A program made the translations under genes and the position numbers. The notes below the pieces were generated by a model. That model saw only the letters and a list, made by a program, of their open reading frames with translations. It searched no databases and was not told the origin of the DNA. Positions 1-64,000 of a stretch of 64,000 bases of DNA are shown here, one piece after another. Positions within the stretch are counted from its first letter, which is position 1, and the number at the start of each line of letters is the position of its first letter. The stretch lies in assembly GCF_905475395.1 (NCBI RefSeq), contig NC_058337.1, positions 105,332,368 to 105,396,367 of the forward strand, given 5' to 3'. The DNA comes from Chrysoperla carnea (Eukaryota > Arthropoda > Insecta > Neuroptera > Chrysopidae).

Positions 1-600
1 GATTTCTGATTTTACAAGATATTCAATTAACATAAAATTTTTTTTTTAAATGACTGAATAATTAATTTAATTTTAGGACATTGATTACAAATATTCAATA
101 GTTTTTATGAAAAAATTTTTTAAAAATAAATCAAGCTGACGCACTTAAAGTTATGAAGTACGATTATGGTTATTACTATCCTCTATCTATCTAACTTTTC
201 TGTATTTTTTTGAAATTTTCTAAAAAATGTGCGTTTCTCACGATATTTGCTATTTACTACAGCTACACAATAAAAATCTATGAGAATTAAACGCAAGATC
301 TTTCCCAAAAAGTCAATTTTCTCTTTGTTTTACCCGACTATACAATGGCGAGGGCTATGTGTTTGACCCATATGTATGTATGTTTATCTGTTTGAACCTA
401 GCTTCTAAACTACTAATCATAATTTGACAAATGAGGTATCGTTAGAAGCGTCTTGATCGCCCGCTGGTTAAAGGCTATGTACCAGCACATTAAATTTAAT
501 ACGGCGTCCGCTAGAAGACATAAAGCTATGATAGCACTTTTCAAATATTGTTGATATACATTCTCACGAAATATAACCCCAAGATGGTTTAAATAAAATA

Positions 601-927
601 AAGTTCGAAAACTAAAACCCCGACTCCAACAAAATTGTGCTCTTAAAAGTATGAAAACAAGAAAATATTTTCATGTGAAATTGTCATCATCAATTAAAAA
701 GGTCATTACAACCGGGGGACCCCTAAGATTAAACAGTTTTCCTCAGGACCGAAAAGAGGTTCCTCAGGACCGAAAAGAGGTCCCCCGACTGTAATGACGA
801 TTTTACTGAGCATAACAATTTCAGATATAAAAGATATAATCAGATATAAAAATTTCAAAATATTTTCTTGTTTTCATACTTTTAAGAGCATGATCTTGTT
901 AAAGTCGAGGTTTTGGTTTTCGAACTT
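601..927. repeat. Foldback (palindromic) repeat
   Basis: Bases 601-670 reappear as an imperfect reverse complement at about 858-927, including an 'aagtatgaaaacaagaaaat' run present in both arms. The arms continue inwards to a matching 'gtcattac...ggggga' pair near 702-720 and 781-797. The loop carries two tandem copies of a 21-base unit (about 740-781). This is the structure of a foldback MITE. No coding capacity is visible, and no convincing target-site duplication was identified. Confidence 0.75.
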
Positions 928-1389
928 CGTTTTATGTATGTACCTACATATAACAATATGCACATATAACAATTTTTAGATTTTTATCTAGTTAAATTTT
1001 GACGGTAGTGAATAAATAAATCTCCACTACTCGTAATTTCATGGTACGTTAAATAAATTAACACGATGATTACTTAAATTAAATTTAAAATAAAATTTTT
1101 TTTTAAATGCAAAATTTTTAGGTCAGTCATATTTACAACTAATTATATAATTTTTTTTTTTTTAAATTTTAAAATATAAACAAACACTTAAAAAATTTTA
1201 TACCCTTTAAAAAAAAATATTAAAATTCTTTCACAAAATTTTGTAATATAGATTATCTAATCAATTAAGGAGAATATTGCCTTTTTGTATACAAAAATAA
1301 GTCTGTCAATAACTCTTAAGGCATTCTGTCTATGAGTAATTTCTCATAAAACATTATGACATTTGTAATTTTTGTCTATTTGTTTTTTA

Positions 1390-1725
1390 TACCATGCATA
1401 TATGTAATATGCAAGGTATACTAAGTTTAGCCCCAAGTTTGTAACGCTTAAAAATATTGATGCTATGAACAAAATTTTGGTATAGATGTTTATAAAAGCA
1501 CCTAATTAGTCCATTTTTGGTTGTCTGTCCGTCTGTCTGTCTGTCCGTCTGTCTGTCTGTCCGTCTGTCAGTCTATCTGCCAACACGATAACTCAAAAAC
1601 GAAAAAATATATCAAGCTGAAATATGAGTGACATGTATATATGTGTAATGTGATAGAGTAATCAACACTATCTTTGCATGATATTTCAACAATTAACTCA
1701 GTCAATTGTTTGTTTTCACTTGCTT
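1390..1725 (+). repeat. Dispersed repeat A, internally deleted copy
   Basis: It begins near 'ataccatgcatatatg' and runs through 'gtatactaagtttag', a (GTCT/GTCC)n microsatellite at about 1522-1572, and 'ccaacacgataactc'. It ends near 'cagtcaattgtttgttttc'. The same order of segments occurs at 54652-55204 (+) and, reversed, at 4550-5117. Relative to those copies this one lacks about 220 bp in the middle, where the sequence jumps from 'gctgaaat' straight to 'gtgacatgtat'. I do not recognise the family. Confidence 0.75.
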
Positions 1726-3164
1726 TAAAATAATTTTTACCTGTATGACGTGTGTGATTTGAATACTAAAAATTTTTGTGACATAATTATTTTAGTCATA
1801 GCCATTAGCTAAAGTGATTTAAATTTCTAACATTTGAATAATATCTAGATTTACGACAAGCACTATTGACTTCTACCCATTTATAAAATTCATATAATTT
1901 TAACTTTATACAGAATGATTTTTTAAAAAGATTCCACCTTTACTTATATTTCGCAAACGGCGAAATCATGAGGCTCACATAAAAAAGCTGGTGTCATTGT
2001 TTTATTCATTTTATCATAAAATAATTATTTAAATTTCGAAAATTCGCATATGTTATAATAAAAAATATAGTTTTTCATTTAAGTTTTTGACCTCATTTTT
2101 TATGAAAAAAGATATTAGGATGATCCTAGAAAATTCTAAACACGATGTATTCACAAAAAATCGGGAATCTTTCAAAAATAAAGAACAAAACAAAGTTAAA
2201 TTAATAGCTTTCCAATAATTATCTGTTTACAAGTATTTTCCTAGGCCACTAAGCTTAGGAAAGAAAATATAAGTTTGACACAACCTATTCTTTTGGCTTA
2301 ATTGTGTTAGAGTCTACAATTCCCGGCAATATCAACTTTTTAATTTGTGGATATGATAAATTTGTTAAAATCATCAAGCTTTATAACGTTCTCAAAAAAA
2401 AAGTGTACCAAATATTTTAAATAGACGAAAAATTAGACGAAAATTAAGAATACAATTTTTCGATATATACAGTTTTTGAATTATTGACGCCTAAAAATTT
2501 AAAGAAAATCACTTCAGAATCTTCAGAAAATTAGCCTTCTTACATAATGAAACATACCTTTAAAAACACTTCAATTTAGGATGTATATGTTAAAAACGCA
2601 AACTTCCTCAAATCAATTTTAACTCCGTAATAGGTATTAAAAAATTTATATAAATTTATAAATGGCCCTAATGAGAATGCATATATACACGATTTAAAAA
2701 CGATCCTAAGAAAACGTGATTTTTTGGGAACGTCCTTAAAACGCTGGTATTCGCATTGACCAAAACCATATATTTCTTATTTTTATAAAAACAATTAGTT
2801 ATAAATGACACGGTTGAAGGCGTAAAAATATTTTTAAAAAAAAACTACAACATCATTAATTTATGATGAAAGAATAAAATATTGTAAAACCTAGATTCAT
2901 GTAGAGAGTAGTAAAATTAAAATCAGGAAATGAACTAATTTAATCTTAAATCTTTTTTTTATTAATTGTTTATTCATATCTTACTACATTCATACAAAAT
3001 TAATATTATTCGTATACAGAGTGTCCTATCATCTGTCTATGTATGAATGTAGAAATAGATAGGTACAAGTAGGTATTTTTAAACGTTAAGATGAAAAAAT
3101 GATGTTAGGCGCACACGATAAACATGCAATAAAACAAAATTATTTTTATAAAATATAAAAATTG

Positions 3165-3290
3165 GTAGCTCAGGAGCAGCGTTAGTAAAACGAATTCCCT
3201 CAGAGGTTGAAAAAATAACACTTTTTTTTTTTAAATCAAATATTGCATTTTTAATTTTTCAAGAATTTTTCTTGCTTAAAACTGATCAAA
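3165..3290 (+). repeat. Dispersed repeat B copy
   Basis: The segment containing 'gaattccctcagaggttg' followed by an A/T-rich run and 'tattgcatttttaatttttc' is closely repeated at about 36790-36920 in the same orientation. It is short and non-coding, and its ends are undefined. Confidence 0.55.
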
Positions 3291-4549
3291 AAATAGAAAA
3301 ATATGTTTTATTTAGAAATAATTCAATTTGTACTTTGCGATTTAGAAACGATTTATGACGGTTTTAAATTGTAAATTTTCATTACGACTGCCAAATTTAC
3401 TTGCAACACTCACATTACCATTTTTGTGCGACAAATACACTCAAAAGATAATTGGCTGCTAGTCATCATTGCATGAAAACCGAACTACTTCACTTTTCGT
3501 AAAAAAAAAGCGTGTGAAACTCGTGCGTGTTATATCTTAAACAAACGATTCACTTCGCTATTATTTCAAATATCTTCTCGTGTGAATACTTAAGAATTTT
3601 CGCAGTTGTTGCACAATATTTAATCTTTTATTTGGTATTATTAAAATAAAAACTTGTTGTTTGGCATATATTTTTCACGGCGCCACCACCATATTTTTAA
3701 GCTAGGATCGCATGTATTCGTACCTGCATTAATTTTATTTGATATACATCAAATAAGTGAGAGAGGATGTCAAAAGAAAGTCTGACATCTTATGTTTGGA
3801 TGCAATAATCAATTCAGAACGAATCTAGGTGTAGTCTCACAAATGCAAAGCACATAAGCAAAATTTTGAAATTACATTTCAGTTAGAACTAACTACCTTA
3901 AATTAATTCTAACTTTGTAAGATTTATAGTAAACGGTCCATGTGATGAAAATTACTGAACCGATTTTGATGAAACAATTATGGGACCACCTGGAGAGTAA
4001 ATAATTTCAAACAATTTTTTAAAATCAGCCCACAATTTTGTGAGAAATCGGTGAACACACTTAAAAAATATATATGTATAGATATATACAATCGAACATA
4101 CAAACTCTTCCGTTTTGAAATCGATTAAAAAGGTCAAACATTCGTATCGATTCTAGAAATATATTGAATTTCCTTAAGTTTTTTATGTTTTCTATAGTTC
4201 TAAAAGTTAGCATTGACTCTCACTATGGAAACTAAACACTAAAGAACTTTTTAGATGTGTCACCCTGTATATAAATCTTGTCGTGCGATCTTCTTTATGT
4301 AATAATTAATATATTATGTGTATGTATACAAGACTACTTTAACATTGGAGATAAATAGTTTATAATTAGTATGATCTATAATAAAAATTAATATCATAAA
4401 CGCCACTTTCACTATTTAAATACATAACCATATACCTTACAGATTTGTTTATCTTCTACATAATCTGTAAATCTTTTTCATGTTTAAATACATGCAACTT
4501 AGGTACAGTTAATTTTAATGAAAACACTAGTTTAAATTTACAATTTAAT

Positions 4550-5117
4550 ACAAAAACAAGTGAAAACAATCAATTGACTGAATTAATTGTTGAAATACCA
4601 TGCATAGGCAGTGTTGATGACTCTATCACATTACACATACATACACCTCACACATACATAACTGATATTCCCATAATTACATACTATACAATTTACGACT
4701 AATTTGCGCATTCACGTCTAAACAGTGATATTAGCGAAAAAATGTTTCAAACAAAAGTTAATTATTTTTTTATAAGGAATATTTTTTACATTTGTTCTAT
4801 CTCTAACGGTTTACAAGATGAGACCTACGGACCCAAGACCCAATTGACCTATGTTGCCCATTTACGAACTTGACCTCACTTTTTACGTCCTCAGTACGCT
4901 ATAAAAATTTCATCTTGATATCTCTTTTCGTTTTTGAGTAATCGTGATGACAGACGGGCAGACAGACGACAGACAGACAGACAACCGGAAATGGACTAAT
5001 TAGGTGATTTTATGAACACCTATTCCAAAATTTTTTGCTTAGCATCAATATTTTCAAGCGTTACAAACTTGGGACTAAACTTAGTATACCTTGGTATATT
5101 TCATATACATGGTATAA
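4550..5117 (-). repeat. Dispersed repeat A, near full-length copy
   Basis: This is the reverse-oriented counterpart of the copies at 1390-1725 and 54652-55204. It carries 'caattgactgaattaatt' at one end, a central 'caattgacctatgttg' block, an AGAC/GACA microsatellite near 4950-4985 and 'catggtataaaa' at the other end. A partial copy in this orientation lies at about 48060-48500, and a small fragment at about 8478-8520. There is no open reading frame of note, so it is probably a non-autonomous mobile element of unknown class. Confidence 0.7.
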
Positions 5118-5660
5118 AAAAAAAGTGATTAAAAACCAGTGGTACCATTTAAAGATGCATCCACCAGTTTAAATTTATTGATTTATCTTAATATAGCACG
5201 CTTCTTTACTGCAGTGCAAGCTTAATAGCATTTTGTTGATTAAGGACAAAATCATTTTGCCATACGAAAATCGGTTCCTGTAAATAAAACTAAGATAACT
5301 GCCTAAATAGGGGTTTCAACAGGCGTTGAATAAATAGATGGGTATTAAAAACCATAGTAATGTACAACAATTATGCATCAGACATAAATGATAAAAAATT
5401 TGGCTGCTCTTTTAATGGTCTAGCCATTCTATAGAACACGATTTAAAATATTTAACATTTAAGTCTGTTTATGAGTGCCATATTGGCTGCTTGACGTCAT
5501 AAGTGATTTTCCCAATAAAGTAGATGCACTTTATTATCATAATGACTAGATTAATTTTTTCGATTTTTTATATCTCTCTCTTTGAGTAAGACTACTTTAA
5601 CTTCATTCCTTTTTCCAAACGTGCTTTTTTTTTAAATTATTTTTTTTTTATATGTTACAG

Positions 5661-8600
5661 ATTGGAGAAATGCGAACTGAATTGCTAAAAGCGGATGATG
5701 TTAATGTAATCGTTGTCGATTGGGCTGGAGGAAGTTTACCATTATACACACAAGCAACCGCAAATACAAGGGTAGTTGGGATGGAAATTGCACATTTAAT
5801 TAAGTTTTTACAGGTGAGTTACAAGGGTAGTTAAGTTGGTTGGTTATTTGTTGTTCAATTTTGATAAAAATCACGTATAATTCGAAGGAGAATAATTTTC
5901 TAATAACTTTTATACTCAATGAACATAAGATGAGATACAAATCTCCAAAAGATGCAAAAACTTTTTCATATTTTGCATTTATCGAAGATTTTTTGAGATA
6001 TTTGAATTTAAGGGTATATTTAATCACCGCTCACAATATCGTTCAAAGCTTGACACCGAAAAATAATATATCTAATACACGATATACGAACAAAACTTGA
6101 ATTTTTTTCCTTTTACGAACAATCATGAATTTTTGATGCCATAACAACTTTTCAAGTTTTAGAATATATCGGAACACATTTTAAAATTAATTTTATTAAT
6201 CTTTAAAATGAACCCTAGGGGAGTTCAAAATAGCCAAGGTTTCAAACTTACATGCCTGAAATTATTGTATAATAGGTTGGCTGATAAGTCCCCGGTCTGA
6301 CACATAGATGGCGTCGCTAGTATTAAATGCATATTATTTTTATATAGTACCAACCTTCAAATGATTCGTGTCAAAATTTGACGTCTGTAAGTCAATTAGT
6401 TTGTGAGATAGAGCGTCTTTTGTGAAGCAACTTTTGTTATTGTGAAAAAAATGGAAAAAAAGGAATTTCGTGTTTTGATAAAATACTGTTTTCTGAAGGG
6501 AAAAAATACAGTGGAAGCAAAAACTTGGCTTGATAATGAGTTTCCGGACTCTGTATTTTTTCCCTTCAGAAAACAGTATTTTATCAAAACACGAAATTCC
6601 ATTTTTTCCATTTTTTTCACAATAACAAAAGTTGCTTCACAAAAGACGCTCTATCTCACAAACTAATTGACTTACAGACGTCAAATTTTGACACGAATCA
6701 TTTGAAGGTTGGTACTATATAAAAATAATATGCATTTAATACTAGCGACGCCATCTATGTGTCAGACCGGGGACTTATCAGCCAACCTGTTAATTTTATC
6801 GAAACAAAAAGTGTCGCGTTTTCTTTTGTGTATATCCAAAATAAGGACGTTGAACAAAACAGCTACTATTGGTTAATCCCAAAGACTATAGGATAGACAA
6901 GAAGCAGAAGTATAATTATAAGTGACATCTGGAGTCTGAGGCGATCAACTATTAAGTTTGTAGGCCTTTGCGGGTATGGCTATTAAGTTTAACTACTTTG
7001 CGGGGGTGACTATTAACTATTAAGTTTGAAAGCCTGACTCGGTAGAGGCGCTGAAACTCGTATACTACGATTTTACATTAGCTCATATGGGCTGCTTCTC
7101 CTCTATCCTATGCTCTTTGGTTAATCCGACTCTAATCATGTATGTCTTCACACACATTTCGTAAGACCATAGACTGGATATCTTTTTTTTAAAGCCATTT
7201 GCTTTAATTAGTATGACGAAGGTTAATTTTACGTTATTCAAATAATCATATTCATAAAATATAAAAAGTTAATAATTATTGTAATCAATTATTATTATTT
7301 ATCTATATATGATATTGCAAATAACAATACTCAATTATTATTATTGATTGATTTGGAAATTATTATTGATTTCAATAAGTACCCAATAAAGAATACTATA
7401 TGGAGTCTCTACCAGCATGTTCTTTTTATACAATAGTGTATACACTATTTACATTAAGTGTAAGTAGAAAAAGATGGTCTTATTATCGTCTAAGATTAAG
7501 AGATGGTGTAAAGTCGACCTTCACCCATCTGATAACCAGATGAGACATATTTTTTATGAAATTTTATTAATTGATAAACACGAGCTTGTATATCGAAAAG
7601 TTTTCATGGCTATTTTTCAATAAATTAATTTTAATAAATTTATTTTCTGCACAATTAAATCATTATTTTCGTAAATAAATTATTAATATTGATAAAGGCT
7701 TGCCTGCAAAAAACTATTAAAAAATGATTGATTAAAATAACTTGATTAAAAATAGCCCATGAGCACTTTTCGAAAGGCAAGCTATCATAGGCGTATATAT
7801 CAATCAATAAAATTTCATAAAAAATATGTATCATCTGCTTTTACACTATAATAGCATTATGATTTTCTACTAACACTTTAGTGTAGGTACTAACATCGAA
7901 GTTAAAAGAACAAAAATACGGTTTTTTTAATATGTGAATCACGATTTTAATTTGTTGTGTGTACAAATATTGCTATTCAATTTGTTAGTATCTACACCTA
8001 AGGTACCTATTATTTTTTAAATTAGTGAAAGTGTAGGTGCATGCTTGCTATAGAAATCATGAAGGTTTTTGTTTTTGAATCGTGTATTTAAAAAAAAGAC
8101 CTTTCTCAACAAGATACACTTTTATTTTTAATCATTTTTAAGAGGGAATTCTTTTAGCTTAGTTAAATCCTGTGGAATGAATAATACAAACAAACATTTA
8201 TTAACATGCGCTCCGGTCGAGCAAGATCCCTTGCAATAACCAGAAAAAAATCAATATTTAATAACTAAAAATATTTTCTTCAACTGTAGCTATTAATTCT
8301 CTGATACATACAAAATAGAAAATATTTGAAAAATTAAGTACGTATCTATTATCTTGCATCCATGGTACAACACGTTGCTCGATTTGAGGTACAGGTGCGT
8401 CTTTTCCCACTTTACCTTCTCAACATTTTAAATGTCTTAACAATATATCTACCAATAAATACTTAGTAAACGAGAAACTGAGTTAATTGTTGAAATACCA
8501 TGTATAGAAAGGGTTGAGTGCTTTTATTTGTTGAGTGCATTATTTTATTATAAATTAGAAAAGTTTAAGAAACTAACACTATTATAGCGGCTAAGGCGGC

Positions 8601-11600
8601 TTTTTAGCCGCCATTTTTTGGGTTTCGAAAATTTCGAAAGTACAAGCAAACAAAATTCAAACAAAATTGAAAGTAATTTCGAAAGTACAGACTTTTTTTC
8701 GTTTTTCGAGACTGTTTCGCAATATTCACAACACCACTAGAATATAGAATGTCTCTCTCATGTAAAACATTCTACAAGCCATAAATTCTAATTTTAGATT
8801 ATCTCATCCCCCACTCCAGATATTCTGTTGTCCTAGATAATTGTCGAAAATTAGTTACATAAGTCATATAACATAAAAAATTACTAATAAAAAAAATTTG
8901 ATTTTTCAGAAAAAATATGGATTAATGCCAAAAAGTGTACATTTAATTGGGCATTCATTGGGTGCACATACATCTGGATACGCTGGAAGTTTGATAAAAG
9001 GTTTAGGGCGAATTACTGGTTTGGATCCAGCCGAACCTTATTTTCAGGTCAGTTCCTAAAACCCACGATATAGAATATTTGCACATCCCAAAGAAAATTC
9101 CCATTTTTTCAATAATTGAAGACCCGAATGAACATAAATAACTCTTAATTATTGAGCTATTGAAAGATTGCGTAACTAGAAATACTTTAAGAAGAAACCT
9201 TGATTTTTTAATTGAAAAATTCTTTTTATTTATTTTTTTATTTTATTATTTATCTTTCTAATTATTTACAACTAATTCAGTTATTGGATTGAAACAAAAT
9301 ATTAAATAAATAAGTAAATATTATTTTTTTTTAAAAAGTAATTGAAACGTGTAAAAACGACCATGACCGATACATTATAAATCCAAATAATACACAATAC
9401 CACTATTTATTATTATGCTTTGAATAATAAAAATGTACAGATATTTCGTAACTGTAAAAAAAATTCAAAAAGATATTTTGATAGTATACATCGATTACAT
9501 TTATGGAATTGGAATTCGGTAATATATTTAAAATTTTTGAAATGTGTACTTGAGTTAATAAATTACGTAAAAATTTTGCAATTAGTGTACCTACATCATC
9601 CTTTTTAGGGTACTATAACGGCGTATCGTACTGCCTTGAAAACAATTATAATATACCACATTTCTTCTAGAACATTTAGAGACATAAATTACTTGTTTGT
9701 TTTAAAATTGACAGAGCAAAAAATTCTTTATTTTACTAAAATGCTACTTATTACTTCAATGAAGATCGCAGTAAATTACAAATTTGGTTGATCTGAGTTC
9801 GTTTTGACTTCCGTTCCTCTATAATTTTTAGCTATAATAACAACTAAAGAAAAGTTCAGATTAACTTCCCTCAAAAGTTCGTACCAGTATTCAGTAGTTT
9901 AAAATAACGCTTATGGCGCATTTTTAGAAAAGAATATTTTCGAGAAAGTATTGAACCAAGTACTTCCAACGTTATACCAAATTTTTGCCGACGACAAAAC
10001 AAATTTTTACAAATAATTTATTTTGATTTTTATAGGTATACTCTTACGACTAAATATAATTGGACAACGTTCGAGGTGACAGCAACGTTTCTGCAAAAAT
10101 ATTAACCTTTATTAGTGAGACTGTGAACCTTTCGAACTCTAAGACTGTTTTCAGATAAGACTAAAGAAATCCATATAATTAAGTGATTATGCTAACTTAT
10201 TAACTTATTAAAATCTCTAATCAACTAGGAATATCAATTACGAAGTTAAAATAAATTTTTGTTAAATTCCAGGATTCGAATACTGGATCTTTGAACATGA
10301 TACCGACAAAACCATAATACTTTACAATTATAGACTTATACCAATGAAAATACTTAGACTGATATGAAAATATTGAGAAGATTTATAAATTCCAATGAAA
10401 TTATAAAAAAATTACATTCGAACACTAGAGTTTTGGATATTGCGCTCAACAATGGTTGTGGAAAGTTAATTGCAAAACTCAATTTGCGCTACGAAACATG
10501 AAGTGCTTAATATCTGGAGAAAGTGCCACCTAAATCGGCTTTTGCATCAGTAAACCACAAACATTCTTTGTTGGTGTTTATTTTGAGGATCTATCCAAAA
10601 AATCCATGAAATGGTTTAGGAATTAACCGTCACAAAATATTAGGATATTTTAAGATTAACAACATGGGCATACTCAGCCTTTGGCTCAAGGTGACCAAGC
10701 TAATTAAAAATTATTAGTTTAAAAATTTCATAAATTTAATAGTATTTAGGCACAAACACAAACTTTATCAACTAAATCCTTGGAAAATCCTGGTTTAAAC
10801 CACCAGGTGGAGGCAGCTGCCTTGGCCTGCTTTTCCCTCGGTACACCTATGATTAAAGATCTAAGAGTCAACTTTCTAATTCTTTTGAAAATGTTCGATT
10901 ATTTTTTGTTTGTTTATGTAATAACCAAAAGTCCGGTGTTCGAACCTTGATCTTGCTACTAGCACGACATCCGTTGCTTAAAATTTAAACTATAATAAAG
11001 TAACATTGATTTTTGTTTCTATAGAAATGCTATTTTTCAACCATAAATTAAATTGAAATTACAATTTAGCTTTCAACTAAAAATTTCGACATATTAAAGC
11101 CAAACCCCAAAAACCAATTTCTCAAACCTAAATTTTAAGCATAATCTAATAAAATATTTAGTTATTAATTATCAGAAAATAAATGTTTAATTTTATAGGG
11201 AATGCCATCCCATGTTCGATTAGATCCAAGTGACGCTGATTTCGTTGATGTTATTCACACAGATGGAAAGAATTTATTTATTTTAGGTGGTAATTTCATT
11301 CCTGGTTATGGAATGTCACAGCCATGTGGTCATGTAGACTTCTATCCAAATAATGGTAAAGAACAGCCTGGATGTGATATTTCTCAAGCACCAATGGTTC
11401 CTCTTACATTAATAAAGTATAAACATTAAAGGCTCGTCCTTAGTTCAAAAAATAGATCGGAGCTCCGATCCTGAGCCAAGGTTCCTGTAAAACACATTTC
11501 TTGTTAGTTGGGTCAGGATCAGATACCCGAACAATTTTTCGGACTAAGTACCGATATATTATACGCTAACAGGGCAAGAGAAGAAATTTTAACACGTAAT

Positions 11601-13029
11601 ATTATATTTACAGAGATGGTCTCGAAGAAGCTTCTCGTGTTCTAATCGCTTGTAATCATATTCGCGCAATCAAACTATTCACAGATAGTATAAATAGTCA
11701 GTGCCCATATATTGGACATCAATGTCCGAATTACATGCATTTCATAGCAGGTAAATGCTTCAGCTGTCGTTCGGGAGGATGTGCAATTATGGGTTATCAT
11801 GCAGATACATCACTAGGTCGAGGCTTAGAAAGTGATGAAAATGAGGTAACACCTCCACGCGAACCTATGGTCGGTGTTAAATATTATTTAATGACAGGTC
11901 GTGAATTTCCATTTTGTCGACGTCATTATCGGATTAGTATTCAATTGGCTCGACCATCAACAGCTGAAAATTGGGTACAAGGTTCATTAAAAGTGAATTT
12001 ATATGGTGATGCAGGAATTATACATGATTTAGATTTAACCAATACTGGGTCTGCAAAGTTAGAACATGGTACTACACATTCAATTGTTGTCACACATCCG
12101 GCGGATTTAGGAGGAAAAATTCGAAAAGTGAGTACGTTTATTGGCAAAATAGAAAAACCTATAATTCACTGACCATTTTAATTATGACATCTAGTGGTTA
12201 AAGTAAAAACTATTATAGATTTGAATTAGATTATGGCTGCATTCATACTCACTCGATGAGAAATAATTTTTACTGAATGGCCAATAAAATAGTTAGCTAT
12301 TAGAGAGCTCAGCGTTCTCAAAGAGTTTCTTTGAATATCAACAATTCGAATCATTTACTTAAAATTTACTAGATGTAGTTTTCTGAAAAAAGTTAATTTA
12401 ATAATAGAATGAAATTTTCATTTAGGTCATTGTGAATTGGGAATACGACATGAATGTGCTTGAACCACGCTCGTTATGTTTGTTTTGGTGTAATGACCAT
12501 CTTTACGTAAAAAGTATTCTTGTCGATGAAATGGAAATGCCTTCACGAGGGTAAGTACGATACTTTTCATGAACTATTCCTTAACTTTCACAGTTTTTCC
12601 ACGTTTGGCCGCAATGTAGGGTAAAGATAATGGTAGATTCGAGATTCCAAGGTTCGAAAACACAAAACTAAGGTCCTCTTATCCAGTTGATTGTATTGAA
12701 GTATTAATTTGTTCCAAACTTTTGTTCAGAACAGTTATTTGTTCAAAATACATGCCTTAGAGAAGTTATATCCATTCATTTTGGATGTAAATAATTTTTT
12801 AGGTATTTGAGGTCCTCAAATTCCCTAATTGGCGGACTTAAAACTTCTAAAAGTTACCTATTTGCCTTCAACATAATTTTTAAATATTTTTTAACTTAAA
12901 TACAACATTTTTTTATTCAGAAAACGCGATACCGATTATTCAACACGATTATGTGCACCAGGAAAACGAGATTATGCCGATATACCGAACAGGGGAAAGG
13001 CATCTTTTTATGACTGCAATTACCTGTGA
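5661..13029 (+). CDS. Pancreatic lipase family protein with PLAT domain (5' partial)
   Basis: Six exons join in frame: 5661-5813, 8910-9047, 11199-11416, 11614-12127, 12426-12550 and 12921-13029 (stop TGA). They give 418 visible residues. The alpha/beta-hydrolase triad is complete: Ser67 in GHSLG, Asp90 in GLDPAEP and His185 in ACNH (numbering from the first visible residue). The spacing is close to pancreatic lipase. The 'VDWAGG' strand precedes the nucleophile, and a Cys-rich segment follows the His. From about residue 274 (HYRISIQLA onwards) the sequence fits a C-terminal PLAT/LH2 beta-sandwich, so the enzyme is predicted to be a secreted or lumenal triacylglycerol or phospholipase. All junctions are GT..AG. 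The start codon, signal peptide and N-terminal strand are missing and lie upstream in unrecognised exons or outside the window. Substrate cannot be read from the sequence. The family assignment is firm. Confidence 0.93.
6272..6790. mobile_element. Palindromic Himar1-type mariner derivative (non-autonomous)
   Basis: The element is bounded by TA target duplications (6270-6271 and 6791-6792). It consists of two 240-bp arms, 6272-6511 and 6551-6790, which are reverse complements with about two mismatches, around a 39-bp spacer. Each arm carries the mariner terminal repeat (AGGTTGGCTGATAAGTCCCC), the 5' untranslated region and the first codons of the transposase, from ATG at 6451 in the left arm ([12 protein letters not shown]...). 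The left arm plus spacer encodes about 35 N-terminal residues before the reading frame runs into the inverted copy. The DDD catalytic domain is absent, so the element could move only in trans. It matches the irritans subfamily (Himar1 and the lacewing relatives). Near-identity of the arms indicates recent formation or arm homogenisation. Confidence 0.93.
7415..7920. repeat. Imperfect foldback repeat in lipase intron
   Basis: Segments around 7510-7600 (with 'gacatattttttatgaaatt') and 7780-7860 (with the reverse complement of that run) pair, as do the flanks near 7440-7490 and 7865-7900. The arms are interrupted by mismatches and indels and the centre is near 7690. The structure looks like an aged foldback element. 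No coding content or clear insertion-site duplication was found. Confidence 0.6.
9048..11198 (+). other. Lipase intron, no gene recognised
   Basis: This intron of about 2.15 kb lies between the exon with the catalytic Ser and Asp and the lid-region exon. It is AT-rich, and I see no coding exon, RNA gene or clear mobile element in it. Confidence 0.7.
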
Positions 13030-13216
13030 TGTGATTATAAATGCTCACCGTTAATGATATATTTAATTTTGTTTGTATATTTGTTTATTTTTGTGAATCA
13101 GTATTTTGATTTTAGATATTTTCTAAATAACTACTGTCTATGAAAAAAAATTGAGATTAAAAATGCCTCATTTATTGCCTTTAATTATAAATTTATATAA
13201 TTATAATATTTTATGT

Positions 13217-13410
13217 TAAGGCCGTGGATAAAGAAACGAATTCGAAAGGCTCGAGACAGAGATATTTCGCAACTATACTTATCGTTTGGACAAATTACGC
13301 CACTCCCCCCCCCCCCTAAAATACTTTGTTAGTTGCTCAAAGCTTCTAAATCCCTGGTAACATTTGAAAGCATTTGAACATACTAATTCGTTTCTTTATC
13401 CACGGCCTTA
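13217..13410. mobile_element. Short TIR element (MITE)
   Basis: It has 26-bp perfect terminal inverted repeats, 13217-13242 and 13385-13410, beginning TAAGGCCGTGGATAAAG. The element is 194 bp long and has an internal poly-C run near 13305-13316. The ends are compatible with TA at the insertion site. It lies about 190 bp after the lipase stop codon, so it could be part of that gene's 3' UTR. No coding capacity. Confidence 0.85.
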
Positions 13411-14810
13411 CATTACTTGAAACCTGCATTGTAAAATGAATATGTTTTATAATTTAAAATTGTAAAAAAACAAAAATTTTTTTATTTGTACGTTAATTGT
13501 CAAAAAGAAATTGCTATAGATTAGTATTTGTTTAATTTGTTTCTCGTTGAATAGGTTTAGGTATTAGATATTATTAAAAAGTCGTCAAATTAAGGTCTTC
13601 AGTACTGACATTAAATTGATTTTCAATTTAAAATTCTTTAAATTCCATTTTAATTCACACATTATACGTTAAATTATCTATGAACTGTGCTATGAACATA
13701 CATTTTAGTATTGACCTTGCTTATATGCGATTGAAGAATACATTAAAATATTTGTTTGAATCCATTTAATTTTCCGATATTTTACAACCGCCAAAAAGAA
13801 TAATAAATTGTCAATTGCACACTATACTGGATTAAATACGCACGATGTGAATATTTTGCCACTCGAATGTGTAAAAGACAGACAATCCGCACTACACATT
13901 GTCTCTTTCTACATGATTTTCAGTGAAATCACTATTTGTCGCACGGAAAACATTGTCGAAATAGAGTACTTATCAGTGAAAGAAAAGTGTTTAACAAAAC
14001 GAAGTTAAAAATTGCTTTATATAAATTCAATCGCAAAGAAAATATTTGGCAGATAATGAATCTTTATTTAAAGATGATAGAAATCAATATCAGCTACCCT
14101 CTTCTCAAACGATCCTACTGATTAAGGACTTAATAAAATTTGACACTTTAATCCAACATGTCACTATTTTACAAAGATAAAGTTTATTGTAAGTTTTTTA
14201 AAATCAAGTTTACTTATAGTCAGAACCCACGATTTATTAGTTTAGTAACTCAATTTTCCATGGAAGTATGACTTCGTAAACTGAAAAAAATTTCTTAAAA
14301 ATTTTAGCAAAAAAGTTATTTAATATACATATTTTGTATACAATCTAAGAAAGGTGTTTAATGTTTTGATTTTTCAGTTTATAAATTTTAGCCACTAAAA
14401 AATACAATTCAAACATTGTTATTTTTGAACAATTTAAACTATTTGCGCATTATAAATATTTTTTACAAATGCGCAATCGATTCAGTTTAACACTCTTAAC
14501 GGGAAAGGAAGGTTTGGAAGAACAATGGCCGACCTCTCATTGATAGCAGGTATTCCGTTCACTCTAAACAATCAAGGGATGTTAAAAATTTTTCCGTTAA
14601 GCGCATCCAATGTCGCCAGATTTAAGTAGCCATTTACACCTATATTCTGAATTTTTTTTTTTTGCCTCTTAACTACGCACACCTATTAGTACAATATTTT
14701 GGACATTTTTTATTTTTATTTTTTTGAACAAAGTACCCATTATATAAAATAGATATTTTGTAAATATTTTGTTAAGTTGTCATGACTTATTGTAATGTGA
14801 TAAAATGCGT

Positions 14811-15130
14811 CGAGCAATTTTAACAGAAAAAGTTAAAGGACATAATACATTCTGCCCTTTTGAATACTCAAATCTGGAAATAGTTCTCTCTGAATGCAGA
14901 ATGCAAAATTTTATACATGTTACAGACAGTTTTGAACAAAAGTTGTTTGTTCTAGAAATTTTTCTTATATTCTTTACCAGTAATATTTCAGTTACGTTAA
15001 TCTCCTGCACAATGTAACACCTTCGACCGAATAAAATTTCGTATTCTGCATTAAGAACTATTTCTATTTTGAATATTCCAAAAGACAGACTGGTGTTCTG
15101 CCATTCAATTATTTCTGTTAAAATAGCTCG
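14811..15130. repeat. Foldback repeat
   Basis: The arms are about 14811-14905 and 15036-15130. The left arm 'cgagcaattttaacagaaa' and the tract ending in 'gaatgcagaatgc' return as an imperfect reverse complement ('gcattaagaactatttct' to 'tctgttaaaatagctcg'). The arms are roughly 80 per cent identical by eye around a loop of about 130 bp. Two opposite-strand open frames here are a by-product of the symmetry. Confidence 0.7.
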
Positions 15131-16060
15131 GCCTAAAAGAAAAACAAATTTTAATTTGTATTATATTATTATAAATATATTGTTAATAACCGATTGTTTT
15201 TATACATGAATAAATAAAAATTTCTTTGAATTATGCGTTATACTGTATTTGTTTTTTTTAAGTTTGAAATCCAAATTATTTTTATTTGTCCTAATTAAAT
15301 TTAGAAGATACCTCAAAATTTGAACGTTAAATATTCAAAGGATTTTGTTTTTAGGTGCTAATCATCATTAATATACATTTTTATAATTTTATCCAAATTT
15401 GAAACAAAATTTTTGTTATTTTTAACTTCCCGTAGAAAGTTTTTGTAATGGGTCCAAAAATCCAAATGGAAATTTTCAACATAGCTTTACGTTTCATGGT
15501 TAAGGCAATGTATCAACAACACTTTTTTTTTCATCCACGATATCTCATGAATGAAAGGTAATAAAGGTTCTAAGATTTGCGCTAATCGTTGCATAACATC
15601 AGATGTGCTAAAAAGAGTGACTGGTGCATAGAAATTGGGCCGGAGAGGCTAGTTTAGCCTTTAACGTACACATTTTTGTGAAAATTTTTACTATAACAGT
15701 ATTTCAGGCAGTTATTAAACGTTATTTTCATCATCTGGGTGTGGACCATAATGATCGTATTTACATGGACATCTTGTTTTCATAATAATTTCAGGTTAAG
15801 CATATTCCCTGATACATACACTGGAATTTTACTATTGTTCTAGTGATAAAAAGAGTATATTGTAGACCGTAAAGTAAAAATAATCTTGTTATGATGATAA
15901 AAAATGTCTTTGGGTCTATTGTACTTCAATGAAATTAAACACAAGATATTGATACATAATTTTTTTTTATTCATTTTTAATTAAAAAAATTAACATACCA
16001 CCATTAATAATTTTATAAATAAAAACAAAATAATTCATTTATATACACAGATTTTATCAT

Positions 16061-16210
16061 ATAGGGTGGTGCAAAAGCTACCCACACATTAAAAATTATA
16101 AATTATTTAAACAGTTTATTAATTTTAATATTTGGACCTAAGAATATGAAAGAAATGTAGAAAATTATTCCAATGTGTTAAATATTTGCGTGAATTCTTC
16201 GTCACCCTAT
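16061..16210. mobile_element. Possible small MITE with ATAGGGTG ends
   Basis: The interval starts with ATAGGGTG and ends with its reverse complement CACCCTAT, giving a 150-bp A/T-rich segment. The inverted ends are only 8 bp and no longer pairing or clear target duplication is seen, so this is a weak call. Confidence 0.35.
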
Positions 16211-17971
16211 ATTATTTATAAATCATGATAATCTTTTTTTGGTTTTTAAATTAAAACTATTAAATATTTAGCAAACACAAAAATTAAAATATATTTGAAG
16301 TACAAAGTATTGCATACAACTTTTATTTTCAGATGATTGACATTATTTAGACAATATATTATCACATTTAAAAAGGCATTATTTTTTTTAATGCAGACTA
16401 TAAAATAAATCTCTTTTTCGAAAAATAAGCTAAATTAATAATTACAATGTTAATAAATTAGAACAAATTAATTAAATCGAATTAATTTTAACTCCTTAGA
16501 TCATGAATGTTGTGCTTTGATGAATTGATGAATTCGTAAAAAAATTATTCAATTCTAATCGATATTTTTAAAATTTGTTTTTAAATTTTTTCCTAAGAGA
16601 ATATTTAGCCCTTTTTAAGCGAAGAATTCCGCCAGTTTGTAAATTAGAAAACTTCAGATTATGCTTGTCATCAGTTAGGCGACCTCCCCCCCCCCTTTAA
16701 TATTCGCACATTTCATTATGCAATAACGGGGTTTATAATTTCACATGCCATGCCTTATGCTAGAGAACTTTGCTCTATACATGTGCACTTAAATCTGGTT
16801 CCCACAACGCTCTTTAACTTTTAAGAAACCAAAAGCTGTCTTTTTTACAAGCTATTATTCACAGTAATAACTAATTGTAACTCCATTGACGAAAGGATTT
16901 GATAGAAGAACTATTACTAACATAAGAAAGTTAAATCATTTTTCTCTGTTTCTATTTCCGATTTTTTCGTGGCATCATACGATATTCTGTAAAATAAACT
17001 TGAAGAAACGTAATAATAATGTAATAAAATGTAACTTGAAGTAACAGAAAGATTTCAAATTTGCGAAAATGATTCAAAATGTCTTCACAGGTTACTATTA
17101 TCCGATTTTCTTACAATAACAATTGAAAAGGCATAAAAATGACCTGCTAATTGACATTTTGAGTCACTATATCAAATTTCGAAACATGAGTTTTCTAATC
17201 GGTTCATATTTCAAAATTTTCCAAACACTGTTCGTTTGGCTTAGACCACCGAAATTTTTGAAATTTAATAAAATAATTTCTGCTCAGGATACAGTTCTTT
17301 GATTTTCATATAATAAAACTTGAAAAAGCGTAACAGTGCCTGCTGCTACCTAATATTTTAAATCATTTTGTTTAACTTCATGGTTAATTTTTCGAAAATT
17401 TGACAGGGACTACAAAAATTTAAAAGAATTATCAATCAGCACAACACAGCACTTGTTATATGTAGACATTAGCTGCCAAATTTTATTGTATTTAATTATT
17501 GAATAATAATTAAAGAGTTTATAAATGGGTTTGAACGGCACGGTAAAAACGACCCCGTTCTCTCTAGTTATATTTATATCCGTTAAATATTTTTTTCTGT
17601 GGTAAAAAACAAATTGGTAATACATGGGGGTGCAAAATTTACAGAAAGTAAAATTTAGTTGATTATATAGAAGTTAAAAAATAGTTGTTCCCTTTAATAT
17701 CCCTTTAAAACGGCCACAACTTCCAAAAATCAGTTTCAAATGTCTTTTGTATTCTTCGATGAATAATTAAAAACGTATGCAAAAATATCAATTAGAATTA
17801 AAATTTCGAATTTAGTTTTAAAAAAATATTTCCAGATACACATTATAAATCTAGGATTTTTCAATTTTTTGTATGTTAATAATTTCATTAGCTATAAATA
17901 TAATTCAGTCATAGATCAATTTAATTGATATATGAAATATTGTTTAAAAAAGCGCTAAATAAAATTATTTT

Positions 17972-20900
17972 TTAAACTTCAAATTGTTTTTGGATTGTAT
18001 GTAATTGTTGAGGAGTAACGAGCAAAGGCACAACCGCTGATTTTGGTTGAATTAAATCAACTTTATGTATTGGAATAATTATTTCTGCTACTGATATTGG
18101 TTTTGTTTCATTTAGTGCCTAGAGAAGAAAATAATAAATTATTTTTATGAAATCAACAATTGGGATTTGATAAAAGTTAAAAAGTTGTAAAAGTAAAAAT
18201 TAAGTCAAGAATAATTAAGATTCCACCTACCTTCGACATTTCATTTGATGGAAATTCGGTAAAATCAGCTTCAATCTTTCCACCATTTTTCCGTTTCACT
18301 TTTTCACTAACAATTTTATTAAATATATTATTCGCTCGTACAGTTAAATCTTCTATACGTTTACGTTCCTGCCACAAATGATTAATGGGTGCATCAGCAT
18401 TTAATAGTGGAAGTTCACCAGGTTTTCGCTTCGTTAAATCGACAACCTTTGGTGTAGCTAACGTATGCAATAGATCTTTCTTCAATTCGTTTAATTCTTG
18501 TTGTAAGCGATCCAATGTTTGATCTTGCGCTTTATTAGTCACTGGGAATGGTGGTAGAGCTTTTAATTGTTCTTTAAGGAATGCAGATTGATATTTACGA
18601 CGCTCTTGTGTTTCATGTTTCAAAGCGTGCGTTAAACTCTTGATTTCTTGTAATAAGAGTGGTGAGTCTTTAATAACCACGGGTAAACTTGCTCCAGAAC
18701 CAGTAATTGTAGCTGGTGTTGTACCGATTGCAGCTCGACCACTTGTTGGACTACGTGTCATTTCTAACTGTGCTTTCTTCCTATAAACTTCTACTTTCTC
18801 TTTTAACATTCCTTTTTCATTTTCTAGTGAATCGATATCAGCCTGTAAGTGATCCATTGTTTCTTCGAATTCTTTCTCCTTACGTTTAAGTGCATTTTGT
18901 GCTTCGTCTAATTTACGTTGTAATTTATCAACGGTAAATTCATAATCTTTATTAACGTTACCAAGTTTCTTTTCAGCTAATTCTTTACGTATTATCATTT
19001 CTGACAGTTCTTCATGCTTTTGTTTCGCTACTCTCTTCAATTCCTTAATATCAGCTTCACGATTTTCTAATTTACTGGTTAATGTTTTCGTTTCTTCTAA
19101 TTCTTTCTTCACTGCTTGCGCTCGTAATATGACCGGTCGTGTAGGCTATAAAAAAAAGGGTCTAATATTAGAAATAAAAATTTCACGTTAGAGTTTTTTT
19201 TATTGCTTTTTTAATTTACCATTCGATGATATATTATTGCGAGCGAAAGTGTTCTTTAAAAAGGGCACAAATAGTAAGAAGAATTTTTCGAAACTGAAAT
19301 AGCTAGGATGAAAGTTTATTTTTTTCGGTAGACGAAAGACTTGTATTGGCAGGAATACTTTTCATGGTACAACAGGAAAAGAAACAACTCTTTTTAAAAT
19401 ATGCCACGAACAGTTCATGAATAACACTTTGCAACAAATGATTCGAGAAGAAAAAGTTGGATCGAAATAAGTTCCATAACTTAAAAAAATTTGCTTAATT
19501 TTTACCTTTTCTGTGTTGAGTGTTCCAATATTAATATCATATTCGTTATCCAAAAGAGTTTGGCCAATTTGAGTTAATTCGGTTAAGATTAAAGCTAAGG
19601 AATTTTTCAAACTTTGTACTGGTCCCAAATCATCTTGTTCGTAGATTTTGTCACTAGCAGTTGCAGCAATTTCCTTCAATTTAGCTGGACTTAACGACAT
19701 ATCAGCATCTAAAAAAAATATTCGAATGATCAATAGAAGAAATATAAAACCAATTAAGATGAAGACTAGAAGAGCAATGGATTCATACATCAAAATATTC
19801 AGCAAGATTTCGTTTTTTTTTTTTTTAATGATAAAAGAATCAAAATTGTAATACCAGTTATTCCCAGAATAGAAGTCGTGATTTAGACTAAAAATGAGAG
19901 TTCTTTTATTCCTGTAGGGCAATCCCGTAGCTGATTGTTCATTCTGATATAAAAGCTCTAAAGCACTTAAATTGAGAATGCTAGTTTGTATTTCTAATAT
20001 TTTTACGCATCAATACCTCTAGTTTTCAAAATACTAGAAACTTACCACCATTAGCCAAGATTTGTTGAATAGCAGCTTTAATAATCTCCTGTAACGTACG
20101 TGTCACTTTACCAGCATGTACACAACATGCATTTAAATTATTAGAAATTTCATTTTTAAATCCTAAATTCGTGATATTTGTATCGGGTGGTATACGACGT
20201 CTAATTAATTTCAATTGTTGTTGCAATTGTTCTGCAGTTGTTATGATATGTTGTGCTAATAAACCCATATCACCAATATCTGGAGCTGTTGGCGATAACG
20301 CGCGTAGTGCTGTTGCATCAACAGTAATACTATCTAAAGCGGAACTGAGAGCTTTTACACTATCCAATATTAGTTGATTATGATTTAATTGTCCATCATC
20401 GTTCAACAACAATGGATACATTGTATTAAAGTAATTAATACAACGTTCTAAACCTTCTGTCGGTACATTTTCATCTAATTGATCACGTTTTAATAAATCA
20501 ATTAAATTATCGATTGATTTCTCTTGAGCAGCCATTTCTGGGAATGTTCCACCGACTTTAAGTAATGTTGTAGGTTTACACGTGTTCAATGCAAACAAAT
20601 ATTTGTGCAGTACAGCCTGTAACAAAATTAGAAAAACATAATGATAATAAAATAAACAATATTTCAAAAACTTACCTGTAAAGTATGTAAAAAGAAGGCC
20701 AAACGTGATCGGAAAGTAAATTGACCAATTGTATGTCCACGAATAAGCCCTTCACGATCAATTTTATCAATTGGTGGAAATTTATCACGTGTTTGTGACA
20801 ACAATATTTCGCTTTTCCATAACAAACGTGGTAACATCAACAGAGTCAATATTGCATCATGATCCCCTAAAAATGACATATTATACATATACAATTTAAA

Positions 20901-23900
20901 AAATTCTATGAAAAAGTTATAACATACCTCCTCTTGCCATAAATGTATCCGGCATGTAAGCGGAAAGATATTGAACATGTTCTGTAGCTTGTTGCGTCTC
21001 AATTTGTCTTAATTCCAAATCAATTGCCTTAGTATGTGCTTTTGTTTCCGCAAACATTTTCTTGAAGTCCAATACTTCAAGTGCTGAGACCGGTTTATTT
21101 GATTCTGTTTCCAAACGATGTTGTAAATCTTGTAATTGTTGCTGTAATTTTTGGACCAATTCACGGAATTTATTAATTGTATGCTCACGATCGGTAATTA
21201 TTTCGTAGGCAGCTTCTTTTTCACGAATTGCCTCACGTGTTGCAGCATGTGCTAGATCAAGCTCTTCACGTAAGTCTTGTTCGAGTTCGGCATTACTTTC
21301 AACCAATTGTTCATTCATATCTTGTAATGCTTCCAAATCGGCTAATTCTTCTTCTAAATGTTTTACTCGATCTTCTAATGCCATTTTTCGATCACCCAGC
21401 TGTTCAATCATTTCTTCAGCACCTAAAGCGGCGTCAACCTAAAATTAAAAAAACATTTAACGTTTTCTGAAATTTTGACCCTGTGCCAAGGTACATTGAA
21501 ACACAAGGGAACAAAATAGCAAATAGCATTACAAGAAATGAGAACCTTTATGTATTTTTGTGGCTTTTAGTCTAGGAAACTTCGAAAAAATTTCTTCGGA
21601 AAATTACCTGCTCTTGCAAATCAGCAATTTGTTGTTCCATTTCCTCAACACGAGTACTCAACTTTTCTTTTGTTCGTCCCAATTCAGCAATTTCCGACTT
21701 TTTCTGATCCATGTCTTTCATTAATTTTTGATATTCATGTTTTTCATGTGCAGCCAAATCACGCATTCGAACTAAAGTCTCTCGAAGTCGAGCATTTTGT
21801 TGTTCCAATTGTTTAACTTCGTAAGAATTAGTTACATCACCCTCTTTAATTGTACCACTCTCTAAGAAAATTTCAAAAAAAAAATAAGTACACAAAGGAC
21901 TTTTAACAAATTGTATTTATTTCAAAAAGAAGTTATTTTTCTTATGTTTTTTTAGATAATTCAAAATTCTTCTCACACATGTTTCGCTCCCAAACAGGAA
22001 CTTGAACCCTGGATCGTTAAGATATCTTAATTTTCAAATTCGGAAATCCAAGACAAAAAAATAGTCAATAATGATTAAAATTAAATCTAAATTTTACCTC
22101 TATTTTGCATTTCAGTTTTCATAATTTCTAAATCTAAAGTTAATTCCTCAATTCTTTCACGTGCAGTTTCCAATTCAATTTGTAAAGTTTCAGCTTTTTC
22201 TTCAGCCATTTCTTTATCCAAAGTTGCCATTTCAATAGTTTCTGTTAAATCAGCCATTTCTTCAGCATGTTGTTCGCGTGCTTCAATAGCTTCTCGCGCC
22301 TCTTGTTTAGCACGCTGTAATTCGCGTTGTAAACTTGCTTTCGATTCCATAATTTTTGTTTTAAACTCAATCAATTGTTCTAATTGCAATCGTGTTTTAT
22401 CATAATCTTTTAATTTTTCTTTATCCTCAGCCCGTTTTATTTTTAGCGTTTCTAATTTCTCCGTTAAATCACGCACTTGCGAGCGTAAATTATCGACTTC
22501 TTGTTGATATTGTAAATTTGTAAACTTCTCTTCAACAGTTGAACTTGCAGACATTCCTGGTGAAATAATCGATTGCCCAGGTGTAAATTGTGGTTTTAAT
22601 GTTTCCACAAAACCAGTTTCAACAAATGACGCACGTTTCGGTATTGGTATTTCACTTAAGCTTGAAGTCATCGTTGGTGTATTATCGATAATGCTATCGT
22701 TACGTTCAACCATTGGTGATGCCAAATGTGATCGACTTCCAGCTAATGATTGTCGACTTCCAGCTAACGATTGTCGACTACCAGTTAACGATATTCTTGA
22801 GCTACGAGGACCAATTTTTTTTCTAAATCTTGGCAATATTTCAATCATTAATGGAGCGAAACGATACACTTTTTGTTGGTAAAAATTGGTATTATTTACA
22901 AACAAAAATCATGCATATAGAATTTTCCGAAAGCTTTAAAGTATACATGTGCATGTTTTCCGGAAGAATTTCGAAAAATATTACCAATATTTATATCAGA
23001 ACGCTCCTTTATCTTGAAATAAAACTATTGTTTATTTATTTGTTACGTTTTCGATTTTCACCTTACACTTAAACATTTTGTATGAGTTGAATATATTTGA
23101 ATCTTTTTATTTGGAAGAATATTCCATTGCTTTTGTATGATATAATACCAGATAAATATAAATGGCAACCGCAATTTCATTGGGCAGCACTTATGTGTAA
23201 AATTATTTTAGATATCTCATATACAAGTTATTGAATTAAAGTTTAAAGTTCGGACAGTCTTAATGAAAAACCCAATATAATTTTTAATTGCATGTGTAAC
23301 AACTACTGTTGAAAATTCTTTATACATTAATTCTCAATTTGAGAAAAAGTTTTAAGAATCAAACTTGGATAAAGAACTAAACTCGAATGAGTTTGTGCTA
23401 GTTTTGTACAATTTTTCTATTATTTTTAATCTAAAAGCTTTATACAATACCAAAGCTTAACTACATTGCTTTTTGCCATCCAAATTGAGTTCTAACTTTT
23501 ACTCAATACGTTCAAATATCTGTAAAGAATTTTATCAATGTGACTTAATTTATTTTATTTAAGCTACCAAAAGATTAGATGCAAATTTTTAAAGATTACA
23601 AATTCTAAATTTTAATATGTTACAAATTGCAAATTCTATACAATTTATTAGATTTTGTTTCTCAAAAAGATCTTCAGGATATACACTCAAAGATAAAATT
23701 AACCGATGGCTCTTCATTTTCAAATTTTTGATAGACTGTAACTTCAGAGTTTGAAATTTCAGCCTATCAAAAATCACGAAGCAAATTTGCAAATGTAGAG
23801 TGAACGGTTAATTTTAATGGAAATGCCATTAAGATATTTGAAATCCCGAACTTAAGACGAATTACATTGATTTGTTGACTATTTTACCACATCGTTTACT

Positions 23901-26900
23901 GAACACGCGGTATGTATGACGAAAACATAACATATAAATAAACATTAAATATTAAAACACTAAGAAAATGAATATGCTTTTTCATGCATCTTTTACCTTT
24001 TTTTATATATATAATACTTTATTATCAAGTAAATTTCACATAAACTGAACATCTAACTAAATCAATAATTAAAATACCCAAACTACAACACTATAATATT
24101 CAGTTTACGTGAAATAAAAATTTTAAGTAATGATTTTATATCAAGCTTCAAAGTTCTCTAATCGATAGACATGTCGATTGGAACGGATGTTATTTACGAA
24201 CATGTTTGAAAAACTAATTACAATGCGAAAGGAATTTGATTTATACCAGATGTACCTTCTAAATAGTGTAGACAACGCTCTATCATGTATACTTCTAAAT
24301 AAGTCGATATAGCTACACTTACTCTATTGCAAAGTTACTTCGCTTGCGAGTTAGTATTACAAGTTCAAAGGACCCCGGACACAATACATTGATTTTTGAT
24401 TTCGGTTAATTAAGGTCGTTTTCATCATGCTGATTTAAAGTTTTTATGGACTCAACTCTCAAAAACCTTTCCCTTCCGAGCTACGGTCCTTCAAAGGTTA
24501 TGCCTACAGGAGATATTGATTTTTGGTTTCGGATAAAAAATTTTGAAAACTCTGGATTAAGGTAGTTTTGATCATGTTGACCAAAAGTTCTTATGGACTC
24601 AAACTCTCAAATGGATTTCAAAATTTGTACTTTAAGATCGCCTAGCTACTAAACGAACCAACTTTGTACAAAGGTAAGTTTAGCTAATTCGATTTATTTT
24701 GAGCTTTACTATATCTGGTAGAGCGTTGTACACACTATTCAGGGCACCCCGTATATTTTATTAATCTCAAAAAAGTTAGTAAAAAGTTATCAATTTTTAT
24801 TTTTTATTTAATAAAATGAATTTTGTGACAAAGTGGATTTAAGGACATTTTGTTAGTACTTATAACTAAAATTCATACTTTCGGAGAGTGTCTTTTGTCT
24901 AATAAAATAGGGGTATCGAAATATTTTCACAAAATTTCTTTTTCCGTATAATTTGCTACATTCCAAGAAACTTTTCTATATTAATTGACAAGGTTTTGTA
25001 ATAGAAAAAAACCACGATTTACTGTTTAAATAAAAACATCCAACCGGAGCCTTATTGAAAAAATAAAAATAATTATTTTAAATTTAATTTTACCCTGAAA
25101 TTAAACAATTTTTTTAAATCGGCCTAACCTAGCTTTCATACCCTATTTTACTCTTTAATTAAAAGATTCTTTCATGTTTCTAACTTCAAAAAAAACGGGA
25201 TTCCCTAACAAAAGTTCATAAATTCATTTACTGTTTTACCTTCTTTCCTTAGAAGATAAAAATAAGATAGACCATCTTTAATTTCCGACCAAAAGCCTAA
25301 ATATTAATATCCATGGTATTAACTACAAAAAAACAAGGAATTTCCATGCAAGCTTACGTCCATTTTCATATTTCTAACTTCTAAAACATCAGTACCACAA
25401 TAGAAACTTTCACCACCTATTTTACCTTCATTAAGGGAATCAAGTCCCTTACAAAGAAAAACGTTCAAAACGTTTCCAAGTGAATGTTTATACAAGATGC
25501 AGCAGAAAATCGATTATGACGAGCGAATTATCGATTATGATATTCCAAATTCCAAGAATTTCGAACGATTTGTGATTAGTGGTATTCAGATTGCTTTATA
25601 AGGAAGAATCAGATAATATTAATTCGGGTTATTTGTCACATAATGATAGTAATCGGTAAAAAACAACAGATGAACTTTCTACTCCAATAACGTCTCTAAT
25701 TTCCCACAATAAACAAAATTTTAATAGACGGTCTTTCAAATAAGAGACTACTCCACACTATTTCAATCACCCTGCTATTTGGTAATAAATACAAATCAGG
25801 AAGTTTTCATGCTGTGCCTTATATTAAAAAATCAATTTTCTAGCCCTAGGGTTTTTGACGTGTTTCCGTCAATCGGGACATTACCCTACTGCATAGATTG
25901 CAACATTCCTCGTTATACTCACTTAATTACTTTTGTCGTATGGTTAAAACTTTTCCAAGATTTATATACAAATTTCCAGCAAGACAAAAAGAAATTTTTT
26001 AAAAATGCGATACCCCTATCTTTTCTGAAACGATTTCAAAATAGATTATTTAAAGATGTTTGAAATGTTCCTAAACTTAAACAAGTTATATTGCCAGTAA
26101 GTGATAACTTGGAAAAATAAAATGTCCTTAACACCATTCTTCATAAACCTCTTCGTGATTATCAACCTTTTTATTTTAATCGTGCCAATATATCGAGTAT
26201 AACTTAAAAGTGTAAATAAGCTTCAAAAACGATTCTTTGGATTATTTTATCAAGAACAATATCTTAAATGTTGTTTACAGAGTTCGAACCGGAGGCTCAA
26301 ACCAGTAGAATTACATTCGTAATTTCAAAAATTTTTTCGTAATTCAGTAACTTTGTCTGTTAGTATTAAACCTAAAATAAACGCGTACAACCAACAGGAT
26401 TTTTCTTGCTTAACAAGTCGAAAAACCCTGGTCTAAGTCACACAGTGGCTTATCATTTGCTTCAAAGTTTGAAATTTCTATCCACATCGAAGTAAATTCA
26501 TCCCAGGACAGTCGATAAATAATCTAAAAGTATCTCCAAAATATACAAAATTCGAAAAAAATTATAGATAACTAATTTAAACAACATAAAATTCTCGAGA
26601 AAAATTATCCTTACAAAATGTATAATTTAGCTATAACTATACACAGTGCCGGATTAACCCATGCCGAGGCCCCTAGACAATGCAATTCTTCAGATGGCGC
26701 CGTTTTTTTAAGTCTTCGTAAATTACCTTGGAGCCTCCCTTGTGTGCGGCCCTTCTCATAAAAATTTATCTTTTATCTGGGCGCCCCCTTGTAGGACCTT
26801 TCTCGTACAAATTTAAACTTTTATATTGACTTTTTCCCGGGGCAAATTAGCAGTCGCTAATCCGCCTAATGGTTTATCCGCCACTGATTGTATGGTTGCC

Positions 26901-29900
26901 GCTTAGAAATATGCTTTCATAAATATATCTCAAGAATGCAAAATCATACGACTATGAAAAGCACATCAAATTAGAGGGGAAAAAATATCTCTTTAAATAA
27001 CACAACGGTTTTCATAATGTGACTTTTAATTTTTTTTCCTTTTACAACTTAGCTTGAATTTCCGATTACTATAAAAACACTTCTAACCTAGTAGCATACC
27101 TTTAAGTTTACTTTTTTACCCTTAAAATGAGCTCTGGTAGAGCCTAAAAGATCCAAGAATAACAACTTTACACACCTACAAATATTGTGTATTGAAACGA
27201 AATATAAAGTGTCGCTTTTTTCTTTTTTTTTTTGTTTAGTATAGATAAAAAGAATCCAAAGAATCATTTTTTCTATCTTACGATCATTAAGTTTCACCCT
27301 GTATATTTTATGATACATCTAAAATCTACTTTTGAAAATAAATGATATGCGTTGTTCATAATTTGCTACGAATTTTTATTTGTATAAAAAAAATGCCCAA
27401 TCAAAAAATGTGGTGGTAATGATATGAATCCAAAAAAAAAAAGAATCCGGGAGCTCGAAATTTAAAGTTACCATTTAGTAGATTTAAGAAAAATTTATGG
27501 TGCCTAAGGTTTACTTAAAATGCAAGAAAAAAGACTGATATGAAAGATTTTTAAACTCACCAAAAGAATTTTTTTCGGAGTTTTTTTACATTTCATACCA
27601 TCTTTATTTACATGTATTTTAGATTCTCTTAAAACCCCGCAAAGTTTTCTTAAATCTATATAAGTATGTTTCATATCACGAGCTCTCGATCTAACAAATT
27701 ATTTATTATAATTAATTAATTGCCAATTATTTTAAACGAATTTTTACCTGGAATTTAATTTTAATGTAGTTGGTTTAGGTTTTATTTGTTGATCCAAGGA
27801 AGCTTTCCGTTTAACATTTATTAAACTTTAAGCCGCAAAATGAATTAAGTAGGAAATATCCAATCAGTAAAAGGGCAAAATTTTGAGAAAAATTCAAAAA
27901 ACAGTATATTTAATTTTTTATTTTAATTAAACATTGAAAAATTGTTATTTTAAAAATTTATGCTTAAGATTTTCGAAAGCTCTAATTAAAGCAAAGTTTA
28001 ATTCCACTAAACAGCTTTTTTTTAAATCAGTGTTTGTACAATTTTTGGATAAAGTTTATGTATACCTTTAAATAAGCGCTTTTTTTTACAAAGAATGCAT
28101 TTATTTTGTTTAATAATTTTAAACTATTTAGAGGAAAAATTTATATTACGGAGATATTTTTATTATTTTTGACTAGTTCGTTTGGGAAGGACAGTTACGT
28201 TCTTTCCCTTTCTCAAGCTTAACCAAAAAACTAAATCATCACACTTATGAAAAATGTTCATTAGTCAGGTTATTCACTAGTTTACAGTGTATTTGTTGCC
28301 GGGAAAATTTTTGCTGTTGTTGGCTACACATGGCGTGCTAAGCTCAAATATATAATTAGAATCTTTCGATCAGCTCTAGTTTTTGAATTTCAGGTATCTA
28401 CGTTATCAACGAACAAAAGTCGGTTGCTTTTTGACCTCGAATTCATGATCGCTGATCCCAAATACCACCGAAAGAAAATTTTCGAAGTGAAATTTTGAAT
28501 TAAAATTTTTTTATATCTATCACTTCTAAGGATGGTTTTAATGGGGTTGCTACCATCTTCAGTTGCTTTTCAACCTCCAATTCATGATCAGTGACTCCGA
28601 AAACCCCAAAGGACGATTTTCTAGTAAAATTTTTTTTTAATTTTTTTATCATTCTCAATTCTAGGTGTGGTTTTAATGGAATTGCAATCATCTTCATTTG
28701 CTTTTTGACCTCGAATTCATGATCGGCGTTCCCAAAAACCCCCGAGAACCGATTTTCAAAGTTTTTCAAGGTGAAATTTTTAATTAAAAATTTGTTTATT
28801 TATACCAATTCTAGGAATGATTTTAATAGGGTTGCAACCATCTTCAGTTGCCTATTGGCACTCGGATTCATAAACAATGACACCAAAAACCCCCATGAGT
28901 CGATCGATTGTCGATAATAACAAATATGCAGTCATTATTCATTCAAATTGCTCAATTGCTAAAAAATATGTTTTATAGCTGAAATTTTCATTGTTTTGAT
29001 GTTTTTCTACTATTTAATAAAAACGGTGCGCAAGCAGAAAAAAATTAAGTGAACAAATAAAGATTTTATAAGTTGCGACCTTTTATCTTCTATCGTTCAA
29101 TTGTTATAAACAAATTAAGGGTCAAAACTTATCAATTACTTTCTGAGTTTTTCCCTACTCAACAAAAGGTCTTTTCAGTATTTTTTTTATATCAAATGTA
29201 ACTAAGTATTTATAACAATAAAATAGTAAAAACTTAAACGGTCGCAACTTAAACAACGTATTTTGTTAAAATCTTCATTTTTGTCTCTTAATTTTTTGTT
29301 CTACTCACCAAAGTCAAAAAACATCAAAACAATGAAAATTGCAGCGAAAAAACATACATTTTAACAGTTAAGCCGTTTTTATAAAATAATTTTATCACCA
29401 TCGTATTTAGCGCATTTTTTTTATAAAAATTCTAAATAAACTAGCCTTTTCAATTTTCTGACGAAAATAGATGATTTTGATTCAATACGACTCGCCTAAA
29501 AGAAAATAAGCTAATCGTTAACTAATGCAACTTTCGTGTTGTGAATTTTTTCACTCCCTTAAGTTTAAAATTATTAAATTTTCAAATGCATTGAAATAAA
29601 CGTTATGATTAGTATTTATACTTGGTATATACGAATAAATGGACAATATACGAGAAGTGTAATTAATGTACGTCGAAACAAGCATTTTTGTAGAAGGAAC
29701 GAACATGTGCCCGGAAACTTTTTTAAACATCAAAAACTTTAAACATCATTTTAATTTTTTATGGAAGTCATTGAATCCTTCGATTAAAATGATTCGAATA
29801 AAAATTAATATTGTTATAAAAAAACAAATTGTATCTTTAACGGATTTAAAACAGTTTAGCTTTGACATTAACAGGCTATTAACGATAGAGCAATCCTTGC

Positions 29901-32900
29901 TTATATCTCAAAAACTGTTATGAGAAACATTATTCCGAGACATCTGAACGCGCGCGTAGTTTTTAACACCGAAATGCTTGATTTGGCATACTCTCCTCTT
30001 TGACTATTTTTAAGTATACACCCGGTATAACCAATTAGACTGGGCCAATTAGACCAACAAACATACATTGTAAATGATAAGTACACTTTCAGAAATTTGT
30101 TTGTGGCTTAATTATGCTCAGCCTAACAACTTTTTACGAAAATCTATAAGTGGAGCGTTCTGCTTCACACGGCACGGAACGTTTTCGACCGCTTTCGCAG
30201 GTTTCAATTTGACAGCTATCAATTTAGCACAAGCTCAATTTAGAGAAGCTGTACTGAAGTTCAAATCCATGAAAATGTCGAAAAAGTGGTTTTCCCGTAG
30301 GAATTCCTTCAAATAATAATTATAAACAAACCCTATCCCTACATGCCGAATTTCAGCTCATCTTAACTAAACAGATCCGCTGGGGATCCCCAAAAGTAGC
30401 GGGAAGTACATATGAGAAATAAAAAGTAGCGATAAGTACATCTCTAAAACCACATAAATTGTATTCTAGGGGTCATGTAATGGGATTATAACACATCCCC
30501 ACATCTCAGCTTTGACCTTCGATACATTGTATAAGTCTATATTTAGGGAGGAAATATGATTTCGTCAAATTGAAGACTGTGGCGGAGATCAAAAACTTTT
30601 CGAGTCGCATGTAAGACGACGCACATTTATTTGAACTTTCGTAAATAAAAAAATTGTTAGGTTAAGTATAATATTAAGCCACACAACAATTTCTAGGGGT
30701 GAAATTATCAAAGACAGCGTATGCTAACAGGCACTGGGGCTCAATGTTAAATTTTAATAAAATTATTATTACACAGAGCGAAGTTTTTATTAATTTTCAT
30801 TAAATTTTCATAATCAGCCAAGATTTAAGAGAAGTAAATACAAAAATTAATAAACAACAAATTAATTAAAAGAAAATACGGAAGCCTTTTTTTCAAACAA
30901 AGATTCAATTAACTACATACCTGTTTGGGGGTTTATTACGTGTGTTGGCGCTAAAATGATAATGCCGCAAACAAAGAATAATACAATTACAATTATAAAA
31001 AATATTTCTGTATATTTTTTGATAATAGTTTAGGGCCAAGTGTAATATTTGATAGTCATTTCAGAACGAATATAAATTTGAGAAGTTGCTGTCAAAGCCG
31101 GGTTTAACAACTTTTTCTTCAACGGAAATTTTTATAGGCGGAGACTTTCTTTCAGCTGGGGCCTGGATAGTTTTTAATTACGCGAAAAGCTTAAAATTGA
31201 GGACAATATTAGGCACACAAAAAACGAGATTTTTCGGCGTTCGACACCCAAGCGGTTTTGATGATCCGTTCGAAACTCGAATGGACTTACTGCGGATTAT
31301 ACTCTTTTGTAAAATTGGATTGAACACGGAATTTTGTGTGCCGTCTATATACGAGATCCGAACGAGTTTCCAGAGTGTTCTTACGGAATATTTGTATAGT
31401 TCGGAGAAATTTTTTCTTTTTATAATCCCCGTAACAATACCGACAATACTTCCCGATAACCCGAAAAAAAGAAAACCCATGAAAAGCCGTAGGAATCTTG
31501 TGTCACAACTGCACATAAAACTACGCGTTTTCATAACTAGGAAATCACTCCGATATCACGAAATTTTTTTCGAAATTTGGCGTTGCGCTTAAACCGCTAA
31601 GCAAACCAATTTTCACGTTGCATATGTTTATTTGTTCCATTATCTTCTTATTGGAATCTCGTCCTCAATTAATATTTATCAATTTTAAGCATGCCGGGCA
31701 ATTGAAAATTTTCCATACTCCTTGAAAGGGAGGATCCAACTTATGAGCATTTCCATATTGGTAACCTCTCAAATTTTCAACGATTCTGAAATGCCTGTCA
31801 AGTACTAAGCCTGGTCTTCGACCTCTAATAGAAAGAAAAGTAATTTTTACTGTTTACTGGATACATAGAAATTCTAAATTTCCATAAAGATAATACCAAA
31901 ATTTAGGAATTACTTTTGATCTGCTTTGAGCAAGATTAGAAAATAATAGGAAATATTTTTGGGGAAATGGATGTTTGGGGAATCTATTTTTTTTATAGTA
32001 TTGAGAAAAATGAAAATGTTTTGATAAGGAGATTAGTTACTTCTGTATGTTTGTCATACTTAATAACGATATAGAACACGCAATTAATTAGTGAAGTTTT
32101 TTAAGCTTTTCCCGTAGCGGTTTAAAGGCAACCACCGAAACTGCGAAAAAACTCGTCTGAAACAAAAGTATTGATAAAGTTTAAACGGTTTTGTAGCGGT
32201 GTAACCGTACAATACGAGATAAGATTATATACAAAAATATTTCTAATTCAGAATGAAATGCAATCTCCCAAATCGTTATCCCTACCCCATAAGTTATGGT
32301 TCAGATCGGTAGATAACAATTTTCTTTTCTTAAGAAAATCTGGGCAAAAAATTGCAGAAAATCGAAAACAAATTTTTACATTTCTTACAAACAATTTCGA
32401 ATATTTCACATTCAAGAATATTGAATAATGAGAAAATTTTCAAGCAGGCTAACATACAAGAAAAAACTATTCTCCTCGAATCACGCACATGCATAGGCAT
32501 GGGTAATTTCAAACTGTAAATCAAAATGGAATAATGATAAATATGGGATTCTCAATTCAATGGCCTGTCAATACAATTCAAATGCGATAAAACCAACATA
32601 TTAATTAATTAATCTTAAAATAATTTTAGCAATGATTAAAATGCAATATGGTACTCAAAATAATCAACAATTGAATATACCTGCTGAGACGTGATCGTGG
32701 TTTAGGCACATTTGATGTTGAACCACCTTCATCCGGTGTCGTAACTGGTGATTCAATGGGATTGCCATGTTCATCCAGTAATGTTAATTGTGTTTGTTTC
32801 AAAAATATTCCACAATTCTCCTCGCACTGTACCAAATTTAAATAATTTATAATCACATTTTCCAACGTGATATTCTTGCAAAATCTTACCTGAAAATATT

Positions 32901-33066
32901 GTTGACCTTTGACGGTACCATCATTTTTTCCTTTTGGTTCATCCAAAATAACACCAATCCATTTTCCCGATGCAAAAGTTGGAAAGCCAACATATGAAAT
33001 TGTTCCACGACATTCTTTCGATGGTACTAACACGCGACGACCAATTTTAAATGTGGCCTCACTCAT
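17972..33066 (-). CDS. DCTN1: Dynactin subunit 1 (p150-Glued), complete
   Basis: Ten exons in transcript order: 33066-32890, 32826-32681, 22822-22098, 21861-21608, 21438-20928, 20866-20676, 20616-20046, 19708-19506, 19145-18231 and 18118-17972 (stop TAA). They total 3840 nt, exactly 1280 codons, giving 1279 residues, the usual size for this protein. The start at 33066 opens a CAP-Gly domain with the microtubule/EB-binding GKNDG motif (residues 46-50). A Ser/Arg-rich basic stretch with tandem GSRQSLA units follows. Then come the long CC1 coiled coil (from STVEEKF), a second charged coil and the conserved central/C-terminal region including [18 protein letters not shown]. The C-terminal segment has coiled coil 2. 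The protein is the dynein cofactor that links dynein and cargo to microtubules. The splice sites are canonical. A 9.9 kb intron separates the CAP-Gly exons from the rest. Confidence 0.97.
24380..24625. repeat. Two-unit diverged tandem repeat
   Basis: Two units of about 130 bp share 'attgatttttgatttcggt / attgatttttggtttcgga', then 'aaggt[c/a]gtttt.atcatg.tga', then 'tttatggactcaa.ctctcaaa'. The units are about 24380-24495 and 24508-24625. Non-coding, in the dynactin intron. Confidence 0.55.
26644..26886. mobile_element. Short hAT-like element remnant
   Basis: The segment begins CAGTGCCGGATTAA and ends TTTATCCGCCACTG, imperfect inverted ends with the CAG..CTG termini of hAT elements. The ends resemble those of the better preserved copy at 56600-57609. 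The flanking 8-mers (actataca and attgtatg) are only weakly similar, so the insertion is old or my boundaries are inexact. Confidence 0.55.
27448..27695. repeat. Foldback repeat
   Basis: The left arm (about 27448-27545: 'gggagctcg', 'tagatttaagaaaa', 'gatatgaaag') pairs with the right arm (about 27590-27695: 'catttcatacc', 'ttttcttaaatctata', 'cgagctctcgatc'). The arms are imperfect and the loop is about 45 bp. It lies in the dynactin intron. Confidence 0.65.
28415..28915. repeat. Four-unit tandem repeat, about 135 bp period
   Basis: Four diverged units each carry 'ttgctttttgacctcgaattcatgatc'-type sequence, then 'cc[c/a]aaaa.cccc', an A/T-rich centre, and 'ttctagg.[a/t]tg.ttttaat[g/a]g'. 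The first and third units are the most alike. On the - strand the tandem array leaves an 89-residue open frame, which is a product of the repetition rather than a protein I can support. Confidence 0.65.
28950..29375. repeat. Foldback repeat
   Basis: Arms at about 28960-29085 and 29240-29365 share 'gaaattttcattgttttgatg' and 'aagttgcgacc' as reverse complements. The loop is about 150 bp. The arms show indels, so the element is not recent. Non-coding, in the dynactin intron. Confidence 0.7.
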
Positions 33067-33849
33067 TTTATTTATATTATTTTTAATATCTAATTAAGTA
33101 AATATTATTAATTGCAAGTTATTGTTTAAAAAGCTTCCATTTGATTTACAAATTTTATTAAATGTTTGTCTATGTTCTCTATCGGTTTCAATTTTGACGT
33201 ACAGGTTTTGACATTTGACAACGGTTCAATTCAGTAGAATTCACCCTATGCTTATGAGTAACCAGATGGTAACCAGTGTGCGTTCATTGAATGATATGGA
33301 TGGCACGAAATAAAAAGACAGAAGTTTTTCTGTGAGTCCTTACTCCCCAGTTTTCTCCACGATCACCTACAGCTTACCTTACTTATATTAATTATTAAAA
33401 TAGGCGTTACTTAAAAAATTAGTCATAAAATATTAATATTAAAACATTTAACATATTACGTTAAATGTTCGAAATAATTTTCGCTCAAAAACCTTTCCTT
33501 TACTATGGTGACTTTTTCCAAATTTCTGTATCGCATATCGGCTTAATACTAGTATTAAACACTTTCAACGAAATTTTTTTCGAACATGATACCACAATCC
33601 ACATTTTTTCAATAAAAATTGAAGGGATTGGTGACTTAGTTCTAAACCTTCTGATTCTATTTTAAAAAGTACCGAGACTGAACCTTTGGCAGAACCATTT
33701 TATGCGTACCTATACGTATTGAACTTTCTTTGCCTTTTAGCTGATGAAAAAAATTACTGTCCACACAATAAAAGTTGATTTACGATCTTTTTATCATGGA
33801 TATCATGTGACGGCGATTTTACTTTGTTATAAATTTACGTTTACTTTTT

Positions 33850-34330
33850 TTTTTAAATATTTATGTGTAACTATTCGCTTGTGTGTAACTAATTTCCTTG
33901 AAACAGTAAATTTTTTAATACATATATCACATGAAAATAGTTTTTCTCCGCTGTGAATTAGCTTATGTGGAATTTCTGGGCAGTAATTTTTTATTACAAA
34001 TATTACATGAAATTGAACTTTCTCCGGAATGAAATAAGTTTATGTCGATGTAAATTGCCTATACATCTAAATGCTTTTTTACAAATATCACATGAAAATC
34101 ATTTTTGTCTAATATGAATAACTTTGTGCTTAACCAAATGGCTTTGAACACTAAATGTTTTGTTACAAATACCTATCGCATGAAAATGGTTTTTCCCCGG
34201 TATGAATTCGTTTATGTCAGCGTAATTCGCTTCTAAAAGACTTTTTTACAAATATCACAAAATGCTTTTCCTTAGAGTGAATTCGCTTATGTATAACTAC
34301 TGTCCGTGATACAGTAAACAAAAATATAAT
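33850..34330 (-). pseudogene. Decayed C2H2 zinc-finger gene
   Basis: Read on the - strand, finger remnants recur about every 76-88 bp: traces of the H-x-x-H-T-G-E-K-P-F linker, followed by C-D-I-C-K-K-x-F and S-x-L-x-x-H. The best-preserved stretch decodes in pieces as CDICKKVF, CNKTFSVQSHLVKH and CDICKKAFRC. On the + strand this shows as repeated 'acatgaaaa..tttt.tc' followed by 'ttatgt'. The frame is broken by several stop codons and frameshifts (for example TAA after CACATAAGC, and a shift between the HSKEKHF and CDICKK parts). At least five finger units are recognisable. No intact open frame exceeds about 60 residues, so it is a pseudogene or gene fragment. Confidence 0.78.
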
Positions 34331-36789
34331 ATGATTAAAAGCTGTATGAAATATAAAAGAGCCATGAACCCAATTTTTTATGGTCCAACGTCCAAACAAA
34401 ATTTTTGTAAAATTGTTAATAAAATTGATCCAAACAATGTTTTAATTTAACTAATAATACTTAATATCCTTAAAAATGAAGAGTGAAAATATTTGTTATT
34501 CTTCATTGAATAAAAGCAGTGTTTGAAATACAAAAAAAAATGTAGAAAATCAAATTATGATGGCAAATTAAATAATTAGGAAACAGCCAAACTGAACCCT
34601 TGAACTAAGGCGCTCGAACATGAGAAGTTTAATCAGCTACGGCAGAAAATATATCGGATATAATCTCTAGCTATGGTTTAAAAAAATTAAAAATATTGGT
34701 ATTATAGTCGTGTAGTTTGTTTATTTGTTTAACACCAAAAGTATTTGTTTATAACATTATTTAAATTACGTGCAGATTAGACTAAACAGTGAATAAATAA
34801 TAATGAAAAATAAATAATTTCAAGTGATTTTTAAATCAAGATCATATTAGGTATGTTGTTCAAATTATAATTAGCTTTTAATCGGGGAACACCCATTTTA
34901 TAAACATTTTAATCCTTTTAGGTATTTCAGAGAATTCATTATTTTTTTAGGGTTATATATTTCGATTAAAAAATATTGATGCATAGTCTATAGTGTATAC
35001 TTAGAGGGCTCCGTTGTAAAAATTAGTTAGAATGGACATATAGGTAATTAAAATGTATCATAAATTTAGATTCTCTTTTTTTCTTTTTTATTGAATTAAA
35101 ACAACGAAACGAAATTGAAGGGGTGTCCAAGTGAAATTTTGAAACGTGAAATTCAATATGGTGGCCTGCAAAGTGAGTTTTTTCGAATTATTATTTTATC
35201 GAATTATTATATTATCTGCGCCATAAAGCTATTTCTCTTTCGCCATAAAACTATACAAGTATGCATCTCCTCACTTGAATAGTTTTTGACATACTGCCCA
35301 AGACAAAAAAGAAATAGTTTCAAATACTGGCCATATGTAGACAACGTTGTAAAGACTTGATGTTTTTTACTGGCTTGCTGGCCTAAAAAGCAAGACAACT
35401 TTTTTTTTGCACGAAGCATGCCAACGGCGCCGCTAAGAAGGCTTGGGACAGCTACGTGATTCCCCATCATTTTTCGCCTTCACAAATCCCTCTTTGGTTT
35501 TAGATTATGTTAAAAATTTTATTACCTACATTTAACATCTAAAAAATCCCTTATCTCTGTCCACCTTTCTGCCCACTGGCTGGGGACGGCCTTGAAACAA
35601 ATTTTACAATCTTGTTGGTTTGCTTAAAGTTGGATTCAACAAGCTTAAAACCTTTTAATGATATTATTTATTTTGCCTATTCATTTTATTCATCTGAGAA
35701 AATCTGTTCCACATTGTGAAAAACGAACTTCCAGCTTAGAATGTCACCTCGCAACAATTTTATACAAAAAACCTTCCTCTACTTTTTTATTTATATAAAA
35801 ATTTCATTAATTTAACTTTCTATTTTCAAGAATTTGATGGAATAATTTTTTAATTTTTAATGTTCATTTAAAATATTCCTGATTCAATTTTTATGCCAGT
35901 GGGTGTATTCTACATTTTTTTTTCTTCTGATCAAACACGTGGCAGATATCTACTTGACAACATGACCACGCTGATACTCAAGAACGTTGAAATAGAAAAA
36001 TCATCTAGAAAGTTATATTTTCTCTGGTCTGCAATTAAAAAACTGCACAGTTTTGTAATGATTCTTATATATTTATATCCACTGAACTGGATTATATATT
36101 AAAAAACATTAATCAAGCCAGGTTTTTTTTCTAACATCATTCGAAAAAATCAAGGAATTCAGAGGGGTAATAGAAGGGATACTGACTCAAAAGGGAATTT
36201 CCACAAAGATAATACCAAATCCAGTCGCAATGCAGTCTTGGAAGTTGTCAATCATATTCAAACAAATTAATGATACTTCATTATAAGAATGAATTTTTTT
36301 CTCTTCGGATTGAGAAATAGTTATAAAAATAAATACCACGATACTCGAAATAAAATTGTGTATTAAGAAATTCGTGATAAAATATACGGGAAACAGAAGA
36401 TGAAAAACGAAAACGTGCTCGGAGGAGCATCAAGAGAAACTGTTGCAAAGACAAAAATGTTAACTGACTATTTCCCAAATCTTGAGATTTTCTTATTAAT
36501 CAGTATCATCCCAACTAACCCTTTATATAATCGATTTTCCGATTTTTTGCTTTTTAAATGAGTTTTGCAAGAAATTCAGACGTGATGGAAGGAAATAGAT
36601 ATTATTTTTATATTCATCGCCCTAATAAACATATAGGTACTTTACCAAAAATATTCCATAAAACCCACATTAGCCATCTTTTTTATGGTTTTTTAAATAT
36701 ATTTTTTTGATTGATTAGATAAGTAATCTATTTAATTTAGTAATTTATCAGAAGGCATACTACCTATTTAAATTGCTAATAAAAAAGTC

Positions 36790-36920
36790 GTAGCGAAGGA
36801 GCTGCGATAGCTAAGAGTTAGCTAATTCCCTCAGAGATTGGAAAAAAACACAGTTTTCTTAAAATTGAATATTATTGCATTTTTAGTTTTTCAAGAATTT
36901 TGATTTCGAAAACTAAGCGT
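36790..36920 (+). repeat. Dispersed repeat B copy
   Basis: It matches about 3165-3290 in the same orientation, sharing 'aattccctcagag.ttg', 'tattgcatttttagtttttc' and 'aagaatttt'. Boundaries undefined. Confidence 0.55.
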
Positions 36921-37195
36921 CTATAACAATTATTCCATGACTCTTGGTATGGCAAAATTTTCCCAACAACTTTCACATGCTATCGTCTACAGCTTCATTT
37001 TGAGTATACCTTCTGATGTTTACTTTACTAATTATTGAACATAAAACAATTGGTAAATATCAAATTGATTCGGTATACAAATCTCAATAAAACTAATACA
37101 CTACCTCCCGTACTATAATATACAATCCATATAAAATCATAATGGAAACATAAAACTTTTAGACAAAGATAGATTTACCAAAATTTATGATGTGC

Positions 37196-37230
37196 GCATG
37201 ACGTTTACATGTGCAGATATGAGTCACGCA
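37196..37230 (+). promoter_or_regulatory. Conserved upstream block, cGLR copy 1
   Basis: This 35-bp block, running from GCATGAC to TCACGCA, recurs without gaps 5' of all three cGLR genes, and 28 of 35 positions are invariant. It contains TGAGTCA, the AP-1/bZIP consensus, and lies 204 bp before the ATG. Weaker similarity with copy 2 extends 5' ('aaaacttttagacaaagata', about 37152-37171) and a 'ctaaatatt'-like tract follows. A 'tatttaaataaag' tract at about 37328-37341 could be the TATA region. A regulatory role is inferred from conservation only. Confidence 0.6.
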
Positions 37231-37433
37231 CTCGGCACTCCACTCAATATTTTTTAAACAATAATACAATGTATATTCCAGATAATTCTGTGTTATAACT
37301 TTGATAATTCTAGATAATTCTGTGATACTATTTAAATAAAGTCGTAAGCGAGAAACAATTCATTATTGAAGTATCGCTTTCTTATGTACAGTTTATAAAA
37401 GTAAAAATTAAGTGGTAGCGATTACTATCAAAA

Positions 37434-40400
37434 ATGGCTGCAGCTGTAAAATTATTAAATGGAAACAAATATAATGTTGTGGACAGCGAATTAAATTATA
37501 TTAATTCAAAATTTATTTCGTTGAACGATGATGAAAAAAAAGTTACAAGTGCTTTTTTCACTAAGGTATTTTATTAATTTTATAATCATTGTTACTTATT
37601 TTCAGGATAACAATAATTTTTAGAGTTTGATTTTAAAGTTTTACAATTTATTTAAGAGGGTGCTTTGGCCGTGATAGAGGGTTAAAAAGGACCATAAATT
37701 ACTTTCAAAACCACTTTATAGATATTCGAATTTTCTACAATTTTTGCTCTCGCTTTACTAGGCGTTTCTTCACTTCCTGCTAATCGAGTACTAAATTGAT
37801 ATAAAATAAAAAACGATTGACATTTAAAAAAATCAATAAGTAATATAAGAAAAATTTCATTCAATGTTAGCGATGCTAGGAATGTTTTGAATTTCCCTTT
37901 TTTTTGTCTATGCTTTCTTAAAAGTGTTACGAGAGTGTGCAATTTTCTTTCGAAAAATCATACGGGGTGTCCAAAAAGAATTTTGTATAATTGTAAGGTC
38001 AGAGGCATATTTTAAAATGGAATACACAAATAATTTTGTTTTTTTATCGCTAACATTACGCTCAAGGGAATAATCTACCAAATAGGAATCTTGATTTTTT
38101 TTCTATTCAAAACTTAGAAGCATAATAAATAAGTTATAAACAGATTCAGATAATTCACCGTGAGTAGTAGGATTTAATCCCAAGAAATTTTCTCCGTGTT
38201 GGTAGATAAGATAATAAGTGAGAATAAACGCACCATAAGTTTTTTTTTTTTTTTTTTTTCATTCTGCTTTCGAAGTATTAAGGTGGAAACTTCATACAAA
38301 ATTATCCTGTATAAAAAAGGTTTCAATCAAATTCTGGAAAATTAGAATTCTGGAATTCTGGATACGTACCAATCCTAAGAACGCAAGTTTTTAAGATAAC
38401 TACTTATAGACAAAATTTAAATAATCACACCCCTGATAGAACTTGTATCTGGCATAATATTTGCCTGGGCAAAATAATCATTGAAAGATTTTTCAAATGG
38501 GTCCATGTTTTAAAAATCAATCATTTATATTTCTATTGTTGATTAAAATTGCACTTCTTTTTTACAGTTTATCGATTCATTCGTGAAGGAAATGAAAAAG
38601 GCTGATAAATTGTTTGAAAATATGTATCAAACAATTTTACATGCTGGAAGCTATTATGATGGCTTAAAAGTTGGTAAACCAGATGAGTACGATTTGGATT
38701 TAATTTTTAAATTACCCATTGATTATAATGAAATAAAAATAACATCTTCACCAGGGAAACCTGGCTATGTGAAATTAAAAGTTAGCGAATTAGAATATTT
38801 AAGATTGATCAAAAATCAACATTGGAATGACCGTTACAAGTAAGTTACACAAGTTACTACTTTAGTTATTACAGTTAATAACTACATACTTCATTACATA
38901 CACTCTCTCCTCTCTAAAAAGTCGAAAACTATAATTTCCGCCTGAATTGTGTAGATGACTGATATTAAATTTTCCACATTACCCATAATGTCATAGTAGA
39001 CTTGATATCGTAACAAAATTCGAAAGTTAAATTAAAATTGATTAAAAACGAAGAAGTTATAAGTATTCAAAGATTGTTGCCCCTTTCTTACAAAACAGAG
39101 TTTTATATTTAATCTCTATGGTGATATCTTCAATGACGTCACTATTCTATATCTTCCGCTTTGTTTAATTAGGAGTTTAAAACGTTCTATTACTAAAGAT
39201 TTTCGAAAATTTCAAAAACAGACTTCTTTTATATGCCCGTACTGTCAGAACTATTCACATGAAGTGATAAAAAAAATTAATCATCCCCATTATCGAACTT
39301 TTTTAGCCTACGGGTTTCCGCATCACTTTTCGCTCTTACTATTCCCACAAATTTGATTTTTTCATTTTAAAAGTTACATTTTCAAGCTATTAATTTAATC
39401 TATTTATCATCCTACCCTCTGCCCAATTTATGCTGATGATTCTCTTGCTTAGTTATTAATAATTACTAGCATTAATATAATAAAATCCTCGAAAACAGGA
39501 GCATTCAATCCGAATTCGTAGAAATTTTGGATGGCAGTTAGCAGAAGCCCTCCAAACACTTCAATCAAGATTAAGATTCTCCTGCCGAATTCCAAAAGTA
39601 ATTTTAATGACTCTGCTCTATCTTGAAAGAAGTATTGACAATAGTTATTTTGGCTATATGTATTTAAAAAAATTAATGAGAGGCATCACTTTAAAAATGG
39701 CATCAATTTAAAAATGGTGTTAATGCATTTTCCTGACTATGAAGTGTAAAGATATGAGTTTATTATCAAATTCATAAATTCGTTTTATTCTTAAACTTCT
39801 AGTGTAATGGCTGATTGGTTTGATAATAATAAGTTCTTCATACCTGATAAATTTCGATGTTGGCTTCAATCCGTTGTCCAAAATACATTTAATCAACATA
39901 AATTCCCCAATGAATTAATGGTAATGATTATTGAGCATTTTCAAAATTTCTTTTCCATTTTTCTATTTCGAAATTAATAATATTTTCATTAAATAAGGTA
40001 ACCTTTACCACATCTGGTCCAGCAATTACGTTACATGTAGAAAAAGGCGATATTAAATTTAGTATTGATTTAGTACCTGTTCTTAAAATGGAAAATCGAG
40101 CTCCACCTCCGGCAATTTGCAATATAAAAGAAGCGGAAAAATCTGCAGATGGAAAAGTAAATAATATTTTTCGTATGTTTGAGTTACAAATTAAACATAA
40201 ACAGTTTCAATGAGGAATAACTTAAAAAAAACCTTTGGAGGGATCAGTTAATTCAATGCCTTAATTTCAGTTATACAAATACCTTTAAGAAAATTTCAAA
40301 AAATCGGCAAAATTATTTTGTCTCCATTTTCTATAAAATTCATTGTCTAGAGTTGTTAAATACCAATCGATAATACAAAACTTTCCGTTCAATAGCGAAA

Positions 40401-43400
40401 TGAAACAGATATTCGTTTTCATGGATTATTCAAAGTCATTAAGGCCCAAAAAATACAAAAAACCGGGTAATTTAACGATTAGTTAAGTTAAGTATTTTAG
40501 ATCATAACTTAAAAACTACTCATCCAATATAGTTAAAAGAACCCTATTTTTGTGATTTGTTCGATTTTTTGCCTTTGATGTGTTTAAAAATCGTTGTTTG
40601 CAGTAGTTTTTAAAAAAAAAAAAAAAAAAAAAAATACAAAAATCTGATTCGTATAATGAAGACGAGTTTCTAAAATATCGACAATAATCGTTAATGAAAG
40701 AAAACAATAAAAATTACTTATTTTGAGTGTTTTAAGTTAACTAAGGTTCGGTGTCAATAGTTATCGAAACAATCTAAAAAGTTAAAAATAAAATTATTAA
40801 TTACTCGAGCATGTTCGTAAAGGCAAAGTATAAATTTCACATCAAAAATTTTTTGGTTCCTCGCTTATATTTACACCGTTTATACATATTCTAGAAACAA
40901 TGACATCCATTCGATTCGTACACTGTATTTAAACTGAATTTCTCACCTCTTTTTATACTATTTTTATCCCAATCAGAATAAGTGAATCTATTACGCTTAA
41001 GGGAATGGGAATCCTAATAAACGTATCATGAATGTTTTCAGAAATTATCCTGGTATGTGGTTCCAAAACCAGTGAAAACGTCAAATGGAAGTAATTCTAA
41101 AAGTAATGAAGTGAATTTAAATTGGCGATTAGCTTTTCACGAACATGAAAAAGTCTTAATTGCTGGAAATGAAAGACTAAAACCTGCGTTACGATTGTTA
41201 AAAGTGAGTTTTAAAATGATGTTTATACGTAGATAAATGATCTATCTTAATTTTTTTCAACAGAAATTTCGTGATTCCCAAAACTTCCCAAAAATCGCTA
41301 GCTACTATTTAAAAACAATTTGTTTGTGGGAGTTGAAAAAACCCGAAAATAATGGACTATGGACATCGGGATCTTTGAGCTATGTATTTGTCCATGTAAG
41401 TGCACATGATAAGATTTAAGTATAAGAAAATTTTTTCATTTAAATATTGATTTTTTAGCTTTTGAAAGCCTTTTATGAATCGTTAAAGGTTGGTAAAATC
41501 GATTACTACTGGCAAAAGGAAAATAATTTACTTGCGGTTGTTAAGAAAGATACTATCGATAATAATTCCAACACACTAAAGAAAATTATTGATAAAATCG
41601 AAGCGGATCCAAGATTAATTCCATCTTTTATTTGTAAGTTATTCATTATTTTATAATTTAACTTTTTCCAAATTGTTAATGTCAGCGATAAATTAAAAAA
41701 TAAAAAAAAAACATTTTAGGAGAACATAAGGCACATTGAAACAATCACAATATTCGTATCTTTATTTTTATTATGTGGTCAGGTCGCCATTTTAATGCAG
41801 TTTTCATTTTCCGTTGATGAGCGCGTACAGTTCAGTTATGCTGAAAATTTCGTTTTAATTGAAAATAATTTTACGTGCGGTAAATGTTTGTTTTTTCTCA
41901 ATAATTGGTACATGTTTGTCGTAATACTTGGCATAAGAAAATGCCTAGGTTGAAAAATATTCGAGCTTTCTTTCATATCTAAAGTGCTCATAGGCACAGT
42001 GAAACGTAGCGAAATTGTGATTTACATGCGGAATTTGATGTACGAGTAGTAGACTCCATTACCTGAAACAGGAAAGGAAAACTGTTGAGTGAGGTAGATA
42101 ATTTTAATTAACAGCACGTTACGTAGAAACTAAAAAAAATATTTACTTTAAGAAGATCCTTCGGCTCATACGAAATAATTTAATTTTGACTAATTTTTCG
42201 ACGAAATGTCAATAATTTTAGTTTGGAAACATATATCTAAAGTTTGAAATATTGTTGTAAGACACAAATTTTTAATTTTTTACCATGGATTTTACATATT
42301 AACATATTTTGTTTTAATTTCAGTATCAAAGAGAGAGTATGAACAATATTCCAACCATCGAGGAGGTAAGTAAAGGAAAATTGAATCCCCCAATTCCATA
42401 AACTTAAATTTACGTGATAGTGTTAACAGGAATTTTTTTAAATTCTATTCATATTTTAGATCTCAGGGCAAGTAAAAACAATAACTTATCTACTATGAAG
42501 TTAAAAAAGGTAAAATCTAATACGTTTTGAATTTTTCCTTCCCCGTCAGAAATAAGATAATTTTATCAGTATTTAATTTTACTTTTATAATATTTAATAA
42601 TAATTTATTGTTTTTTAATGAATGTGATTTTTTAAAATTTTATTGCGAATTGACATTCCCTGAATGTCGGACATCTAGTCTCATTGACTAGACTAATTCA
42701 TATATATTTTATTAATTTCGGATCAAATTATAACGTTCTAGTTAAAGTAACTATAGTTCGTTTAAAAATATGAAAGAAACAAGGTCAAATTTATTTTCAT
42801 TAAAAAAAGATCACAGTAGGCCTTTTAAGTGTTACAAAATTTGCTATCTTTTTGAAGAATTAATTGGTTCCTAAACAATTAAATGGCCTTTTTCGGAGTT
42901 TTGTTAAAAAATCCAATCATTTGACTCAGAAGCTTTAGTATTTTTTTAACGAACTATAGATCGTTAAACGTACTTTTTATTTTACATAATAGACATAGTA
43001 AATAAGTATTCTTAGCCTGAGTGGTACAATAGCTTAACGTCTCTCAGGAACCGCTCAAAATAAAAAGTGCATATATGGACCAGCAAAAAATTTCTGGTTC
43101 TGTGATTACTATATAAATACTTCTATACCAAAGAAATTATTGAGTGCAAATAATTTACCGTTAATTTGAAGTAGTTCTAATGCTCTATTGGTTGTTTAAA
43201 AGAGACTAAATAACTTTCTGATCTTTAAATATGTTCATTTTGCTTTATAATGCATTACGCTTTGCCATCTGTGTTCATTAGTTTGAATTCGATTATCCTT
43301 AAACCAAAAAAACTTAAGATAATCTTGTAGTAAACTGCACAAAATTAATTAAGTGATTTATCTAGCCATTGGATACGTTTAGTAGAAAAGAGCAAACGGA

Positions 43401-46073
43401 AGCGATATGGAGCACCTAAAATGAACGGTTGAGTTCAAAGTGATCTGATTAATAACAAGCTATCCACATTTTATTATTGGACTTGAACAGACGCTCTTTT
43501 TTGCTAAACTCATACTATTAAAATAAAACAAAAATTAATAAAACGGTTTTCAGTATAATTTTAAATGATTTTTAATAATTTCAAATGTTTATATTATATG
43601 TAAAACCTTTATTCTATGCTCGATTAGTGCTATAATTTTATAAACTTTCGAAGGCTCATTATAGGACGCTACATATCGCTGAAGACTTCTTAAACTGATT
43701 TACATCACAAAAAAGGGTAACCCGACATAAATCTATAGACCATAATAGATCACCTAATCATTTTATAATTCTTTTTTTTTTTATAAACATACACGGTTGA
43801 TTATGATTAGTTCATAAAAGCAAAATATGTACAATTAATTTTATAAATTTTTATAATTATTTTATTACGTAGGTAATTTACTTTTAAGAATGAATTCCTA
43901 TTTTAATAATATAACCCAAAAACTTTACTGTTTAAGGCTATCATTTTTATTTTTTGTAAAAGTTTTGTAAAATAAATTCAATTTTTATACCACCTTTACA
44001 TTTGTAATCATTGAAAAAATTTCCATTCAAATGTAAATTACCTTGTATTTGAAATGGTGACTAAGTGGAAATTTTGCGTATCCTCTGAACTTTATCCTTT
44101 TGCTTCAGTATTTTCAACAGCTTATGACGAATTTCGAAGTGCTTATTTGTCAATTGTTTATAAGAAATTTTTATTAAAGAAGTTAAAAAAATTGAGTTTT
44201 TTGACTAGAAAATTTTTTTAAAATGTGTTTATGCCCATTTCTTAGAAGATTATAGTTGTTAGTTAAGTTCGCCGTTTTCAATTATAATAAGTTGAATTAT
44301 TTGAGTTTCCAAAATTCTTAATACCTAATGATAACTTTGGGACCTAATGATAACCATACAATACATGGGACAAAATATTTTACAATCGTTGATCAGATGA
44401 AAAAAATTTTGTTTTTCTTAAATTTTGAGTTGAATATTAAGCTACCCGATAATTTGAAAGTTTAAAAATAAATTTAACCTAATAGTTTTTCAAAATTTCC
44501 CGTACATGGCCCATAAAATGAAAAATGAATGTCATATATTTGGAAAAAAAGTTATCAAGTAATGTCAAAATGAACTAAGTGGATGGTTATCATAGGGTAA
44601 ATAATATTGAAATATATCCTTGATCACATAATCTTGAATAAGTGTGACTAACGATTTGTTAAAAATTTTTTAGTTACATTTTAAAAACTTAATAAAAGTT
44701 GCAAAAACAAAACTTACCTGTATAATCGACGTTAAATGCCTTTTAATATTCAACAATTATTGACAGAGAACATTATGGGAGACAGGGCAGGTAGTGTCCA
44801 TCTGCGAATTTGCGCGATAACGCGAATTTACAGATCTATGTTTTACATGAATTTGTGTAACTGACCTAGTAATGGGCAATTTTATTTCTATATGAGCTGC
44901 AACATCCTGAAAATACTCTGTTTTATATCCTATTCAAGGTTTTGATTCGCATTTCTTAACAAAATATGAAAATACCGTAAAAGAGATGCCAAAAAATGAT
45001 ATTAAATGAAGGTCGACTAAGAAATATGGCTGATACAAGCATTTTAACTACTAATTAGACAGAGAGATCAGACATAGTATTTGACGTCATATACTATGTT
45101 TCCCATAAGAACTCCATGCTGAATTTTGTTTTGCTAGAAAGAGATATGCAAATCCTTGAATGCTTTTATCTTGGTTGTTTTTATAGTTATTCGAAAAATA
45201 ATTTTTTCCTGCTATTTTTTTTATATGAATGAGCTTTTATTAAAGCAAAAAAAAAAAATCATATATTCGCTTCAAAAATTCATATATTATTATTTCCCCT
45301 CATGTCACGTTTTAGAGGTTCACTTTCTCGCCGTATTTACTTCCCCGTCTACACTACTGCAGTGTTTAATGTACATACGTTATACCTTAGTGTTTACGTT
45401 TTTTTATATTTTTATAGATAAAATTGGAAACGTGCCGAAAGAAAAGGAATCAGACAAAATTTCAAATCAATCATCACTTGAAAATTTCAATTCACTTCAC
45501 CGAGAGATACAGAAAGTGTTTGAACAAAAGGATCCAGGCGAAATTTCAAATACTAATAATCAATCATCAATTGAAAATTTTAATTCACTTCATCGAGAGG
45601 AGAAACATAAACTAATTGAAGAAAAGGATTCAGAAAAAATTTCAAAAACTAATAATCAATCATCACTTGAAAATTTCAATTTACTTCATCGAGAGATACA
45701 AAAACTGATTGAAGAAAGCGATTCAGGCAAAAATTCAAATACTAATAGTCGATCATCAATTGATAATTTCAATGCACTTCACCGAGAGGAGAAACAGAAA
45801 CTGATTGAAGAAAAGGATTCAGGCAAAATTTCAAATACTTATAATCAATCGTCAATTGAAAATTCAAAACTTCACCGAGAGAAACAGAAACTGATTGCTA
45901 TTGTATGCAATGAAATCAACAGTGTTCAAAGTATTGAAGAATTGAATGCTATAAAAAACATCTTTACGTCTATTCAATTCTTCAGGAACAATTCCTCGGG
46001 CTCAAATCGAGAACAGTTACAGTCAACAATGAACAATGCAACTGATTTTTATACACACCATACATATATGTAG
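37434..46073 (+). CDS. cGAS-like receptor (cGLR), copy 1, with repeat-rich C-terminal tail
   Basis: Exons: 37434-37565, 38568-38839, 39803-39920, 39998-40156, 41042-41203, 41264-41395, 41459-41633, 42324-42365 and 45418-46073 (stop TAG). They sum to 1848 nt, exactly 616 codons. Residues 1-383 form an NTase core plus Mab21-type helical domain. The activating GS motif is G71-S72 (AGSYYDGLKVGKPDEYD), and the catalytic acids are D86 and D88 (DLDLIF) and D198 (FSIDLVPVL). The KIASYYLKTICLWE helix is typical of Mab21/cGLR proteins. These enzymes make cyclic dinucleotides on sensing a ligand and signal through STING. No Zn-thumb H/C/C/C cluster is seen. Residues 398-615 are a tail of five repeats (see 45459-45897). 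Its linkage to the core rests on matching phase across a 3.05 kb intron. If the exon-8 donor is not used, the protein stops at 399 residues (TAA 42371-42373). The exon-4 acceptor (aataag) is weak. Confidence 0.85.
39000..39260 (+). repeat. Dispersed repeat C copy in cGLR1 intron 2
   Basis: About 250 bp shared with 55595-55850 (intron 1 of copy 3): 'aaaaacgaag.agttataag', 'caaagattgttgc', 'tttgtttaatta', 'tctgcccgt' type anchors in the same order and orientation. Because it occupies different introns in the two genes it is an independently inserted repeat, not part of the gene duplication. Confidence 0.65.
42366..45417 (+). other. Putative last intron of cGLR copy 1
   Basis: This 3.05 kb AT-rich stretch lies between exon 8 and the repeat-bearing exon. 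One small candidate alternative exon lies at 42460-42509. No hydrophobic tail-anchor exon like those of copies 2 and 3 was recognised here. No mobile element or RNA gene recognised. Confidence 0.5.
42460..42509 (+). other. Candidate alternative exon of cGLR copy 1
   Basis: It is a 50-nt segment preceded by 'tattttag' and followed by 'gtaaaa', whose entry phase fits exon 8 (G|AT). It would add 17 residues rich in Lys and Asn. Its exit phase does not fit the exon at 45418, so it would have to be a different terminal exon (TGA soon after if the donor is read through). Supported only by splice-like signals. Confidence 0.25.
45459..45897 (+). repeat. Five-unit coding repeat, about 96 bp per unit
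   Basis: Within the last exon of cGLR copy 1, five successive units of about 31-32 residues follow the pattern I-S-N-T-N-N-Q-S-S-[IL]-E-N-F-N-S-L-H-R-E, then a Lys/Glu-rich QKLIEEKDSGK half. Units 1-4 are full and unit 5 is shortened in the middle (SSIENSKLHREKQK). The region is strongly polar, with heptad-like spacing of Leu/Ile suggesting short helices. Frame and codons are preserved in every unit, which argues for translation. No known domain recognised. Confidence 0.8.
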
Positions 46074-49032
46074 TACATTATAAGTTTAGTCTAAAGTTTT
46101 TTACGCTTATTACAGTCTAAATATTTGACCTTTTTATACCGTGAGCTCTCATAATAAAGAGATAACCTTATGATTATTTAAACCTACCTTTCTACAAAAT
46201 TGATTAATGTAAGTTTAGTAATTAATAATATCGAGGTTTTAATCGTGGTCATATTAACACGATAATCGGTAATTAAGATTTTCGATAATGTTTTCTGTCT
46301 GAGAAAATTATTGAGGACACTAATATAATTAAATGGCAGGAATTTTTCAATGCAAGAGTCAAAAGTTTATAATTAAAATTGTAAATTTTAGAAACAGACT
46401 GTCTGTACTCTTCTGATTTCATTGGGTGTCTCTTTCACCTCACCATATGGTAGGAGTATTATGTATATGATAAAACTACATAAGGTTTCGTGGAGCACCC
46501 ATCTGGAATGAAGATGTGTCTTCATTTTAGTGTATTTGATCCCTCAACCCTATCTTTTTATATAAAGCATTTAAGAAATTATAAGTCACGAATCTTCAAA
46601 TCGATTAATCCAAATAAAAGTTAAAATTATTAACAATTGCCGTGTCGATCGAAATCTTATACCATTTCCTAGCTCTCATTTGTATAGTGTTTTACGTGTG
46701 TCTCCAAAAAAATTTTAAGCATTTACGTAGGATCTTAGTGTTCAAGTGTAAAAAAGTACAAATTATTTTTAAGAACGAATTTCTATTTTAGTAATTAACT
46801 AAAAAATTCGTTAAAGCTATCATTACTCAATTGTTTCTAGAAGCATTATAAATAAATTCGATTTTAATTTTAAGATGATATTTACATTTGTCATTATGAT
46901 TATTAAAATAACTCCTTTCAAAAAACTATCCAAATTCTCCTTGATACGATCCTGGTTTTTTTTACCTTTCGCTTTCTTTTCGTTTGTTATTCGCATCTGG
47001 CCGCAGGTAGAAATGCAACATTTAAATTTTCCATATTTTTTTAACTTATCTAGTATAGGAAATGTTTAGGGCAAAAGTTAATCAAATCAACGTACCTGTG
47101 TTTTGTTTTTGCCCGCGAGTGAAAAAATCTACTTTTAATCAAAACACGTGTCAAATCTATGTGCTTGATACACTGAAGCTCGCGATTAATTAAAAAAAAC
47201 TTTTTAGTTTTTTTATATTTCTATAAAAATATACAAAAGATATGTTTGTAATTATTTTAGTCAAGGAGATTTTTAAATGGATTTCGGGGATTTAGGTACT
47301 ATGCAAAAAATGTGAATCGTATTCCAGAAGTTAAAATTCCACATAAAGTACATATATAAGGTAAAACAAAATAAAAGTTTATTATTCGATAGATCGAAAA
47401 GTGTATGGCAATTTCCGAAAATTCTTCTAGTGAATTTTTTACTTTGTCAGGTAGATGCTTCCCAGTTCATCCAATCATGTTCATTCCAATCTCAAATTTG
47501 TGCTGCATGCTTACAATTAACACACAAAATTTCGTTTTTTTAATTAATGGGTAGCAAAATTTAAAATACAACTATGTTTAGAGAAAATTACTTTAGGAAA
47601 TTTCCTATTTTCTAATGTCACAGAAAGTACAGTTCGATTGGACAAAATATATTGTTTCACTCACTAAAAAAGATGGGATAAATTGGCCACTTTTTTATCT
47701 CACAACTCTATTGTCTAAAGAAAGTCTTTTAACGATTATTAAGAAAAAATTCAATTTGCGATATTTTACTTATTAAACTTTACCCAGCGCCTGCACTATA
47801 TATTTTTATAGTAAGCACTCTAGACATTAATTATTGAAGCAGTATGTGTAAAAAGAACAAACACTATAAGACAGGTAAATGTAATAACAAAGACAAAATA
47901 CAATGTTTTTTCTATTAGCGTGCATTTAAGGAAGTTTGGGACGTAAACAATCGGAGGAAAAGTACGGAAAATCAGCAATTCGTGAATTCTACGTTTTATA
48001 GCATGTCACGAAGTAAATAAATAGTTTTAATACTAAAAGCAATATATAAGATTTAAATTAAACGAGTGAAAATAAACAATTGACTGAGTTACTTCTTGAA
48101 ATACCTTGTATAGACAGTGTTGAATACCAGGTACCTTGTATTGTTTTATAAATAAGTTTGAAAAAACAAAAACATTTCTGCCACATAAAATGGTGACATT
48201 CTGACCGTCCTTTTAAAATTTCGAAAAAAAATTATTTCCGAAAAAATTTTTCAAAAAAAAGTTGTTTATTTTTTTATTTACATTTTGTATTTAAACTTTT
48301 GTTCTGTTTCTTACAATTTACAAGATGGGTTCTGCAGAAGCCAAGCCTCAATTGACCTATGTTGCTCATTCATTTTTGATGTCCTGAGAACGCTGTAAAA
48401 ATTTCAGCTGAATATCTCTTTTCACTTTTGAATTATCGTGATGATAGATGACAGATGGAAATGGACTATTTAGGTGATTTTGTGAACACCTAATTTGGAA
48501 AGCTTAATAGCTTTTTTATGGTGATTGAAATGAATTTAAAATTGTAAAATTACTGTTTTTTAAATTTATAATACCTGTTAATTAAATGGCTAAGTGAATC
48601 GTTTAAAAATATTTGCAGTAGTTTTAGTATTAATTGAAGAACATCGTACTAAATTTGTATATATTTTGATATAACATCCTTAATTTTACTTACCACATCC
48701 TGCATGTAATACAACATACAAAACTTTTAGACAAAGATAGTTGATCAAATATTTATAAAATACGCATGACCCTTACATGTGTAGATGTAAATCACGCATT
48801 TAGTAATCCCCTAAATATTAAAAAAACTTTTATTATTGTTAAAATGTAAACGTAGATAATTTCACTATCTTATCACGTAGCCACATAACCATCAATATTT
48901 AAATGTAATCGTTGCAATTGCATGCATCCGTTCATTATTAAATTTCAATCAATTTTATTAAATCACAATTAATTATTACTAATTTTCAGTTTTTTTAAAG
49001 TGAATATTGATAATTGAAAGTTGTCTAAAAAA
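46074..49032. other. Intergenic region between cGLR copies 1 and 2
   Basis: About 3 kb, AT-rich. It contains a partial - strand copy of dispersed repeat A (about 48060-48500: 'caattgactgagtta' through 'caattgacctatgttg' to 'tttaggtgattttgtgaac') and the upstream block of copy 2 (48764-48798). No gene supported. Confidence 0.7.
48764..48798 (+). promoter_or_regulatory. Conserved upstream block, cGLR copy 2
   Basis: This is the ungapped counterpart of 37196-37230 and lies 235 bp before the ATG. The bZIP-like core is altered here (TAAATCA where the other two copies have TGAGTCA), although the flanking GCATGAC, TTACATGTG and TCACGCA parts are kept. The shared tract 'aacttttagacaaagata' lies just 5' (about 48723-48740). 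Confidence 0.55.
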
Positions 49033-52000
49033 ATGGCTGCAAGTATAAGTTTAGAAAATGATACTAAATATGATGTTGTTGAAAGTGAATTACATTATAT
49101 TAATTCAAAATTTATATCATTAAATGCTGAAGAAAGAAAAGAAACCAATGCTTTCTTCTACAAGGTATTTATTTATAAGAATAGACCAAAATAGCTCCTA
49201 TACTATCATATTTGTTTATCCTTTTCTGTTGTTTCCAGATTCCTAATTTCTCATCCGTTTATTGACCAAAACAGGTGCTACATGAGCATTTATTAAGTTT
49301 GTTTTTCTGTTGCCTGATTCCGTGTCACACATTACAACACAAATTTAAACCCTATATTACAATAATGTTTCAGACTAGAATCTGGCAACAGAAAATGACA
49401 ATTACTTACATGACGACGTAGACCTATTTTTTCATATACAGTAGAACCTCGATAAGTTAAAGTCCAAGGGAAACACAAAATATTTTAAGTTATAGAGGTT
49501 TTAAGTTATCAAGGGTCTATGTTAGGTAAAGGTTAATATAGAGGTATGTATATGTTTCTATGTACCCTAGTTAATATAGAGGTATGTACATGTTTCTATG
49601 TAGTTACTGAGGGCCTATACAGAGATTATTTATTTAAGTTATAGAGGCTGCATATTTTAAGTTATAGGGGTTTTGGGCTCTGATGGGAAGGGAACATAGT
49701 ATTTTTTGAAGTAACAGAGGTTTTTATGTTACCGAGGTTTACTGTATAAAACAATTTTTTAACGCAAATTATAGTGCTAACCCGTTTCCAAGTTCGTTTC
49801 TAAGAGAATACAAATTTAAATTTACATTATGGATAAATATATTGTACTTCTTTTCGCAGTTTATTCCGTCATTCGTAAACAGAATGCAAGATGTTGATAT
49901 ATTATTTGATTCTATGTTTCAATCAATATTATACGCTGGAAGCTACTACGAAGGCTTAAAAATTGGTAAACCAGACGAATACGATCTGGATTTAATTTTT
50001 AAATTACCAATTAATTATGATGCTTTGGAAATAACGTCGTCGCCGGAGAAACCTGGATATGTGAGAATACGAATTTCAGATCTTGAACATAGAAGATTGC
50101 TAAAAGACCAATATTGGAGTGAGCGCTACAAGTAAGATGAAAGTTTTTTCAAATTAATAGTCCTTGTTAGTATTAAGACTTGGAGACATTAGCAAATTTC
50201 GAATCATTTTTTGCAGTAAGGAGCCCCAAGTAAATTAATAAGTCAAATTTCGTAATTATTGATAGAAAATCATGACATGATTTTCGGAAAGGACAGATAA
50301 AAAATTAGGTGATGATTAGTTTACAAAAAATTATTATGTAAGAAATAGAATAATGCCTGTGTAGTGTAACATATTCTTTTTTAATGGTCCTTTTATTATG
50401 CCCCGACGGTTTGCAATTTTGTGCCAATGTATCCTAGTCCTTTTAAGTTAAGTTGAGCAGCCTATATCGCATATTTAGTTTTTGAAAATTAAAAGGAAAA
50501 TTTATTTTTATTCCACATAGCTCGGTTGATAAGGAGCTCGGTTGTGAGTTCCCACTATTAGCTACAAACGACATATTATGCGACACTAATAGGGTAAGAA
50601 TCATATTAGAGTTTTTTTTAACGTACAGTTAAAAAAGCTTTTTCTAACTTGTTTTCACTCTATTATAACATAATTTTACATGGAAACAAGCCGAAAAATG
50701 TGAATTTAGTGTGATTACGCTTGGCTCTCTGTTTCAACGGATACAAACGTTTACAACAACCAATCATAAGTTGTTTTTTTTATTAAAAAATATAACTTTT
50801 TTTTCCTATTGCTTTGCGTGCCGCATGTCTTGCATTTATACATTTTTAACCCCATTTATAGAGGTAAATACTTAAGACGAATTGAAGAATAAGAAGAATT
50901 GTTCAATGCTATGCTAGTTTAGGCAGTAAACGTACCTAAGAACTAAATTCCAGCAAAAGAATATTCCGGGCTTATCTTTTATAGGATTAAATGCTTAAAA
51001 AACTGAATCATACGTATAGATTAGCTCAGTAATAACCATTGGCATAAAATTTATTTATTTTTTTATTTCCAGAGTAATGGCTAACTGGTTTGATGAAAAT
51101 AAATTCTTTATACCTGATAAATTTCGTTATTGGCTTCAATCGGTTGTACAAAAAACCATAAATCGATACACATATGACAGTGATCAATGGGTAATTATAG
51201 ATAATTACTACATTATTTGTTTACATTAAAATTAATTATTGTTTTTATATTTAGATATGTTATTCCACATCTGGTCCAGCCATCACGTTGCATGTAGAAA
51301 AAGACGATATTGAATTTAGTGTTGATTTAGTACCTGTTCTTCAAATGCAAAATCGATGCCCGCCATCGGAGATTTGCAATATACGAAAATCGAAATTTTT
51401 AGAAGAAGATTTTTATGAAGAAAATTCTGAAGAAGAAGATTCTTACGAAGAAAATTCTGAAGAAGAAGATTCTGTAGAGAACAAAGTAAATTCAAATGTT
51501 TCTAAAATAAATCCTGTTTGTATTTTAATACGGAACAAAAAATGTCAACAAACTGATTTTGAGAAACATTTATAAATATTAAGATTTCTGAAAAGCCGAA
51601 AATATTTAACTCTTCAAAAAACTCTTAATAGGAATCTTGATGAATTTTACATTTTTAGATGTTATCCTGGTATGTGGTTCCAAAACCAATAAAAAGTGGG
51701 TCAAATAATACAAGTGGTGCTAATTTGAATTGGCGATTAGCGTTTCACGACCACGAAAAAAAATTAATATCAGGAAATGAAAGACTAAAACCTGCTTTGC
51801 GATTATTAAAAGTAAGTTTTGAAATTAAATTTAACCTAAATAAATAATTTACTGAAATTTTTTCAACAGAAATTTCGTGATTCACAAAATTTTGCGAAAA
51901 TTGCTAGCTATTATTTAAAAACAATTTGTTTATGGGAGTTGAAAAAAGCCAAAAACAAAAGACTTTGGACATCAGGTTCTTTAAGCAAAGTTTTTGTTCA

Positions 52001-52690
52001 TGTAAGTTTATACAAGAAATGTTGATTCAAAAAAAAAAAGAAAAAAAAAAAAAAGAAAACAAATTATGAAATAAAATTTTTAATTTTTAGATTTTAAAAG
52101 CTTTTTCTGAAGCAATAGAAATTTGTGAAATCCAATATTATTGGCAGAAAGAACACAATCTGCTTTCAGATATAAACCGAAGTACAATTGTTGATATGGG
52201 TTATCGATTAAACAAAATAATTAATAAAATTGAATTGGATCCTACAATAATTCCTCAATTCATTTGTAAGTATCATGTTATTTTATTCATAACAAATAGT
52301 TTGTTTGGTTGAAAACGGTTGAGAAAGTATATTAGACTTGCCAATAAAAAAAAAAAAATTAATTTAACTATTTAACTACTAATTCTTTAATTTTTAATTT
52401 CAGTATCAAAAGAAGAATATCAACGGTGTAAGTGTGAGAATGTCTATTTCAGTGAATCGCGAATCCAACCGTATTCGCCAATCACTTCAATCAGTTCATC
52501 TTACCGCCCGTCTTCACCAATAAGATCAACCTATTCATCCATCCAACCAATTGTGGTTCAATCTGAAACACAATCTGAAACACAATCTCAAATTCCAGGT
52601 TGGGGACAAATTGCGTTGGGATTGGGACTGGGACTTGGGGCAGTTGGGGCGCTAGTTTTATTAAACAGAAACAGAAACAGGAACAACTAA
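49033..52690 (+). CDS. cGAS-like receptor (cGLR), copy 2, acidic insert and predicted tail anchor
   Basis: Exons: 49033-49164, 49860-50131, 51073-51190, 51255-51485, 51659-51811, 51870-52001, 52091-52265 and 52404-52690 (stop TAA). They sum to 1500 nt, giving 499 residues. The GS motif is G71-S72 and the catalytic acids are D86, D88 and D198 (FSVDLVPVL), all intact, so cyclic-dinucleotide synthesis is plausible. Exon 4 is 231 nt against 159 and 174 in the sisters because of a Glu/Asp-rich tandem insert (51414-51473). The last exon encodes a Ser/Pro/Gln-rich linker, then a hydrophobic Leu/Gly-rich segment at about residues 474-491, then a final N-R-N-R-N-R-N-N. One segment at the very C-terminus with a basic end and no signal peptide is the layout of a tail-anchored protein with the enzyme in the cytosol. 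Which membrane is unknown. Exon sizes 1, 3, 6 and 7 equal those of copy 1. Confidence 0.92.
49439..49744. mobile_element. Pogo/Tc1-like MITE
   Basis: It lies in intron 1 of copy 2, flanked by TA on each side (49437-49438 and 49745-49746). The ends CAGTAGAACCTCGATAAGTT and, inverted, CAGTAAACCTCGGTAACATA are imperfect terminal repeats of the pogo/Tigger type. It is 306 bp with no coding capacity. It includes an internal tandem duplication with a 38-bp period at about 49533-49608. Confidence 0.8.
51414..51473 (+). repeat. In-frame 30-bp tandem duplication encoding an acidic insert
   Basis: Two 30-nt units, 51414-51443 and 51444-51473, differ by one silent base (tat/tac) and encode YEENSEEEDS twice in succession. 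The surrounding codons (EED before, VEN after) extend the acidic run. It lies about 34 residues after the third catalytic Asp, a region that is short in the sister copies. Near-identity of the units implies a recent expansion. Confidence 0.9.
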
Positions 52691-53832
52691 GATTTTTATT
52701 TATTTTTTTATTTTGTAAACATTTTTTTTAACTCCAAAAATTACAAATTCCTCGAAGTCTATAATCTTTTGAGTAATATTACAGTCGATGTATATGTACA
52801 TATGTATATGTACATGTTCCATTCATACATATAATCAGTTTGCGCTGTGGGGCTTATCCCAAAGAATGAAATCTGTACGTGGTGTGCTAGCAAAACTATT
52901 TTTCCCGACAAAATCTTCGGTTGAAACCGGACTCCATATTTATTTTTTTAAACGTATACGTTTTCCCATTTTCGTAAAAATTCATAAGTAAGAAAGTGAT
53001 TTTTGAAGGAAAATTTTTTTTTCTGAATATTTGTCAAAAGACTATAGCTTTTTAAAGCAAGTTTTAAAATGGAAAAAATTGTATTCTAAGTATTAATAAT
53101 TTTTTCTTTATTTTTTATTTTTTTTGAAGTTTGTAAAAAGGTTGTATTTTTAATAAGTTTTTAATTCAAGAAAGAAAACCTAGATTTAAGATATTTTCAA
53201 AAAACTAACTGTCCTTTTTTTCTGTCTCCTTTTTAACGGCCAATAATTCACTTATTGCGTTTTTTATTATGCTTTTAAGCCTCTATAATATATATTGGAT
53301 TTTAATACTAAGAAATACTCTATCTAGCGATAGAAAATAGAACTATGGTTATGTAGCTCCATAGATACATAATATATAACGGAAATGTAATCTTAAATCT
53401 TGTAAACCATACGCACATACCATTCGCCTAAAAGAGATTAATGTGAGAATTTTTACCACACAAATTGTTAAAGAATTATATAAAACATTAAAATAATTGT
53501 TTTAATTTTGGTTTTATCATTATGTCATTTAAAAAAAGTAAATGGCGAGTTAATTTTTCATAAATTTCCAAATTGTGGTCAGGAAAAAAAAATTTCTCAC
53601 ACAACTAAAAAATTAAAACTAATAATGTATATGAAAACATTTAACCTAAAAATTAAAAGTTCAAAATGTAAATTAAAAATAAAAAATTATAAAATTTAAG
53701 GTCCTATTAGTCTTTATATTCTATGAAAAAATCAACTGAGTATGGTTTACATTTTTTTTACTCCTGGCGCTGACATCTTTGTCAGCGCCGTTAAAATCGA
53801 ATAACATCTTTGATAAAAATAGAAAATATTGC

Positions 53833-53867
53833 GCATGACCATTACGTGTGTAGATATGAGTCACGCA
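53833..53867 (+). promoter_or_regulatory. Conserved upstream block, cGLR copy 3
   Basis: Third ungapped copy of the 35-bp block, with the TGAGTCA core intact. It lies 571 bp before the ATG but only about 30 bp before a TATA-like sequence, so it would sit roughly 60 bp upstream of the likely transcription start. That supports a proximal-promoter role for the block in this gene. Confidence 0.6.
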
Positions 53868-53896
53868 ATCACTACTTCCCTAAATATTTTAACCTC

Positions 53897-53906
53897 TATA
53901 TAAATA
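53897..53906 (+). promoter_or_regulatory. TATA-like box of cGLR copy 3
   Basis: TATATAAATA follows the conserved block. A start of transcription about 30 bp later (near 53930) would leave a 5' UTR of about 500 nt, possibly interrupted by an intron from the donor at 53949. Inferred from position and sequence alone. Confidence 0.45.
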
Positions 53907-54437
53907 GTACGACAGAGGAAATGTTTCTATTCTACACGATAATTTGGGTAAGTTATTTCAACGGTTTATTAAGTTCTTTATTTCACTGATACCAAAAATA
54001 CCGTTTATGGTAAAAAGTATCATGTATGGATGCCATCTAGAAACTTCCAAAGAAAATTACTATAGAACATTAAAATTAAGAAAAAGTTCATTTCAACATT
54101 GGACCAAAAACAGCCTTCTTTGAAGCCACAGGTATGGCTATGTTTGAAACTTGTATTTCACGCACCACTTCGGAATTTCGGGTTCAATTTATAGATTTTG
54201 CTCACTTTGTCTTTTTTCTTAAATCAGCCTATGAAATTGTTTGTATATAGAGGCTATGTGGCGTCTATATAAGATTTTTTTATCACATTTCAATTTGTGT
54301 TATAACCAAAAAGTTACTTGCGTAGACAATTCTGCATTGAATTTTACTACTATTAAAAAGTATATATTGCGAAATTTCCTTCTACCGTTGATAAAATTGT
54401 AACTAATAATTATTCATAAAAATTAAAAAAAAAAAAA

Positions 54438-56795
54438 ATGTTTATTGAGTCAAGGGCAGGATTACCAAATGGTAATAAGTACGATGTTGTAGAGAGTGAA
54501 TTAAATTATATCAATTCTAAATTTATTTCATTGAATTATGAAGAAAAAAGAGCTACAAGTGATTTTTTCACAGAGGTATTTATAACTTTTAACATGCCGA
54601 GAATGCCAGTAAGAATGCAAGTTTTTATTTTAGAATAAACGTTCTATTTTTACACCATGCATATATGCAATGAGCAAGGTATACTAAGTTTAGTCCCAAG
54701 TTTGTAACGCTTAAAAATATTAATGCTGTGAACAAAATTTTGGTATAGGTGTTTATAAAATCACCTAATTATTCCATTTTCGGTTGTCTGTCCGTCTGTT
54801 TACCAACACGATAACTCAAAATCGAAGAAGATATCGAGCTGAAACAGCGTATTCAGTACGTAAAAAGTGAGGTCAAGTTCGTAAATGAGCAACATAGGTC
54901 AATTGGGTCTTGCTCTATGGGTACGTAAGACCCATCTTGTAGACCGTTAGAGATAGAACAAAGTTTAAATGTAAAAAATCTTCCTTATAAAAAAATAAAC
55001 AACTTTTGTTTGAAACATTTTTTCGTAAACATCACTGTTTACTCGTGAGGGCGAAATTAAGCATAAATTGTATAGTATGTATTATATGGGGATATCAGTT
55101 ACATATGTGTGACATGTATGTATGTGTAATGTGATAGAGTAATCCACACTGTCTATGCATTATATTTCAACAGTTAACTCAGTCAATTGTTTGTTTTCAC
55201 TAGTTTATTGAAAAAATCGTACAAATTTTATGAAACTTTGATAAGTCAAATCTCATTGTCGTTCATTATGTTTTAAAGTATCGTTAGGCGCCTAATCAAG
55301 TGTCTAGACTTTATGTTTGGGATAGCCACTGCCACTGATCTGCGATTCACCGATGCCCTTTTTTTGGGCAGAATGTCGAAATACTTTTAAGGGAAAAGTA
55401 TCTAATATCTTCAAAAAGGCTAAACACTTTAGCATACGGAAGTTAAAATTAATATGTATGATATACAAAACTTTTCTCGGTTACTAAAAAACTTCTTTGG
55501 TCTGCCTTCTGATATAAAATCATGAAGGCAGCCCGTCTCTGATAATGTTGCTGGGGGTTTTCTCCTGCCTTAAGTTCAACACTGTTTCCAATAGTGAAAT
55601 TAAAATTTATTAAAAAACGAAGTAGTTATAAGCATACAAAGATTGTTGCTCATCTCTTTTTAACAAAACAAAGTTTTATATGGATCTCTATGGTAATATC
55701 GGACAATGATGTCACTAACCTATATTTTCCTCTTTGTTTAATTAGAAATTTTAAACGTTCATATTTTTCGTACTTCTTAAGATTTTCAAAAACCAACTTC
55801 ACTTTTCTGCCCGTGCAGTAAGAATTCTTCACCTAAAGTAATTAAAAATTTTAGCCAAGCAGCCTATTGCGAATGCATTTTAACACATATTTCTGATAGA
55901 GACTATCTTCTTTTCACAGTTCATTCCATCATTCGTAAAGGGAATGAAAGCTGTTGATAAATTATTTGATTCTACGTTTCAATCAATATTATACGCTGGA
56001 AGTTACTTCGAAGGCTTAAAAGTTGGTAAACCGGATGAATACGATTTGGATTTAATTTTTAAACTACCTATTAATTATGATGAATTGGAAATAACGTCGT
56101 CACCGGAGCGACCTGGTTATGTAAAAATTCGTCTTTCTGATCTTGAACATAGAAGATTGGTTAAAGATCAACATTGGAATGAATGCTATAGGAAGTAAGC
56201 TAAGAAAATTTTCAATTTAATAGCCCTAGTGTGGAACTTAAATTGAACAGGCAAGGACGTATTTGCATAATATCTAATAATAGGCGATATATTTGCGAAT
56301 ACTTTTTAACTTTAACATTAACTAACAGTAGTAAATAAAGTCTAAGTATGAATATCTTGAAAAGAAAACTCAACTTCCTCTCAAGAAATTTGAGAATCAT
56401 ACAATATGTTTTTTTTATTAATTAGTAAGTTTCAGCAAGTTTGTGCATATAACCTAAATGTTTAAAAAGTAAGTCAAATGCAAAAACATTAAACAACGAT
56501 AATAGAGCCAATTTTACAACTGCTGGAACGACTGAAAACTTTCTCACTCCCAAAAATCTGGTGACGAATAGCCAAATCCCCCTATTGCATGACCATCGTC
56601 AGGGCCGGATTTAAATTTCTGCCGCCCTGGGGCGCTGAAGAAAATGCCGCCCTATGACTGAAATTTTATTTTAATAGTTTTGATATCTTATTTAAAAAAT
56701 TAGAATAACTAATTAATTGCAGAAAATTTATTATGTATTACATATTATTTATTACTGTTCTTTTAAATCTTATATATTTAAACGAGCAATTCTTG

Positions 56796-56833
<38 letters not shown>

Positions 56834-59800
56834 ATGAGTATGTAGGGGTTTTTTGGGGCGATAAGTCGATCTAGCAAGGTTTCATTTTTAAAAAACGTCG
56901 TTTTATCCGTCTTTTCATGAAAAACTGAAATCGGCAATGCAAATTATAACTCTTCCTGACATCTATTGGTGTATATCGTAGTTAATGAAATACAATGCAA
57001 ATTATAACTCTTCCTGACATCTATTGGTGTATATCGTAGTTAATGAAATAAAATACATTACCGGGACATTCAAATTGGTATTTGTGTGGAGACATTTAAA
57101 ACGGTCTTCTATTAGTGATAAAATTTGTGTCTTTTTAAGAATACCGAGGAAAGCTCGGTCATCCAGATATTTTAAATTAATTAGTGTTATTGGATAATTC
57201 TCCAATTTTAGGAAAATTCATTGATCAATTAAAGTTTCTGTTATCAAAAAGACATAGATAATTTGAAAATATTTTTAATTCTTCAAAAAAACTATATTTC
57301 TGGAATTTATCAATTCCAGAAAAAAAAAATATCAAATTTTATTTTTGCAAACCTTTATGGAAATAAATTAATTAAACTATTTTAATAGTTTTCACTTAAA
57401 TTTCCTATATTATAATATACAAAATTTTGATTTGATACATAATGCATAAATTATATTTCTTGAAAAATAAAATATTTATTTGAAAGAATTAGTTTAGTTA
57501 ATTATATATTGTATTGAAAATATTTTTTCACTTTCCAAATTTTGCCGCCCTAGAAAATTTGCCGCCCTGGGCACTAGCCCCGACCGCCCCTAGTGTAAAT
57601 CCACCACTGACCATCGTTCTTAATTAATTAATTTTTTTTATTCCTAGAGTAATGGCTAAGTGGTTTGATGATGATAAATTCTTTTTACCTGATAAATTTC
57701 GTTTTTGGCTTCAATCGGTTGTACAAAAAACCTTAAATCGATACATATGTTCCAATGAATTGGCGGTAATGATTATTTATGATTTTACATTTTCCAAATC
57801 AAAAATATTTCTTATTCATTCAGGTATACGTTTCTACATCTGGTCCAGCCATCACGTTACATGTATTAAAGGCTAGTACTTGGCAACGAATTGAATTTAG
57901 TGTTGATTTAGTACCTGTTCTCCGAATATACAATCGACATCCACCACCGGAGATTTGCAGAACACATATAAGGGACGCACATATTTCTTCAGGACGAGTA
58001 ATCAATATTTTTCATCTTATGAGACTTTTTTTTAAGAAATATTGTTTGTATTTTAATGAACCATATCTTTCCAAAATTTCCTGTGTATCTTGAAAAAGAT
58101 AACCATATGGTTGCGATAAATAACTGGTTGGGCTAAATCTGAAATTTTTTGGAAAATGTTTATTTTTATGATAAAGAATGCCTAAATTTTGTTTTAATAA
58201 CTATATCTCTTTGAAGTTATATTTCTTTAGACGAGTTAAGAAAAAATGATTTAGGTGAATTACTATGACGCGCTACATATTGAAGTTAGTTACAATTTTT
58301 TAACACCATGAAGTAAGACGATAAACGAAATGTCACTCACAATAGATAATGATAGATAGATTACCGAATACCGATTAAGTATCATCTATGAACACAAACA
58401 ATTATTAAACTTATAAAATCGAAATTACATTTTTCTCTAGTGAGTGCATCATTCAGGTTAATTGAAGCATCCATTATTTGTTTACATTATTTATAAATTA
58501 TTATTTTTAATTTTATCGAAGAAGAATTTTTTTAAATTTTAGTTCATTTTATTTATATCGTTTAAAGCCCTACAACTTGAAAGTGATAATATTAAAACTA
58601 GCTTTTTTATTACTTCAATTTTTCCCAAAAACGGCTCTAATAATTCTTGATGATCGCAAACGATTCTATGTGTCATTTTAACACCTTCATTTTGATAAAA
58701 ATAAACTATCAATTTTTCTTTATTAAAAAATCGTTTCAAAAACATACACACAATTTTTCAAAATTGATTAAAAAAATACTATATGTTTGGTTAGCCGTCA
58801 ATATTCGATCTCATCTACTATTCCCAAAATTTTCAACTAAAGTCAACAAAAAATTCTAAGGAAAAATATGCGAAACGAGAATAGTTGATCTTCTGGAATC
58901 AATTTAAGAGTTTTATTTATCATACATATGGTTTCCACCTCTTCAGATTTGATCGGGAGACTCCAGAAAACGTGTAATTTCTCCCGTCTCTTGACATCAC
59001 GATCTTCAGAGTTCAGTAAATAAAGATTTGTTTTTTTGATTAACATTCAGATAAATTCCACAATTCTGAGCAGCTTTTATTTTAAATTATTTGACGGATT
59101 TTTATTTAAAATAATAATTATTTATGGAGAAACTGGATTATATAATATATAAATTACCGTATAGCATTATGATTCGGTGATATAATTATATTAATTTCAC
59201 TATCTCCCGACTTCCCGGAATTTTGAGTTGACGCAATCTAAATCACATAATGATAAATAATATGATTTTTAGATATTATCCTGGTATGTGGTACCAAAAC
59301 CAGTTAAAAGTGATTATATCTACAGTCGAGTTAATTTGAATTGGCGATTAGCATTTCATGATCATGAAAGGATTTTAATATCAGGAAACGAAAGGTTAAA
59401 ACCTGCTTTGCGATTGTTGAAAGTAAGTCTTCAAGCCTTAAAATAAAATTTGACCCAGTTAAATGACTTTCTTACCTAAACTTTAGAAATTCCGTGATTC
59501 TCGAAATTTTTCAAAAATCGCCAGCTACTACTTAAAAACAATTTGTTTGTGGGAATTGGATAAACCAGAAAATTCAAATATTTGGACATGGGGCTCTTTA
59601 AGTTACGTATTTGTTCATGTAAGTTCACTTATATAAAAAATTTAGGTTAAATAAAAATAATTATATTAAACAATTTGTTTATTTCCAGCTTTTAAAAGCT
59701 TTTTATGATTCATTAAAAGTTGGTAAAATCCCATATTATTGGCAGAAAGAACACAATCTACTTTCAGATATAAACCAAAGTACAATTGCTGATATGAGCT

Positions 59801-60318
59801 ACCTATTAAAGAAAATTATTGATAAAATTGAAACGGATCCGAAATTAATTCCCCAACTCATTTGTAAGTTCTTTTGTTTTACTTTATTCATAAAATTGAT
59901 TCTACAATTTAATTAAGTCGTATATTTCATTTGTCACTTGTCAGAAAATAGTTTCTAAGATACAAGCTTTTATTCCATTGAAAACTAAAAACATATTTTT
60001 CTCAATATGACTATTTTTGTAAATGTTTTGAGCGCTTAAAAGGTTTTACAGTGTGTGATTAATAAATATTTTTTTAAGTTTTATTCTTAAAAATTTTTTT
60101 TAATATCAGTGTCAACAGAAGAATATCAACTGTATAAGTACGAGCAAAGCCAGCGGAATGAGATTGAGCAGAGCGAGCGGTGTAGGATCGAGGAACATTT
60201 TAGAGTTAACTACGAGCATGCAGCTGATTCGAGAAATGAATCAAGTCTTTTTTGGAGAGTGGTAATTGGGCTTGCAATAACAACAATAGCATTTTTTTGG
60301 GCTAGTAAACATAATTGA
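54438..60318 (+). CDS. cGAS-like receptor (cGLR), copy 3, predicted tail anchor
   Basis: Exons: 54438-54575, 55920-56194, 57648-57765, 57824-57997, 59273-59422, 59487-59618, 59689-59863 and 60110-60318 (stop TGA). They sum to 1371 nt, giving 456 residues. The GS motif is G73-S74 (AGSYFEGLKVGKPDEYD) and the catalytic acids are D88, D90 and D205 (FSVDLVPVL). All family hallmarks seen in copies 1 and 2 are present. The N-terminus differs (MFIESRAGLPNG instead of MAA...), and exon 2 carries one extra codon. The last exon encodes a charged Glu/Arg/Gln helix-like stretch, then a hydrophobic segment at about residues 434-453 (SLFWRVVIGLAITTIAFFWA) and a final S-K-H-N, a predicted tail anchor unrelated in sequence to that of copy 2. 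Intron 2 holds a hAT element (56600-57609) and intron 1 a copy of repeat A. Poly(A) signal at 60353. Confidence 0.92.
54652..55204 (+). repeat. Dispersed repeat A, near full-length copy in cGLR3 intron 1
   Basis: It starts near 'caccatgcatatatg' and ends near 'caattgtttgttttcact'. It contains 'gtatactaagtttag', a short GTCTGTCC stretch, 'ccaacacgataactc' and 'aggtcaattgggtctt'. It is colinear with the reverse of 4550-5117 over nearly the whole length, which fixes the element at about 550 bp. Family unknown. Confidence 0.75.
55595..55850 (+). repeat. Dispersed repeat C copy in cGLR3 intron 1
   Basis: It matches about 39000-39260 in intron 2 of copy 1 (shared anchors 'gttataag.at.caaagatt', 'ggtaatatc', 'tttgtttaattag', 'ctgcccgt'). 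Opposite-strand open frames here are chance. Confidence 0.65.
56796..56833. repeat. (TA)n microsatellite
   Basis: 38 bp of TA dinucleotides with one interrupting C, inside the hAT element. Confidence 0.9.
56935..57050. repeat. 58-bp tandem duplication inside the hAT element
   Basis: The unit starting 'caatgcaaattataac' at 56935 is repeated from 56993 with essentially no differences up to 'gttaatgaaata'. The exact match points to a recent duplication. Confidence 0.9.
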
Positions 60319-60352
60319 TTAAATTACAAATGTTATTTCTGTTTTACTTGAA

Positions 60353-60358
60353 AATAAA
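60353..60358 (+). promoter_or_regulatory. Poly(A) signal of cGLR copy 3
   Basis: AATAAA 35 bp after the TGA stop, giving a very short 3' UTR if used. Confidence 0.55.
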
Positions 60359-60458
60359 TGCACTTGCATAGTCGGTTGATTGATTGTCTTCTAGTAGATT
60401 TTGACTTTATGAAAATGCTGTCTCTGATAATAATAAAAATATAGCCTAAGAGGGACAT

Positions 60459-61345
60459 GCAAGTTTTACTCTCGAGCAGGTTGGAGAGGTTTCTGTTCCG
60501 GAAAATAAAGATTCAAGGTTACTCTAACAAATGCTGGAACCTCAGCCAGGCAACCGGGGATCGTAGGTCTTAGCGGAGTGCCAAACATGCAATTAACATC
60601 ATAATGTTAAAAGAAATGTTAAAAACAATTTGCTAAAGCATCAGCCAGGTAACATTAAGTCTGAGTGAAAACCCTTTAGCTCCATCTTTTGATTTAAATA
60701 CATGTTACAAATATAATAAATATAATTTATAAGATTATTGAGTAATAAAAACAAATAATAAGCCGGTTTCGAACGCTGGCCTCGAGTATCGGAGTCTAGT
60801 GGTCGACCACTAAACTACCGGGTCTCTGTGTGAAAGTATAATATTTTATAATATTTTAGTTATAGTATGACATGGAGGTTTTTATTTGTTGAAACGTAAC
60901 TCTCTATCTTCATTAACTTATATCTCCCTCTCAACTTGATCACACTTTTCGTAACACGCTTGATCTCTTTCTATCTTTACTAACTTATATCTCCCTTTCA
61001 ACTTTCATACATTTTCCAGTTTACTCCCCAAGTCAAGCGTGCCTAAAGACGCTTTAACTAAACTCTATTATTTAACTGTTTGTATACACATGAGTAGAGA
61101 CATGAGTTTGAAATTATATTAATATAGCTATTTCTTATTAACTACAATAGTCTAACTATAGTTGTTTCTGTTCAATAATATAATGTTTTAAATTTCCATT
61201 ATTATATGTCAACAATGAAACGGTCAATAATTTTTTTTTTTTTTGTAGAATGTTCCGAAATTTGTTAGAGCAACCTTGAATCTTTATTTTTCGCAACAGA
61301 AAACTCACCAACCTATTCAAGAGTAAAACTTGCATGCGCACTTCT
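60459..61345. repeat. Inverted-repeat-bounded interval with tRNA-like (SINE-type) boxes
   Basis: About 85 bp at 60459-60543 ('catgcaagttttactct' to 'ctaacaaatg.tggaac') recurs inverted at about 61252-61340 with close to 90 per cent identity. Between them, on the - strand, an A-box-like TAGTTTAGTGG (plus strand 60807-60817) is followed 32 bp later by a B-box GTTCGAAAC (60766-60774), as in a tRNA or tRNA-derived SINE. The acceptor and T stems do not pair well enough for a working tRNA. Another direct duplication ('taacttatatctccct') lies at about 60915-61000. It may be a SINE nested in a foldback element. Confidence 0.5.
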
Positions 61346-62417
61346 TGCTCTAATAGCGGAATAAAATAGGACAAACGGAGAAGGGGAGAAAAGAGACAAG
61401 CATCTGAATATTAAAATTATATAACCTTCAAACGTAAAAGTTTAATAAATTATGTTCGAATTTCGAACGATTTCTATCTAAAATTTAAAACATTTTTCGT
61501 ACATAATTAGTCTCTAGGAATAACCTAAAATTAATTTTATAAATGTTTTAATAATAATATTTTATTACTAATTTTTTAAAGAAATGTCTATTTTAATAAT
61601 TAATAAAAAAATTGTACTTTTTATAAAATAAATTGTATTTTTATATCAATTCGTTTCCAACAATAAATTAAGGAAAACATGCAGTAACCACATTTATAAT
61701 ATATAATCACAGTTCAAGATTAGAGCCACGTTCGCTTGGTGTTTGAATCCTTAATTCTGCTCAAAAGTGAATCTTAAATTATATACTCTGCTGTTAGAGT
61801 TGAGTTGGGAAAGTAGTTTTTACATTTACTCTCTTCCAAATTACTCATTTATTGACGAGCGAAAGAGATTTAAAAAAATGTTTTACGTATCTCCAACGCA
61901 TGATTTTCATTCGATTAAACTCAATAATGACATATTTTTAAGTCGCATTTCCTCCGAAGCGTTTTCCGAAAAAATATTTTAAGCAAAATTGTTAGTCTTA
62001 TCAACTTTCTATAGGTAGAGTATCAACTTTCTAACTTAATGTGTTATTCTTTCCTTTACCGTTTAGGATCTAAATTGGTTCTAAAAGAAACCCAAAGAAC
62101 TAAATCCAATTAGATCCAGATCCAGAAGTTATTTTTTGATTGGTTAACTACAAAACGAGATATTTGGATGTATACATTAAAATGGCCCACCCTGTATATG
62201 ATTGCTTTTGATACCATATTTAAGTTCAGTGTAACAATATCAACAATAATATTAGTTGATATATTTCGAGTTCAGTGAATTGATTAAATGTCATTTGCAG
62301 TTATTCGACATTAGTTGAAAGAGTTGTCACGTAATCTAATTTAAAATTTCAATTTTTTAATTGAAAATCCAATTATTTTATAGTAAAATAATTGTACCAG
62401 AACAGCACTGACGAACA

Positions 62418-63947
62418 ATGTCTCATCAAACAGGCATTAAAGGTTTATTAATTTATTTTTTAAATACATTTATTTACAATATAATTCTAATAATAGGGTT
62501 AATTTTTCAGCAAACGATTCGTTAAAGAAGTTTTTTGGAAAGTGCCGTGAAGGAAAAATACGTGTTTTTAAAATATCAATAGAAAATGGTAATTAAGAAT
62601 AAAATGATGAATTTTTTTCATTAAATTTTTTTAACTATTGTTATACTTTTAGAGGAATTGACATTGTCGGCATACAAGGATGTCAAAAGTACGTGGGAGA
62701 AAGATTATGATAAGAAAATTAAACCATTGGTTGAAGAAAATAAGCCATGTTATATATTTTACAGGTATGTGTGTTAAATCTTTCTTTATTGAAAAATAAT
62801 TTTTCCTTAGTTTACGATAAGAAAATTAAATTAAAAGAATTTTTCCTTGTAACATAAAATGACAAATAAATTGTTCTGGAAAAACAAATTAACTGATAGA
62901 TAATTTTCGAAAAAACTCATTACGCTCCGTTTTTATATTTACATTGTATGTCAAATTTCACAAATATATCGAGAATAATTGTCAAAATTAATAAAAACTG
63001 TTAATGATTCGGGAGGTGTACGAGAAAAATCTGTAGGGACACTTTAATATCGATCAATTTGCCATTTCGTCTTAAGTTTCAATCTAGTATTTCTGATCAG
63101 GAGGAGATATAATCGTTCAAATTTAAAATACGTTTTAGACAGATTTTATAATCTCTCTTGAAATATTTTTGCCCGTGTCTCCTGGACTATAACTATTAAT
63201 TCTACATCGAAAAACTTTTAAAAACTCTTCTACTCAAAACCATTGTCTTTTATGTGCTGTCGTCATAAGATCCCCTATAAACATTTAAAAGGCCCGTTCT
63301 CATTATACTTTAATTATAAAATTTGTAATTAGAGCACCATAAGAATACTAGTTCAGCCAGAGTAGTAGATTTCTGCAACCTCTTACGTTTTATTTATTGA
63401 ATTAAAACGTAAATATTTTTGTTATTATTGTAGATTAGATACAAAAAATGCTTCTGGATACGAATGGCTATTAATTAGTTGGATACCGGATACAGCGACA
63501 GTCCGCGAAAAAATGTTATACGCATCCACAAAAGCAACATTAAAGCAAGAATTTGGTACTGGGTATATTAAGGAAGAAATTCATGGAACTACATTGGTAA
63601 ATTCAATTTTTAGGATTCCGTCATCAAACATGAAAAACAGAACCCTTCTTGAAGAGAGTTCTTTTACTTGAAACTTAACGAGGAGAATACATTTCTGTTT
63701 TAGGACGATGTTACATTAAGTGGATATCAACGTTACAAAACATCAGCCAAAGCACCGGCTCCATTAACTAGTCGTGAAGAAGAGTTACAAGAATTACGTA
63801 AATCTGAATTAAGTTCATGTACTGATTATAGTGTAGATAGTCGTCAACAAACCCTTGGCGGTGTTTCATTTCCAATGACTGAATCAGCAAAACAAGCAAT
63901 TTTAGATATGGCACGAGGATCTTATGACTATTTACAATTTCGCATCG
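62418..63947 (+). CDS. twf: Twinfilin (3' partial)
   Basis: Exons: 62418-62442, 62511-62588, 62653-62764, 63434-63596 and 63704-63947, the last ending at a GT donor (CGC ATC G|gtaatt), so the gene continues beyond the window. 207 residues are visible out of the roughly 340 usual for the family. Residues from about 9 form the first ADF-H (cofilin-like) domain, with [18 protein letters not shown] at its start, then [29 protein letters not shown], the actin-binding long-helix region. The linker and the start of the second ADF-H domain ([15 protein letters not shown]) follow. Twinfilin binds actin monomers and caps barbed ends. The start is chosen because MSHQTG leads directly into the ADF-H domain, as in other insects. 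Confidence 0.95.
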
Positions 63948-64000
63948 GTAATTATATTTTTAGTAATACTAAACACTCTAACGAAGGTCACGGGAAAGGT

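Follow-up and report, generated by a model that had tools for sequence, protein, structure and literature searches.

The window analysed here is a stretch of 64,000 nucleotides of the Chrysoperla carnea genome (C1:105332368-105396367; the genome comprises 559 Mb in 337 contigs). It contains three tandem cGLR genes lying on the same strand, whose exons we modelled by hand from conserved splice edges of the three copies. Copy 1 (37434..46073, + strand), with matches to Mab-21 and Mab-21_C, comprises nine exons (37434-37565, 38568-38839, 39803-39920, 39998-40156, 41042-41203, 41264-41395, 41459-41633, 42324-42365 and 45418-46073) and encodes 615 aa. Copy 2 (49033..52690, + strand), identified also by its Pfam and PDB matches, has eight exons (49033-49164, 49860-50131, 51073-51190, 51255-51485, 51659-51811, 51870-52001, 52091-52265 and 52404-52690) encoding 499 aa. 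Copy 3 (54438..60318, + strand), recognised by the same types of match, is likewise composed of eight exons (54438-54575, 55920-56194, 57648-57765, 57824-57997, 59273-59422, 59487-59618, 59689-59863 and 60110-60318), which encode 456 aa. All of the introns are of the GT-AG type, exons 1-8 have identical phases in the three genes, and each model yields an open frame after splicing. No tRNA was found by ARAGORN. The motif TTAGG, considered as a clue to taxonomy, gave 196 + 262 matches; among the first places listed, all were scattered along C1, and the pattern was uninformative.

Identity and catalytic core of the three copies

Each of the three copies matched the Pfam domains Mab-21 (PF03281) and Mab-21_C (PF20266), and the homology covers the NTase core as well as the C-terminal helix bundle. 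In PDB searches performed with copies 2 and 3 and with an intronless paralog (described below), the top match of copy 2 was the cGLR of Tribolium castaneum (7LT2; E = 8e-46), which was also the top match of copy 3 (residues 19-397; E = 1.1e-49); sequence homology to 8GJY and to cGAS entries was detected as well. The assignment of these genes to the cGLRs, made in the sequence-only reading, is thus upheld by both Mab-21 domains, by the catalytic residues and, for copies 2 and 3, by 7LT2 being the nearest entry in the PDB. Two other Pfam matches, to P-mevalo_kinase (0.0048) and Fin (0.76), each found in one copy, were sub-threshold and were judged to be due to chance.

All three copies retain the Gly-Ser loop together with three acidic catalytic residues (E84, D86 and D198 in copies 1 and 2; E86, D88 and D205 in copy 3). 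When compared with the cGLR motif given in PMC9980059 (h[QT]GS [X8-20] [DE]h[DE]h [X50-90] h[DE]h), the spacing of 11 from GS to E fits, whereas A takes the place of Q/T before GS, and the second spacing amounts to 111, 111 and 116 (copies 1, 2 and 3, respectively) instead of the published 50-90. The active Tribolium cGLR departs from the motif at the same two places, with GGS and a spacing that we counted by hand from the alignments as ~120. Judged jointly with the membrane insertion discussed below, catalytic competence of copies 2 and 3 as cGLRs appears on balance probable.

Among the copies, identity in the core domains is 67-72%. The values of dN (0.16-0.21) and dS (0.46-1.8, varying with the pair and the method), together with dN/dS ratios of ~0.11-0.36 depending on the pair and method, indicate that these domains are under purifying selection. 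We consider gene loss in progress or a lack of expression, in which case the tails would be meaningless, to be very improbable, since the three frames are intact across 8-9 exons, the catalytic residues have been kept and the dN/dS ratios are as low as stated.

The hydrophobic C-termini of copies 2 and 3

The last exon of copy 2 (52404..52690, + strand) encodes the end of the cGLR domain, a linker rich in S, P, T and Q, a predicted TM segment and the terminal tail NRNRNRNN. The predicted tail anchor, recognised by hydropathy and insertion energy, spans positions 52610..52663 (+ strand; residues 474-491, IALGLGLGLGAVGALVLL). The last exon of copy 3 (60110..60318, + strand) is built in a similar way, with the end of the cGLR domain, a charged linker, a predicted TM segment and the tail SKHN; here the predicted anchor, defined by the same two measures, occupies positions 60247..60303 (+ strand; residues 434-452, LFWRVVIGLAITTIAFFWA). 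Both exons, proposed as the final ones in the sequence-only reading, have exactly the same coordinates in our models, each having an AG acceptor, phase 1 and a terminal stop codon. The linker between the domain end and the TM segment is 68 aa long in copy 2 (counted from SKEEY) and 45 aa long in copy 3 (from STEEY). The segments are followed by 8 residues (6 in a 20-residue frame) of charge +3 in copy 2 and by 4 residues of charge +1 in copy 3, and thus lie 4-8 residues before the stop codon. The earlier description of a single hydrophobic segment followed by a few polar or basic residues is accurate for both exons.

The TM judgement was based on Kyte-Doolittle hydropathy and on the biological energy scale. 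The top 19-residue hydropathy means were 2.07 (copy 2) and 1.85 (copy 3), with runner-up segments at 1.14 and 1.08, respectively, and a maximum of 0.94 in copy 1. The predicted insertion energies of the two segments were -0.07 kcal/mol (copy 2) and -1.39 kcal/mol (copy 3), the runner-up segments having +4.22 and +2.41 kcal/mol; when the best four segments of each protein were considered in copies 1-3, all those remaining had energies of at least +2.41 kcal/mol. On the same scale, three known single-span segments, used as controls, scored -1.8 (glycophorin A), -4.7 (VAMP2) and -0.9 (cytochrome b5). The observed values were not reached in any residue shuffle of either tail (for each, 0/2000 for hydropathy and 0/300 for energy).

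Copies 2 and 3 therefore have the form of tail-anchored proteins, as had been suggested earlier: each contains a single segment of membrane grade, placed at the very C-terminal end, and neither has a signal peptide or another TM segment as judged by hydropathy and energy. Copy 2 is energetically marginal. Its segment, with an energy of about zero, is rich in glycine and is built on short hexamer-like DNA repeats, which are found both within and after it, and copy 3 is the stronger case for an anchor. The tail of copy 2 gave no match in the PDB at E values up to 10.

In several tests the tails appear to be coding sequence. Their frames remain open for 88 codons (copy 2) and 62 codons (copy 3) past the conserved start, which was the case for 80/2000 and 17/2000 dinucleotide shuffles, respectively. 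The codon-use score placed the real frame at the top of the six for both tails, by small margins. The last 28 codons of copy 3 score as coding (0.04 in frame versus -0.38 and -0.52 in the other two frames); those of copy 2 carry no coding signal (-0.05 in frame versus 0.01 and -0.03). An AATAAA motif is located 35 nt downstream of the stop codon of copy 3, and none of the motifs AATAAA, ATTAAA and TATAAA occurs within 700 nt after the stop codon of copy 2.

These observations bear on the possibility that the model of the last exon is wrong, most likely for copy 2, and that exon 8 is spliced internally to an undetected downstream exon, perhaps in a regulated manner that would yield soluble and anchored isoforms comparable to OAS1 p42/p46. 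Such splicing is modelled in copy 1, which leaves exon 8 after 42 nt (at position 42365), and copy 2 contains a donor-like GTAAGT at position 52428, 24 nt into exon 8, as well as GTGAG at 52434; the stop codon of this copy also lacks the nearby poly(A) signal. However, the frame of copy 2 stays open over its full 88 codons, and in copy 3 the AATAAA motif follows the modelled stop closely and exon 8 is devoid of GT[AG]AG, a motif present in 13/22 of the modelled donors, so that its absence is no proof. We hold a wrong last exon to be quite improbable.

Divergence of the tails

By dS, copies 2 and 3 are the closest paralogs (0.46-0.63, compared with 0.75-1.8 for the pairs involving copy 1), and a single gain of an anchor could therefore explain both tails. 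Their grouping was weakly supported, being recovered in 67% of 200 bootstrap replicates of a four-sequence tree; when mab-21 was added, its long branch was placed beside copy 2 and the value of the node fell to 51%.

The two copies share, by blastn, a 43-nt match that begins 13 nt before exon 8, extends ~30 nt into it and then ends. Local alignments of individual regions of copies 2 and 3, each evaluated against 200 shuffles, confirmed that the start of exon 8 matches (0/200 shuffles as good). No homology of the tails was detected, either in the last exons once the first 23 nt had been removed (132/200 shuffles as good) or at the protein level (86/200). The 3' flanks (42/200) and intron 7 (72/200) of this pair did not match either. 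The short introns can be aligned, but in the long ones (introns 1, 2 and 4) matches are confined to the edges and to repeats, so that the tails resemble other sequences of such an age that are unconstrained or rich in indels. At the level of sequence, then, hydrophobic character alone is common to the tails of copies 2 and 3, with no detectable homology past ~30 nt of exon 8; this shared property could reflect one inherited anchor that has drifted, two separate gains, or chance.

The place of the TM tail is occupied in copy 1 by a repeat tail. The last exon of this copy (45418..46073, + strand) contains a 96-bp tandem repeat present in 4.6 units (45465-45897), each encoding ~32 residues. Its frame is the best of six by codon use and none of 2000 shuffles stayed open, a figure inflated by the repeats. 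No TM segment was found in copy 1 (best energy +2.81) and its tail is soluble and repeat-rich. The DNA downstream of exon 8 of copy 1 was also aligned with the tail and 3' flank of copy 3 (1/200 shuffles as good); the match, however, consists of AT-rich sequence from the flank of copy 3, ~500 nt past the stop codon.

Beyond the window, a fourth cGLR (359 aa, ~41% identical) was found on C3; it matches in one uninterrupted frame and was therefore taken as intronless. Its top PDB match is again Tribolium cGLR 7LT2, and no hydrophobic tail was detected in it (best energy +4.21, hydropathy maximum 1.36). Two mab-21-type genes are located on C4. The candidates L001 and L002 were rejected as cGLRs, since by eye they are of the developmental mab-21 type and lack the GS motif, and two further genome matches (L033 and L034; E = 0.96 and 1.9) were set aside because by eye they look like retroelement ORFs. 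STING-domain exons occur at one place in the genome, on C5, which makes a cGLR-STING pathway likely. No relatives were confirmed among 203 pattern matches in IMG/VR or 150 in prokaryote genomes, collections in which insect cGLRs would not be expected.

The frequency of hydrophobic ends was estimated from a background set of 137 stop-to-stop ORFs of at least 60 codons, taken from both strands of the window and not overlapping the cGLR exons; some of these ORFs lie in exons of other genes. Within the last 35 residues, 7/137 of the ORFs reached a 19-residue mean of 1.85 or more, and the same number (7/137) had a C-terminal insertion energy of 0 or below. At this frequency, the probability of at least two hydrophobic-ended genes is 0.0076 among three genes and 0.015 among four.

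The tails could be functionally neutral, fast-drifting extensions of a domain that ends near LS[K/T]EEYQ, two of the three being hydrophobic by accident, and the proteins would then be soluble cGLRs or, on exposure of the tail, would be cleared by quality control. This would account for the loss of homology between the copies right past the domain end, for the occurrence of three tails with no detected homology in three copies, and for the short DNA repeats in the tail of copy 2; moreover, the TM test is passed by the 7/137 ORF ends of the window. It agrees less well with the joint chance of ~0.008, with the extreme C-terminal position of both segments, each preceded by a polar linker and followed by basic residues, and with the coding signal that the last 28 codons of copy 3 show in their own frame and not in the other two. 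We regard a neutral origin of the tails as unlikely, and lean slightly towards the view that the tails of copies 2 and 3 are real, fast-evolving anchors, which would hold the sensor on an intracellular membrane. That at least one of the copies is genuinely anchored seems somewhat favoured by the same evidence, copy 3 being the better candidate.

A putative membrane-tethered sensor and its known counterparts

If the anchors are real, the enzyme faces the cytosol. The single C-terminal helix of copies 2 and 3 would be inserted post-translationally into an intracellular membrane, and the enzyme would be kept in the cytosol on a flexible tether of 45-68 residues. Such tethering might place a nucleic-acid sensor where RNA viruses replicate and/or close to STING-bearing organelles, so that a dsRNA ligand (inferred from Tribolium cGLR) could be met locally and the resulting cyclic dinucleotide handed to STING; in this picture the soluble counterparts would be copy 1 and the intronless paralog of C3. 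We infer that the tails are translated as modelled and that they insert, and the choice of membrane, the ligand, the product and the benefit are meant in the same conditional sense. Since the Tribolium cGLR is activated by dsRNA (PMC8410604), a membrane-held dsRNA sensor feeding STING would be the most economical reading.

The membrane concerned may be considered in the light of work on the mammalian protein ACBD5 by Costello et al. (2017, PMC5450235), who describe that a reduction of its tail charge from +4.9 to +2.9 gave localisation to mitochondria and, in some cells, also to peroxisomes, and that a cut to +0.9 directed the protein mostly to the ER. By analogy with these mammalian rules, which may not hold in insects, copy 2 (+3 tail) would lean towards mitochondria or peroxisomes, and copy 3 (+1 tail) would fall between the ER and mitochondria.

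The closest characterised relative, Tribolium cGLR (XP_969398.1, PDB 7LT2), shares with the copies the E-x-D...D catalytic residues and the Mab-21 domain (in copy 3 numbering, from around residue 19 up to LS/LTxEEY). It differs in being a chain of 399 aa, with ~24 residues past the homologous region. The portion of its description that was available makes no mention of a membrane anchor, and we judge this protein to be anchorless from its length and from its purification in full-length form. More generally, 87% of cGLRs are stand-alone enzymes according to PMC9980059, the remainder including fusions to ankyrin and TPR domains and multi-cGLR fusions.

In function, the nearest parallels come from the OAS superfamily, a sister group. 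Mouse Oas1b is placed on the ER by a C-terminal TM domain, and many laboratory mouse strains, which carry a truncated form without this domain, are highly susceptible to West Nile virus (PMC13372824). It is a dsRNA-sensor-type nucleotidyltransferase with a C-terminal TM; unlike copies 2 and 3, which retain the catalytic residues, it belongs to the OAS superfamily and has no 2-5A synthetase activity (PMC13372824). No OAS domain appeared when the three copies were compared with Pfam at E values up to 1, and any resemblance to Oas1b would be one of working, by analogy only. In human OAS1 p46, a C-terminal CaaX motif targets the protein to endomembranes, and this targeting is required for binding picornavirus (EMCV) RNA (PMC8357416). 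Here too a nucleotidyltransferase that senses nucleic acids is directed to membranes by its C-terminal end, a soluble form being the alternative, but the means are prenylation at the CaaX motif and alternative splicing of a single gene rather than a TM helix on separate tandem paralogs.

MiD49/51 and ITPRIP are anchored at their N-terminal end and are not C-tail-anchored in the way predicted for copies 2 and 3; they are not known as immune cyclic-dinucleotide synthases. These proteins are paralogs inside the cGLR superfamily (PMC10732462), and the location of ITPRIP at the nuclear envelope (PMC6550788) means that membrane association of Mab-21-fold proteins was already known. A tail-anchored cGLR was not found in the literature that was searched, within which PMC9980059 pools architectures below 0.5% as 'Other', so that an earlier record is possible. 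The novelty attributed to this layout at the outset consequently holds for an anchored cGLR, as far as the texts available to us go, and does not extend to a C-terminal TM on a related nucleotidyltransferase, which is known from mouse Oas1b (PMC13372824).

It is plausible, while falling just short of probable, that membrane tethering of a cGLR arose independently in an insect lineage, in convergence with mouse Oas1b and human OAS1 p46, and that paralogs of one tandem array with the same catalytic core and different C-termini (a repeat, a mitochondria/peroxisome-type tail and an ER/mitochondria-type tail) are directed to different compartments. If true, this would mean that membrane anchoring of antiviral nucleotidyltransferases has arisen in the cGLR superfamily as well as in the OAS superfamily, and that selection acts on the location of cGLRs, beyond what they bind. 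The locus would then constitute a natural experiment, in which anchored and unanchored paralogs lie adjacent to each other in one genome.

Sequence shared among the tandem copies

An element of approximately 60-70 bp, about 80% conserved, lies 5' of the start codon in all three tandem cGLR (cGAS-like receptor) genes (37193-37253 in copy 1, 48754-48819 in copy 2 and 53830-53890 in copy 3), and it may perhaps represent part of a common promoter. Copies 1 and 3 are also linked by a 257-bp match of 78% identity (39025-39274 and 55593-55848), placed 3' of exon 2 in the former and 5' of exon 2 in the latter, which is likely to be a dispersed repeat. Another sequence, probably the remnant of a mobile element, occurs upstream of copy 2 (48235-48492) and again, inverted and 71% identical, within copy 3's intron 1 (54746-55029).

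The fourth paralog and neighbouring genes

The fourth cGLR of this genome, at locus L010 of contig C3, occupies one unbroken frame (1507-2601 of the locus; C3:87416571-87417665) and retains the catalytic residues E68, D70 and D178. A search of its protein for a hydrophobic tail found none. This gene is perhaps a retrocopy.

The neighbours of the tandem genes in the window include a lipase (PF00151, 11600-12169) and, on the minus strand, a dynactin p150-type gene (18180-33093), whose Dynactin (20029-20751) and CAP-Gly (32629-33093) matches were treated by eye as a single gene. A cofilin-domain gene at the right edge (63369-64000) is probably twinfilin, a name likewise assigned by eye.

Features of copies 2 and 1

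Among the three tandem genes, only copy 2 carries the acidic, repeat-like insert EENSEEEDSYEENSEEEDSVENK, which is encoded at the end of exon 4 (51387-51485), within the cGLR domain.

The last exon of copy 1 (45418-46073) encodes tandem repeats of about 32 residues, and a motif scan detected [DE]x[FWY]xx[LIV] in four of them (ENFNSL, ENFNSL, ENFNLL and DNFNAL), a pattern that has the form of the Atg8-binding LIR. Because these motifs sit in repeats, the four were counted as one event. If exon 8 were left unspliced at 42365, the frame would end in ...SNHRGGK-stop (42324-42380). Read-through of this donor would give a short soluble cGLR, and copy 1 could possibly produce two isoforms.
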